Source: [Lactobacillus] timonensis (GTDB lineage Bacteria; Bacillota; Bacilli; Lactobacillales; Lactobacillaceae). Taken from it: DNA of 41,897 nt. The stretch is from NCBI RefSeq assembly GCF_900240275.1, contig NZ_LT964761.1, positions 597,171-639,067 of the forward strand, written 5' to 3'. The notes under the pieces were generated by a model. It had not been told where the DNA came from, did not search any database, and saw nothing but the letters and a program-made list of their open reading frames with translations. Made by a program: the position numbers and the translations under genes. Shown one piece after another: positions 1-41,897 of the stretch. Numbering within the stretch: position 1 is the first letter of the stretch; each line of letters starts with the position of its first letter.

Positions 1-11
1 GTATTTTGGGA

Positions 12-40
12 GGCATCGACGGTCCGGTCGATGCCTTTTC
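12..40 (+). terminator. Rho-independent terminator of a gene left of the window
   Basis: A perfect 9-bp stem (GGCATCGAC, 12-20, with GTCGATGCC, 27-35) is followed by TTTTC and more T-rich sequence on the plus strand. It should end a plus-strand transcript entering from the left; no coding part of that gene is inside the window. Confidence 0.75.
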
Positions 41-55
41 TATTTATTTTAAAGG

Positions 56-104
56 AAAATGGATCTCAATGAAATCCGAAGATTTCATCGAGATCCATTT
101 TTTA
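56..104. terminator. Bidirectional terminator hairpin after the galactitol-type PTS operon
   Basis: A long stem pairs AAATGGATCTC (about 57-67) with GAGATCCATTT (90-100), extended inward by TGAAATC and GATTTCA around a CGAA tetraloop. It has a T-run on the plus side and TTTTCCTTT on the minus side. It can stop both the minus-strand operon ending at 192 and plus-strand transcripts from the left. Confidence 0.7.
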
Positions 105-191
105 TTAGGGACTTATGTCACAGCCCCCTTTTTTCTACCAATGAAGTAGTTCATGGTCGTCATTGGTGGAAATCTTAACTAGGTAAGCTGA

Positions 192-485
192 TTAACCCTT
201 AATCAGTTCTTCAACCTTGTCAATTACTGAATCAGCACCGATCCCAGTCAGCAGTGGCAGACCGTTGATTACCGGAATCTTGATTTCATCGTTGTCGTAC
301 TGAGTGGTCGTGATGGCCATGTCAGCTTCGTCTGCCATTGAAGCAACTGATTGAACAGAAGTCTGAATCAGTTTGTAGTCTTGACCTTCTTCGTAACCAC
401 GAGCTTGCAGTTCTTCGTTCAGCTTGTTCATAGCAGTAGTACTAGTAACAACACCTGCACCGCAGGCAACAATAATCTTCTTCAT
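192..485 (-). CDS. gatB: PTS galactitol/pentitol-type EIIB
   Basis: A 97-residue phosphocarrier of the galactitol-class PTS. It takes phosphate from the IIA protein on a cysteine and hands it to the sugar entering through IIC. The N-terminus carries the class signature CGAGVVTST with the active Cys8, and the length is normal for a stand-alone GatB. It is the last gene of a minus-strand operon IIA (1932-2387), IIC (521-1918), IIB, 35 bp after IIC, and is followed by a bidirectional hairpin. GatB-class permeases carry galactitol or pentitols (ribitol, xylitol, arabitol). The substrate cannot be told here because no polyol dehydrogenase lies beside it in the window. Confidence 0.92.
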   Translation of the reverse strand: MKKIIVACGAGVVTSTTAMNKLNEELQARGYEEGQDYKLIQTSVQSVASMADEADMAITTTQYDNDEIKIPVINGLPLLTGIGADSVIDKVEELIKG

Positions 486-520
486 CTTTTTAGCCTCCTA
501 GCTAAGCTTGAATGACAACG

Positions 521-1918
521 TTAGTTCTTGGCAGCTTGAGCAGCTTCACTCTTCTTTTCATCGCGAATAATACAACGGTGGTTCCAGTAGAGCATGATGG
601 CACAAACAACAACCCCAAAGATGTACAGAACCATCTTGTTGTGGGCCAGCTGGAACATCAGCCATGGGTAAGGGTTAGATTCGTAGTCGATTGAACCGAT
701 CAGCGTTGAACCCTTTGGAATAGCAAAGTGTGCAGCCCGTGCAGCCTTGGTGAAGAATGGCGACAGGTTAGTCCCGATGTACAGACCTAAGATGACATTA
801 ATTGCACCAATGATGAATGAACGGAAGAAGTCACCGTGAACAACGGAAACGATCAATGGGAACATGAAGACGAACCCGGTCAGACCGATCGTTGGCAGGA
901 ACTTGTTTCCTGGCAGAATGAACGCGAAGATCAGTGAAAGTGGAATCATCAACGTAGCACAAGCCAGAACAACTGGGTTACCGATACCAACAGCGGTATC
1001 CATCCCGATGTAGAACTTCCGACCACCGAAGTGCTTCTGCGTCAGCTTTTGAATAGCGTTAGAAACTGGAACAACCCCTTGCAGCAGCAATGCGGCCATC
1101 TTTGGCGTAATAATCATGATCGCTGACAGGGTAACAGCCATCAGCAGGATCTTACCGATCTTGGTAGGCCAGTCCATCCCTGGAACAGCACAGTAAGCTA
1201 AGAAACCAACCAGAATACCGATGATGAACCCTAACAGGGTTGGCTCACCCCAGCTACCAAACTTCTTGTTGAAGTCCTTGGCATCCAGGTGAATCTTGTT
1301 GACACCCGGAATCTTGTCGATAATCCAGTTAATAACAACGGCAAACGGAACGAATGAACCCGCGTACCCGTGTGGGATTGAAATCCCTGGCAGACCCAGG
1401 TACTTTTCAGACAGTGGTGCGGTCCGGTCGGCAGTGACCATGATAACGATCATGATGACACTGGCAGCAAACAGACTCAGGAACATGTCACTGGTCAAGG
1501 CGTAAATCAAACCACCAGTGAAGGCAAAGTGCCAGAAGTCCCAAATATCGACGTCGATCGTTTGCGTGGTCTTAGTAACCAGCATGATAACGTTAATAGC
1601 GATCCCCAGTGGAATCATCGTAACCCCAACCAGTGAACCGTAGGCGATGGCTGAAGCTGATGGCCAACCAACGTCGATAACTGACAGGTTCATGTGCAAA
1701 ACCTTAATAATTTCCTTAACGGCTGGGTTCATAACACTGGTCAGAATCGACACGGTGGCGTTCAACCCAATGAAACCAATACCAACCATCAGGCCCCCAC
1801 GAAGAGCCTTTGCAAAAGGTACTCGTAATACAAGTCCGAAAATCAGGAAGATAATCGGAATCATAACCGTTGGCCCCAAATCAACAATGTATTGAATGAC
1901 ATCAATAACTGCTTTCAA
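521..1918 (-). CDS. gatC: PTS galactitol/pentitol-type EIIC permease
   Basis: A 465-residue polytopic membrane protein of the GatC family, the channel subunit that translocates the sugar alcohol while IIB phosphorylates it. Hydrophobic segments run throughout, starting with IVDLGPTVMIPIIFLIFGLV. The internal stretch around PGISIPHGYAGSFVPFAV is typical of the family, and the C-terminus is a lysine-rich cytoplasmic tail. It lies between IIA (13 bp upstream) and IIB. The family assignment is firm; galactitol itself is doubtful as substrate because no tagatose-6-P kinase or aldolase pathway accompanies it. Confidence 0.92.
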   Translation of the reverse strand: MKAVIDVIQYIVDLGPTVMIPIIFLIFGLVLRVPFAKALRGGLMVGIGFIGLNATVSILTSVMNPAVKEIIKVLHMNLSVIDVGWPSASAIAYGSLVGVTMIPLGIAINVIMLVTKTTQTIDVDIWDFWHFAFTGGLIYALTSDMFLSLFAASVIMIVIMVTADRTAPLSEKYLGLPGISIPHGYAGSFVPFAVVINWIIDKIPGVNKIHLDAKDFNKKFGSWGEPTLLGFIIGILVGFLAYCAVPGMDWPTKIGKILLMAVTLSAIMIITPKMAALLLQGVVPVSNAIQKLTQKHFGGRKFYIGMDTAVGIGNPVVLACATLMIPLSLIFAFILPGNKFLPTIGLTGFVFMFPLIVSVVHGDFFRSFIIGAINVILGLYIGTNLSPFFTKAARAAHFAIPKGSTLIGSIDYESNPYPWLMFQLAHNKMVLYIFGVVVCAIMLYWNHRCIIRDEKKSEAAQAAKN

Positions 1919-1931
1919 CGTTTACACTCCC

Positions 1932-2387
1932 TTACTTGAAGTAATCCTTCAATTCCCCATACAACTTCTCGGAATCATCAATCTTAATCAGCTTTTCTAA
2001 ATATTCTTGATTTTGGAATAATTGCATTAAGTTTTGTAAAAGCGTGACCTGACTGTGTGGTTCCTTCATCGCTAACATTGCAACAAAGCGGACGCTGACC
2101 GTCTGCGACTTATCTGCCATGTTGGCGAAATCAACTGCCTTCTTCAGTGAGGCAAAGACAATCGCTGATTTTTTCACGTACTTAACATCCGTGTGTGGCA
2201 CGGCGACGCAAATCTCCCCACTTGGCAATCCAGTTGGATAAACCTTTTCTCGATCAAGAACCGCCTGCTTGTAGTCAGCATTAACATTGCCGTGTTTGTA
2301 CAGGGCGTCTGCTAGTTGGCTGATGACATCAGTTGAATCCTTGGCGTCAAGTTGTGAAAAGACCAGTTGACTATCGATGTAGTTCAC
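1932..2387 (-). CDS. gatA: PTS EIIA (fructose/mannitol/galactitol-type) of the gat-like operon
   Basis: A 151-residue IIA protein that takes phosphate from HPr and passes it to the IIB at 192-485. The phospho-acceptor is His65 in the motif VAVPHTDV, in the usual PTS_EIIA type-2 context (DREKVYPTGL about 15 residues before). It is the first gene of the operon. The start is GTG, preceded by the purine-rich GAGGGGGAA 5-6 nt upstream. The promoter region to its right contains a cre-like box, a TATCAT -10 and a cluster of TGCA-centred repeats. Confidence 0.9.
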   Translation of the reverse strand: MNYIDSQLVFSQLDAKDSTDVISQLADALYKHGNVNADYKQAVLDREKVYPTGLPSGEICVAVPHTDVKYVKKSAIVFASLKKAVDFANMADKSQTVSVRFVAMLAMKEPHSQVTLLQNLMQLFQNQEYLEKLIKIDDSEKLYGELKDYFK

Positions 2388-2417
2388 TTTCTATTCCCCC
2401 TCTCTCTTACGATTTAA

Positions 2418-2452
2418 ATGATATCTGACCAAAGAAAGCGCTAATAGTGCAA
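2418..2452 (-). promoter_or_regulatory. Promoter of the gat-like PTS operon with TTGCAC activator box
   Basis: On the minus strand TTGCAC (2447-2452) lies exactly 23 bp upstream of a TATCAT -10 hexamer (2418-2423). No good -35 box lies at the normal 17-bp spacing, which suggests activator dependence. The same TTGCAC-N23-TATCAT layout stands before the PTS operons starting at 37419 and, as TTGCGC-N23-TATACT, at 19719. The rest of the gene-free stretch 2388-2695 holds a TGCA repeat cluster and the oxidoreductase terminator. Confidence 0.55.
2433..2446. promoter_or_regulatory. cre-like box (CcpA) in the gat-like promoter
   Basis: AGAAAGCGCTAATA matches 12 of 14 positions of the cre consensus TGWAANCGNTNWCA. 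It lies between the TTGCAC box and the -10, where CcpA binding would repress. Confidence 0.5.
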
Positions 2453-2506
2453 AAGACCGTTTTCTAAACTGCACCGACTGCACTAGTGATTGCACCGAGG
2501 ATTGCA
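2447..2506. repeat. Cluster of five TGCA-centred short repeats (candidate operator array)
   Basis: TGCA occurs at 2448, 2470, 2479, 2491 and 2503. The last four have similar flanks (ACTGCACCG, ACTGCACTAGTG, ATTGCACCGAGG, ATTGCAGTT) and spacings of 9, 12 and 12 bp. They sit directly upstream of the gat-like promoter and look like multiple binding sites for one regulator. No regulator gene is adjacent. Confidence 0.4.
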
Positions 2507-2633
2507 GTTAACGCTTGTACCCGTTATTTTGCGGCGTTCGACGATCACTCGGTAAGGGAGCTAATTGGCCCAAAGTCGTTGAATATTTTTCAGTAAGTTT
2601 CATTATTTTTGGATAAACATACTTCAATTAACT

Positions 2634-2669
2634 AAAAAACCACCCTGGTTCAGTTGAACCGGGTAGTTT
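2634..2669 (-). terminator. Terminator of the OYE-family gene
   Basis: On the minus strand CTACCCGGTTCA pairs with TGAACCAGGGTGG, with one bulge, and is followed by TTTTTTAG. It lies 27 bp beyond the stop codon at 2696. Confidence 0.75.
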
Positions 2670-2695
2670 GATATCGGGTACTGCTCAAGCAGTAT

Positions 2696-3940
2696 TTATT
2701 TCATTTCGGGATTGTCCGGATATTTCATTTCTGACCAAGAACCAAAGCCGTCGTGTAAGTGGCGTAACGAATCAGAGCCAGGAAGTGGCATGACGGTGTT
2801 AGCCGACGAGAAGACGTCGATCAATCCCCGTGTCCAACGGGTCTTTTCAACTTGTTCTGGTGTAATCTTAGTCAGCACTTCGTCACCATCGCCTTCTAAG
2901 ATCCGTTCAGCAAAAGTCGGGTCAATCAAGTTTTCCCTCCCAACGGCAACCAGGTCAGCTAGCGTGGCGGCATTTTTTGCTGCTTCCTCACTATTTATAC
3001 CGCCGACAATAATTTCCTTGGCCCCATTTAAGAATGGTTTGAAGAGAATCGCAAATGGTTTGTCGGAATCACAATACTTGGCGGCCGCCTCACCATCCTG
3101 GTCCATCAAGAGTGCATCTCCTGGCTTAGCATCATATTCCAGCATCGACAAGTGAAGGTAGTCCAGGTCGTAATCCTTAGTCAATTTATCAACCAGCTTG
3201 GTTGAATCATGCCAGGTGTAGCCAACATTTTGCCCGTGAATTTCTTCAGGTGAAATCCGGTAGCCAACGATAAAATCCGCTGGAGCGTACTTCTTAACCG
3301 TTTCGGTAACTTCCCTGGCTACTGCCAGTGGGAAGTTCATCCGTTTTTCTAGGCTACCGCCCCAGTGGTCAGTTCGCCGGTTAGAGTATTCCGAGAAGAA
3401 CTGCTGGAGTAAGTAGTGGTTAGCCCCGTGAATTTCGACTCCGTCAAAACCGGCGTCAATTGCCCGCTTAGTAGCATCGCCAAACTCCTTAATCAGTTTT
3501 TCAATCTGTTCTTCGCTAAAGGCGTGCACTTTATATGGTAAGAACGGAAAGTCAATGGCACTTGGCGCGTAAACCGGCTTGCCATTCATTGCCCGGAAAT
3601 TAGCTTCCCGGCCAACGTGGCATAGCTGCAGAATCGCCTTATTACCTGAGTGCTTAATGGCAGCAGCAACTTTCGTCAGTTGTGGAACAAACTTATCATC
3701 ATAAACCGCCAGTTGTTCACGACCGCGACGCCAAGTCAGGGCAGGCCCACCATTTTCGTCAACGTACATGTACTCAGTGACAATCATTCCACCAGCGTGG
3801 GACCGCGCGTGATAATAATCAATCGTATCCTGAGTAGCAAAACCGTCTTCACCGCTGTTAGTCAGCATCGGTGCCTGAACAAAACGGTTGACTACCGTCG
3901 CACCATGCCGAAAGGTTAGGGATTCATTCAAGTTTGACAT
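2696..3940 (-). CDS. NADH:flavin oxidoreductase, Old Yellow Enzyme family
   Basis: A 414-residue cytoplasmic FMN enzyme with the OYE TIM-barrel fold. Enzymes of this family reduce activated C=C bonds of enones and similar compounds with NAD(P)H. The clearest signature is HGANHYLLQQFFSEYSNRR followed by GGSLEKR (about residues 170-200). The N-terminal NRFVQAPML and the QLCHVGREA stretch that contributes to the flavin site also fit. The start ATG has a strong AAGGAGGAG site 6 nt upstream. The gene is flanked by terminators on both sides and so is monocistronic. A cre-like box lies about 50 bp upstream. The physiological substrate is unknown; it is the only redox enzyme among sugar genes here. 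Confidence 0.9.
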   Translation of the reverse strand: MSNLNESLTFRHGATVVNRFVQAPMLTNSGEDGFATQDTIDYYHARSHAGGMIVTEYMYVDENGGPALTWRRGREQLAVYDDKFVPQLTKVAAAIKHSGNKAILQLCHVGREANFRAMNGKPVYAPSAIDFPFLPYKVHAFSEEQIEKLIKEFGDATKRAIDAGFDGVEIHGANHYLLQQFFSEYSNRRTDHWGGSLEKRMNFPLAVAREVTETVKKYAPADFIVGYRISPEEIHGQNVGYTWHDSTKLVDKLTKDYDLDYLHLSMLEYDAKPGDALLMDQDGEAAAKYCDSDKPFAILFKPFLNGAKEIIVGGINSEEAAKNAATLADLVAVGRENLIDPTFAERILEGDGDEVLTKITPEQVEKTRWTRGLIDVFSSANTVMPLPGSDSLRHLHDGFGSWSEMKYPDNPEMK

Positions 3941-3989
3941 TATTGTCTCCTCCTTATTGGTTAAAAGACCTTACCTTCTTATCGTAAAT

Positions 3990-4003
3990 TGAAAGCGCAT
4001 TCT
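3990..4003. promoter_or_regulatory. cre-like box upstream of the OYE gene
   Basis: On the minus strand AGAATGCGCTTTCA matches 12 of 14 cre positions, about 50 bp upstream of the oxidoreductase start. Confidence 0.45.
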
Positions 4004-4004
4004 T

Positions 4005-4046
4005 TGCAAGAAAAACGCAAACCGCGGCCCTTGATAGACCGCGGTT
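4005..4046 (-). terminator. Terminator of the mannose-class PTS operon
   Basis: A perfect 8-bp palindromic stem AACCGCGG (4019-4026) with CCGCGGTT (4039-4046) is followed on the minus strand by TGCGTTTTTC. It lies 33 bp after the IID stop. Confidence 0.75.
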
Positions 4047-4078
4047 AATATACATTGATTAAAATTTACAGTTCAACA

Positions 4079-4912
4079 TTAGCAAATACCGCAAAGACCG
4101 AGCACAATCCCCAGTACCATGATACCGAGCATGACCCAGTTGATGTTGACATGCTTCTTGTAAAGCAGCCAGAAAGCAACTAGGGTAACCGCCAACGGCA
4201 CGATGCCGACAAACAGTTGGTCCAGGTAAGTTTGGATCTTCATAACCTGCTTGCTGCCTTGGACAGTAACTTGCAGGATCGTCTTAAACTTGACGTTGGA
4301 AGCCGTCATCGATCCCATCATCATCAGCCCCAGCAAGCTGGAAACCTTGGTCAGGATCTTCATCCCGCCGGATTCGTATAAGCGTTCAATGAATGTCGTC
4401 CCGACAGAGTAACCACCGTACAGTGAGTAGTATTGAATAATCATTGCAGGAATGTTGTACAGCAGTAAGAAGACGATCGCACCCATTGCAGAACCGGCAC
4501 TAGCTAATGAAATACCAATCCCGGCAGCCACAACCCGGAGGATTCCCCAGAAGAACGAGTCACCAATTCCGGACAGCGGACCCATCAGGGAAGCCTTAAC
4601 GGCGGTGATGGAACTATCATCAAAGTTTTCATTCTGGCTGTTTTGCTTTTCCATTGAAGCAACCAGCCCGACAATAAAGTCGTTCAAGTGCAACGTAGCG
4701 TTAAACCATGCCGTGTGACGAACCATGGCCTTCTTCCGACCTTCAGGATCGTCCTTGTAGAATAGGTCGATAATCGGCATGATGCTCCACAGGAAACCAC
4801 AGGCGTGGTACTGAGTGGCACCGGTCCGTGAAGCGTTCATCGCGTATGACCGCCAGAAGACCCGGCGCATTGCTTTTCTTTCAGCAGGTTCTAGATTTTT
4901 AGTTAATTTCAT
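4079..4912 (-). CDS. PTS mannose/fructose/sorbose-class EIID
   Basis: A 277-residue membrane subunit that, with IIC, forms the sugar channel of mannose-class permeases. Family features include the N-terminal FWRSYAMNASRTGATQ segment, ASLMGPLSGIGDSFFWG in the middle (about residues 108-125) and hydrophobic helices in the C-terminal half. It overlaps the IIC gene by 4 nt (ATGA), which indicates translational coupling. It is the last gene of the operon and is followed by a clear terminator. The substrate is unknown; members carry mannose, glucose, sorbose, fructose or amino sugars. Confidence 0.93.
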   Translation of the reverse strand: MKLTKNLEPAERKAMRRVFWRSYAMNASRTGATQYHACGFLWSIMPIIDLFYKDDPEGRKKAMVRHTAWFNATLHLNDFIVGLVASMEKQNSQNENFDDSSITAVKASLMGPLSGIGDSFFWGILRVVAAGIGISLASAGSAMGAIVFLLLYNIPAMIIQYYSLYGGYSVGTTFIERLYESGGMKILTKVSSLLGLMMMGSMTASNVKFKTILQVTVQGSKQVMKIQTYLDQLFVGIVPLAVTLVAFWLLYKKHVNINWVMLGIMVLGIVLGLCGIC

Positions 4913-5730
4913 GAGAAGAAGTCCTCCTCTTCATCTTCCTTGCTTTCGTTAGCGTTGGCAGCGTGACCACCATTGTTAACCCCTTCGGCAGCCATCTTGT
5001 TCAAACGCAGTTCGTTTTGGGCCACAACCACACAGATAACGATCCCGATAACAGCCACGGCAACGGCTGGCAGCTTGATATAAGCAGTCAGTACAAAGCC
5101 CAGCAGGTAGTAAACAGCCAGCTTATTGTCCCACAGCAGTTTCATCAGCATGGCGAAACCAACGGCTGGCAGCAGACCACCAGCGGCGTTCAACCCGTTC
5201 ATGACTGGTTGTGGAATGTTCTTAACAAAGGCGTTTACTGGGCCACTCCCGGCTAAAATACCGGCGAAAGTGACCGATGAAATAATGAAGTAGTAGAAGA
5301 CCCATGTCCCCCACTGAAGGACGTTCAGACCAGCTTCACTACCCTCAGCAGTAACTTTGTCCATTACTGGTGCGAAAATGTTGAAGAAGACGTTCTTCAA
5401 GAACATAACCATGAAGGCGGCCAGCATCCCAATTGGAATAGCCAGTGTCAGGGCAGCACCCTTGCTAACCCCGGCCGTAATGGCAAAAGTAGTCGAAATA
5501 GCGGTGGCAGTTACTGGTTCGGCAGAAATAACACCACCAATGTTAACGTTCCCCAGGAAGATGGCTTCCAGCGAAGCACCCATCAAAATCCCCTGGCGCA
5601 TGTCGCCCATCAGCAAACCGGTAACTAAACCGACGACCAACGGACGCTCCAACATACTTTGTCCGGTCAGGTAGTTCCCACCGAAACAAATGAAAACTGC
5701 TAATGCAGCTAATAATGCATGTGTAAGCAT
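4909..5730 (-). CDS. PTS mannose/fructose/sorbose-class EIIC
   Basis: A 273-residue polytopic membrane protein, the partner of IID in the sugar-conducting unit. It is very hydrophobic, with family stretches such as RPLVVGLVTGLLMGDMRQG and GASLEAIFLGNVNIGG near the N-terminus. The C-terminal tail is charged (SKEDEEEDFFS). It starts 13 bp after IIB and overlaps IID by 4 nt. Confidence 0.93.
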   Translation of the reverse strand: MLTHALLAALAVFICFGGNYLTGQSMLERPLVVGLVTGLLMGDMRQGILMGASLEAIFLGNVNIGGVISAEPVTATAISTTFAITAGVSKGAALTLAIPIGMLAAFMVMFLKNVFFNIFAPVMDKVTAEGSEAGLNVLQWGTWVFYYFIISSVTFAGILAGSGPVNAFVKNIPQPVMNGLNAAGGLLPAVGFAMLMKLLWDNKLAVYYLLGFVLTAYIKLPAVAVAVIGIVICVVVAQNELRLNKMAAEGVNNGGHAANANESKEDEEEDFFS

Positions 5731-5743
5731 ATAATTTCTCCCC

Positions 5744-6244
5744 TTAGTTCAGCTTCTTCAGTGCTTCGGCGAGGTCGAGGCGGGCATTGCTTGGCAAAAC
5801 TTGGTTGTAAGTATCAACCCGGTCTAAGGCAGCTAATTCCTTAGCAGCCTTTAATTCATCAGGGTTCAATTGAACACTGTGGAACACTTCAACCTTGCTC
5901 TTCGGGTCAGACTTGTCAAACCGGCCGGCGTTCGCAACGTTCACCGCTTCAATGTCTTCCACGTTTTGAGCAATCTTATTAGCGTCAGAAACACAGTTGC
6001 AGATACCAAAAATCCGCTTGTTCTTACCACGATGGTCGTTAAAAATCCGAATAGCATCGTCCACGGAACGGATGAGCAGTTTCATTCCATCGGGAACGGC
6101 CATCTTCAGCGTCATCTGCATCACTTTATCCTTAGCGGCATGGTCATTAGCCACTACCAGCAGGGGAGTATTTAATTCCTTGGTCCAAACCACTGCGACC
6201 TGACCGTGAATTAACCGGTCGTCCACTCTTAGCTGTGCTAACAT
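5744..6244 (-). CDS. PTS mannose/fructose/sorbose-class EIIB
   Basis: A 166-residue cytoplasmic phosphocarrier. The active histidine is His13 in the signature DDRLIHGQVAV, which is diagnostic of mannose-class IIB. The length is normal for a stand-alone domain. It lies 18 bp after IIA in the order IIA-IIB-IIC-IID. IIA and IIB are separate proteins rather than the ManX-type fusion. No Lev/Man-type sigma-54 activator is seen in the window. Confidence 0.93.
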   Translation of the reverse strand: MLAQLRVDDRLIHGQVAVVWTKELNTPLLVVANDHAAKDKVMQMTLKMAVPDGMKLLIRSVDDAIRIFNDHRGKNKRIFGICNCVSDANKIAQNVEDIEAVNVANAGRFDKSDPKSKVEVFHSVQLNPDELKAAKELAALDRVDTYNQVLPSNARLDLAEALKKLN

Positions 6245-6262
6245 TCAAATTCCTCCCAAATA

Positions 6263-6688
6263 TTAATCAAAGAAGTCATCGTCATTATCGTCATTAGCTT
6301 GTGTATTCCACTGAACCGGCTTAATGGCACTTTCATCAATCAGTTCCTTAATCTTGTCGTCACTGAGCTTCGTTCCTTCAGGCAGAAGTAAAATTGAAAG
6401 AATAATAGCTAAATTGGAATTGGCAATCAGGAAGATATTGCCCTTGCCCTTAGGAACAAGCCGTGTAACAACCTTTTGGTTAACAGAACCACCATACAGG
6501 TCAGTGAAAATCACCGCTTGTTCATCATCAGAAACACTATCAATGAACTCATCAATTTTTGGCGTGTAGTCAGAATTATCAAGGTAGGCATCAATGACCT
6601 TCACGGAGTCTCCTTTACCGGTCAAGATATTGATGGAACTTTGAAAACCACTAGCAAGCTTGCCGTGCGTCGCAATCAAATATTTCAT
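6263..6688 (-). CDS. PTS mannose/fructose/sorbose-class EIIA
   Basis: A 141-residue IIA protein that receives phosphate from HPr on a histidine, His8 in YLIATHGKLASG, and passes it to IIB. It has the DLYGGSVNQ stretch typical of this class near residue 65. It is the first gene of the four-gene operon, with a GAGGA site before the ATG. A strong cre box 56-69 bp upstream predicts repression by CcpA when a better sugar is present. Confidence 0.92.
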   Translation of the reverse strand: MKYLIATHGKLASGFQSSINILTGKGDSVKVIDAYLDNSDYTPKIDEFIDSVSDDEQAVIFTDLYGGSVNQKVVTRLVPKGKGNIFLIANSNLAIILSILLLPEGTKLSDDKIKELIDESAIKPVQWNTQANDDNDDDFFD

Positions 6689-6743
6689 TTTTCATCCTCC
6701 TCTTTTCTGGTATGGTTCAATACTACCATAATCATCTGATCAA

Positions 6744-6757
6744 TGAAAGCGCTATCT
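6744..6757. promoter_or_regulatory. cre box (CcpA) of the mannose-class PTS operon
   Basis: TGAAAGCGCTATCT matches 13 of 14 cre positions, 56 bp upstream of the IIA start. The sequence around it (TAGCGCTTTCATTGATCAGAT on the minus strand) resembles the cre region of the gat-like operon. Confidence 0.65.
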
Positions 6758-6796
6758 GCAACAGATATCGCTATTAAGGATTAAAAAAATTAAAAT

Positions 6797-6845
6797 ATAA
6801 AAAAATACATCTAACTAATCCCGGTAAAAGGTATAGTTAGGTGTA
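6797..6845 (-). terminator. Terminator of the histidine phosphatase gene
   Basis: On the minus strand ACACCTAACTA pairs with TAGTTAGATGT around a 14-nt loop and is followed by ATTTTTTTA. It lies 35 bp beyond the stop codon at 6881. Confidence 0.65.
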
Positions 6846-6852
6846 CTGTTTA

Positions 6853-6866
6853 CTATAGCGCTTTCA
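6853..6866. promoter_or_regulatory. Second cre-like box upstream of the mannose-class operon
   Basis: On the minus strand TGAAAGCGCTATAG matches 12 of 14 cre positions. It lies just past the phosphatase gene and about 110 bp from the other cre, a spacing that could support looping or may be incidental. Confidence 0.4.
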
Positions 6867-6880
6867 TTTAGAAAAATTCC

Positions 6881-7540
6881 CTAAATTTCTAAAGTCTTTT
6901 GATTATAGAAATCTACTTTAACTTGTTCAGGACTCAGTGACAATTTCATGATGGCACCATTGTCCGGTCCTTCGTAGTCGTCACGTTCGCCATAACGGCA
7001 AGCAATGTAGCGGATAATCGAGCCGTGTGCGGCAACGACAACGTTGCTGTTGTCCGCTAGTTGACGTAAAAACTCCATCGCTTGATCGCAGCGCTGGTTT
7101 AACTGCTGGCTGTCTTCAGCCAGGTGAGCCGGGTCCGCTTCGTGCAGCAAATCGTGCAGTTTCGGCATCCCGTACTTATCGATTACCTGGGACAGCCGAC
7201 GCATCCGATCACCTGCTAAGTGACTGGCCCAAATCGCCCCTTCTTCGTTGCTGTGCCCTTCAAAGGATCCATAGAAAACTTCCCGGAAAAGCTTGCTTTG
7301 GGTTGGTTCCGTTATCGTTGATTTTGGGTGGTTCTTGATCAAAATCCGCGCAGTATCTACTGCCCGTTTGAGATCACTTGAAAATAAGTAGTCAATCTGA
7401 AGCGGTGCCAGCTCGCGGCCAACCTTGGCAGCGTCTTCCTCACCTTTCTCCGTTAGTGGCGTATCTGACCACCCCTGAAGCCGGGCAAACATATTAAAGT
7501 AAGTCTCGCCGTGCCGTACCATGTAAACATTAATTGCCAT
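6881..7540 (-). CDS. Histidine phosphatase family protein (phosphoglycerate-mutase-like)
   Basis: A 219-residue cytoplasmic enzyme of the histidine phosphatase superfamily. The catalytic motif VRHGET places the phospho-histidine at His10; the second catalytic His172 is in VVAAHGSIIRY. An arginine in SSDLKRAVDTA (about 59) completes the phosphate pocket. The loop length and the SFEGHSNEEG stretch point to a broad-specificity sugar phosphatase rather than glycolytic mutase. It has its own extended -10 promoter and a terminator. The start ATG has AAGGAGG upstream. The substrate is unknown. Confidence 0.85.
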   Translation of the reverse strand: MAINVYMVRHGETYFNMFARLQGWSDTPLTEKGEEDAAKVGRELAPLQIDYLFSSDLKRAVDTARILIKNHPKSTITEPTQSKLFREVFYGSFEGHSNEEGAIWASHLAGDRMRRLSQVIDKYGMPKLHDLLHEADPAHLAEDSQQLNQRCDQAMEFLRQLADNSNVVVAAHGSIIRYIACRYGERDDYEGPDNGAIMKLSLSPEQVKVDFYNQKTLEI

Positions 7541-7565
7541 GATGTCCCTCCTTAGTCATAAGAAC

Positions 7566-7588
7566 ATCATACCATGCAAGCGGTTACG
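7566..7588 (-). promoter_or_regulatory. Extended -10 promoter with cre-like box for the histidine phosphatase
   Basis: On the minus strand TGGTATGAT (7566-7574) is an extended -10 element, 25 bp before the start codon. A cre-like box TGCAAGCGGTTACG (7575-7588, 12 of 14) abuts it on the upstream side. Confidence 0.5.
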
Positions 7589-7609
7589 CCGACGACCTTT
7601 TTAAAGAGC

Positions 7610-8584
7610 TTAATATTTACCCAGGTTTGGCCAGGAAGTAATCAACGTCATGTCGCCTAACCATTGCCACTTATTAATCGTGACCGGCAAAATAAAGTGG
7701 TCCCCTTTAATTACATTATAGCTATAATCGCCAATTACTAGAGATCCAGAACCCGTCACAACTGAAACAAGTAAAAATGGCCGTGCTCTCATCTTCTCGG
7801 TAAGCGGCGTTTTAATACTTAATTTTTGCACTGTAAAGTAAGGTGAATCCTCACTTCCTACCAAAATAGTCACAGTTGATTCTTTATCACGCACCACTTG
7901 AGGTTTAATATGGGGAGCAACGAACGGCACAGTAATGACATCCTCCGATTTAGCAATATCCAATCGCCGTTTCTTCCCGTTTTGTCCAATTCGGTCATAA
8001 TCATAAAGCCGGTAAGTAATATCAGAACTCTGTTGTGTTTCTAATACTTCGATTCCTTCCGTTAATGCATGAATAGTACCACTGGGAGTAAAAATAAAGT
8101 CACCCTGTTTGACCGGTAATCTTTTTAGCAATTTATCCCATTTGCCATCTTCAATCATTTCGTCTAATTCATCATGGCTTTTAGCTGTATGCCCATAAAT
8201 AAGATATGCATCTGGCTTAGCCTTAAGAACATACCAGCATTCTGTTTTACCCAACGAATTTTCATTCTTTTTGGCGTACTCATCGTCTGGGTGTACTTGA
8301 ATTGAGAGCTTATCATTAGCATCCAGAATCTTTGTTAGAATAGGGAATTTGGTTTCTTGGGGATGATCAAACAATTCCGGATGTTGTCGGTAAAGGACGT
8401 CCAACGTTTCACCAGCATAGGTGCCATTTTTTATGGTGCTTACCCCATGGGGGTGACCGGAGATAGCCCAGCATTCGCCAATTTTTCCATCAGGTATCTG
8501 ATATCCAAAATCTCTTTCTAAATTACGACCACCCCAAATTTTTCGGTGAAAAACTGGTTTTAAAAATAACGGTGTTGAATCCAT
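7610..8584 (-). CDS. manA: Mannose-6-phosphate isomerase, class I
   Basis: A 324-residue zinc enzyme that interconverts mannose-6-P and fructose-6-P. It has the cupin fold and the type-I zinc ligands: Gln96 and His98 in SIQVHPDD, Glu115 in GKTECW, and His172 in SGTIHAL. The N-terminal WGGRNL stretch is characteristic. The short Firmicute length of about 320 residues is as expected. An AAGGAGA site lies 7 nt before the ATG. A strong terminator ends only about 20 bp upstream of the start, so expression depends on read-through from the transketolase operon or an unseen promoter. With the mannose-class PTS nearby it would complete mannose use. Confidence 0.93.
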   Translation of the reverse strand: MDSTPLFLKPVFHRKIWGGRNLERDFGYQIPDGKIGECWAISGHPHGVSTIKNGTYAGETLDVLYRQHPELFDHPQETKFPILTKILDANDKLSIQVHPDDEYAKKNENSLGKTECWYVLKAKPDAYLIYGHTAKSHDELDEMIEDGKWDKLLKRLPVKQGDFIFTPSGTIHALTEGIEVLETQQSSDITYRLYDYDRIGQNGKKRRLDIAKSEDVITVPFVAPHIKPQVVRDKESTVTILVGSEDSPYFTVQKLSIKTPLTEKMRARPFLLVSVVTGSGSLVIGDYSYNVIKGDHFILPVTINKWQWLGDMTLITSWPNLGKY

Positions 8585-8604
8585 TTTTTATCTCCTTTTT
8601 GGCT

Positions 8605-8647
8605 TAAAAAAACAGCATTAGGGAATGCAACAATCCCTAATGCTGTT
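8605..8647 (-). terminator. Strong terminator between transketolase and manA
   Basis: A perfect 14-bp stem (AACAGCATTAGGGA, 8611-8624, with TCCCTAATGCTGTT, 8634-8647) is followed on the minus strand by TTTTTTT. It ends the regulator-IIB-IIC-tkt operon and lies immediately upstream of the manA ribosome binding site. Confidence 0.85.
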
Positions 8648-8657
8648 CAACACATTA

Positions 8658-10649
8658 CTACTTAGCAAAACGGTCAATGTATTGTTTGACAATGTTGTCA
8701 ACAGTAAATCCTGACTTGGCAATAAGGTCATCCCCATTACCGCTTTCGCCGAAGTGGTTGATACCTAAAATAGTGCCATCTAACCCAGTAAATTGTGCCC
8801 AATCATAAGTTGTTGCCATTTCAACGGCCATTCGGTTTCGTAGTTCTGATGGCAATACATTTTCACGATAACTGTCTGATTGTTTAAGGAACAGTTCAAA
8901 ACTTGGCATCGAAATTACACGAACGTTAATTCCTTTTTCAGCGAGTCTCTTTTGTGCATCTAGCAGAAGGCTAACTTCCGAACCACTGCCCATTAAAATC
9001 CCTGATGGTTTGCCATTTGCCGCTTCAGATAGGATATATCCACCATTGGCAACAGAATCTTTAATAACAGTTTGATACTTCTTTAGCGTTGGTAACTTCT
9101 GCCTACCAAGAACCAGCATTACTGGGGCATGATGCTCGTTTAGCGTGTATTCCCAAGCATAGAGCGTTTCTAATGCATCGGCTGGCCGAAATACAATCAA
9201 ATTTGGCATTGCTCGGTAACCTTCCAGTTGTTCAATTGGCTGGTGGGTTGGACCATCAGGGCCAAGTGAAATTGAGTCGTGTCCAAATAAGTAAACCGTT
9301 GGAATCTGCATTAGCGACGCTTGCCTAATTGCACTCCGCATATATTCTGAGAAAATCAGGAACGTATTTCCAAAGACACGTGAGCCACCATAGAGAGTAA
9401 TTCCGTTTAGTTCTGCACCTTCAGCAAATTCTCGAATTCCAAATGCAATATTATGTTTGCCATATTGACCAGGTTGAAATCCTTCATCACTATCAAAGTA
9501 AGTCTTATCAGAACTGCCGAGGTCTGCTGAACCACCCCACAAATTGATGTCAGTCTTTTGAATGGTAGTTTGCAAAATTTGGTGAATCGCATCCCGAGTT
9601 GCTTCCTGGTCGGAAAATTCTTCCTGGAAGTCATCGATATTGATTTTTTCCTTATTAGTGAGGTTATTTACCAAACTAGTGTAGAGGTTAGGATACTTTT
9701 CACGATATTCTTGCAATAAATCATTCCATACAGCATGGGCTGTTTGACCATCATCTTTGATTTGCTTAAAGGTCGAATATACTTCGTCTGGAACATCAAA
9801 TGGTCCATATTCGTAGCCCAGCTGCTGTTTAGTTTCTTGAACTTGTTCCTCAGTCAAGACTACTCCGTGCGCTTTGTGACTGTCAGCAAATGGCGAAGCA
9901 TATCCTAAGACTGTCTTAACTTCAATGATTGTTGGTCGGCTATGTTCATCCTTAGCAACTTGAATGGCACTATCCATAGCGTTTAGATCATTACCATCTT
10001 CAACGCTTAGGTAGTTCCAACCATATGCCTTAAAGCGCTCGGCCGCATTGTCATTGCATTCTGCACTTAATGCAGAATCCATCGTGTTACGGTTTGAGTC
10101 ATACAAGACGATTAAATTATTCAAGTGAAGGTGTCCAGCTAGACTAGCAGTTTCGTGGCTAATCCCTTCCATCAAGTCACCATCACCAACCTCAACAAAG
10201 ATGTGGTTATGGACGATATCAAAGCCTGGACGGTTGTAAATTGACGCAAGGTGTTTTGCGGCCATTGCCATCCCTACCGCCATACCAAAGCCTTGACCTA
10301 ACGGACCGGTTGCTGCGTCTACACCAGGAGTAGTAATTTCTGGATGCCCTGGTGTTTTGCTTCCCAACGTCCGGAATTGTTTGAGATCGTCAATCGAAAT
10401 ATCATAGCCAATCAAGTGAAGAAGGGCATACATCATTGCCGATCCATGTCCACCTGATAATACAAAGCGGTCACGGTTAAACCACTGCGGGTCATCAACA
10501 TCAACATTCATATTCCTGTAAATAGTGTAGAGCAGTGGCGCAGCACTTAGTGTGACCCCAGTGTGTCCTGAATTAGCATTGGTAATTTCATCCATACTTA
10601 AAGCCCGAATTGCATTTACCGCTTGCTGATCCTTACTTGTATACTTCAT
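8658..10649 (-). CDS. tkt: Transketolase (copy 1)
   Basis: A 663-residue thiamine-diphosphate enzyme that moves two-carbon units between ketose and aldose phosphates. The cofactor motif begins at GDGDLMEGISHE. The GPLGQGFGMAVGMA stretch and the pyrimidine-domain motif HDSISLGPDGPTHQPIEQL are clear. I start at the ATG at 10649 because AGAGAGGAG precedes it by 6 nt; a 7-codon upstream extension is just the translated ribosome binding site. It is 34 bp after an ascorbate-class IIC in the operon regulator-IIB-IIC-tkt. The gene looks more AT-rich than the second transketolase at 33036-34997. It probably processes the phosphorylated product of this PTS rather than serving housekeeping. Confidence 0.94.
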   Translation of the reverse strand: MKYTSKDQQAVNAIRALSMDEITNANSGHTGVTLSAAPLLYTIYRNMNVDVDDPQWFNRDRFVLSGGHGSAMMYALLHLIGYDISIDDLKQFRTLGSKTPGHPEITTPGVDAATGPLGQGFGMAVGMAMAAKHLASIYNRPGFDIVHNHIFVEVGDGDLMEGISHETASLAGHLHLNNLIVLYDSNRNTMDSALSAECNDNAAERFKAYGWNYLSVEDGNDLNAMDSAIQVAKDEHSRPTIIEVKTVLGYASPFADSHKAHGVVLTEEQVQETKQQLGYEYGPFDVPDEVYSTFKQIKDDGQTAHAVWNDLLQEYREKYPNLYTSLVNNLTNKEKINIDDFQEEFSDQEATRDAIHQILQTTIQKTDINLWGGSADLGSSDKTYFDSDEGFQPGQYGKHNIAFGIREFAEGAELNGITLYGGSRVFGNTFLIFSEYMRSAIRQASLMQIPTVYLFGHDSISLGPDGPTHQPIEQLEGYRAMPNLIVFRPADALETLYAWEYTLNEHHAPVMLVLGRQKLPTLKKYQTVIKDSVANGGYILSEAANGKPSGILMGSGSEVSLLLDAQKRLAEKGINVRVISMPSFELFLKQSDSYRENVLPSELRNRMAVEMATTYDWAQFTGLDGTILGINHFGESGNGDDLIAKSGFTVDNIVKQYIDRFAK

Positions 10650-10683
10650 ATTGAACTCCTCTCTGCTCAATAATTAGATATCA

Positions 10684-12051
10684 TTACTTGTTATTGTTGG
10701 CATTAACCTTGTCACGGTGATCAAGGATGATGGAGATAATGAAGAAGATAACCAAGCAAGCAACCAAGGCACCAATAATTCCCATGCGACCTGCATACAT
10801 ACCACTGTAACCAACAACTGAACCAACAACACCGAAGTCGGAGTCGGCAAAGCTAGCAGTCCCCAGTCCGAGGTGACCCAGAACTGGAATCAGCATGATT
10901 GGAACCCACGAAATCATAAAGCCGTGAACAAACGCACCAATAACGGCACCTCGACGACCACCAACAGCGTTACCAATAACCCCAGCAGTCGCACCACACA
11001 TGAAGTGAGCAACGACCCCTGGAATAACAATGGTAGTGTGGAAGACAACCATCAAAGCAGTAGCAACTAAACCACCAATAAAGCTGCAGAAGAACCCAAC
11101 AATTACGGCATTTGGTGCAAATGGGAACAGGATTGGAATATCCAGCCCGGCCTTAGCACCAGGTACCAACTTGGCAGAAATGCCCTTGAAGGCAGGAATC
11201 AATTCATTAAGAATCATCCGTACACCAGCCAGCATGATGTAAACACCAGCAGCAAAGGAACCAGATTCAATAAACGCATAAATGAGGTAGTTGATCCCAC
11301 CGCTAAATTTATCAACGTAGGTTGGACCAGCAGCAATGGCAACAATGATGTAAGCAACAGCCATTGTCAGCGTAACCGCAATGGTGTTGTCACGAAGGAA
11401 TGAAACCTTCTTTGGTACGTGAAGATCTTCAGTGGTCTTAGAAGGATCACCGACAACCTTAGCAACTAATCCTGAAATCAAGTAACCAAAGTCACCCGTG
11501 TGGGCAATCGCAATTTCGTCTGTCTTCGTAACTTTCCGAACAAACGGTTGAATTAACGCAGGCATAATCGTATCAAACAGTCCTAGGAAGACCCCACCAA
11601 TAACGATTGATGGAACTTCAGTAAAGCCAGCCACTGCAAGCAGAACGGCCAACATACAAGACATGTTAATCATAACGTGCCCGGACAGGTAGATGTACTT
11701 AAAGTGCGACATCCGCGCCAAAATAACGTTAACAATTAGTGCGACTAAGAGAATTAGCGCTGTGGCACTACCATACTTGCCCAGTGCCGTTGCGGTAAAA
11801 GCTTCATTATTCGGAACGACCCCTTGTACATGAAAGGCATGCATGAACATCTTTCCGAAAGGATCAAGGGCATTGGTGATAACCCCTGCACCACCAGTTA
11901 GAACAAGGAACCCAACGAAGGTCTTAATACCACCCTCGGCAATATCAGTACCTTCCTTTTTCTGAAGTGCTAGACCAAGTACCGCTACCAGGCCCACTAA
12001 AATTGACGGTGTCCGTGCGATGCTAACAAGAAAGTTTAAAAAACCGTTCAT
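10684..12051 (-). CDS. PTS ascorbate-class (UlaA/SgaT) EIIC permease
   Basis: A 455-residue polytopic membrane protein of the UlaA family. Family hallmarks are GGIKTFVGFLVLTGGAGV near residue 40, the GLDIPILFPFAPNAVIVGF stretch near 300 and GGRRGAVIGAFVHGF near 370. It forms the transport channel; IIB is the gene just upstream (18 bp). No separate IIA gene exists in this operon. The family was defined on L-ascorbate uptake, but the coupling to transketolase suggests another sugar; the substrate is not determinable here. Confidence 0.92.
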   Translation of the reverse strand: MNGFLNFLVSIARTPSILVGLVAVLGLALQKKEGTDIAEGGIKTFVGFLVLTGGAGVITNALDPFGKMFMHAFHVQGVVPNNEAFTATALGKYGSATALILLVALIVNVILARMSHFKYIYLSGHVMINMSCMLAVLLAVAGFTEVPSIVIGGVFLGLFDTIMPALIQPFVRKVTKTDEIAIAHTGDFGYLISGLVAKVVGDPSKTTEDLHVPKKVSFLRDNTIAVTLTMAVAYIIVAIAAGPTYVDKFSGGINYLIYAFIESGSFAAGVYIMLAGVRMILNELIPAFKGISAKLVPGAKAGLDIPILFPFAPNAVIVGFFCSFIGGLVATALMVVFHTTIVIPGVVAHFMCGATAGVIGNAVGGRRGAVIGAFVHGFMISWVPIMLIPVLGHLGLGTASFADSDFGVVGSVVGYSGMYAGRMGIIGALVACLVIFFIISIILDHRDKVNANNNK

Positions 12052-12068
12052 TAGAAATCACCCCTCCA

Positions 12069-12359
12069 TTAATCTTCAACGCTATCCAAATAAGCCTTGA
12101 TCTTATCCTTCAACTCTTTTTTATCAATAATTGAATTCAAAACGGTGACATTCTCTTCGCCAACCACGTGGGCAACAGCATCGTACATATCCCGTCCCAC
12201 AAAGAAATGATCGGCAGTATCACGGTTAACACCAGACAAGTCAATGTGAAGTGTTTTAACATCAGAACGGCCTAATTGTTGTAAAACTTCCTGCATATTC
12301 ATATCAACCATGAACGAAGAACCAACACCTGTACTGCAACATGCTCCAATAGTAATCAT
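12069..12359 (-). CDS. PTS ascorbate-class (UlaB-type) EIIB
   Basis: A 96-residue IIB phosphocarrier. The active cysteine is Cys8 in ACCSTGVGSSFM, which aligns with LCQSGLGSSFM of the paralogue at 36670-36966. I choose the ATG at 12359, one base after the regulator stop codon, because the in-frame ATG at 12371 leaves only one base to the nearest Shine-Dalgarno-like AGGG. Translation is likely coupled to the regulator. The phosphate donor in this operon is probably the C-terminal IIA domain of that regulator, as no other IIA is encoded. Confidence 0.9.
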   Translation of the reverse strand: MITIGACCSTGVGSSFMVDMNMQEVLQQLGRSDVKTLHIDLSGVNRDTADHFFVGRDMYDAVAHVVGEENVTVLNSIIDKKELKDKIKAYLDSVED

Positions 12360-12360
12360 G

Positions 12361-14427
12361 TTATTCACCATCCCTAATTAATTGAGTAATTGTATCTACT
12401 GACTTTGCATTAAGAACTTGCTTAACTTTCTCTTCATCCCCAAGTATTTGTGTTAATTCCGCTAACGCTCTCAGATGAGAACTAGAATCCTTAGCTGCCA
12501 GAACAACAATCAGCTGAATCTTATGCTTGTCATCAACTAGATCAACCGTATTGTCGAGAAGCAACAATGACATTCCTACTTCAAGTACATCTGAACTTGG
12601 CTGAGCATGTGCTAACGCAATCTTGTCAGCAATGTTGATGTAAGGACCGTTCTTATGAACGTTAGCAATAATGTCATCAACGTAACTGCTCTTAATTTTT
12701 CCTAAATCAATCAACGGTTGGGCGGCTCGCTGGATAGCTTGTTGCCAAGTCATTCCCGAGCTTGGAACCCCGATTTGAATCGTCTTATCTGTAAGTAATT
12801 CACTTAACAATGGTCCATATTCTCCTTTATGCCTGTAGTTAACACTAGGTGTCAAAACGTCTTGAATTCCCATCACCAGGTCACGGTAGTTAGTAATCTT
12901 TGTATTGGCTTGTACCACTTCTAGTATTGCCGACAAGTTTTGGCTAATGCCTGTAGGAATAATATGATTGCGGATCAATTTTTTCTTAAGTATTAATAAA
13001 TCATTGTCAGACAATATAGAATCGACCTTAATGACAGGTTTATTGAGCGTTGAAACTGGAACGGTTGAGATAACAATATCTTGTTCTACCTCTGTCAGTC
13101 CTTCATAATCGCTCTTGGTTATCGGCCCAACTTGGAGTAATTCTGGTATCATCGTTTCCAGCTGCGATTTCAATAGGTATGACGTGCCTAGCCCCGCAGA
13201 GCATACTAATAAGGCCGATTGCTTTTGGACATGCTGATGATAAAGTTCTGCGCCAAAATACATACTAATTAGGCCAACCTCGTCATCATTAAGCGGTTCA
13301 GCAAGCAGATCTTCAAAAGGTTTCAGCGAAAGCTGAGTATATAAGTAAATCTGTCGGTACTGCTTTTTTAGCTTCCCTGCGATTTTATCTTTGTACTGGC
13401 GGTGATAAGCCACCCGATAAAATGTCGCAATAAGGTGTTGAAACAGCTTTGATTGAAGCTTCTTTTCGTCTTGGAATTTGACTTGGTCAAGATTTTTGAA
13501 TGTATTAATAACTTCGACGGTCGCCTGCGTAATTTTCCTCTCGATATCATTTTCGCCTAGCTGCTTGCGAGTTGATACAGTTGGACTTTCCAGTAACAAT
13601 CCTTCAAGATAGTATGTTTCCTCTGGCAAACTTCCCGGAACTATCTTCTGAATAAGATCCCGTGCGAACTCAAACTCTGGTTGGTCATGCATTTGGTTTT
13701 TAATAAACTCGTTACTTGGAAAACTATTGACGCTCAAGCTTAATCCTTGTCGTAATCTACTTATCACCCCGCTATAAAAGAAGCTGATATTGCGAAAACT
13801 TTCGTAGGAAAAATAATGATGTAGAAACTTCTGAACTAGCGTCAACCACTCAGTAGTTTTATCGTATTGTTGCCAAGTTGGTGATTTATAATTTGTTTTA
13901 CGAAAAACTGCAATTAGTCTTTGGAAATTTACGTTTTTAAAAACATAATTCCGAATTTGCAATTCATCACCAACTAGGCTGTACCCATTACGATTACCGA
14001 TTAGTTCAATTCCCGTGCTCTTTAGTAGCGTCCGAACATGGTTAATGTCTTTTAGAATTGTGCTACGTGAATGAGCTGTCTTTTGTTCTAAATAACTGAT
14101 TGTGATAGACTGCTCTCGTAAAAATAGTTCCCAAATCATTAACTGTTCACGATCAACTGACTTAAGTCGCGGCCGGTAATTGTCCTGAAGTTTCAACTTT
14201 CCCAGTTGGGAACGACTATCATCTATTAGGTGATACCCAACTCCTCTCACGTTTTGTAAAGGGGTAATACCATCATCTAGTAGCTTTTTGTTGAGTTTCG
14301 CAATCACCGAATAAACTGATCTTTTCGAAATAGCTAATTTCTCGGTCAATTCATCAACCGATAGCGGCTCTTCAGCATCTAGCAATAATATAAGGATAGT
14401 TTTCTCTTTCTCTGATAGATCTATCAT
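12361..14427 (-). CDS. PRD-domain PTS regulator with EIIB and UlaC-like EIIA domains
   Basis: A 688-residue transcriptional activator of the LicR/MtlR type. Order of domains: winged HTH (about 1-60), second HTH (90-150), two PRDs (about 180-395), a galactitol-type EIIB with Cys409 in VCSAGLGTS, and EIIA with His607 in IALAHAQPS. The EIIA tail closely resembles the stand-alone IIA at 36979-37419; both have GPYINI, IALAH and a TWQ(Q/D)AI stretch. I start at the ATG at 14427, 7 nt after AAGGAGG. It heads its own operon (IIB, IIC, transketolase), which has no other IIA. I infer that the tail also serves transport. The upstream region has a cre-like box and a TATGAT -10. Confidence 0.9.
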   Translation of the reverse strand: MIDLSEKEKTILILLLDAEEPLSVDELTEKLAISKRSVYSVIAKLNKKLLDDGITPLQNVRGVGYHLIDDSRSQLGKLKLQDNYRPRLKSVDREQLMIWELFLREQSITISYLEQKTAHSRSTILKDINHVRTLLKSTGIELIGNRNGYSLVGDELQIRNYVFKNVNFQRLIAVFRKTNYKSPTWQQYDKTTEWLTLVQKFLHHYFSYESFRNISFFYSGVISRLRQGLSLSVNSFPSNEFIKNQMHDQPEFEFARDLIQKIVPGSLPEETYYLEGLLLESPTVSTRKQLGENDIERKITQATVEVINTFKNLDQVKFQDEKKLQSKLFQHLIATFYRVAYHRQYKDKIAGKLKKQYRQIYLYTQLSLKPFEDLLAEPLNDDEVGLISMYFGAELYHQHVQKQSALLVCSAGLGTSYLLKSQLETMIPELLQVGPITKSDYEGLTEVEQDIVISTVPVSTLNKPVIKVDSILSDNDLLILKKKLIRNHIIPTGISQNLSAILEVVQANTKITNYRDLVMGIQDVLTPSVNYRHKGEYGPLLSELLTDKTIQIGVPSSGMTWQQAIQRAAQPLIDLGKIKSSYVDDIIANVHKNGPYINIADKIALAHAQPSSDVLEVGMSLLLLDNTVDLVDDKHKIQLIVVLAAKDSSSHLRALAELTQILGDEEKVKQVLNAKSVDTITQLIRDGE

Positions 14428-14450
14428 TGTCAAACCTCCTTACGGTTATA

Positions 14451-14473
14451 ATCATACAAGGAAACCGCTTACT
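14451..14473 (-). promoter_or_regulatory. Promoter with cre-like box for the regulator-PTS-tkt operon
   Basis: On the minus strand a TATGAT -10 (14451-14456) lies 24 bp before the start codon. A cre-like box AGTAAGCGGTTTCC (14460-14473, 12 of 14) fills the spacer, a position suited to repression by CcpA. Confidence 0.5.
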
Positions 14474-14594
14474 TAGAAATTACTAAAAAGATATATTGAA
14501 AAATGCAAAAGTAACCCTATCGTTGTTGTACCCTTCAATAGAGTAAATACGCCTTGAAGTAAAGTACAGTATTCTTTTTGTATTTTTATCAATT

Positions 14595-14622
14595 AAAAAA
14601 ACGCCGACAATTAAGTCGACGC
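14595..14622 (-). terminator. Hairpin plus T-run upstream of the regulator gene (possible leader attenuator)
   Basis: On the minus strand GCGTCGAC pairs with GTCGGCGT (two wobble pairs) around TTAATT and is followed by TTTTTTT. No minus-strand gene ends nearby, so it would stop antisense transcripts from the deoC side or act as a leader attenuator of the regulator operon. Confidence 0.5.
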
Positions 14623-14673
14623 AGCAAAGATACTAAAAATAATGTCTTCTGCTCACAAAGTTAGATTGATAAA

Positions 14674-14682
14674 TGAGATAAT
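14674..14682 (+). promoter_or_regulatory. Extended -10 element of the deoC promoter
   Basis: TGAGATAAT is an extended -10 element about 38 bp upstream of the deoC start codon. No convincing -35 box was found. Confidence 0.4.
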
Positions 14683-14720
14683 GTATTTAGTTGTTTCGCA
14701 ATTCAAGAGAAGGTAATCAT

Positions 14721-15371
14721 ATGCAATTCAATCAATATATTGACCACACTTTATTAGCCCCAGACGCGACTGAACAACAAGTTGAAACAGTTGTCCAGCA
14801 AGCGATTGACAACCATTTCCACACGGTAATGATTAACCCTTACTGGGTAGCCAAAGTTCACCAACTATTAGCTGGTACTGATGTCAAAACAGCCTGTGTT
14901 ATTGGTTTTCCACTCGGGGCCAACACCACTAAAATTAAAGTTGCCGAAGCTGAAGATGCCATCGCTAATGGTGTCGACGAACTGGATATGGTAATGAACA
15001 TCGGTGAGATGAAATCAGGTCATGAAGACAAGGTTGAAGCAGATATTCAGGCCGTGGTAGGTGCTGGTCACGCCGCTGATAAGGTGGTAAAGGTGATCAT
15101 CGAAACCTGCCTGTTGACTGATGATGAAATTACCCGCGCCGCTAAAATCGTCGCCAAGACCGGCGCCGACTTTGTCAAAACCTCCACTGGTTTCTCGACT
15201 GGTGGCGCAACGGTTCACGCCGTCAAGCTGATGGCCGCCGCCGTTCAAGGAACTTCGACTGCTGTAAAAGCTTCCGGTGGCATTCATACTGCCGACGAAG
15301 CCCAAGCGATGATCGACGCGGGGGCCACTCGCCTTGGCGTGAGCCATAGTATGCAGATTATTGGGAAGTAA
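14721..15371 (+). CDS. deoC: Deoxyribose-phosphate aldolase
   Basis: A 216-residue class I aldolase that splits 2-deoxyribose-5-P into glyceraldehyde-3-P and acetaldehyde. The Schiff-base lysine is Lys153 in DFVKTSTGF. The supporting Asp89 lies in DELDMVMNIG and Lys183 in AVKASGGI. I start at ATG 14721, 7 nt after AGAGAAGG; an upstream TTG extension is not supported by a ribosome binding site. It is the only metabolic gene on the plus strand in this part, monocistronic, and convergent to the eda operon with a bidirectional terminator between them. No other deoxynucleoside gene is adjacent, which is unusual for deoC. Confidence 0.95.
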   Translation: MQFNQYIDHTLLAPDATEQQVETVVQQAIDNHFHTVMINPYWVAKVHQLLAGTDVKTACVIGFPLGANTTKIKVAEAEDAIANGVDELDMVMNIGEMKSGHEDKVEADIQAVVGAGHAADKVVKVIIETCLLTDDEITRAAKIVAKTGADFVKTSTGFSTGGATVHAVKLMAAAVQGTSTAVKASGGIHTADEAQAMIDAGATRLGVSHSMQIIGK

Positions 15372-15389
15372 AATATTTATTTTAAATTA

Positions 15390-15426
15390 AAAAGGCCTAA
15401 GTGGAACTAGTTCCGCTTAGGTCTTT
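15390..15426. terminator. Bidirectional terminator between deoC and the aldolase operon
   Basis: GGCCTAAGTGGAA pairs with TTCCGCTTAGGTC, with a short loop and T-runs on both sides (TCTTTC on plus, CCTTTTTAATTT on minus). Confidence 0.75.
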
Positions 15427-15439
15427 CGTCGTTAATTAA

Positions 15440-15491
15440 TCTGGCACAATCTATCTTGGGAAGAGAAATTTAATGTCGAGATTGTGCCAGA
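15440..15491. repeat. 52-bp dyad with perfect 13-bp inverted repeats
   Basis: TCTGGCACAATCT (15440-15452) is repeated in inverse at 15479-15491 around a 26-nt centre. It lies 4 bp beyond the aldolase stop. No T-run follows on either strand, so it may be an RNA 3'-end stabiliser, an unusual terminator or a small mobile repeat. Confidence 0.55.
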
Positions 15492-15495
15492 AGAA

Positions 15496-16128
15496 TTAAT
15501 GCTTATTGCGATAAGCTGCTAGCATTTGACTCAGCTTAGCAGCATGTTCCTTAATAGTGGCTGCATTGCCATTGGCAAGCAACCCACCAAAACAGGTAAT
15601 ATCTGCACCAGCATCCAAAAAGTCGTAGAAATTATCAAAGTTGATACCACCAGAGGCCAATACTGGCATAAATGGCGTTGGTGTAACTGCAGTTTTGATC
15701 AGCTTAGGACCGTCAACTGCCGAGCCAGGGAAGAACTTGATATAAGATGCCCCAGCCTTTAAAGCAGTCGTCATTTCCGTTACTGTATGGCACCCTGGGC
15801 AATAAGGAATCTGGTACAGGTTTGCCAGTTCGTCTACTTCGGCATCAAATTGTGGCGACAAAATAGCATCTGCACCATGAAGAATAGCCAAACGAGCAGT
15901 AGTAGGATCAAGAACAGTCCCTGCACAGATAATAACTTCAGGCAATTCTTTTTTTACCAATTCAATCGATTCAATTGCCGTTGGAACAGTAAAGCTGATT
16001 TCGATCATCTTTACCCCGCCTTCATAACAGGCCTTGGCAATTTCTAATGTTCTTTCTGGCGTTGCGCGAACGACAGACATCAAGTTATACTCTGCCATTT
16101 TCTTTGCAGTATTAATTTTTTGAATCAT
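15496..16128 (-). CDS. eda: KDPG/KHG-type aldolase (2-dehydro-3-deoxyphosphogluconate aldolase family)
   Basis: A 210-residue class I aldolase of the Eda/KdgA family, which splits 2-keto-3-deoxy-6-phosphosugar acids into pyruvate and glyceraldehyde-3-P. The Schiff-base lysine is Lys131 in YIKFFPG, and the catalytic Glu43 is in MIEISFTVPTA. CAGTVLDP and ASGGINFDN are further family marks. It is the last gene of an operon with ascorbate-class IIC, IIB and IIA. No kinase or dehydratase for the usual Entner-Doudoroff route is present, so I infer that the PTS may deliver the phosphorylated keto-deoxy acid directly. Exact substrate stereochemistry (gluconate or galactonate type) is open. Confidence 0.88.
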   Translation of the reverse strand: MIQKINTAKKMAEYNLMSVVRATPERTLEIAKACYEGGVKMIEISFTVPTAIESIELVKKELPEVIICAGTVLDPTTARLAILHGADAILSPQFDAEVDELANLYQIPYCPGCHTVTEMTTALKAGASYIKFFPGSAVDGPKLIKTAVTPTPFMPVLASGGINFDNFYDFLDAGADITCFGGLLANGNAATIKEHAAKLSQMLAAYRNKH

Positions 16129-16144
16129 TATAAGACCCTTTCAA

Positions 16145-17404
16145 TTAGAATAAGTTCAAAACACCCTTCAGGAAAATACCGATAACATTGTAGTCAACGT
16201 TCGGGAAAGTTGAACCATTAATACCCATGTGCTGGAACGTTGGCATCAAAACAAGTGGTAAGAATGCAAGCAACAGTCCCATGACGAAAGAACCAGCAAT
16301 AGCTCCCCGCCAACCACCAGTCGAGTTACCAAAAATAGCAGAAGCACCACCTGAGAAGAAGCAAATGTGAGCAGCTGGAATAATCACAGTAGAGAAGTGC
16401 AATGCCAGCATAATGACAATCGCAATCAAACCAGCAGTGTATGAACTAATGAACCCAACTAGGATCGCAGTCGGTGCGTATGGGAAAATCGTCGGTACAT
16501 CCAGTGCTGGACGAGAACCTGGAATAAACTTTGTTGAAATAGATACAAAGGCGTTTGTGAGTTCTTCCAGGAACATCCCAACACCGTACATCAGGATACT
16601 CATACCGGCAGTAAATGAAATGGCTTGTAATAATGGGAAGACCAGCCACTGAACACCACCGGAAACTTTCATAGTGTAAGCTTCACCGGCAGCAAGAGTT
16701 GCGGCGTAGAACAAGATCAGCATTAAAACAGCAACACCGATAATAAAGTCTTTGAATAATGACAGGAACTTTGGAAAATGAATGTTTTCGGTGGTTTCGT
16801 CAGCATGTTTCTTGAACAATAAACCAACGCAGCCGGCCAAAGCATAACCGATCATGTTAAAGTGACCAATCGCTTGCTGATCTCCACCAGTGATCTTACG
16901 CATAAATGGTTGGCAAAGTTCCGGAAGCGCTCCAGAGAAGAACCCTAAAATAGCTCCACCTAGAAGACAAGCCCAGAAGTCGTTCATTCCGTATGATTTC
17001 AAAATTAATCCCAAAATACAAGCAAAGAACAAGCTGTGTCCACCGGTAAAGAAGATATTCTTAAAGGGTGTGATTCGTGCAAAAATCAGGTTAAAGACAA
17101 AGCCGAGAATCAATACAACAGAAACAACTAATCCATAATGAGTTTGGGCAGCTGCGGTTGCAGCTTCAGGTGCGGCAATAACCCCATGAATATGGAACCC
17201 TTTTTGGAATAGTTTGTTAAAGTTCTGAAGCGAGGCGGTGATCATCGAACCCCCACCCTGAAAAATAGCAAAACCAACAATTGTCTTGATGGTCCCCTTA
17301 ACAACATCAGTTGCTGTTTTACCCTTCTGAGCAATCAAACCGATACATGCAACTAGTCCTAGTAGGATCGCTGGGTTGCTAAGTAATGCAACAACAAACT
17401 TCAT
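16145..17404 (-). CDS. PTS ascorbate-class (UlaA/SgaT) EIIC permease
   Basis: A 419-residue polytopic permease paralogous to the IICs at 10684-12051 and 35212-36573 but about 35 residues shorter at the C-terminus. It shares GTIKTIVGFAIFQGGGSM near residue 40, ALDVPTIFPYAPTAILVGF and GGWRGAIAGSFVMG near 365. It follows IIB by 14 bp and precedes the aldolase by 16 bp. The insertion of an IS4-type element upstream of IIB separates it from the operon promoter near 19757, so its expression in this strain is uncertain. Confidence 0.92.
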   Translation of the reverse strand: MKFVVALLSNPAILLGLVACIGLIAQKGKTATDVVKGTIKTIVGFAIFQGGGSMITASLQNFNKLFQKGFHIHGVIAAPEAATAAAQTHYGLVVSVVLILGFVFNLIFARITPFKNIFFTGGHSLFFACILGLILKSYGMNDFWACLLGGAILGFFSGALPELCQPFMRKITGGDQQAIGHFNMIGYALAGCVGLLFKKHADETTENIHFPKFLSLFKDFIIGVAVLMLILFYAATLAAGEAYTMKVSGGVQWLVFPLLQAISFTAGMSILMYGVGMFLEELTNAFVSISTKFIPGSRPALDVPTIFPYAPTAILVGFISSYTAGLIAIVIMLALHFSTVIIPAAHICFFSGGASAIFGNSTGGWRGAIAGSFVMGLLLAFLPLVLMPTFQHMGINGSTFPNVDYNVIGIFLKGVLNLF

Positions 17405-17418
17405 GTTTACATCTCCCC

Positions 17419-17697
17419 CTAGCCTTCCATAATTGGCTTCAGCTTTTCTTCGATTTCATTGGCATCCATCATGTTAGTAATACCAATAACTTTCTTATTA
17501 GGGTATTCTTTCTTAAGATCGTCAGCCACGTCGTTCAGTGCAATCACAACGTCGCCGTTAAAGCTACCAACACCATCTAAGCTGGAGTGTGAAACATCAA
17601 GATCCCAACCATTTTTCGAAGCAACATTCCGAACCTGCACCGTCATCATCGTGCTCGTTCCCATACCATTCCGACAAGTTACTAATGCGCTAGCCAT
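17419..17697 (-). CDS. PTS ascorbate-class (UlaB-type) EIIB
   Basis: A 92-residue IIB phosphocarrier with the active Cys8 in VTCRNGMGTSTMM. An AAGGAAG site stands 8 nt before the ATG. Before the IS insertion it began 20 bp after the IIA stop; now a 1.56-kb IS element lies between them. The protein itself is intact. It is followed by IIC and the KDPG-type aldolase. Confidence 0.9.
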   Translation of the reverse strand: MASALVTCRNGMGTSTMMTVQVRNVASKNGWDLDVSHSSLDGVGSFNGDVVIALNDVADDLKKEYPNKKVIGITNMMDANEIEEKLKPIMEG

Positions 17698-17727
17698 AAC
17701 AAAAACTTCCTTTCTAGTCGTTTACAA

Positions 17728-17736
17728 TTTCATCTA
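17728..17736. repeat. Target-site duplication, left copy (TTTCATCTA)
   Basis: This 9-bp direct repeat abuts the left inverted repeat of the IS4-type element. An identical copy follows the right end at 19299-19307. Confidence 0.9.
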
Positions 17737-17751
17737 CTGAAACTTGAAAGC

Positions 17752-17790
17752 TAATAATCACGCCAAAGGCGTGTGGTTATTGGCTTTTTT
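17752..17790 (+). terminator. Protective terminator inside the left end of the IS4-type element
   Basis: AATAATCACGCC pairs with GGCGTGTGGTTATT (one bulge) and is followed by GGCTTTTTT. It lies upstream of the transposase on the same strand, so it blocks impinging transcription. Confidence 0.65.
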
Positions 17791-17868
17791 GGCAAAAAAA
17801 TAAACGCAAGCTCTCCTGCGTTGTATACTTTAGTCGACCAAAACCAAGATACAAAGGAGACTTACGTC

Positions 17869-19227
17869 ATGAATATTATAAGACAAAAAAATACAGAAAA
17901 CGAGCTTCACAATATTGTTCATCAATTTACTTCCCTCATTGGTCTATCTAAACTCACCAAGTTGGTGAATTATCGCCGGAATTCAGAAATCAGCTTGATG
18001 AAGGTCATTGAATGGCTGCTCACGACAAAGTTCCTGGGACGCTCGCTTTATCGAGCCCATGAAACACCTAACTTTACCAGTCGCACCGTCAGAAATAATT
18101 TGAACGATGGCCGGATCAATTGGCAACGCTTGATTTGTCAAGTTGGGAGTCATTTAATCAAGCATTTACGACCGTTTATTGACCGCCGGCGGCGGTTAGC
18201 ATTGATCATTGACGATACACTCTTTTCCCGTGAGTACGCCACCCAAACCGAATTACTAGCGCGAGTCTTTGACCATGACAAACAGTTATATATTAAGGGA
18301 TACCGGGCTTTAACTTTGGGTTGGAGTGACGCCAATACATTCTTACCGATCAACTTTGCATTAATGTCTTCCAAGAAGCCACAAAACGTCCTTGGAAAAT
18401 CAGCTAAAACAACCGATCAACGAACAATTGCTGGCCGGAGACGTCGCCAAGCACAGCAAAAAATGAACCTCGTTTCATTGCAACTTGTCAAGCAAGCCCT
18501 CGCAAATGGCGTTCTGGCTGACTATGTGTTATTTGATAGCTGGTATAGCTCACCAAAAATGTTCTATGAATTAACCAAGTTGGGATTAAACGGCGTGGGC
18601 ATGCTTAAACGGTCCAGCAAAATTTACTATCAATATCGCGGACGGCAATATTCAGTTAAAGCATTATACAAGCGACTGCAGGCCTCAAAATATCAACCCA
18701 AGCAAGCTTATCAATACAGCTGCTTTGTCGAAGCGCACGTCGGGAACCAAAAATTCAAGCTTCGCTTGGTATTTGTGGCTAATCGGGCCCGTCAAGATGA
18801 CTACCTAGTACTGGCAACGACTCAGTTAGGCCTTCAGCCACAAGCGATCATTCAACTATACGCCCGAAGATGGCAAATTGAGAATTACTTTAAAGTTGCC
18901 AAGCAATACTTGCGGCTCGACAAATCACAAGTTCAAAATTATGACGGGCTTTGTGGCCATTTAGCAATTGTCATGATGACTTATGACCTATTAGCTTGGC
19001 AGGAACGGCAAAATCAGGATGATCGCACCATTGGGGATTTATTCTTTATAATGAACGAAGCCATGCCAGATATTGAGTTGTCTCAAGCACTGGTATGGCT
19101 TCTAAATTCGTTAAAAACGATTATTAATCATGAAGTTTATGCAAGAAGAGCCCAAATTATTCAGATGATGAATCAGTTCTTCACATTTTTGCCGAAACGG
19201 TTAGTTTCGCTGTTAACAGCAAGCTAA
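17869..19227 (+). CDS. IS4-family transposase
   Basis: A 452-residue DDE transposase. Catalytic aspartates are at about 115/116 (LIIDDTLFS) and 223 (LFDSWYSS). The glutamate is Glu338 in the IS4 signature Y-x2-R-x3-E-x6-K (Tyr331, Arg334, Glu338, Lys345). The start ATG at 17869 has AAAGGAGA 6-7 nt upstream; the in-frame extension to 17773 runs through the protective hairpin and is not a real start. The length is usual for the family and the frame is intact, so the element is probably active. It is antisense to the host PTS operon. Confidence 0.95.
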   Translation: MNIIRQKNTENELHNIVHQFTSLIGLSKLTKLVNYRRNSEISLMKVIEWLLTTKFLGRSLYRAHETPNFTSRTVRNNLNDGRINWQRLICQVGSHLIKHLRPFIDRRRRLALIIDDTLFSREYATQTELLARVFDHDKQLYIKGYRALTLGWSDANTFLPINFALMSSKKPQNVLGKSAKTTDQRTIAGRRRRQAQQKMNLVSLQLVKQALANGVLADYVLFDSWYSSPKMFYELTKLGLNGVGMLKRSSKIYYQYRGRQYSVKALYKRLQASKYQPKQAYQYSCFVEAHVGNQKFKLRLVFVANRARQDDYLVLATTQLGLQPQAIIQLYARRWQIENYFKVAKQYLRLDKSQVQNYDGLCGHLAIVMMTYDLLAWQERQNQDDRTIGDLFFIMNEAMPDIELSQALVWLLNSLKTIINHEVYARRAQIIQMMNQFFTFLPKRLVSLLTAS

Positions 19228-19287
19228 ATGGTTAAATTAATTAAAATATGCCCTGTGATACCAAGGGATCAGTCTGTCTTCATACTT

Positions 19288-19719
19288 TCAAGTTTCAGTT
19301 TCATCTACTTGCTGTGGGCTATTAGCCTGATCTAACTGCTGGTAAAGGTCTTTCTTTTGCAAGACTTTCACAAGTTCCGCCATCTGTCCCAGATGGCCCT
19401 CAGGTTTAACGGAACTAAGCGTAAAGAGATACTTTACTGGATCGTTCGCCTTGTTGCCAAACTTAACTGGTTCCTTAAGAACCGTTAATCCAATAGCGTC
19501 ATCCAACACACCGTCCTTAGAGCTAGCGTGTGGTAGTGCAACATGGGGGGCAATCACAATATATGGTCCCGTTTCCTTTGCAATTTCGATGATCCGCTTT
19601 GGATATTGATCCGTTACCTTGTTATGTTCTACAAGTGGTTGGACAGCCTTATTAACGGCTTCTTCCCAGCTATTTGCTTCAACATTGACTTGGATCAGCT
19701 CCGGATCGATTAAAGACAT
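19288..19719 (-). CDS. PTS EIIA (UlaC/mannitol-fructose type), C-terminus altered by IS insertion
   Basis: A 143-residue IIA phosphocarrier with His64 in VALPHASSKDG. It is the first gene of the IIA-IIB-IIC-aldolase operon and lies divergent to the regulator at 19845-21911, with an ATG start and GAGGTGAT upstream. The IS4-type element entered its last codons. Joining the two flanks through one copy of the 9-bp duplication restores an ending QQVDEIVND. The present gene ends QQVDETET, with the final three residues and the stop encoded by the IS inverted repeat. The active site is far from this end, so the protein probably works, but the downstream genes are cut off. Confidence 0.9.
   Translation of the reverse strand: MSLIDPELIQVNVEANSWEEAVNKAVQPLVEHNKVTDQYPKRIIEIAKETGPYIVIAPHVALPHASSKDGVLDDAIGLTVLKEPVKFGNKANDPVKYLFTLSSVKPEGHLGQMAELVKVLQKKDLYQQLDQANSPQQVDETET
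19299..19307. repeat. Target-site duplication, right copy (TTTCATCTA)
   Basis: This copy is identical to 17728-17736 and flanks the right inverted repeat of the IS4-type element. Confidence 0.9.
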
Positions 19720-19756
19720 CTCCCAATCACCTCATTTCCATGTCTTTTCGCCTTGC

Positions 19757-19814
19757 AGTATAGGTATTTACAAAAAAGTACACAAGCGCAATAATATCTT
19801 GTGGATGAGTGCAA
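19757..19814 (-). promoter_or_regulatory. Promoter of the interrupted PTS operon with paired TTGCRC boxes
   Basis: On the minus strand TTGCAC (19809-19814) and TTGCGC (19786-19791) are exactly 23 bp apart start to start. The latter lies exactly 23 bp upstream of a TATACT -10 (19757-19762). A TTGTGT -35 with a 17-bp spacer overlaps the second box. The same geometry is present at 37458-37515. Confidence 0.6.
19767..19795 (+). promoter_or_regulatory. Divergent promoter of the PRD regulator gene
   Basis: TTTACA (19767-19772) and AATAAT (19790-19795) are separated by 17 bp, about 50 bp before the regulator start. It overlaps the operator boxes of the opposite promoter, which would allow autoregulation. 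Confidence 0.45.
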
Positions 19815-19844
19815 AAATTGTGCACGATTGGAGAGGATAATAAA

Positions 19845-21911
19845 ATGATTAACTTTAGCAAAAGTCGCCATGGCAATGACTTGCTGACAAACCTTTGCGA
19901 ATCAACAGCCAAGTTTACTGATTCACAATCTTTAGCTGATAAACTGGAAATTTCTCGACGATCTCTTTTTTACACAATTAAAAAGGTCAACAGCGAATTA
20001 TCCGCTGCTGACCTTGATCCAATTTCCTATATCCGTCCAACTGGTTATTTTCTGTCCGATAAAACTCGTCAAGCTTTACAAAATAGTCATCCTACAAATG
20101 AACTTTTGCCAAAAATAAGTATCCAGCTTAAAAAAACACCGCGAAATAACGAACGGCAAATTATAGATACCTTCCTAATGATTAGTGATTATTTTCCCGT
20201 CATTTCTTCACTGCAACAACTGTATAGTGTTAGCAAAAATACGATTCTTAGTGACATTCGTTATGTTAAAGCCAACCTGCCCGAGGGACTTACCATGGTC
20301 AATACTCCTCGTGGCAAAGCAATTGCTGGCCCCGAAATGATTAAGCGCAGCTGGGTCTTATCACACTTATCCACAGTCCTCCACTTCATCTGTGTTCCCA
20401 ACTTCGACCAACATCATTCTTATATCGAAAAGCAACTCAAACAATTCGAAAAGATTACCGGGAGTGCACTGACTGGTAATGCTTTTCACTCGCTGCTCCA
20501 TTATCTGGACTGGTATACGTTCAGAATAACCGTTAAACACTATCACCTTCCTGTTTCTGATAATGATTCAGCCCTTCCTTACTCGCTCTCTAATATGTGG
20601 GCCACTAGATTTTTAAAAGGCATTAAGATTAACAATCCTGCTGAAGTCAACTATCTGAGCGAGATTGTCAATGCAAACCAATTTTCCTATATTGACCGGG
20701 ATAACCCGATGATGAATAAATTACGCCCCATTGCAAAACAAATAGTTCACCTTTGGGTTCTCTCAGCCAATGCATCATTATCAATTAACATTAACAAACT
20801 CATTGAGAATTTAACTGTTCACCTAGTTCCGACTTATTACCGGTGCAAATATCATATCCAATACCATAATCCTTTGCTTAATGAAATAACTACCAATTAT
20901 CAAGAAACATTTCAACTGACCAGACTATCTGTCTCACCGCTTGAAAAGTATCTCAATACTAAGCTTTCGGACGATGAAATTTCTCTGATCTCTATCTATT
21001 TTGGCAGTGCTCTTCGCAACCAGCACCGTAAGAAGCTCAAGAATGAAATTCTTGTTGTTTGTTCTAGTGGTATTGGCACCTCACACCTTTTGTTTAGTCA
21101 ACTCCAGAATGTTTACCCCTCTGTCAACTTTCGGCGCCCATTCAACACCTTGGAACTTGAAAATGTCAACTGGAGCAATGTTGCTGGTGTCATCAGTACT
21201 CTTCCCGTCAATTACGATCGACAAGTTCCCCACATTCAAATTCAAGCAATGCCCTCAAAAGCTGATTGGCAAACTATTCAGCGTTTTCTGATTGAGACTA
21301 ACGTTTTATCAAAGGAAACTGCGTCACGAATTAACATTGAATCACTAATCGACGTCATTGCAGAATACGCGCGAATTGAGCATCCCCAGCAGCTGAAACA
21401 AGCTCTGTTGGACTTTCTCCTTTCTGCTAAAAGTGTCAATATGAATTATCCTAATAGGGAACGGTTCCTCGGAATTAATCAACAATACCTCCAACTGTTT
21501 AAGAGCCCAACTAACTGGCAAGCAGCAATTCAACAGTCGTTTCAACCATTGGAGGATGCTGGTACCATTGACCACTCTTACACCACTAAAATAATTCAAT
21601 CGACCATTGATCACGGCGATTACATGATTATCGGCAACGGTATTATGCTTGCTCATGGAGGGCCAGCAGACGGGGTTAACAAACTAGGGATTGGATTTAA
21701 TCTCTTCAAGCAGCCATTTACTAGCATTGGCGGTCAAACCATTCACATTGTTATTACCCTGGCCCCAGTCGATGCCAAGCTGCAAGTTCCATTTCTCGAA
21801 GTTATGTTAAAATTTGCTTCTGATAAAAAATGGCTTAAAAAGGTGATTGCTTCACCAACAAAGGACGATTTAAAAGTCATTTTGCACCAGAGTCATTTAC
21901 TAGCTAATTAA
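19845..21911 (+). CDS. PRD-domain PTS regulator (HTH-PRD-PRD-EIIB-EIIA)
   Basis: A 688-residue LicR/MtlR-type activator. Two N-terminal HTH regions are followed by two PRDs. The galactitol-type EIIB has Cys406 in VCSSGIGTS and the EIIA has His604 in MLAHGGPAD. I start at ATG 19845 because GGAGAGG stands 8 nt upstream; a GTG at 19809 is not supported. It is divergent from the PTS-aldolase operon and is the likely regulator of it. It is a close paralogue of 37565-39616 (similar N-terminus with RHG, same EIIB motif). Its EIIA tail is more diverged from transport IIAs than that of the 12361-14427 regulator. Expression ends at the bidirectional hairpin near 21927. Confidence 0.9.
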   Translation: MINFSKSRHGNDLLTNLCESTAKFTDSQSLADKLEISRRSLFYTIKKVNSELSAADLDPISYIRPTGYFLSDKTRQALQNSHPTNELLPKISIQLKKTPRNNERQIIDTFLMISDYFPVISSLQQLYSVSKNTILSDIRYVKANLPEGLTMVNTPRGKAIAGPEMIKRSWVLSHLSTVLHFICVPNFDQHHSYIEKQLKQFEKITGSALTGNAFHSLLHYLDWYTFRITVKHYHLPVSDNDSALPYSLSNMWATRFLKGIKINNPAEVNYLSEIVNANQFSYIDRDNPMMNKLRPIAKQIVHLWVLSANASLSININKLIENLTVHLVPTYYRCKYHIQYHNPLLNEITTNYQETFQLTRLSVSPLEKYLNTKLSDDEISLISIYFGSALRNQHRKKLKNEILVVCSSGIGTSHLLFSQLQNVYPSVNFRRPFNTLELENVNWSNVAGVISTLPVNYDRQVPHIQIQAMPSKADWQTIQRFLIETNVLSKETASRINIESLIDVIAEYARIEHPQQLKQALLDFLLSAKSVNMNYPNRERFLGINQQYLQLFKSPTNWQAAIQQSFQPLEDAGTIDHSYTTKIIQSTIDHGDYMIIGNGIMLAHGGPADGVNKLGIGFNLFKQPFTSIGGQTIHIVITLAPVDAKLQVPFLEVMLKFASDKKWLKKVIASPTKDDLKVILHQSHLLAN

Positions 21912-21923
21912 CAAACAAATGGA

Positions 21924-21956
21924 AAGGGCTGACGAGTCTATTCTCGCCAGCCTCTT
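21924..21956. terminator. Bidirectional terminator between the regulator and gatZ
   Basis: GGCTGACGAG (21927-21936) pairs with CTCGCCAGCC (21943-21952), with one mismatch and a 6-nt loop. T-rich tracts follow on both strands. It serves two convergent genes. Confidence 0.7.
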
Positions 21957-21986
21957 TGATGTACATTTCTTATTTTCAACAGGGAG

Positions 21987-23267
21987 TTACTTGCCCATCT
22001 TCCGAACAGCAGTTGTTAATCCCGTTAAGTTCAATGCTTGGATATACTGCCGAATTGGCCGCTTAATTGATTCGATTACAAAGCCATGAACATCAATGTA
22101 GTTAGCTTCCAAGTTCTTCGTCATCTTAGCAATTTCCTTCTTAACATCAGGATTATTAAAGGCATAGTGTCCACCAAGGTGAAGGATTTCTTCCTTCAAC
22201 TTATCATTGGCCAAAACATCCTCAACCTTCAGGTTAACATCATCGCCTTCCATCCACTTGCGCCAACGTTCAGTTCGTACGGCACGATCAATCAGCACTG
22301 GCTTAAGGTTAGATGGATCATCAACTAAGCCATCTTTGTGTAAACGTTGTTCAACATTATAGAGGGTAACATAAGCTTCGGTTTCAGCCGTCCCGTATTG
22401 TGGAGCAACATTAGAAGCCGTGATATTAGCTGGATTGTGAAGCAGCAATTGATAATCACTCAAATAATCAGCATTGTGTTCCTTCAAACCAACACCATAC
22501 TTTTTCGCCATCGCGGTTAATTCCAGAGTGTTCTTCAGGTTCCAGTGACCAACCTGTTCGCCAAGACGGGTTAATGTCCCCGTTTGGCCAACAATGAAGG
22601 TTGGCATTGGCAGCCCATTCTCATCCAGCTTTGCCTTCAACTTCTGTACGAAAGTCTCATAACGATCAGTCGTGGTTAACCCGCCATTAGTTTCTTCAGT
22701 ACCAACTTCGTAACCAATTTCAGGAAGGCCACGCTTCTTCCGTTCATTTTCACAATATTGGATCAACTCAAAGGTCCACTTCAAGTTCTTATCCATGTCA
22801 ATGACTTTACCCATTTCATACGGGTTCTTGGTCGGGTCAATCATTAACAGGTCAAACCCATTTTCAATATCAGACAAGTATGATTCCTTAGCCTTTACCA
22901 TTGCCTCATCTACTGGCAGGTGAGCATTACGCTCTTCATCTCGCTGCCATGGACCACCATGGTCCCGGCAAACATAGTACAAACCTTTAAAACCAGTTTT
23001 ATCGGCTACCGCTTTGATGTCACGAGTAAAGGTCTCTTGATTCCAACCATTGACGTAGCCACCGCCCAGATCATCCTTCTCAACTTGGTTACGGCTAGCA
23101 ATAAACATCAACGGAAAGTCATAGTCACGGCCAAGTTCAAACGTTGCTTCCAGCAGGTTTGGTGACATTGGTCCAATACCAATCAAAGTTGAGCGGCGTC
23201 CCTCATCCTGAAGTTTCAGCATATTAGTAACAGTTTGCTTAATTGATAAATCATTTGTCTCTGTCAT
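21987..23267 (-). CDS. gatZ: GatZ/KbaZ-family protein (non-catalytic tagatose-bisphosphate aldolase subunit or tagatose-6-P 4-epimerase)
   Basis: A 426-residue cytoplasmic protein of the D-tagatose-bisphosphate aldolase class II non-catalytic subunit family. It has the usual full length and motifs such as LIGIGPMSPNLLEATFE at the N-terminus, CRDHGGPWQRDEERN in the first half and EVGTEETNGGL near the middle. It is the last gene of a fructose-class PTS operon, 25 bp after IIB. The partner catalytic subunit GatY/KbaY is absent, as is a tagatose-6-P kinase. Some members of this family are reported to epimerise tagatose-6-P and fructose-6-P at C4. I infer that role here, with the PTS bringing in D-tagatose. 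The family call is firm; the activity is not shown. Confidence 0.85.
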   Translation of the reverse strand: MTETNDLSIKQTVTNMLKLQDEGRRSTLIGIGPMSPNLLEATFELGRDYDFPLMFIASRNQVEKDDLGGGYVNGWNQETFTRDIKAVADKTGFKGLYYVCRDHGGPWQRDEERNAHLPVDEAMVKAKESYLSDIENGFDLLMIDPTKNPYEMGKVIDMDKNLKWTFELIQYCENERKKRGLPEIGYEVGTEETNGGLTTTDRYETFVQKLKAKLDENGLPMPTFIVGQTGTLTRLGEQVGHWNLKNTLELTAMAKKYGVGLKEHNADYLSDYQLLLHNPANITASNVAPQYGTAETEAYVTLYNVEQRLHKDGLVDDPSNLKPVLIDRAVRTERWRKWMEGDDVNLKVEDVLANDKLKEEILHLGGHYAFNNPDVKKEIAKMTKNLEANYIDVHGFVIESIKRPIRQYIQALNLTGLTTAVRKMGK

Positions 23268-23292
23268 TGTTCTTTTTCCCTCTTTAATGTGT

Positions 23293-23601
23293 TTACTTCG
23301 CCATTGATTGCAATTTCTTCATTAGTGCACCAGATTTTGCAATCATTTGCGTTGTACTTAGTTGAACTACTTTTTTACCCTTAAACCGATTGGTGCCAGA
23401 AAGTTCAGTATCATTTGACAGAACTACAAAGTCAGCTTTCTTGATATCATCGGTGCTTAGTGTATTTTCCGTTCCACCGGAACCCTGTGTCTCAACTTTG
23501 ATGTTGATACCTTGTGCCTTAGCCGCTTGTTCTAGCGCTTCAGCAGCCATATAGGTATGAGCAACACCACTAGGGCATGATGTTATTCCTACAATATTCA
23601 T
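23293..23601 (-). CDS. PTS fructose-class EIIB
   Basis: A 102-residue fructose-type IIB with the active Cys9 in GITSCPSGVAHTYMA. I start at ATG 23601, preceded by AAAAGGTGAT at 8-nt spacing; a GTG three codons earlier overlaps that site. It lies between IIC (13 bp upstream) and the GatZ-family gene. It is paralogous to the IIB at 29350-29661, though the order of IIB and IIC is reversed between the two operons. Confidence 0.92.
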   Translation of the reverse strand: MNIVGITSCPSGVAHTYMAAEALEQAAKAQGINIKVETQGSGGTENTLSTDDIKKADFVVLSNDTELSGTNRFKGKKVVQLSTTQMIAKSGALMKKLQSMAK

Positions 23602-23613
23602 AAAAATCACCTT

Positions 23614-24684
23614 TTAGAATGTCGTAATATCCAAATCAATATCCTCATCGTCAGCCGATTTCTTTTCTGGAACGTAGTCCTTCTTGGTCAGACCAACAAT
23701 TACAGCCGTAACTAGCGAACCAAGAATAACCGCCACAACATACCAGATTCGTCCTCCAACAACTGGCAGGGTAATAAGTCCACCCCATGGAGCGTGACTA
23801 ACAACACCCATGTAAGCTGAGAATGCACCAGCAACTAATGAACCAATCGTGTTAGCTAGAATTACTCGCAATGGGTCAGCTGTAGCAAACGGAATTGCCC
23901 CTTCCGTAATCCCACAGCATCCCATCAGAATAGCTGCCAAACCACTGTTGCGTTCTTCAGGAGCGAACTTCTTTCTAAACAGTAATGTGGCAAGACCAAG
24001 ACCAATTGGCGGAGTAGCAACGGATGGGCCCATGATTCCCATAAGGAATGGCAGGGTATTCACCTGAGTTTGGGCAAAGGTACATGCAACCTTGTTGATT
24101 GGACCACCCATATCCACACCGATCATGGCACCCATAATTGCCCCCAGTGGAGCTCTTGCCATACCGCCCATGGACTTGAGCGTGTTAGTTAACCAAGCCA
24201 TGAACGAAGCAACCGGGTCCCCAATAACAAACAGAACAATACATGCAGGAATCAAAGTCCCCACTAATGGATAAAGGAAAATACTACCTAAAACCTTATA
24301 GTGTTCAGAAATTGGGATTTTCTTGAGATACATTACTGTCCAACCGGCCAGTAAACCACCTAAAATTCCACCAATAAATCCTGTATGAACTTGAACAGCT
24401 AGGTAAGCGGTAATAAAACCAGGACCAATAGCGGCCCGTCCTGCCATACTATATGCAAGGTAGCCCCCTAGCGCTGGAATAAACAGTGCTAGACCGGCGC
24501 TACCAATTAAACTAATTTGATAAATCCATCCATCAGACGGTTTCGGTGCAGCTGCCTGTCCGGTCATCATGACCGAAACGGCATAAATTACCCCACCGGC
24601 AACAACGAATGGAATCATGTATCCGGTCGCAGTCATTAAATGTTTCTGAATCGCGGCCCAGAACTTATGCTGTTTTTTAGCCAT
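23614..24684 (-). CDS. PTS fructose-class EIIC permease
   Basis: A 356-residue polytopic membrane protein with the fructose-class motifs: the first helix begins at GYMIPFVVAGGVIYA, GVDMGGPINKVAC lies near residue 190 and CGITEGAIPFATADP near 260. The C-terminus is short and acidic (DDEDIDLDITTF). Translation begins inside the IIA gene (8-nt overlap), with AGGAG 8 nt before its ATG. Ketohexoses are the usual substrates of this class; the GatZ-family neighbour suggests D-tagatose. Confidence 0.92.
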   Translation of the reverse strand: MAKKQHKFWAAIQKHLMTATGYMIPFVVAGGVIYAVSVMMTGQAAAPKPSDGWIYQISLIGSAGLALFIPALGGYLAYSMAGRAAIGPGFITAYLAVQVHTGFIGGILGGLLAGWTVMYLKKIPISEHYKVLGSIFLYPLVGTLIPACIVLFVIGDPVASFMAWLTNTLKSMGGMARAPLGAIMGAMIGVDMGGPINKVACTFAQTQVNTLPFLMGIMGPSVATPPIGLGLATLLFRKKFAPEERNSGLAAILMGCCGITEGAIPFATADPLRVILANTIGSLVAGAFSAYMGVVSHAPWGGLITLPVVGGRIWYVVAVILGSLVTAVIVGLTKKDYVPEKKSADDEDIDLDITTF

Positions 24685-25150
24685 TTACATTACTCCTCAC
24701 CATATGACGATCCATCATCGCGATAACTTGCTCAGGCGAAGCCGTTGCAAGTTGTTCCCGAAAGTCGTCGTGGATCAGCATTCTAGACAGATTAGCTAAA
24801 ATCTTCAGATGCAGATTGCCACGTGCCTCACGAGGAACAGCAATCATAAAAACCAACGTTACTTGGTCATCACCGCTCCAAACAATTGGTTGATTAAGCC
24901 GACCAACGACAACCGTAGGATGAATGACATACTTGCTTTGAGAATGGGGCAATCCAATTCCGTGGCCGATGTATGTAGCCATTTCTTTCTCACGATGGTA
25001 AATATCATCCTTAAAACCAGTTTCATCAGTAATATAGTCTCGATGTTTAAGTGCCTTAATCATCTGTGTTAAAGCTTCGTCCTTGTCACTCGCATCGATC
25101 CCAAAAACTGGCAAAATGCTGACAATATTTTTGACATCCACTTGATCCAT
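24677..25150 (-). CDS. PTS fructose-class EIIA (transport)
   Basis: A 157-residue IIA protein with His69 in GIGLPHSQSKYV. I start at the ATG at 25150; an alternative GTG at 25162 would overlap the upstream stop as GTGA and cannot be excluded. It is followed by IIC with an 8-nt overlap. It is one of two IIA-type genes in this operon and the one closer in sequence to transport IIAs (paralogue at 29679-30140). Confidence 0.88.
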   Translation of the reverse strand: MDQVDVKNIVSILPVFGIDASDKDEALTQMIKALKHRDYITDETGFKDDIYHREKEMATYIGHGIGLPHSQSKYVIHPTVVVGRLNQPIVWSGDDQVTLVFMIAVPREARGNLHLKILANLSRMLIHDDFREQLATASPEQVIAMMDRHMVRSNVNG

Positions 25151-25158
25151 TATTGGAA

Positions 25159-25587
25159 TCACCTCTTCTCTCTCAAATAATCTTTTAGATCTTTCTGACT
25201 GCCATGACTGAACAAATTGAGTACTTCTTGTCTGCCTAGATTTAAAAAGAATTGCTTACATTCTTGTTGATCACAAATTGACATTTTTAGCGGTACAAGT
25301 GTAAAAATGAGGCGGTCGATTCCCTGATACCCTTCCCAGTCTTTCAGCGGTGTCGTTAACTTCACTACTTCAATTCTGAAATGAAGAACATTAGAAGAAC
25401 GAACGTGTGGGATTGCTAAGTTGCTGGCAACAATTGTGGAAGCCAATTGTTCGCGCTGAACAATCTCATGGATGAAGCGTCCTGTATCAGTAATGATTCC
25501 TGACAATTGCTGGCTTTTACCAAACTGGTAGAGCAACTCTTGCTGCTCATTAGTTTTATATCGTTCCCAATCAACTTGGATTTTCAC
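25159..25587 (-). CDS. Stand-alone EIIA-type protein, likely the detached regulatory IIA of the PRD regulator
   Basis: A 142-residue EIIA type-2 domain with His61 in ASNLAIPHVRSS. The start is GTG with AAGAGG upstream. The regulator just upstream (25751-27238) ends right after its EIIB domain and lacks the EIIA tail found in full-length relatives. The paralogous gene at 30140-30571 overlaps its regulator's stop codon. I infer that this protein is the missing regulatory domain made separately; it could instead be a second transport IIA. It follows a 163-bp gap that contains a perfect cre site and a long leader hairpin. Confidence 0.8.
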   Translation of the reverse strand: MKIQVDWERYKTNEQQELLYQFGKSQQLSGIITDTGRFIHEIVQREQLASTIVASNLAIPHVRSSNVLHFRIEVVKLTTPLKDWEGYQGIDRLIFTLVPLKMSICDQQECKQFFLNLGRQEVLNLFSHGSQKDLKDYLREKR

Positions 25588-25617
25588 CCGAAATACCTCT
25601 TTTTAAAAATACTCAAT

Positions 25618-25680
25618 AGCAAGTAAGAAGACTTCAGCTGCAGCAACTAATTTGATAGTCATTAATGTTTTCTTCTTGCT
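25618..25680 (-). promoter_or_regulatory. Leader hairpin of the tagatose-type PTS operon
   Basis: On the minus strand AGCAAGAAGA (25671-25680) can pair with TCTTCTTACTTGCT (25618-25631), with a bulge, and TATTTTT follows about 6 nt later. It lies between the cre/promoter region and the IIA-like start, so it may be an attenuator or an mRNA-processing structure. Confidence 0.35.
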
Positions 25681-25707
25681 TACAACTATATTGTATTTTT
25701 TCTTTTC

Positions 25708-25721
25708 TGATAACGCTTACA
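25708..25721. promoter_or_regulatory. Perfect cre site (CcpA) upstream of the tagatose-type PTS genes
   Basis: On the minus strand TGTAAGCGTTATCA matches all 14 positions of TGWAANCGNTNWCA. It lies 121 bp upstream of the IIA-like gene, inside the gap after the regulator. This indicates a second, CcpA-controlled promoter for the PTS genes. Confidence 0.75.
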
Positions 25722-25750
25722 GATGACTGACGATTGCAATGGCCACTTAA

Positions 25751-27238
25751 TTAATATTCACTTTTAATTTTGCTAATAAGTTTGCTCAACCTGTCTTGAT
25801 CTTCCTCTGAAAATAATGCGCTACATATCAATACAGGAATGTCGTTTACCTTTGGCAGTTTTAAAGTTGAAATAATTAGCTGAATAGCTTTCTCTTGAGT
25901 AATCGTCTCAGAGAGGTCAGTCACCGCCGTTGTTTGGATAATATTTAACTCTGGGAAACGATTACTAATCTTAGTTTTCAACAACTGCGCAGTTCCTAGC
26001 CCTGTAGTACAGACAATTACAGTGTTTATTGTCCGCTGCATCTGTTCTATGGCTTGTGCAAAGTAAACAGTAATAAAACCACTCTCATCTTCATCTATGG
26101 TTGGTAACTTAAATTCTTGACTAACTTGGCTAACACTTTCAAAAAGAGCCGGACACTCCAACTTGATTTGTTCCAACAAGGAATTTTTGATTCTGATCCC
26201 GTTTGCTAACCGATTCAGTAACGGCTTCATACGTTTTACCAAACTGCTATACAGCGCCTCACGATTAATTTGTAATCGGTGAGTAGCAGCCACTTCATTG
26301 ATCAATACACGGGTGACTGCCATTTCTTTTGCATTAACAGTTCCTATTTCGTGACGATGATCGGTATTTTTCCCTTCTAAACGAGATGAATTCAGGTATT
26401 GATAGAGATTAAAAATCTCCGAACGTGGTATTTCAGTATGTAAATAATTACTAATATTGTTAATTACCTGACGTAAAGCCCTAATAATCTGCGGACTTTC
26501 TTTTTCAGCTCTTTTCAATCCGTCCTCTGTGTCATCACTATTAGACACCAGCGAGCCAACCCGGTGATAACGCTCAACCAAGATATAGAGGTGCGAAAAG
26601 AGATTAACATCATAGGGATAAGGAATAGTTGAATTTAGCTGACTTTCGATAAGGTTAATTTGTCGAGTAATGAAAGAGGCATCAGTCTGATGAATGTTAT
26701 CGTTACTCTTCAAAAAGTGACCAATACTAATATCATCATCACCAATTAACAATTCATTTATTACCGTTCGGATATCCTTTTCATTACCTGTGACCCACAA
26801 ATAGTCACTGCGGCGGTGCAACACAAGGTGGTATTTTTGAATCATTTGCCTAATAATCCTAATATCAGATGAAACAACTGATTCACTAATATAGAAACTG
26901 CCAAAAATATCTTGAATCTTATGTTTTTCTGGTGAGGTGACCAACAGCTGTCTTAAAATGTGGTAACGCCGTTCCACAGACGTTAATTCTCCCAATGATT
27001 CTTCTGTTAGATTCATATTTTGTGATAGATAATTGGTATATCTTAGACGATACCCAATTCCACGACGAGAACTAATTAGTTTGCCACCTGAACTCCCAGC
27101 GTTTATTTTCTTGATGAGACGATAAACTGTCTTCGGCGAGCTATGAATGGCATCCGCAATTTCTTTTGAAGGAATATAGTTCCGCTTATTAAGCAAGTAA
27201 TTAATCAATTGTTGTTCTTTATTCGTTCTTTTTGTCAC
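25751..27238 (-). CDS. PRD-domain PTS regulator lacking the EIIA tail
   Basis: A 495-residue LicR/MtlR-type regulator. Two HTH regions (about 10-60 and 85-150) are followed by two PRDs and a galactitol-type EIIB with Cys410 in VCTTGLGTAQLL. It ends 86 residues from that cysteine, whereas full-length relatives continue for about 190 more residues with EIIA. I start at GTG 27238 because GGGGAGG lies 9 nt upstream; the TTG at 27247 abuts that site. It is the first gene of the tagatose-type cluster, and the EIIA-type protein at 25159-25587 is the next gene. It is a clear paralogue of 30568-32064. Confidence 0.88.
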   Translation of the reverse strand: MTKRTNKEQQLINYLLNKRNYIPSKEIADAIHSSPKTVYRLIKKINAGSSGGKLISSRRGIGYRLRYTNYLSQNMNLTEESLGELTSVERRYHILRQLLVTSPEKHKIQDIFGSFYISESVVSSDIRIIRQMIQKYHLVLHRRSDYLWVTGNEKDIRTVINELLIGDDDISIGHFLKSNDNIHQTDASFITRQINLIESQLNSTIPYPYDVNLFSHLYILVERYHRVGSLVSNSDDTEDGLKRAEKESPQIIRALRQVINNISNYLHTEIPRSEIFNLYQYLNSSRLEGKNTDHRHEIGTVNAKEMAVTRVLINEVAATHRLQINREALYSSLVKRMKPLLNRLANGIRIKNSLLEQIKLECPALFESVSQVSQEFKLPTIDEDESGFITVYFAQAIEQMQRTINTVIVCTTGLGTAQLLKTKISNRFPELNIIQTTAVTDLSETITQEKAIQLIISTLKLPKVNDIPVLICSALFSEEDQDRLSKLISKIKSEY

Positions 27239-27278
27239 AGTAGCCAACCTCCCCTAATTTAATGTTAGGAAGTAATCT

Positions 27279-27292
27279 GGAAAGCGCTTACT
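27279..27292. promoter_or_regulatory. cre-like box upstream of the tagatose-type regulator
   Basis: GGAAAGCGCTTACT matches 12 of 14 cre positions, about 40 bp upstream of the regulator start. In the rest of 27239-27482 I see only the alsE terminator. Confidence 0.5.
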
Positions 27293-27419
27293 CTCGTGTG
27301 ACCATAGCAGTAGTCAAATTAAAATGAAAGGGGGAGAACCTTCAGAAGTTTCTCTCTCTTTCTTTGAACCTATTTGACCATATCAAATTGGTCTACTTTA
27401 CAGTTTAATCTTCATATAA

Positions 27420-27456
27420 CAAAAGCTCCTCTAGGTAACGAACCCGAGGAGCTTAC
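27420..27456 (-). terminator. Terminator of the allulose-type operon
   Basis: On the minus strand AAGCTCCTC pairs perfectly with GAGGAGCTT around a 14-nt loop and is followed by TTGTT. It lies 26 bp past the alsE stop. Confidence 0.75.
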
Positions 27457-27482
27457 TTGATTATTATCCTAAAGAAAACATA

Positions 27483-28196
27483 TTAATTGTGCTTATAAAC
27501 ACCGTTGTCAAACTGGAAGCCTGTTTCTTCTTCGTACTCGGCAACCATTTGATTCCACGAACTTGCGATATCATCGGTCAGGCCGAACAGACCGCTGTGA
27601 CCAATAATGTAGATATCTGGATTAGCATCTGACAACAGTTTCCAGTGTTTCTTGTTGGTCGACCCGTCCATCTCGATTTCGTAATGGTAGCCCTTTTCTT
27701 CGCGCAACTGGCGAAGCTGAGTAATCTTATCGAGCATTTCAGTGAGGAAACGTTGGCCAGCAAAACCTGGATCAACCGTCATGATCGTCACCTTATCCAG
27801 AATATCGAGGTACGGTGCTAATGCATCAACACTGGTTTCTGGGTTAAGTACCATCCCCGCTTTCAGACCAGCATCGTGAATCTGGTCAATCAACCGAAAG
27901 GCCACCCCGTTAACAACTTCAGCGGGCATACAGATCCAGTCACACTTAACGTTGATTAATTGTTCTACCCAGAAAGTTGGGTTAGTAACCATCAAGTGAG
28001 CTGACATCGGTACGTCTGAAATCTTGCGAACTTGTTCGATAAACCATGGTGACAGAGTAATATTAGGAACAAAGTGTCCGTCCATAATATCAATGTGGTA
28101 TGAATTAACTTTATCGTTTAAAAATATAATTTCTTCCTTGAATTTATCAAGGTTCATCGTCATCAACGATGGTGATAATTGAATTTGCCGAGACAT
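27483..28196 (-). CDS. alsE: D-allulose-6-phosphate 3-epimerase
   Basis: A 237-residue TIM-barrel metal-dependent epimerase of the ribulose-phosphate 3-epimerase family. It is closer to E. coli AlsE than to Rpe: SPSLM-M-L at the N-terminus, YHIDIMDGHFVPNITLSP and MTVDPGFAGQRF all follow AlsE. Metal and catalytic residues are His34, Asp36, His67 and Asp177 (EMDGSTN). It would convert D-allulose-6-P to fructose-6-P. It is the last gene of a fructose-class PTS operon, 10 bp after IIC, with AGGAGG before the ATG. This strongly suggests that the PTS carries D-allulose (psicose). Confidence 0.9.
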   Translation of the reverse strand: MSRQIQLSPSLMTMNLDKFKEEIIFLNDKVNSYHIDIMDGHFVPNITLSPWFIEQVRKISDVPMSAHLMVTNPTFWVEQLINVKCDWICMPAEVVNGVAFRLIDQIHDAGLKAGMVLNPETSVDALAPYLDILDKVTIMTVDPGFAGQRFLTEMLDKITQLRQLREEKGYHYEIEMDGSTNKKHWKLLSDANPDIYIIGHSGLFGLTDDIASSWNQMVAEYEEETGFQFDNGVYKHN

Positions 28197-28206
28197 CTTC
28201 TACCTC

Positions 28207-29331
28207 CTAATCACTTACGGAAATATCGTCAAGGTCAATATCTGCTTCTTCTTCAGCATCGTCAGCCTTGTTGCCAGTTTCGCCTTCTGGAATATTCTTC
28301 TTAATGATGGCGTAAACAACACCTGTGACAAAAACATTCGCAGCAATGGCGAGCAAACCAACCCACCAGTACTTACCCATCGTTGGCAGCATCAGGAACC
28401 CACCAAATGGGACGGTAGCACCTTGACCGTTGCTCAATGACATCAAAATGGCACCTTCACAAAGACCACCGAGACCGGCAGCAACAATCCCCCGGATAAT
28501 GTCATTCATAACAATCGGAATGGAACCTTCAACAATGTTTACAACACCCATTGGAACAGCAGACTTCAACGTTTCAATTTCTTCTTCAGTGTAAATCCGC
28601 TTGTGAAGCATCTTTGCAACCAGGAAAGCGAATCCGAAGCCAATCGGCGTAGCAGTGTTAGTCAGTTGCAAAGCGGTAACTGGACCGTTGATTCCTTGTG
28701 CTTGGAGCGTCAGTGCAAAGGCAAAGGCGGTTTTGTTGATCGGGCCCCCAAAGTCGACAATACTGAGTGCACCCAGAACGGCACCAAATACCAGGTTAGA
28801 AGCACCGTTCATACTCTTCAGGAAGGAAGTCAGCCAGTTTGTGAAGACAGCCACCGGTGCACCGATGATATAGACCATGATCAAGCCACTGACGATTGAA
28901 GCTAAGAACGGCACAATCAGCGTCGGCATCAAACCCTTTGCCCAGTGAGGAACCTTAACGTACTTCAATACCGCAACAGACAGCCAACCAGCGATGTAAC
29001 CACCGATGATCCCGCCAATAAACCCAGCACTGATAGAAATAGCAGCCAGCCCGGTAACGAAACCTGGGGCAATCCCCGGCTTACCAGCAATTGAGAAGGC
29101 AATCCCGGTTGCGATGATCATTGGCAGCATCCCTAACGCCTTGCCACCGAGCGTTGCCAGGGCTTGAGTAAAGGTAAACTTGCCCATTACCAATGCGTCT
29201 TGTGACTTACCCCCAAAGGCCATCCCAATGGCGATAATGAAACCAGCACCACAGACAATTGGAATCAAGTATGAAATAGCAGTTAATAAGTGGCCCTTAA
29301 AGTTGGCCTTTTTCCAAAAACTATCGTTCAT
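28207..29331 (-). CDS. PTS fructose-class EIIC permease (allulose-type operon)
   Basis: A 374-residue polytopic membrane protein with LTAISYLIPIVCGAGFIIA at the N-terminus, IVDFGGPINKTAFAF near residue 195 and VNIVEGSIPIVMNDIIRG near 270. It has an acidic tail. It is a paralogue of 23614-24684. It is flanked by IIB (18 bp upstream) and the allulose-6-P epimerase. Confidence 0.92.
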   Translation of the reverse strand: MNDSFWKKANFKGHLLTAISYLIPIVCGAGFIIAIGMAFGGKSQDALVMGKFTFTQALATLGGKALGMLPMIIATGIAFSIAGKPGIAPGFVTGLAAISISAGFIGGIIGGYIAGWLSVAVLKYVKVPHWAKGLMPTLIVPFLASIVSGLIMVYIIGAPVAVFTNWLTSFLKSMNGASNLVFGAVLGALSIVDFGGPINKTAFAFALTLQAQGINGPVTALQLTNTATPIGFGFAFLVAKMLHKRIYTEEEIETLKSAVPMGVVNIVEGSIPIVMNDIIRGIVAAGLGGLCEGAILMSLSNGQGATVPFGGFLMLPTMGKYWWVGLLAIAANVFVTGVVYAIIKKNIPEGETGNKADDAEEEADIDLDDISVSD

Positions 29332-29349
29332 GACAATTTCCTCCCAATA

Positions 29350-29661
29350 TTACTTACCAGCTAATTCGTGAAGCTTAGCAATTAACTTATTTGGCGACTT
29401 GATCGCCACTTCGGTTGACACTTTGACCTTTTTCTTACCGGCAAAACGTTCTTCGCCAGAAATCTTAACGTCAACGGCCAAAATGATAATGTCCGCTTCG
29501 TCAATTTCTTGCTGGGTCAGTTCGTTTTCAACACCGATCGTCCCCTGCGTTTCGATCTTTACCTGATCGCCCGCCTTCTTAGCAGCGTCTTCCAGCTTTT
29601 GCTGCGCTAAGTAAGTGTGAGCGATGCCGACAGTACATGCAGATACACCAACAATTTTCAT
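29350..29661 (-). CDS. PTS fructose-class EIIB (allulose-type operon)
   Basis: A 103-residue fructose-type IIB with the active Cys9 in GVSACTVGIAHTYLA. I start at ATG 29661, 8 nt after GGAGG; an upstream TTG extension of five codons covers that site. It lies between IIA (17 bp) and IIC. Confidence 0.92.
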   Translation of the reverse strand: MKIVGVSACTVGIAHTYLAQQKLEDAAKKAGDQVKIETQGTIGVENELTQQEIDEADIIILAVDVKISGEERFAGKKKVKVSTEVAIKSPNKLIAKLHELAGK

Positions 29662-29678
29662 AATGCAGACCTCCAAAT

Positions 29679-30140
29679 TTATTCTTCCATTGCAGCAACG
29701 ACGTCATCAGCGCTTTCCGCCTTCAACAGGCTTTCAATAACTGATTCTTTACCCAATTTCTTGGCAAACATCGCCAGCATCTTTAGGTGGGTTTTAGCGC
29801 CCTCGCTGTCATCGCCAACGTCAAACAGCACGACGACCTTGGCCCCGGTGTCATCCAGTGACTCCCACGCCACTTCATGATTTAAGATGGCAATTGCCAC
29901 CCCGTTCTTCTTTACCGTGGCGCTTTTTCCATGAGGAATAGCTACGTGGTTACCAATTCCCGTAGCTCCTTCTTTTTCCCGTTCATAAACGGACTGAACA
30001 TAGTCATCAACAGATGTAATGTAGCCAGCATCGTAAAAACGCTTCGCAAGCGCCCGAATAACCTGGTCCTTATTGTCTGCTCGAAGATCAGTAATAATTG
30101 TCCTTTTATCAATAACTTGGTCTAAAGATAAATTCTCCAT
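29679..30140 (-). CDS. PTS fructose-class EIIA (transport, allulose-type operon)
   Basis: A 153-residue IIA with His70 in HVAIPHGKSATV and the conserved REKEGATGIG lead-in. It follows the second IIA-type gene with a one-base overlap of stop and start, and precedes IIB. It is the likely phosphate donor to the IIB at 29350-29661. Confidence 0.9.
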   Translation of the reverse strand: MENLSLDQVIDKRTIITDLRADNKDQVIRALAKRFYDAGYITSVDDYVQSVYEREKEGATGIGNHVAIPHGKSATVKKNGVAIAILNHEVAWESLDDTGAKVVVLFDVGDDSEGAKTHLKMLAMFAKKLGKESVIESLLKAESADDVVAAMEE

Positions 30141-30571
30141 TAATCTAGCTCTCCATTTATAATTTTGCTTACCTCTTGGCGGGTCCCACTGGCTAAAAAT
30201 GTCATAACATGGTCATTAGCAAGTTGGATAAAGAAGTCCTTCATTGCCAGCAAGTCACTTTTGGCAGCTTTTTCTGGCAACAAGATGAAAACAAACCTGC
30301 TAACTTCCTGTGTAGCATCCCACACTACCGGCAACGGTAGGCGTAAGTACAGTAGTGCTGCTTCGTTAACTAGTGGACTTTGCGTATGCGGGATTGCAAG
30401 GTTATCAGATAAAATCGTGTTGCCCTTTTCTTCTCGTTGCAGAAATTCTTGTTGAATTTCTGCCGCATCCCCAATTAACCCACGCTGCTGTAACATATTG
30501 CCGACAAATTGCAGCACCGCCATCTGGTCATCACCCGTAAAAGAGGTCATCCATTTTACTAACCTTTTCAT
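30140..30571 (-). CDS. Stand-alone EIIA-type protein coupled to the PRD regulator
   Basis: A 143-residue EIIA type-2 domain with His62 in SDNLAIPHTQSP. Its ATG overlaps the regulator's TGA (ATGA), so it is translated in step with a regulator that lacks an EIIA domain. I infer a split regulator. Its closest relative in the window is 25159-25587 (shared SNLAIPH and FFxxL patterns) rather than the transport IIA beside it. A second transport IIA remains possible. Confidence 0.82.
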   Translation of the reverse strand: MKRLVKWMTSFTGDDQMAVLQFVGNMLQQRGLIGDAAEIQQEFLQREEKGNTILSDNLAIPHTQSPLVNEAALLYLRLPLPVVWDATQEVSRFVFILLPEKAAKSDLLAMKDFFIQLANDHVMTFLASGTRQEVSKIINGELD

Positions 30572-32064
30572 GAGTTCAACATCCTTTTGCGAATTTCATC
30601 AACCTTCTTGTCCAAACGCTCCTGGTCTTCCAGGGTGAGAATGGCACTGACAATCAGCGTCGGCGCTTTAATCGTTCTGGGCAGTTCAATGGTCGAGATG
30701 ATCAGATCAACACTCGGGTACTGGTCAATTTTGTCGGCCAATTCCCGGCTGGAAACCACGTCAATGATGTTCAGTTCTGAAAAACGTTTCTCCAGCTTGG
30801 CCTTCAACAACTGCGCCGTCCCAAAGCCGGTAGTGCAAACGGCTACTACGTTAATCGGCGGCCGTTTGTTCTCAGCAGCCTGAGCAAAGTACACCGTAAT
30901 AAATCCCACTTCTTCATCGTCAATCTTGTTTAAGTCATAACGGCGGGAAAAGTCGGCAGTTGCCTGTTTAACCACTTTGAACAAGTGGGGGTATTCCAGG
31001 CTAATCTGCCCCAACAAGTTGTTCTTCACCTTGATGTTATTAGCTAGCCGGTTCAGCAACGGCTTAATATGGTTGGCCAGGTTAGTAAATAATTCATTAC
31101 TATTGAGGTACCGGTACTGCGGATCCTGAGTCACCTTATCAATCAGGAAGTCTGTCACCGCTCGCACGCGGTCAGAGACATCATTGACGGTAATTGGTGA
31201 GTCATTAACTCGCGATGACGTTAAGTACTGGTATAAGTAATAAATTTCCATCTTCGGCAAGTTTGTATTCAAGTAACGGCTCAGGTTAGCTACCACCTGA
31301 GCACTAATCTTTAGCAATTTCGGATGCGCCTGCATGGTCTCGTTCTCTGCGGTTGTGAGTGGATAATCACTTTCCACCAGTGAGCCAACATTCTGATAGC
31401 GTTCAATCAGGACGTAAAGGTGTGAAAACAGGTTGACATTGTAGGGATATGGAATATCACTATCCATTTGTTCTTCAATGAATCCCAACTGGCGGGTAAC
31501 GAATGACGCGTCACGTTTGCGAATGTACTGGTTTTCCTGAAGAAAGTGACTAATACTAATGACATCATCACTAACTAACAGCGAATTAATCGCTTTGCGA
31601 ATGTCCAGTTCCTTCCCATCAATCCACACGTACTCATTTTTTCGGTAAACTGTCAGGTGGTACTTTGCCAACATCGTGCGAATAATTTTCAAGTCAGAAG
31701 AGACAACCGAGTCGCTAACGTAGAACTTACTAAAAACGGCTCTCACTTGTTGTTTCTCCGGTGAAGTAATCAACAGCTTTTTGATCACCTCATTACGCCG
31801 CTCAACCGTCGATAGGTTGCTAGCACTGTGTGGCACTCCTGAAGCATGCTTAACCTTCAGATAGTTCTGATAATTCAAGTGGTAACTGCGGCCCCGTCTG
31901 GAGTCAATTAATGGCGTCTCAGGAGACTCAGCATTAATTTTCTTAACATTTCTGACAATTGTTTTGGTAGAGACATGTAGAATTGTCGACAATTTGGAGC
32001 CAGCAACGTAACCATGGTGGTTTAACAGGTACGCAATTAATGATTGCTTAAATTGTTCTTTCAT
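30568..32064 (-). CDS. PRD-domain PTS regulator lacking the EIIA tail (allulose-type operon)
   Basis: A 498-residue LicR/MtlR-type regulator: HTH (about 5-60), second HTH (85-150), two PRDs, and an EIIB with its cysteine about 410 residues in, in VCTTGFGTAQLL. It stops at the end of EIIB. It is paralogous to 25751-27238 over its whole length (shared STVERR, SPEKQ/H, YPYNVNLFSHLY). The ATG at 32064 follows AAGGGGG; a GTG one codon earlier is less likely. It is first in the operon regulator, IIA-type, IIA, IIB, IIC, alsE. A 13-of-14 cre box lies 45 bp upstream. Confidence 0.88.
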   Translation of the reverse strand: MKEQFKQSLIAYLLNHHGYVAGSKLSTILHVSTKTIVRNVKKINAESPETPLIDSRRGRSYHLNYQNYLKVKHASGVPHSASNLSTVERRNEVIKKLLITSPEKQQVRAVFSKFYVSDSVVSSDLKIIRTMLAKYHLTVYRKNEYVWIDGKELDIRKAINSLLVSDDVISISHFLQENQYIRKRDASFVTRQLGFIEEQMDSDIPYPYNVNLFSHLYVLIERYQNVGSLVESDYPLTTAENETMQAHPKLLKISAQVVANLSRYLNTNLPKMEIYYLYQYLTSSRVNDSPITVNDVSDRVRAVTDFLIDKVTQDPQYRYLNSNELFTNLANHIKPLLNRLANNIKVKNNLLGQISLEYPHLFKVVKQATADFSRRYDLNKIDDEEVGFITVYFAQAAENKRPPINVVAVCTTGFGTAQLLKAKLEKRFSELNIIDVVSSRELADKIDQYPSVDLIISTIELPRTIKAPTLIVSAILTLEDQERLDKKVDEIRKRMLNS

Positions 32065-32108
32065 CACTGTCCCCCTTCCTCTACGCTTTTTATTCTATCG
32101 AAATGTCA

Positions 32109-32122
32109 AGAAACCGATTACA
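32109..32122. promoter_or_regulatory. cre site upstream of the allulose-type operon
   Basis: AGAAACCGATTACA matches 13 of 14 cre positions, 45 bp upstream of the regulator start. Confidence 0.6.
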
Positions 32123-32190
32123 TAACTGTGTCTGTTGATTAGGGACTTTTCAAAAAAGGGGTCTCTTGACTAAGGACATGAAGACATAAC

Positions 32191-32226
32191 AAAAAGCACT
32201 AAAAGTCATGGCAACTTCTAGTGCTC
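32191..32226 (-). terminator. Terminator of the RelB/DinJ-PemK operon
   Basis: On the minus strand AGCACTAGAAGT pairs with ACTTTTAGTGCT (one mismatch) and is followed by TTTTTG. It is about 97 bp past the toxin stop; the sequence between holds nothing I recognise. Confidence 0.6.
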
Positions 32227-32322
32227 TAACTTTATTCGATGTCTGGTCATTAACTACGCTCTACTGTAACTCAGTTCGTAACTAGGTATTGTTTCATCTT
32301 GCTGGGCAAATTTTGAAAGATA

Positions 32323-32643
32323 CTATTTTTGAATTTCAAGAAATCTCTCAAACTGATTGGCATCTTCCGCAGTCAATCGACCAATCACTCTTAGCTGAAA
32401 TTGATGTTTGCTCAAACGGCCAACCGTGATGGTGTCAATATATGATTGCTTATTTAACCCAGCATCCCGCCAATGCTCTATCGGAAAATATCGTTTCCGA
32501 ATACGTGGCGACTTATTTTGGTATTTACTGGTAATCTTATAAAACATGATCATCCCGTTACGGTCTGAAATGATGAAAATTGGCCGTCGTTTTCCGTCAC
32601 CAGGCCAGGAAACAAAAGCAATCGCTATATCACTAGTCCTCAT
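32323..32643 (-). CDS. PemK/MazF-like toxin of a type II toxin-antitoxin pair
   Basis: A 106-residue protein with the PemK/MazF-like beta-barrel pattern: IAFVSWPGDGKRRPIFIISDR at the N-terminus (the KRRPxxxxS motif) and YIDTITVGRLS in the second half. Family members are endoribonucleases or related growth inhibitors. I start at ATG 32643 because GAGGAG lies 7 nt upstream, which gives an 11-nt overlap with the antitoxin gene. The partner is a RelB/DinJ-type antitoxin, not a MazE-type one. Toxicity is not demonstrated. Confidence 0.78.
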   Translation of the reverse strand: MRTSDIAIAFVSWPGDGKRRPIFIISDRNGMIMFYKITSKYQNKSPRIRKRYFPIEHWRDAGLNKQSYIDTITVGRLSKHQFQLRVIGRLTAEDANQFERFLEIQK

Positions 32644-32911
32644 CGAAAAACTCCTCAAAATCCTTTGAGCTGCGAATCTCTTTGACTGGCTTACGAGCAG
32701 ATAACTGACGAATATGCAACTCTGTTTGCTGTTCTGGAGTTAGGGTAAAGCTTAACGGAATGCGGCCAGTAGCTGCAATTTCATGGTACAGAGCATTAAT
32801 AACTGTCGTGGGCGTCAACCCTAGTTCATTAATAACTTCTTCAGCATCGTCCGCCAAATGACGGTCAATATTAACCTGTAACTTCTTACTTTTTCTCTTA
32901 ACAGAGTCCAT
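32633..32911 (-). CDS. RelB/DinJ-family antitoxin
   Basis: A 92-residue protein with a ribbon-helix-helix N-terminus (KLQVNIDRHLADDAEEVINE then GLTPTTVINALYHEIAATG) and an acidic C-terminal toxin-binding tail (SKDFEEFFDED). This matches RelB/DinJ antitoxins, which neutralise the toxin and repress the operon. I start at ATG 32911, with GAGGTGAT at good spacing. A palindrome ATTATATAAT (32927-32936) just upstream could be the operator. It precedes the toxin with an 11-nt overlap. Confidence 0.82.
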   Translation of the reverse strand: MDSVKRKSKKLQVNIDRHLADDAEEVINELGLTPTTVINALYHEIAATGRIPLSFTLTPEQQTELHIRQLSARKPVKEIRSSKDFEEFFDED

Positions 32912-32959
32912 TATCATCACCTCATGATTATATAATACTCCATTGTTAACATAAGGACT

Positions 32960-33012
32960 ACTAAAAAACCCCCGCCGCCATCACCATTAGTGACAGCCGC
33001 GAGGGCATTGCT
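32960..33012 (-). terminator. Terminator of transketolase copy 2
   Basis: On the minus strand CCCTCGCGGCTGTCAC pairs with GTGATGGCGGCGGGGG, with mismatches, and is followed by TTTTTTAG. It lies 24 bp beyond the stop at 33036. Confidence 0.75.
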
Positions 33013-33035
33013 TTGTTGACTTTATTTAGTTGGTA

Positions 33036-34997
33036 TTACAGTGCTTGGTAAGCCTTAACCACGTTTTCAGTAGTAAAGCCGAGGTGCTTGATAACTTCAG
33101 GGCCCTTGCCACTTTCACCAAAGTGGTCAATCCCCATAACGTCACCATTCAAGCCAACGTACTTGTACCAGCTCATCGTGGCACCCATTTCAACGGCCAA
33201 CCGCTTCGTGACAGCAGAAGGAAGGACACTTTCCTTGTATTCAGCTGATTGTTCGTCAAAGAGGTTCATGGATGGGACAGAAACGACCCGGACATCTTCG
33301 CCGTTGGCAGCCAGTTGCTTCTTAGCTTCCAGCGCCAGTGAAACTTCAGAACCGGCAGCCAGGATGATTCCGTCTGGAACGTCCTTAGTGGAGTCAGAAA
33401 CAATGTAGGCACCCTTTTCAACCGGGGCGTCAACCGTTTCGGAGAGAACCGGCAACTTCTGACGTGATAGAACCAGCATCGTTGGCCGGTCAGTCGTCTT
33501 ACCGATCAGCTTCCAAGCTGACAGAGTTTCGTTAGCGTCAGCTGGACGGATAACGTTCAGGTTTGGCATTGCCCGGAAACTAGTCAGCTGTTCGATTGGT
33601 TCGTGGGTCGGACCATCTTCACCAACGGCAATTGAGTCGTGAGTGCCGATGAAGACAGACGGCAGCTTCATCAGTGCGGCCAAACGGACAGCAGCCCGCA
33701 GGTAGTCAGTGAAGACGAAGAAGGTCGAACCAAAGGCACGGTTGCCGCCGTGAAGGTTCATCCCGTTAACGGCAGTTGCCATCCCGAATTCACGAACACC
33801 AAAGAAGACGTTCCGCCCTGCCGGGTTGTCCTTAGTAAAGTTACCATCATCAGCCAAGTAGGTCTTGTTAGAGGAAGCCAGGTCAGCGGCCCCACCCCAG
33901 AATTCTGGGTTATCCTTAGCTACTTGCTGGAGAATATCGTGACTAGCAACACGCGTTGCAATGGCATCACCAGGCTTGTATGACGTCGTCAGGTCATCAA
34001 CCTTCAGCGTCTTGCGAGTCAGCTGGTCAGCTTCTGCAGGGTACTTGTCAGCGTATTCCTTGAACATCTTGCGCCATGCATCGTAAGCTGGCAGCTTGTC
34101 AGCAACAGCATCGTCGAAGAACTGGTGAATTTCATCAGTGAATTCGAACGGTGCTAGTTCCCAGTTGAAGAAGTCACGCATCTTGGCAACGTTTTCGTCA
34201 CCCAGTGCGGAACCGTGAACGGCGTTGGTGCCGGCCTGTGGCGAACCATAACCAATCGTCGTCTTGATTTCGATCATTGATGGCTTGTCAGTCTTTTGTG
34301 CCTGGTGGATTGCGTCAACAATGGCATCAACGTCGGTGTTGCCATCGTCAACCTTGAAGTAGTCCCAACCAGCAGCTTCAACACGTTCCTTAACGTTTTC
34401 GTCGGTACTGAGGCTCAGCGGACCATCAAGTGAAACGTCGTTGGAATCGTAAAGGACGATCAGCTTGGAAAGACCCTTGTCACCAGCCAGGTTGATTGAT
34501 TCTTCACTAAGGCCTTCCATCAGGTCACCGTCACCAATAATGGTGTAGGTGTAGTGGTCAACAACTGGGAAGCCCGGCTTGTTGTACATTGCAGCCAGGT
34601 GCTTTTCGGCCATTGCCATTCCGACAGACATTGCCAGCCCCTGTGAAAGCGGACCAGTAGTTGCGTCAACTCCGGCCGTGTGGCCATATTCTGGGTGACC
34701 TGGCGTCTTAGAGCCCAGTTGACGGAAGTTCTTCACGTCATCGAGGGTCAGACCAAAGTTGTTGAAGTACAGCAGACTGTACAGTAGTGAGGAACCGTGC
34801 CCTGCGGAGAGGACGAAACGGTCGCGGTTCAACCAGTCAGCGTCTTCGGGGTTGAAGTTCATGACCTTTTCCCACAGCCCGTAAGCCATCGGGGCAGCAT
34901 CAATTGCCACACCCGGGTGGCCACTGTTGGCCTTTTCAATCATGTCGGTGCTCAAGAAGCGCAGCGCGTCAACAGCTTGCATTTCCTTTTTATCCAT
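33036..34997 (-). CDS. tkt: Transketolase (copy 2)
   Basis: A 653-residue thiamine-diphosphate transketolase. The cofactor motif starts at GDGDLMEGLSEE, GPLSQGLAMSVGMAMAEKH is typical, and THDSIAVGEDGPTHEPIEQL lies in the pyrimidine domain. The ATG at 34997 has GGAGG 9 nt upstream. It follows an ascorbate-class PTS (IIA-IIB-IIC), but a terminator at 35146-35193 lies between, so part of its expression is independent. It looks more GC-rich and more regular in codon use than copy 1. This may be the housekeeping copy of the pentose-phosphate pathway. Confidence 0.95.
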   Translation of the reverse strand: MDKKEMQAVDALRFLSTDMIEKANSGHPGVAIDAAPMAYGLWEKVMNFNPEDADWLNRDRFVLSAGHGSSLLYSLLYFNNFGLTLDDVKNFRQLGSKTPGHPEYGHTAGVDATTGPLSQGLAMSVGMAMAEKHLAAMYNKPGFPVVDHYTYTIIGDGDLMEGLSEESINLAGDKGLSKLIVLYDSNDVSLDGPLSLSTDENVKERVEAAGWDYFKVDDGNTDVDAIVDAIHQAQKTDKPSMIEIKTTIGYGSPQAGTNAVHGSALGDENVAKMRDFFNWELAPFEFTDEIHQFFDDAVADKLPAYDAWRKMFKEYADKYPAEADQLTRKTLKVDDLTTSYKPGDAIATRVASHDILQQVAKDNPEFWGGAADLASSNKTYLADDGNFTKDNPAGRNVFFGVREFGMATAVNGMNLHGGNRAFGSTFFVFTDYLRAAVRLAALMKLPSVFIGTHDSIAVGEDGPTHEPIEQLTSFRAMPNLNVIRPADANETLSAWKLIGKTTDRPTMLVLSRQKLPVLSETVDAPVEKGAYIVSDSTKDVPDGIILAAGSEVSLALEAKKQLAANGEDVRVVSVPSMNLFDEQSAEYKESVLPSAVTKRLAVEMGATMSWYKYVGLNGDVMGIDHFGESGKGPEVIKHLGFTTENVVKAYQAL

Positions 34998-35098
34998 CAA
35001 TTAATACCTCCATTATCAAAATGAACAACTAACCTACTTTTACAACTACCATATTAACAGGACTATGCAGCTAATGAATCCCAATTAATGTCTTTTGT

Positions 35099-35119
35099 AA
35101 GGATCAAAAAATGATCCTT
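35099..35119. repeat. Short perfect dyad upstream of transketolase copy 2
   Basis: AAGGATCA (35099-35106) and TGATCCTT (35112-35119) surround a 5-nt A-rich loop, 102 bp upstream of the start codon. There is no T-run, so it is more likely an operator or leader structure than a terminator. Confidence 0.35.
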
Positions 35120-35145
35120 GCACCTTGAAGTTAGGTTAGCTTTAC

Positions 35146-35193
35146 TAAAAAATAACTACTGTGCCAACAATTTGAATGGTACTAGTAGTTATT
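35146..35193 (-). terminator. Terminator after the third ascorbate-class PTS operon
   Basis: On the minus strand AATAACTACT pairs perfectly with AGTAGTTATT and is followed by TTTTAG. It lies between IIC and transketolase copy 2. Confidence 0.7.
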
Positions 35194-35211
35194 CCTCATG
35201 TACATTAATTA

Positions 35212-36573
35212 TTACTTTTCAGCATCAGTCTTTGGTGACTTCATGAACATACTTACCAGCACAACGATAACCGTGAAGGCAATAATGCTGAAGGCCAAGA
35301 CAGTACCACCAAGGTGGCCAAGGTTACCAAGGATAATCCCTGGAACCAGGTAGTCAGTATCAGCGAAGGTTGAAGCAGCCATCTTCAGGTTCCCCAGTAC
35401 TGGCAGAATGTAAAGTGGCAGCCAGCTGATAATCAGACTGTTAACAATCGCACCGATGATCGCACCACGACGACCACCCTTTGAGTTACCATAGATCGCA
35501 GCTGCGGCACCACAGAAGAAGTGACCAACAACCCCAGGAATGATAACAACGGTGTGCATTGCAACCATGGCAAACATACTGATCGTACCAACAGCAAAGC
35601 TGACGATGAAACCAAGCAGAACGGCGTTTGGTGCAAATGGGAAGATGATCGGCACGTCCAGGGCAGGCTTGGAGTTTGGCACGATCTTTTGGGCGATCCC
35701 TTGGAAGGCTGGAACAATTTCAGCAAGGATCATCCGGACACCCTGCAGCACAACGGCGAATCCGGCAGCGAAAGTACCAGCTTGAACGATGGCGAAGATA
35801 ATGTAGTTCGTACCATCACTCAGCTTGCTTTCAACGAAGTGGGGGCCAGCGATGATGGCCAGGATGATGTAAACAATGGCCATCACGATAGTAATTGAAA
35901 CAGTGGAGTCACGCAGGAAACCAAGTGACTTTGGCAGTTCGATGTCTTCAGTACTGTGCTTCTTGTCACCAAACCACTTACCAACTAAACCGGCAATGGC
36001 GTAACCAATGTTACCAGTGTGACCCATGGCAACTGTGTCACCGTGCGTGATTTCACGCATAAATGGCTGACAGAAAGCCGGAGTAACCGTCAGCAGTGTC
36101 CCTTCGAACAGACCGCCAAGCAGAATCGTCTGCCAGCTGCTGCCCATCCCGGCACTGATCAGCACAACGGCCGTCAGACAGGAAACGTACAGCATTGCCT
36201 GACCAGTCAGGAAGATGTACTTAAACTTCGTGAAACGAGCCAACAAAACGTTGACAATCATCCCGACCAGCATGATCAGGGCAGTAACTGAACCGTACTT
36301 AACCAGGGCAATGGCAACTACGGCTTCGTTACTTGGAACAACCCCTTGAACACCAAGGGCAAACTTGAACATCTTGGCAAATGGTGTCAGGGCGTTACTC
36401 AAAATAGTAGAACCACCAGTCAGGATCAAGAACCCAGCAAAGGTCTTGATGGTCCCCTGGATAGTTTCAGTGGCACTCTTCTTTTGCAGAAGAAGACCAA
36501 TCAGCGCAATCAGACCAACCAGCAGGGCCGGCGTGGTTGCGATACTTTCAAATAGATTTAATAGTCCATTCAT
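35212..36573 (-). CDS. PTS ascorbate-class (UlaA/SgaT) EIIC permease
   Basis: A 453-residue polytopic permease, paralogous to 10684-12051, with which it shares the N-terminal MNG-LN pattern, ALDVPIIFPFAPNAVLLGF, and GGRRGAIIGAIVNS near residue 370. It has GGAGG 11 nt before the ATG. It is 96 bp after IIB, a longer gap than in the paralogous operon. Transketolase copy 2 lies downstream past a terminator. The substrate is unknown. Confidence 0.92.
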   Translation of the reverse strand: MNGLLNLFESIATTPALLVGLIALIGLLLQKKSATETIQGTIKTFAGFLILTGGSTILSNALTPFAKMFKFALGVQGVVPSNEAVVAIALVKYGSVTALIMLVGMIVNVLLARFTKFKYIFLTGQAMLYVSCLTAVVLISAGMGSSWQTILLGGLFEGTLLTVTPAFCQPFMREITHGDTVAMGHTGNIGYAIAGLVGKWFGDKKHSTEDIELPKSLGFLRDSTVSITIVMAIVYIILAIIAGPHFVESKLSDGTNYIIFAIVQAGTFAAGFAVVLQGVRMILAEIVPAFQGIAQKIVPNSKPALDVPIIFPFAPNAVLLGFIVSFAVGTISMFAMVAMHTVVIIPGVVGHFFCGAAAAIYGNSKGGRRGAIIGAIVNSLIISWLPLYILPVLGNLKMAASTFADTDYLVPGIILGNLGHLGGTVLAFSIIAFTVIVVLVSMFMKSPKTDAEK

Positions 36574-36669
36574 AGCTATCGTTAACCTCCAAATAATTGC
36601 TTAAGAAGTGGATCATTTACGAATAAATAATTGCTAACAAAGAGATTAAGCATAATCCCTTCTTAAGGT

Positions 36670-36966
36670 TTAGTCGTGGGCAATGCCTTCCTTATCAAGG
36701 ATGGCGTTAACCTTTTCCTTCAGTTCGTTCGGGTCAACCAAACTCTTCAAAACAACAACCTTGTCTTTTGGCAGACTGCCAGCTGAAGTTTCCAGCGTTG
36801 GGTCGAGGAAGAAGTAGTCGGCCTGGTCAGCAGTTGCACTACCAACGTCTGAGTGGTCAACTTGGATGTCTTCCTTAACGTTTTCCTGCTTGAGCAGGTT
36901 CTGGATATTCATCTGAACCATGAAACTGCTACCCAAACCTGACTGACATAAAGCTTCAAACTTCAT
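36670..36966 (-). CDS. PTS ascorbate-class (UlaB-type) EIIB
   Basis: A 98-residue IIB with the active Cys7 in EALCQSGLGSSFMVQMN. It is close to the IIB at 12069-12359 (same GSSFMV-MN). It lies 12 bp after IIA and precedes IIC. Confidence 0.92.
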   Translation of the reverse strand: MKFEALCQSGLGSSFMVQMNIQNLLKQENVKEDIQVDHSDVGSATADQADYFFLDPTLETSAGSLPKDKVVVLKSLVDPNELKEKVNAILDKEGIAHD

Positions 36967-36978
36967 AATAAAGTCCTC

Positions 36979-37419
36979 CTAGTCCTTTAAAATGTCTAAC
37001 ACATCATCAACAGAAGTGGCGGCCAGCAATTGTTTTGTCCGGTCAGCATCCATCAAGACTGTTGAAAGCTCTTGAATCACTTTCAAGTGGCTGTTACTGT
37101 CCGTTGCGGCCAAAACAAACCACAACTTCACCGGGTGCTCATCACTCACTAAGTTCACCGGCTGGTTCGTCTTCATCAGTGCCAAACCAACCTTCTTAAC
37201 ACTCGGCCGCGGACGCGAATGGGCCAGGGCAATGTTAGGGCCAATGTTAATGTAGGGACCCTTGTCTTCAACCACGTCGATCATTGCGTCAACGTAGTCT
37301 TCACCGGCCGTGCCGTTATCGACTAACGGTTTGGCAGCCTGGCGAATCGCATCTTGCCATGTCAAATCACTACCGTCTACTACTTGAACTGTCTGTTGAT
37401 CAAGTAAATCCAATGCCAA
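36979..37419 (-). CDS. PTS ascorbate-class (UlaC-type) EIIA
   Basis: A 146-residue IIA with His67 in GPNIALAHSRPRPS. It starts at TTG, 7 nt after GAGG. It is very similar to the C-terminal domain of the regulator at 12361-14427, an important clue to the role of that domain. It is the first gene of IIA-IIB-IIC and is divergent from the regulator at 37565-39616, with the paired TTGCAC operator boxes between them. Confidence 0.92.
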   Translation of the reverse strand: MALDLLDQQTVQVVDGSDLTWQDAIRQAAKPLVDNGTAGEDYVDAMIDVVEDKGPYINIGPNIALAHSRPRPSVKKVGLALMKTNQPVNLVSDEHPVKLWFVLAATDSNSHLKVIQELSTVLMDADRTKQLLAATSVDDVLDILKD

Positions 37420-37457
37420 GTAATCACCTCATTTCTTGATCATTTATGATTGTCTTG

Positions 37458-37515
37458 ATGATATAGTAATGTTCCCTTTCTCACAAGTGCAATGGCGATA
37501 CTTGCTAAGGTGCAA
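37458..37515 (-). promoter_or_regulatory. Promoter of the third ascorbate-class PTS operon with paired TTGCAC boxes
   Basis: On the minus strand TTGCAC boxes at 37510-37515 and 37487-37492 are 23 bp apart. The second lies exactly 23 bp upstream of TATCAT (37458-37463). An alternative -10 TACTAT overlaps it with 18-bp spacing from TTGCAC. The layout is the same as at 19757-19814. Confidence 0.6.
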
Positions 37516-37564
37516 AAAATGAACTACTATGTGAGGAAGCAAAACGATATTGGCGGTGATACTG

Positions 37565-39616
37565 ATGAATTTAACTAACATTCGGCATGGTGAACAGCTG
37601 GTTAATGAACTAGTCAAAAGTGACGCAACGGTGCCGTTAACTACCCTGATTGAACACCTGGGGGTTTCGCGGCGGAGCGTTTTTTATACGATTAACCGGG
37701 TCAACGAGGAACTGACTGCCAGTAGTTTGGACGAGATCGAAAATATCCGCGGCATCGGCTACCGGTTGCCCGTTGCAACTAAAAAAGCCCTGCTGGTTGC
37801 GCAACCAGCAAGGAGGACGGCTACCACTTACCAGGAACTCTTTGCTGGCAACTTTCACTTTGCTTCCTTAGAGCCAGATGACCGGCGCCTGCTCGCCTTT
37901 TTCTGCCTGCTTTCGCGTCCGGCATCTTCCTTAACTGCACTAATGAAGCTTTTCGCCGTCAGCAAAAACACCATCATTAAGGACCTCGACTACTTAACCG
38001 GCCAGCTGCCTGCCGGGTTGGCCATCCACAACTCTAGCAAGGGTAAGCAAGTCAGTGGCGACGAAGCCATCAAACGTCGCTGGGTCTTTGAAAACTTCCG
38101 TCAATTAACCAAACTCATTGGTCAGCAATTAACCTTTACCGATTCAGCGCACTTTCGCGACCAGCTCAAATTGCTCGAGCGGATTACCGGCAATGCCTTT
38201 ACTGACGACTCACTGAACCTCCTCGCACGCTTTACCCGCTGGCTGATTGAGCGTCAACAGACTCACCAGTTGCCGCCGCGTAAGTTAGCGAGCGCCGATT
38301 ACTCTCTAACCTTTACCTGGGCCGCTAGTTTTCTCAACGACCTACACATTAGCTCGGCCGCTGAAGCCATGTTTCTAGCGGAAATCGTCAATACCCAGGC
38401 CTTCCAACACGTTGGCGCTGACAACCCGATGATCCCCCTCTTGCGGCCCATCGCCAGTCAGATGATCCGACGCTTCAACGAGGTGGCCGCCGTCGAATTG
38501 CCGACTTCCGACCACACCCTCAATAAAAAGCTGACTGTCCACCTCGTATCGACCTACTACCGGGTCAAGTACCACATCAACTACCGCAACCCGCTGGTCA
38601 ACCAAATTAAGCACTCCTACCGGGAAACATTTGAGCTGGTTAAGCAGGCCGTCCAACCTTTCAACCAGTTCACCGGCGAGGCCCTGTCTGATGACGAAAT
38701 TGCGCTGATTACGGTCTACTTTAGTGGAGCCCTCCGCAATACCGACCTGCCTGAAAAGGAAAAGCAAAGTGTCATGGTAATCTGCTCCAGCGGTATTGGA
38801 ACTTCAGAACTGCTCATCTCACAGCTACGCAGCCGTTACCCGGGAGTAAGCTTTGTTGGTCCCTACAACACCTTCCAGTTTGAAAACCTCCGCTACCAGT
38901 CGATCAAGCTGGTTCTCAGTACCATTAGCCTGCCACAAATGCCGGAAAGGGTCCCGGTCATGACGGTTCCGGTCATCCCCGGCGAGGCCGATTGGCAACA
39001 AATCGGTGCCCGCCTCCAGGACGCCCACTTGATTGAAAGCCAGCACCAGGCAATCCAACTACCAACACTGATGGACATCATCGCCACCCACACCCGGATT
39101 GTTGACCCGCAGGGACTGGAAAACGACCTGAAGGCCTACCTCAATAACCAAACTCAGCGCCAACCCCACCTGACAACTAATGGTCAAACTACCGTCTCAT
39201 TGGTCAATCAGCCGGTTACCTGGCAAGAAGCACTCCGTTTCAGCATGAACAAGCTGGTGGCAACTAACGCCATCACCGGCCAGTACGTCAGCAAGATCAT
39301 CGAACTAACCAAAACCCACGGCGACTACATGGCCATCGGCAAGGGCGTCTTCCTTGCCCACGCGACACCGGAAGCCGGGGTCAATGAGCTTGGCTTTAGC
39401 TATACCTTCTTCCGCCACCCCTTCTGTGTCGACCACTCAGACAAGGAGATCAGCTTTGTTGTCGGCCTGGCCCCGGTTGACCAACGTCAACACCTGACGA
39501 CCCTCAGCCGCCTGTTACAATGCATTCAAAATGAACAGTGGATGGGCAAGTTAAAGAAGGTCGAGCAGGTTGGTGAACTGACCGCGTTGTTAAGGGAGGG
39601 AAAGTTGTTGGAATAG
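37565..39616 (+). CDS. PRD-domain PTS regulator (HTH-PRD-PRD-EIIB-EIIA)
   Basis: A 683-residue LicR/MtlR-type activator, paralogous to 19845-21911. Order: two HTH regions, two PRDs, EIIB with Cys407 in ICSSGIGTSELL, EIIA with His599 in FLAHATPEAG. I start at ATG 37565, after GGCGGTGAT (37552-37560), which matches the extended anti-Shine-Dalgarno pairing. A TTG at 37550 would make it five residues longer. It is divergent from the IIA-IIB-IIC operon and so is probably its activator. It is visibly more GC-rich than the other regulators in the window. No obvious terminator follows. Confidence 0.9.
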   Translation: MNLTNIRHGEQLVNELVKSDATVPLTTLIEHLGVSRRSVFYTINRVNEELTASSLDEIENIRGIGYRLPVATKKALLVAQPARRTATTYQELFAGNFHFASLEPDDRRLLAFFCLLSRPASSLTALMKLFAVSKNTIIKDLDYLTGQLPAGLAIHNSSKGKQVSGDEAIKRRWVFENFRQLTKLIGQQLTFTDSAHFRDQLKLLERITGNAFTDDSLNLLARFTRWLIERQQTHQLPPRKLASADYSLTFTWAASFLNDLHISSAAEAMFLAEIVNTQAFQHVGADNPMIPLLRPIASQMIRRFNEVAAVELPTSDHTLNKKLTVHLVSTYYRVKYHINYRNPLVNQIKHSYRETFELVKQAVQPFNQFTGEALSDDEIALITVYFSGALRNTDLPEKEKQSVMVICSSGIGTSELLISQLRSRYPGVSFVGPYNTFQFENLRYQSIKLVLSTISLPQMPERVPVMTVPVIPGEADWQQIGARLQDAHLIESQHQAIQLPTLMDIIATHTRIVDPQGLENDLKAYLNNQTQRQPHLTTNGQTTVSLVNQPVTWQEALRFSMNKLVATNAITGQYVSKIIELTKTHGDYMAIGKGVFLAHATPEAGVNELGFSYTFFRHPFCVDHSDKEISFVVGLAPVDQRQHLTTLSRLLQCIQNEQWMGKLKKVEQVGELTALLREGKLLE

Positions 39617-39944
39617 GGTATAAAAGCGCTACGGCGATTGGAACAAAAAGTTATCATTTCGCAATAACTAACTTGTCTTTTTACGTATTTTAGAGTAAGA
39701 GGCTTGTTAACAATGAATTTATCATAAGAAGTCCAAAGAAAAACAATGACAAAGTTATTAAATACGGCAGAATTGCAATTCATGAACGAGAATGATAAGA
39801 GCTCTAGCCATCAAGAGTCCTATTTAGCAGCAATTGAGATTAAAGCAAGTCATATCGTGAATCTTGATATAAATAATGTTAGGTTTCACAAATTAACTAT
39901 ATCGAAAGAATGCTCCAGTTTATGTATCGACTTTTAGCAATGTA
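39617..39944. other. AT-rich gene-free stretch
   Basis: I see no gene with a ribosome binding site here. A 63-codon frame at 39746-39937 lacks a Shine-Dalgarno site and resembles nothing I know. The composition drops to AT-rich after the GC-rich regulator, which fits the edge of an acquired segment carrying the toxin-antitoxin pair and the ISL3-type element. Confidence 0.5.
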
Positions 39945-39973
39945 CCGACAAACGAAAACGGATTGTCTATAAT
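39945..39973 (+). promoter_or_regulatory. Promoter of mazEF
   Basis: CCGACA (39945-39950) and a perfect TATAAT (39968-39973) with a 17-bp spacer lie 45 bp upstream of the mazE start. Confidence 0.55.
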
Positions 39974-40017
39974 TAGTGTAGGTATGAACGCAAATATGTT
40001 TTAAGGGGGATTCTAAT

Positions 40018-40284
40018 ATGGAAAAGGGAATGCTAACTTTATCGAAGTGGGGAAACAGTTTGTCTGTTAGAATTCCCAAAAAAATATTGGAAACATTTCA
40101 ATTAAGCAATCAAGATAAACTAACTTATTCAGTGGAAAAGGATCAAATTGTATTAAAACCTGTCAAAAAGGAAAGTCCCTTACGTAAAATGTTTGACGGG
40201 TTTGATACCAAAGCTTATTTTTCTGATGAACCGACAAACAAAGAGGACGACTGGCAATCACCTCAAGGAAAAGAAGACTTCTAA
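40018..40284 (+). CDS. mazE: MazE/AbrB-family antitoxin
   Basis: An 88-residue antitoxin. The N-terminal swapped-hairpin AbrB domain is clear (LSKWGNSLSVRIPKKILE, residues 8-25). The acidic C-terminus (SDEPTNKEDDW) is the part that binds MazF. An AAGGGGG site lies about 9 nt before the ATG. The MazF gene follows 47 bp downstream. It would neutralise MazF and repress its own promoter. Confidence 0.9.
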   Translation: MEKGMLTLSKWGNSLSVRIPKKILETFQLSNQDKLTYSVEKDQIVLKPVKKESPLRKMFDGFDTKAYFSDEPTNKEDDWQSPQGKEDF

Positions 40285-40331
40285 TTGCCCAGTTAGCAAT
40301 GGTAATTTTATATTGAAATGAGGTAAAAGCC

Positions 40332-40670
40332 GTGAATAGGTTTCAGGCTCCCAAACAGGGAGACATTCTATGGGTCAACTTGAATCCGACTCAAGGACAT
40401 GAGCAACAAGGCAAACGTCCTGTTTTAGTTGTTTCAAATGATGATTTTAATGAACTATGTGGTGGCATGGTCAAAATTGCATCGATTACAAGTACAATGC
40501 GTCCATTTCCACTTCACGTTCAGGTGCCAGCAGGCTTACCTATTCATGGCATGGTAAAGCTGGAGCAAGAACGTTCTGTCGACTTGAGCTACCGTGGCTA
40601 TGACTATGCTTGTCATACAGACAGCTAGTTCATGGCAAAGGTTTTGAAGATCATTGGTCGTACATATTAA
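40332..40670 (+). pseudogene. mazF: MazF-family toxin with premature in-frame stop
   Basis: A MazF/PemK endoribonuclease gene beginning at GTG 40332 after GAGGT. The body is well kept: QGDILWVNLNPTQGHEQQGKR then PVLVVSNDDFN, and VKLEQERSVDL near residue 80. Translation stops at a TAG (40626-40628) after 98 residues. In the same frame the sequence continues FMAKVLKIIGRTY to a TAA at 40668-40670. This matches the normal family C-terminus and the usual length of about 112. A single CAG-to-TAG change would explain it. The final helix is lost, so the toxin is probably weakened or dead, though a 98-residue product may still fold. Confidence 0.8.
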
Positions 40671-40742
40671 AAAAGCTCAGAACAAAAGCTTATTTGGAAC
40701 ACACTCCAAACAAATAGTTAACACAAAAAGGGCTCTACACTA

Positions 40743-40792
40743 AATCCTGTTGATAGATTGCCAAAGTGGTAATCTGTTAACGGGATTTTTTC
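40743..40792 (+). terminator. Protective terminator in the ISL3-type element
   Basis: AATCCTGTTGATAGATT (40743-40759) pairs along 17 positions (three wobble pairs) with AATCTGTTAACGGGATT (40771-40787) and is followed by T's. It shields the transposase from outside transcription. A second hairpin (AAGGGAG with CTCCCTT) lies near 40800-40825. Confidence 0.65.
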
Positions 40793-40871
40793 TTACAAAA
40801 AGGGAGCCATCACTGACTCCCTTCAGGAAAAATCTACGACCAAATAGCTTCTATCGAAAGGATGATTCAGG

Positions 40872-41897
40872 ATGACTCCTAACAATGATTCTATCTGTTT
40901 TGCACTAGGAATGAAAGACTCCAATCTGATTTGGATGGATTATTTCTATGCCTTTATTAATTTGGCTAAGGGTACTCGCAAAAAGCTTTATCCCGATATT
41001 CGTAAATGTCGGATTTACGAATTTAAACTGCGCAATCAGCTAATCTCTTGCCCCAACTGTCATCACCGCCGCCTGGTAAAGTTTGGGTATTCTACGGTAC
41101 AAACTGTTTTTACCACCGATGACGCCAGTCATCCGGTGTTTCTACGAATCCATAAGCAGCGCCTGCGTTGTAAAGATTGTCGACGAATTTTTATGGCTCA
41201 ATCGAATGTGGTCCGTAAATACTGCCATATCGCTAATAAGGTCACCATGAGTTTTCAAGACGATCGCTCGCTAGAAAGTATTGCCCGTGACAATACGATC
41301 TCTCCAAGCACGGTCCTGCGTTATTTAGACGCAAGTCGCTCCATCGCTCCCTTATACCAACGCCAGTTGCCTACTAACCTCGCGATGGACGAATTTCGCG
41401 GTGTTCATCGTCAACTGCACTTTATCTGTATTGACAACGATCACCATCGCATTCAAACGATCCTGCCGGATCGCTTTAAGCGGACGATTGAGAACTATTT
41501 TCTAAGCTTCACTCCTGCGGAAAGATCCCGGGTAAAGACCATTTCAGTGGACTTAAACAGTTACTACCAAGACATTGCCCGTCGCTTTTTTCCCCACGCC
41601 GAAATTATCATCGATCGTTTTCATATTATTGCCATGATGACTCGTGCTTTCAATCAGTATCGGGCCCAAGCCATGAAACAATTCCCGAAAACCAGTCGCC
41701 AGTACCGACTGTTAAAGTTTAGCTGGCAACTTTATCTCAAATCTGCGACGAATCTTTCTTACGAGCATGAATATTATGATCGTCACCTTCGTCAGAAGGT
41801 TACCAGTGGTGAGCGCGTGGATTTAGGGTTGGCTATTGATGATCGCTTACGAGCCGACTACCAGTTTCTACAAAATGTTATGCAAAACCTAAAACAA
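40872..41897 (+). CDS. ISL3-family transposase, N-terminal 342 residues (partial)
   Basis: The reading frame is open from ATG 40872 to the window end. The N-terminal zinc-binding region has CPNCHHRRLVKFG and LRCKDCRRIF. An HTH-like stretch follows (SLESIARDNTISPSTVLRYL). The catalytic domain begins at LAMDEFRGVHR, and SVDLNSYYQDIARRFFPHAE then IIIDRFHI are typical of ISL3. An AAAGGA site lies about 9 nt upstream of the ATG. About 80-100 C-terminal residues are missing because the window ends. Confidence 0.9.
   Translation, partial: MTPNNDSICFALGMKDSNLIWMDYFYAFINLAKGTRKKLYPDIRKCRIYEFKLRNQLISCPNCHHRRLVKFGYSTVQTVFTTDDASHPVFLRIHKQRLRCKDCRRIFMAQSNVVRKYCHIANKVTMSFQDDRSLESIARDNTISPSTVLRYLDASRSIAPLYQRQLPTNLAMDEFRGVHRQLHFICIDNDHHRIQTILPDRFKRTIENYFLSFTPAERSRVKTISVDLNSYYQDIARRFFPHAEIIIDRFHIIAMMTRAFNQYRAQAMKQFPKTSRQYRLLKFSWQLYLKSATNLSYEHEYYDRHLRQKVTSGERVDLGLAIDDRLRADYQFLQNVMQNLKQ

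Follow-up and report, generated by a model that had tools for sequence, protein, structure and literature searches.

Genes and features of the locus

The window analysed here is a stretch of 41,897 nucleotides from [Lactobacillus] timonensis, and among its genes is a minus-strand operon (14427-8658) that runs in the order regulator, IIB, IIC and transketolase. No IIA gene lies between the members of this operon, in agreement with the original prediction, which was made from the sequence of the window and held that the EIIA tail of the regulator takes the place of the absent IIA. The regulator reading frame has its likely start at an ATG at 14427 behind AAGGAGG, and its stop ends at 12361. Pfam recognises HTH_11, an Mga HTH and PRD (one PRD stretch scoring), the match to IIB falls below its cut-off (20.9 vs 23.6), and PTS_EIIA_2 (PF00359) is present as a full domain at residues 549-687 (E 6.6e-29, 101 bits against a cut-off of 27). 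The domain order HTH, PRD, EIIB-like, EIIA is thus found in this protein, for which DNA binding and control by the PTS are predicted functions. The active-site His of the EIIA domain is residue 607, as had been proposed, with its codon at 12607-12609. The IIC exceeds the cut-offs of both PF03611 (445 bits; cut-off 24) and NF006919 (512 bits; cut-off 380), and the transketolase suggests a pentulose phosphate as the product of the IIB/IIC transporter. On the 5' side of the regulator start, at 14601-14622 on the minus strand, there is a terminator-like stem-loop with a U tract, of a kind expected at a similar level by chance, which is possibly a leader attenuator or a terminator of upstream transcripts.

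Table 1. Positions of the operon, of the predicted nested IIA and of related PTS genes within the window
Feature	Position	Strand	Remarks
Transcription regulator, PRD-type	12361..14427	-	688 aa; HTH_11, Mga-like HTH, PRD, EIIB-like domain, EIIA tail (His607)
Internal Shine-Dalgarno-like AAAGGAG	12822..12828	-	11 nt before the internal start; anti-SD duplex energy -8.8
Predicted internal start, in-frame TTG (codon 540)	12808..12810	-	column where stand-alone IIAs begin
Nested ORF, putative free IIA, 149 aa	12361..12810	-	carries the EIIA active-site His
IIB	12069..12359	-	ATG 1 nt past the regulator stop
IIC, EIIC-GAT / ascorbate-type family	10684..12051	-	PF03611, NF006919
Transketolase	8658..10670	-	present in the parallel operon too
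Stand-alone IIA of the parallel operon	36979..37419	-	likely start also TTG, behind GAGGTGAT
Divergent regulator of the parallel operon	37550..39616	+	EIIA tail; border without start codon or SD
Second divergent regulator	19809..21911	+	EIIA tail, border without start codon; separate IIA at 19288-19719

A parallel operon, with the order IIA, IIB, IIC and then transketolase that had been read for it and with a divergent regulator, occupies 37419-33036. The likeness claimed between its stand-alone IIA and the tail of the regulator at 12361-14427 amounts to 45% identity. The other EIIA-tailed regulators of the window had been described as having more diverged tails and separate IIA genes, which is what was found: their tails score 70 bits (37550-39616) and 49 bits (19809-21911) against 101 bits for the regulator at 12361-14427, and a separate IIA adjoins each of them.

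Other PTS genes of the window show signs of rearrangement. A 484-aa ORF at 17773-19227 on the plus strand, which from a reading of its sequence alone we take to be transposase-like, lies between the IIA at 19288-19719 and its IIB and IIC at 17697-16145; because the corresponding IIA-IIB-IIC-aldolase genes are contiguous in a relative (L066), an insertion seems to have split the window operon at this place. Two EIIA_2-like ORFs of 142-143 aa on the minus strand (25159-25587 and 30140-30571; 44 and 76 bits) come after PRD regulators that lack an EIIA tail and ahead of a further IIA, the regulator at 25751-27247 ending 163 nt before its ORF and that at 30568-32067 overlapping its own. In both places a regulatory EIIA domain seems to have been split off into a gene of its own.

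A putative start site within the regulator gene

The in-frame TTG at codon 540 sits at the border of the EIIA domain of the regulator, in a column that coincides with the N-terminus of stand-alone IIAs to within a few residues, and residue 1 of the nested ORF corresponds in an alignment to the Met at position 4 of the chain of 3oxp, a solved free IIA. The predicted product would start with Met followed by LSELLTDK and, at 110 Da per residue, would have a mass of about 16 kDa, compared with about 76 kDa for the regulator. Stand-alone IIAs of the EIIA_2 type (PF00359; PDB 3oxp, 2oq3) thus resemble the nested IIA in domain, N-terminal border and active-site His, and differ from it in that the frame in the window runs on upstream into the regulator. 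The site in the window is not the strongest of the set described below: it has a TTG and an 11-nt spacer, and synonymous recoding matches it in 7% of draws, so that the case for the window rests on the family.

An out-of-frame ATG at 12816-12818 on the minus strand, 3 nt past the internal SD, opens a 4-codon ORF and counts against the site. The stop codon of this short ORF falls on the opening codons of the nested IIA, and termination-reinitiation at the nested IIA is conceivable in the window genome. An internal promoter was considered as an alternative source of IIA mRNA, and no promoter-like match was found on the minus strand from 12245 to 13815.

Relatives of the regulator and their neighbourhoods

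At E <= 1e-60 the regulator was found in none of 49 other species of the window's genus, and its absence from them indicates that the gene was probably acquired. The family search recovered a homologue at the same threshold in 28 other genomes of 396, and further homologues came from searches of the order, of one further genus and of the class, and from a profile scan of contigs whose matches include Loigolactobacillus, Lactiplantibacillus, Lactobacillus, Tetragenococcus, Pediococcus and Bacillus. Scanning the genome contigs with the single regulator protein gave no match and scanning them with the profile gave 13 loci; a plasmid search found nothing by DNA and two records by protein, one of which, a Lactiplantibacillus plasmid typed as mobilizable, carries a homologous operon.

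The comparison comprises 111 PRD-type regulators. Left out of it were 10 of the 28 other family genomes (the weaker end, E 1e-61 to 1e-67), G583, G630, L080-L082 and L164, the phylum-search and one-genus matches lacking a locus, and 4 of the 20 loci considered for set 2, which had no usable EIIA-tail match (L122, L128, L129, L132). IIA genes were detected by blastp against the window proteins and by a home-made IIA profile, and 'no IIA' denotes the lack of an EIIA_2-like ORF within the regulator-IIB-IIC run, a definition that IIAs of other families would escape. Because profile A3 was made from positive rows, the regulators that it finds are a biased selection. The IIA of L118, which lies 5 bases outside the compared stretch, was taken from the genome listing of EIIA_2 matches. 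Near-copies, such as L048 and the plasmid, are counted in the raw figures; the tree contrast test allows for them.

The neighbourhoods are of two kinds, namely regulator-IIB-IIC runs with or without transketolase that contain no IIA, and separate-IIA operons from which the regulator is mostly divergent. Judged from gene order, the IIA-less arrangement is more than chance, as it recurs across many other genomes.

Predicted internal starts and the absence of a IIA gene

An internal start with an SD-like stretch is present in 68 of the 111 regulators, none of which has a IIA gene inside the operon, and a separate IIA accompanies 40 of the 43 regulators that lack such a start (Fisher P 5e-27 for start against IIA absence, with relatedness ignored). 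Each of the 68 is an in-frame ATG, GTG or TTG that falls at the IIA start column (62) or 1-2 codons later (6). The association holds in each of the four sets when the loci are grouped by their neighbours. Set 1, grouped by neighbours alone, has a start at the column in 21/21 IIA-less cases vs 0/16 with a separate IIA. The corresponding figures are 2/2 vs 0/12 in set 2, where the genome listing had shown some IIA places before starts were scored, 17/18 vs 0/10 in set 3, and 22/28 (the other 6 being shifted) vs 0/2 in set 4. Starts were scored first and neighbours read afterwards in sets 3 and 4, and for set 4 the lack of a IIA in such a pneumococcal operon was known beforehand from PMC4324149.

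Set 2 consists of 16 more regulators from the same genomes, two of which (L113 and L116) have the start. A IIA is absent from the gene run of both, and the operon next to that of L113 contains one. A separate EIIA_2-type IIA is present for 12 of the 14 regulators of this set without a start; for another of the 14, L124, none was found, and the short ORFs that adjoin it look, from their sizes, like lactose-type PTS genes. Both an internal start and a separate EIIA_2-type IIA were likewise sought without result in L125 and in L163. The phylum search contributed set 3, with 29 new loci of which 17 have a start, 11 do not and 1 has no EIIA match; SD energies run from -5.7 to -13.1 in 16 of the start-bearing loci and the SD is weak in L151 (-2.9). 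All 17 are followed by IIB and IIC with no IIA, and 10 of the 11 without a start have a separate IIA, the exception being L163/L192. Set 4 represents one genus of the order, with 30 loci; a start is present in 28, at the column in 22 and 1-2 codons later in 6, and all of these are regulator-IIB-IIC operons without a IIA, and the two loci without a start both have a separate IIA.

When the 68 start-bearing loci were re-checked, EIIA_2-like ORFs outside the operon in the same stretch were found only in the window, L049, L050, L051, L113 and L195, the nearest of them 4.0-6.9 kb from the 3' end of the regulator. In L053 and L054, where the operon has its own IIA, the start codon and the SD are both gone. 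L116 (1725-3878, in G591) has a clear internal start and SD, yet no adjoining IIB or IIC, and the transporter served by its nested IIA would have to be an unlinked one.

The association was also examined with relatedness allowed for. On the tree of the regulator bodies the internal start changes at least 10 times, and in 7 independent contrasts on starred branches the start and the absence of a IIA agree in 6-7 and are opposed in none (sign test P 0.016-0.031).

Nucleotide-level evidence at the internal site

The start codons at the 68 sites are ATG (27), TTG (26) and GTG (15), and the median SD energy at them is -8.6; the 2870 remaining in-frame start codons in these genes have a median of -1.7. 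Because start and SD both entered the scoring of sets 2-4, rank and wobble figures for all 68 are partly circular; those for set 1 are not. Of all in-frame start codons in its gene, the site carries the best SD in 14 of the 21 cases of set 1 (0.6 expected), and in that set the wobble positions -16 and -13 are purines in 21/21 vs 0.44 and 0.50 in the 16 with a separate IIA. Across all sets, with the circularity just given, the site ranks first in 34/68 (1.7 expected) and the same two positions are purines in 98.5% and 100%, against 52% gene-wide and 58% and 53% in the 43 without a start. The SD-like stretch is spelled by 27 different tripeptides among the 68, and selection at the internal site therefore appears to act on the nucleotides. 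Codon-matched recoding of each protein yields an equal site at frequencies from 0.0003 to 0.32 (0.07 for the window). Openness of the mRNA at the site (0.72 vs 0.62) is weak evidence, some reduced structure being seen in negatives too.

One might suppose that the SD-like stretch plays no part in initiation and serves instead to pause ribosomes for the folding of a domain, or that it is left over from an old fusion between a IIA gene and the regulator. The start-bearing tails do not form a single group in the EIIA tree described below, so that transport-type domains have maybe been fused or exchanged repeatedly, and recoding often produces an equal site in some genes, as the upper end of the range just given indicates. 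Pausing or a relic would leave unexplained the use of three start codons at one column and the loss of the site where a separate IIA exists, and the wobble purines are saturated in regulators whose bodies are in many cases only ~20% identical; this explanation is considered very improbable.

Kinship and rate of the EIIA domain

A phylogeny of EIIA domains, which had been proposed as a check on the original prediction, places the tail of the window regulator with stand-alone IIAs and so does not refute it. The tree holds 114 domains. Within it the window tail belongs to a starred set made up of 22 tails with an internal start, 18 stand-alone IIAs and a single further tail. Another set, with support 81 and no star, unites 26 of the 31 startless tails with 2 stand-alone IIAs. 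These placements come from a quick method applied to a short domain, and many forks of the tree are open. Startless tails amid the positives are L053, L078 and L112, L160 lies beside three positives, and L156 stands alone. From the 68 positive and 43 negative tails, 17 and 12 respectively were dropped as near-copies or fructose-like. Internal-start tails evolve slower than their own regulator bodies: at a body identity of 35-45%, tails are 60% identical where the start is present and 38% identical where it is not, in a test from which 17 of the 111 rows were left out. The EIIA active-site His is kept in 66/66 positives and 28/28 negatives and does not discriminate between them.

These data bear on whether an unlinked IIA might give the phosphate, with the regulator tail purely regulatory. 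Candidates are plentiful, as the window's genome has 13 other EIIA_2 matches and the number per genome in a set of 13 genomes runs from 8 to 29, and cross-talk of a glucose-family EIIA is known in B. subtilis (PMC6148471). The start-bearing tails, in contrast, fall among transport IIAs and show the conservation of enzymes, which the startless tails mostly do not, and it is hard to believe that an unlinked IIA is the source.

From the transport-type tail, its slow evolution and the missing IIA gene it follows that the regulator gene probably supplies the IIA of the operon, and this much of the original prediction stands. The part that is not supported in the form given is the choice of the regulator protein itself as the carrier, since the ribosome-binding site and start codon conserved where the EIIA domain begins suggest that the gene also yields a free IIA of 149 aa. 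Were the full-length regulator the only IIA, its EIIA tail would hand phosphate to IIB and no free IIA would be made, a scheme that has been suggested for the pneumococcal SP2129-30 system (PMC3302838) and that fits both an operon without a IIA gene and a tail that groups with transport IIAs. It offers no explanation of an SD and start at the border in 68 of 69 to 71 IIA-less cases vs 0/40 with a separate IIA, and a transcription factor would presumably need the abundance of a transport enzyme; this scheme is regarded as improbable, if less so than the two explanations above.

Several relatives depart from the common pattern. In L055, L075 and L102, of the Lactobacillus group, Ser replaces the Cys of the EIIB-like domain of the regulator while the tail is kept, and control via this Cys must therefore differ there. 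In the first half of the L104 regulator gene (7018-9149) the frame is broken, possibly through faulty assembly, and the nested IIA, IIB, IIC and transketolase are intact. L057 (2389-4275; matching Tetragenococcus solitarius, L076) lacks about 80 PRD residues in frame and keeps the EIIA tail and internal start. L049 (3118-5274) and L133 (9805-11858) encode PRD regulators of 541-569 aa with a stand-alone IIA gene directly after, an arrangement that could be read as a fission state, the counterpart of the nested form.

Comparison with known systems

The pneumococcal genes SP2131 and SP2127-30 are here presumed to be the same operon as ula2. That operon is described as UlaR2 (spd_1961) - UlaB2 - UlaA2 - TktN - TktC, with UlaR2 as its activator, and it resembles the operon of the window in having a regulator with HTH, PRD, EIIB and EIIA, followed by IIB, IIC and transketolase, and in having no dedicated EIIA (PMC4324149); it differs in that the transketolase is split in pneumococcus. 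The ula2 layout was tested in the genomes of set 4, one genus of the order, D39 itself being outside the set, and an additional IIA has been reported in the ula2 of strain G54. PTS operons that lack a IIA are known from earlier work, where they were ascribed to cross-talk or to the EIIA domain of the regulator, and for pneumococcus that domain has been suggested to energise the PTS, with ketopentoses proposed as substrate (PMC3302838).

PRD regulators of the MtlR/LicR/ManR type share with the window regulator the order HTH-PRD-EIIB-EIIA (for MtlR, PMC11537053). The transport EIIA phosphorylates the EIIB domain of MtlR, and the EIIA domain of MtlR itself, unlike what is proposed for the window, has no role in transport and is the sole domain named as not phosphorylated (PMC11537053). 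L114 and L115, in which a separate IIA adjoins the regulator and there is no internal start, look MtlR-like.

Nested genes made by internal initiation are already known. Cas11 is produced by internal in-frame initiation within cas8/cas10, and it is a functional protein from a start inside a larger gene, as the nested IIA would be (PMC11899642). It differs in being a CRISPR effector subunit and not a PTS enzyme within a regulator. For S. pneumoniae D39, internal start peaks in general are reported from Ribo-RET profiling (PMC9426450). Searches of open-access literature returned no report of an internal start in a PTS regulator among the titles listed. What appears new by these searches is a predicted internal start giving a free IIA; that an EIIA domain may serve a PTS without a IIA had already been suggested in print.

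A model for the regulator gene and its implications

The most plausible explanation, in which considerable confidence can be placed on the strength of the comparisons above, is that one gene would specify both the regulator and, through a second start within its reading frame, the transporter's IIA as a free protein. Internal initiation, phosphotransfer to the IIB at 12069-12359 and the control loop that would link them are inferred from sequence. Ribosomes starting at 14427 would make the full regulator, with its DNA-binding, PRD, EIIB-like and EIIA parts, and those starting at the TTG behind AAAGGAG would make the free IIA. HPr would then phosphorylate the free IIA on the His that corresponds to regulator residue 607, IIA~P would pass the phosphate to the IIB encoded next, and IIB would in turn phosphorylate the sugar imported by IIC. 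By analogy with MtlR, IIA~P could also phosphorylate the Cys of the EIIB-like domain of the regulator. Free IIA~P may in this way signal idle transport to that Cys, and flux through the transporter would drain IIA~P and so turn the regulator on. The full-length regulator may exchange phosphate with IIB as well.

It is likely, at somewhat lower confidence than for the two products of a single gene, that such genes form a widespread and unrecognised class in Bacillota, of regulator genes with dual products that yield both a regulator and the free IIA of the transporter under its control. A nested IIA would be expected to escape gene callers that allow each frame a single start, and the model predicts from DNA which regulators carry one. 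A nested IIA, if true, would be a simple source of the enzyme, would account for a whole set of 'IIA-less' PTS operons and would tie regulator and enzyme to one mRNA; knocking out the regulator would then also remove the IIA of the transporter, and deletions of such genes would have to be read differently.
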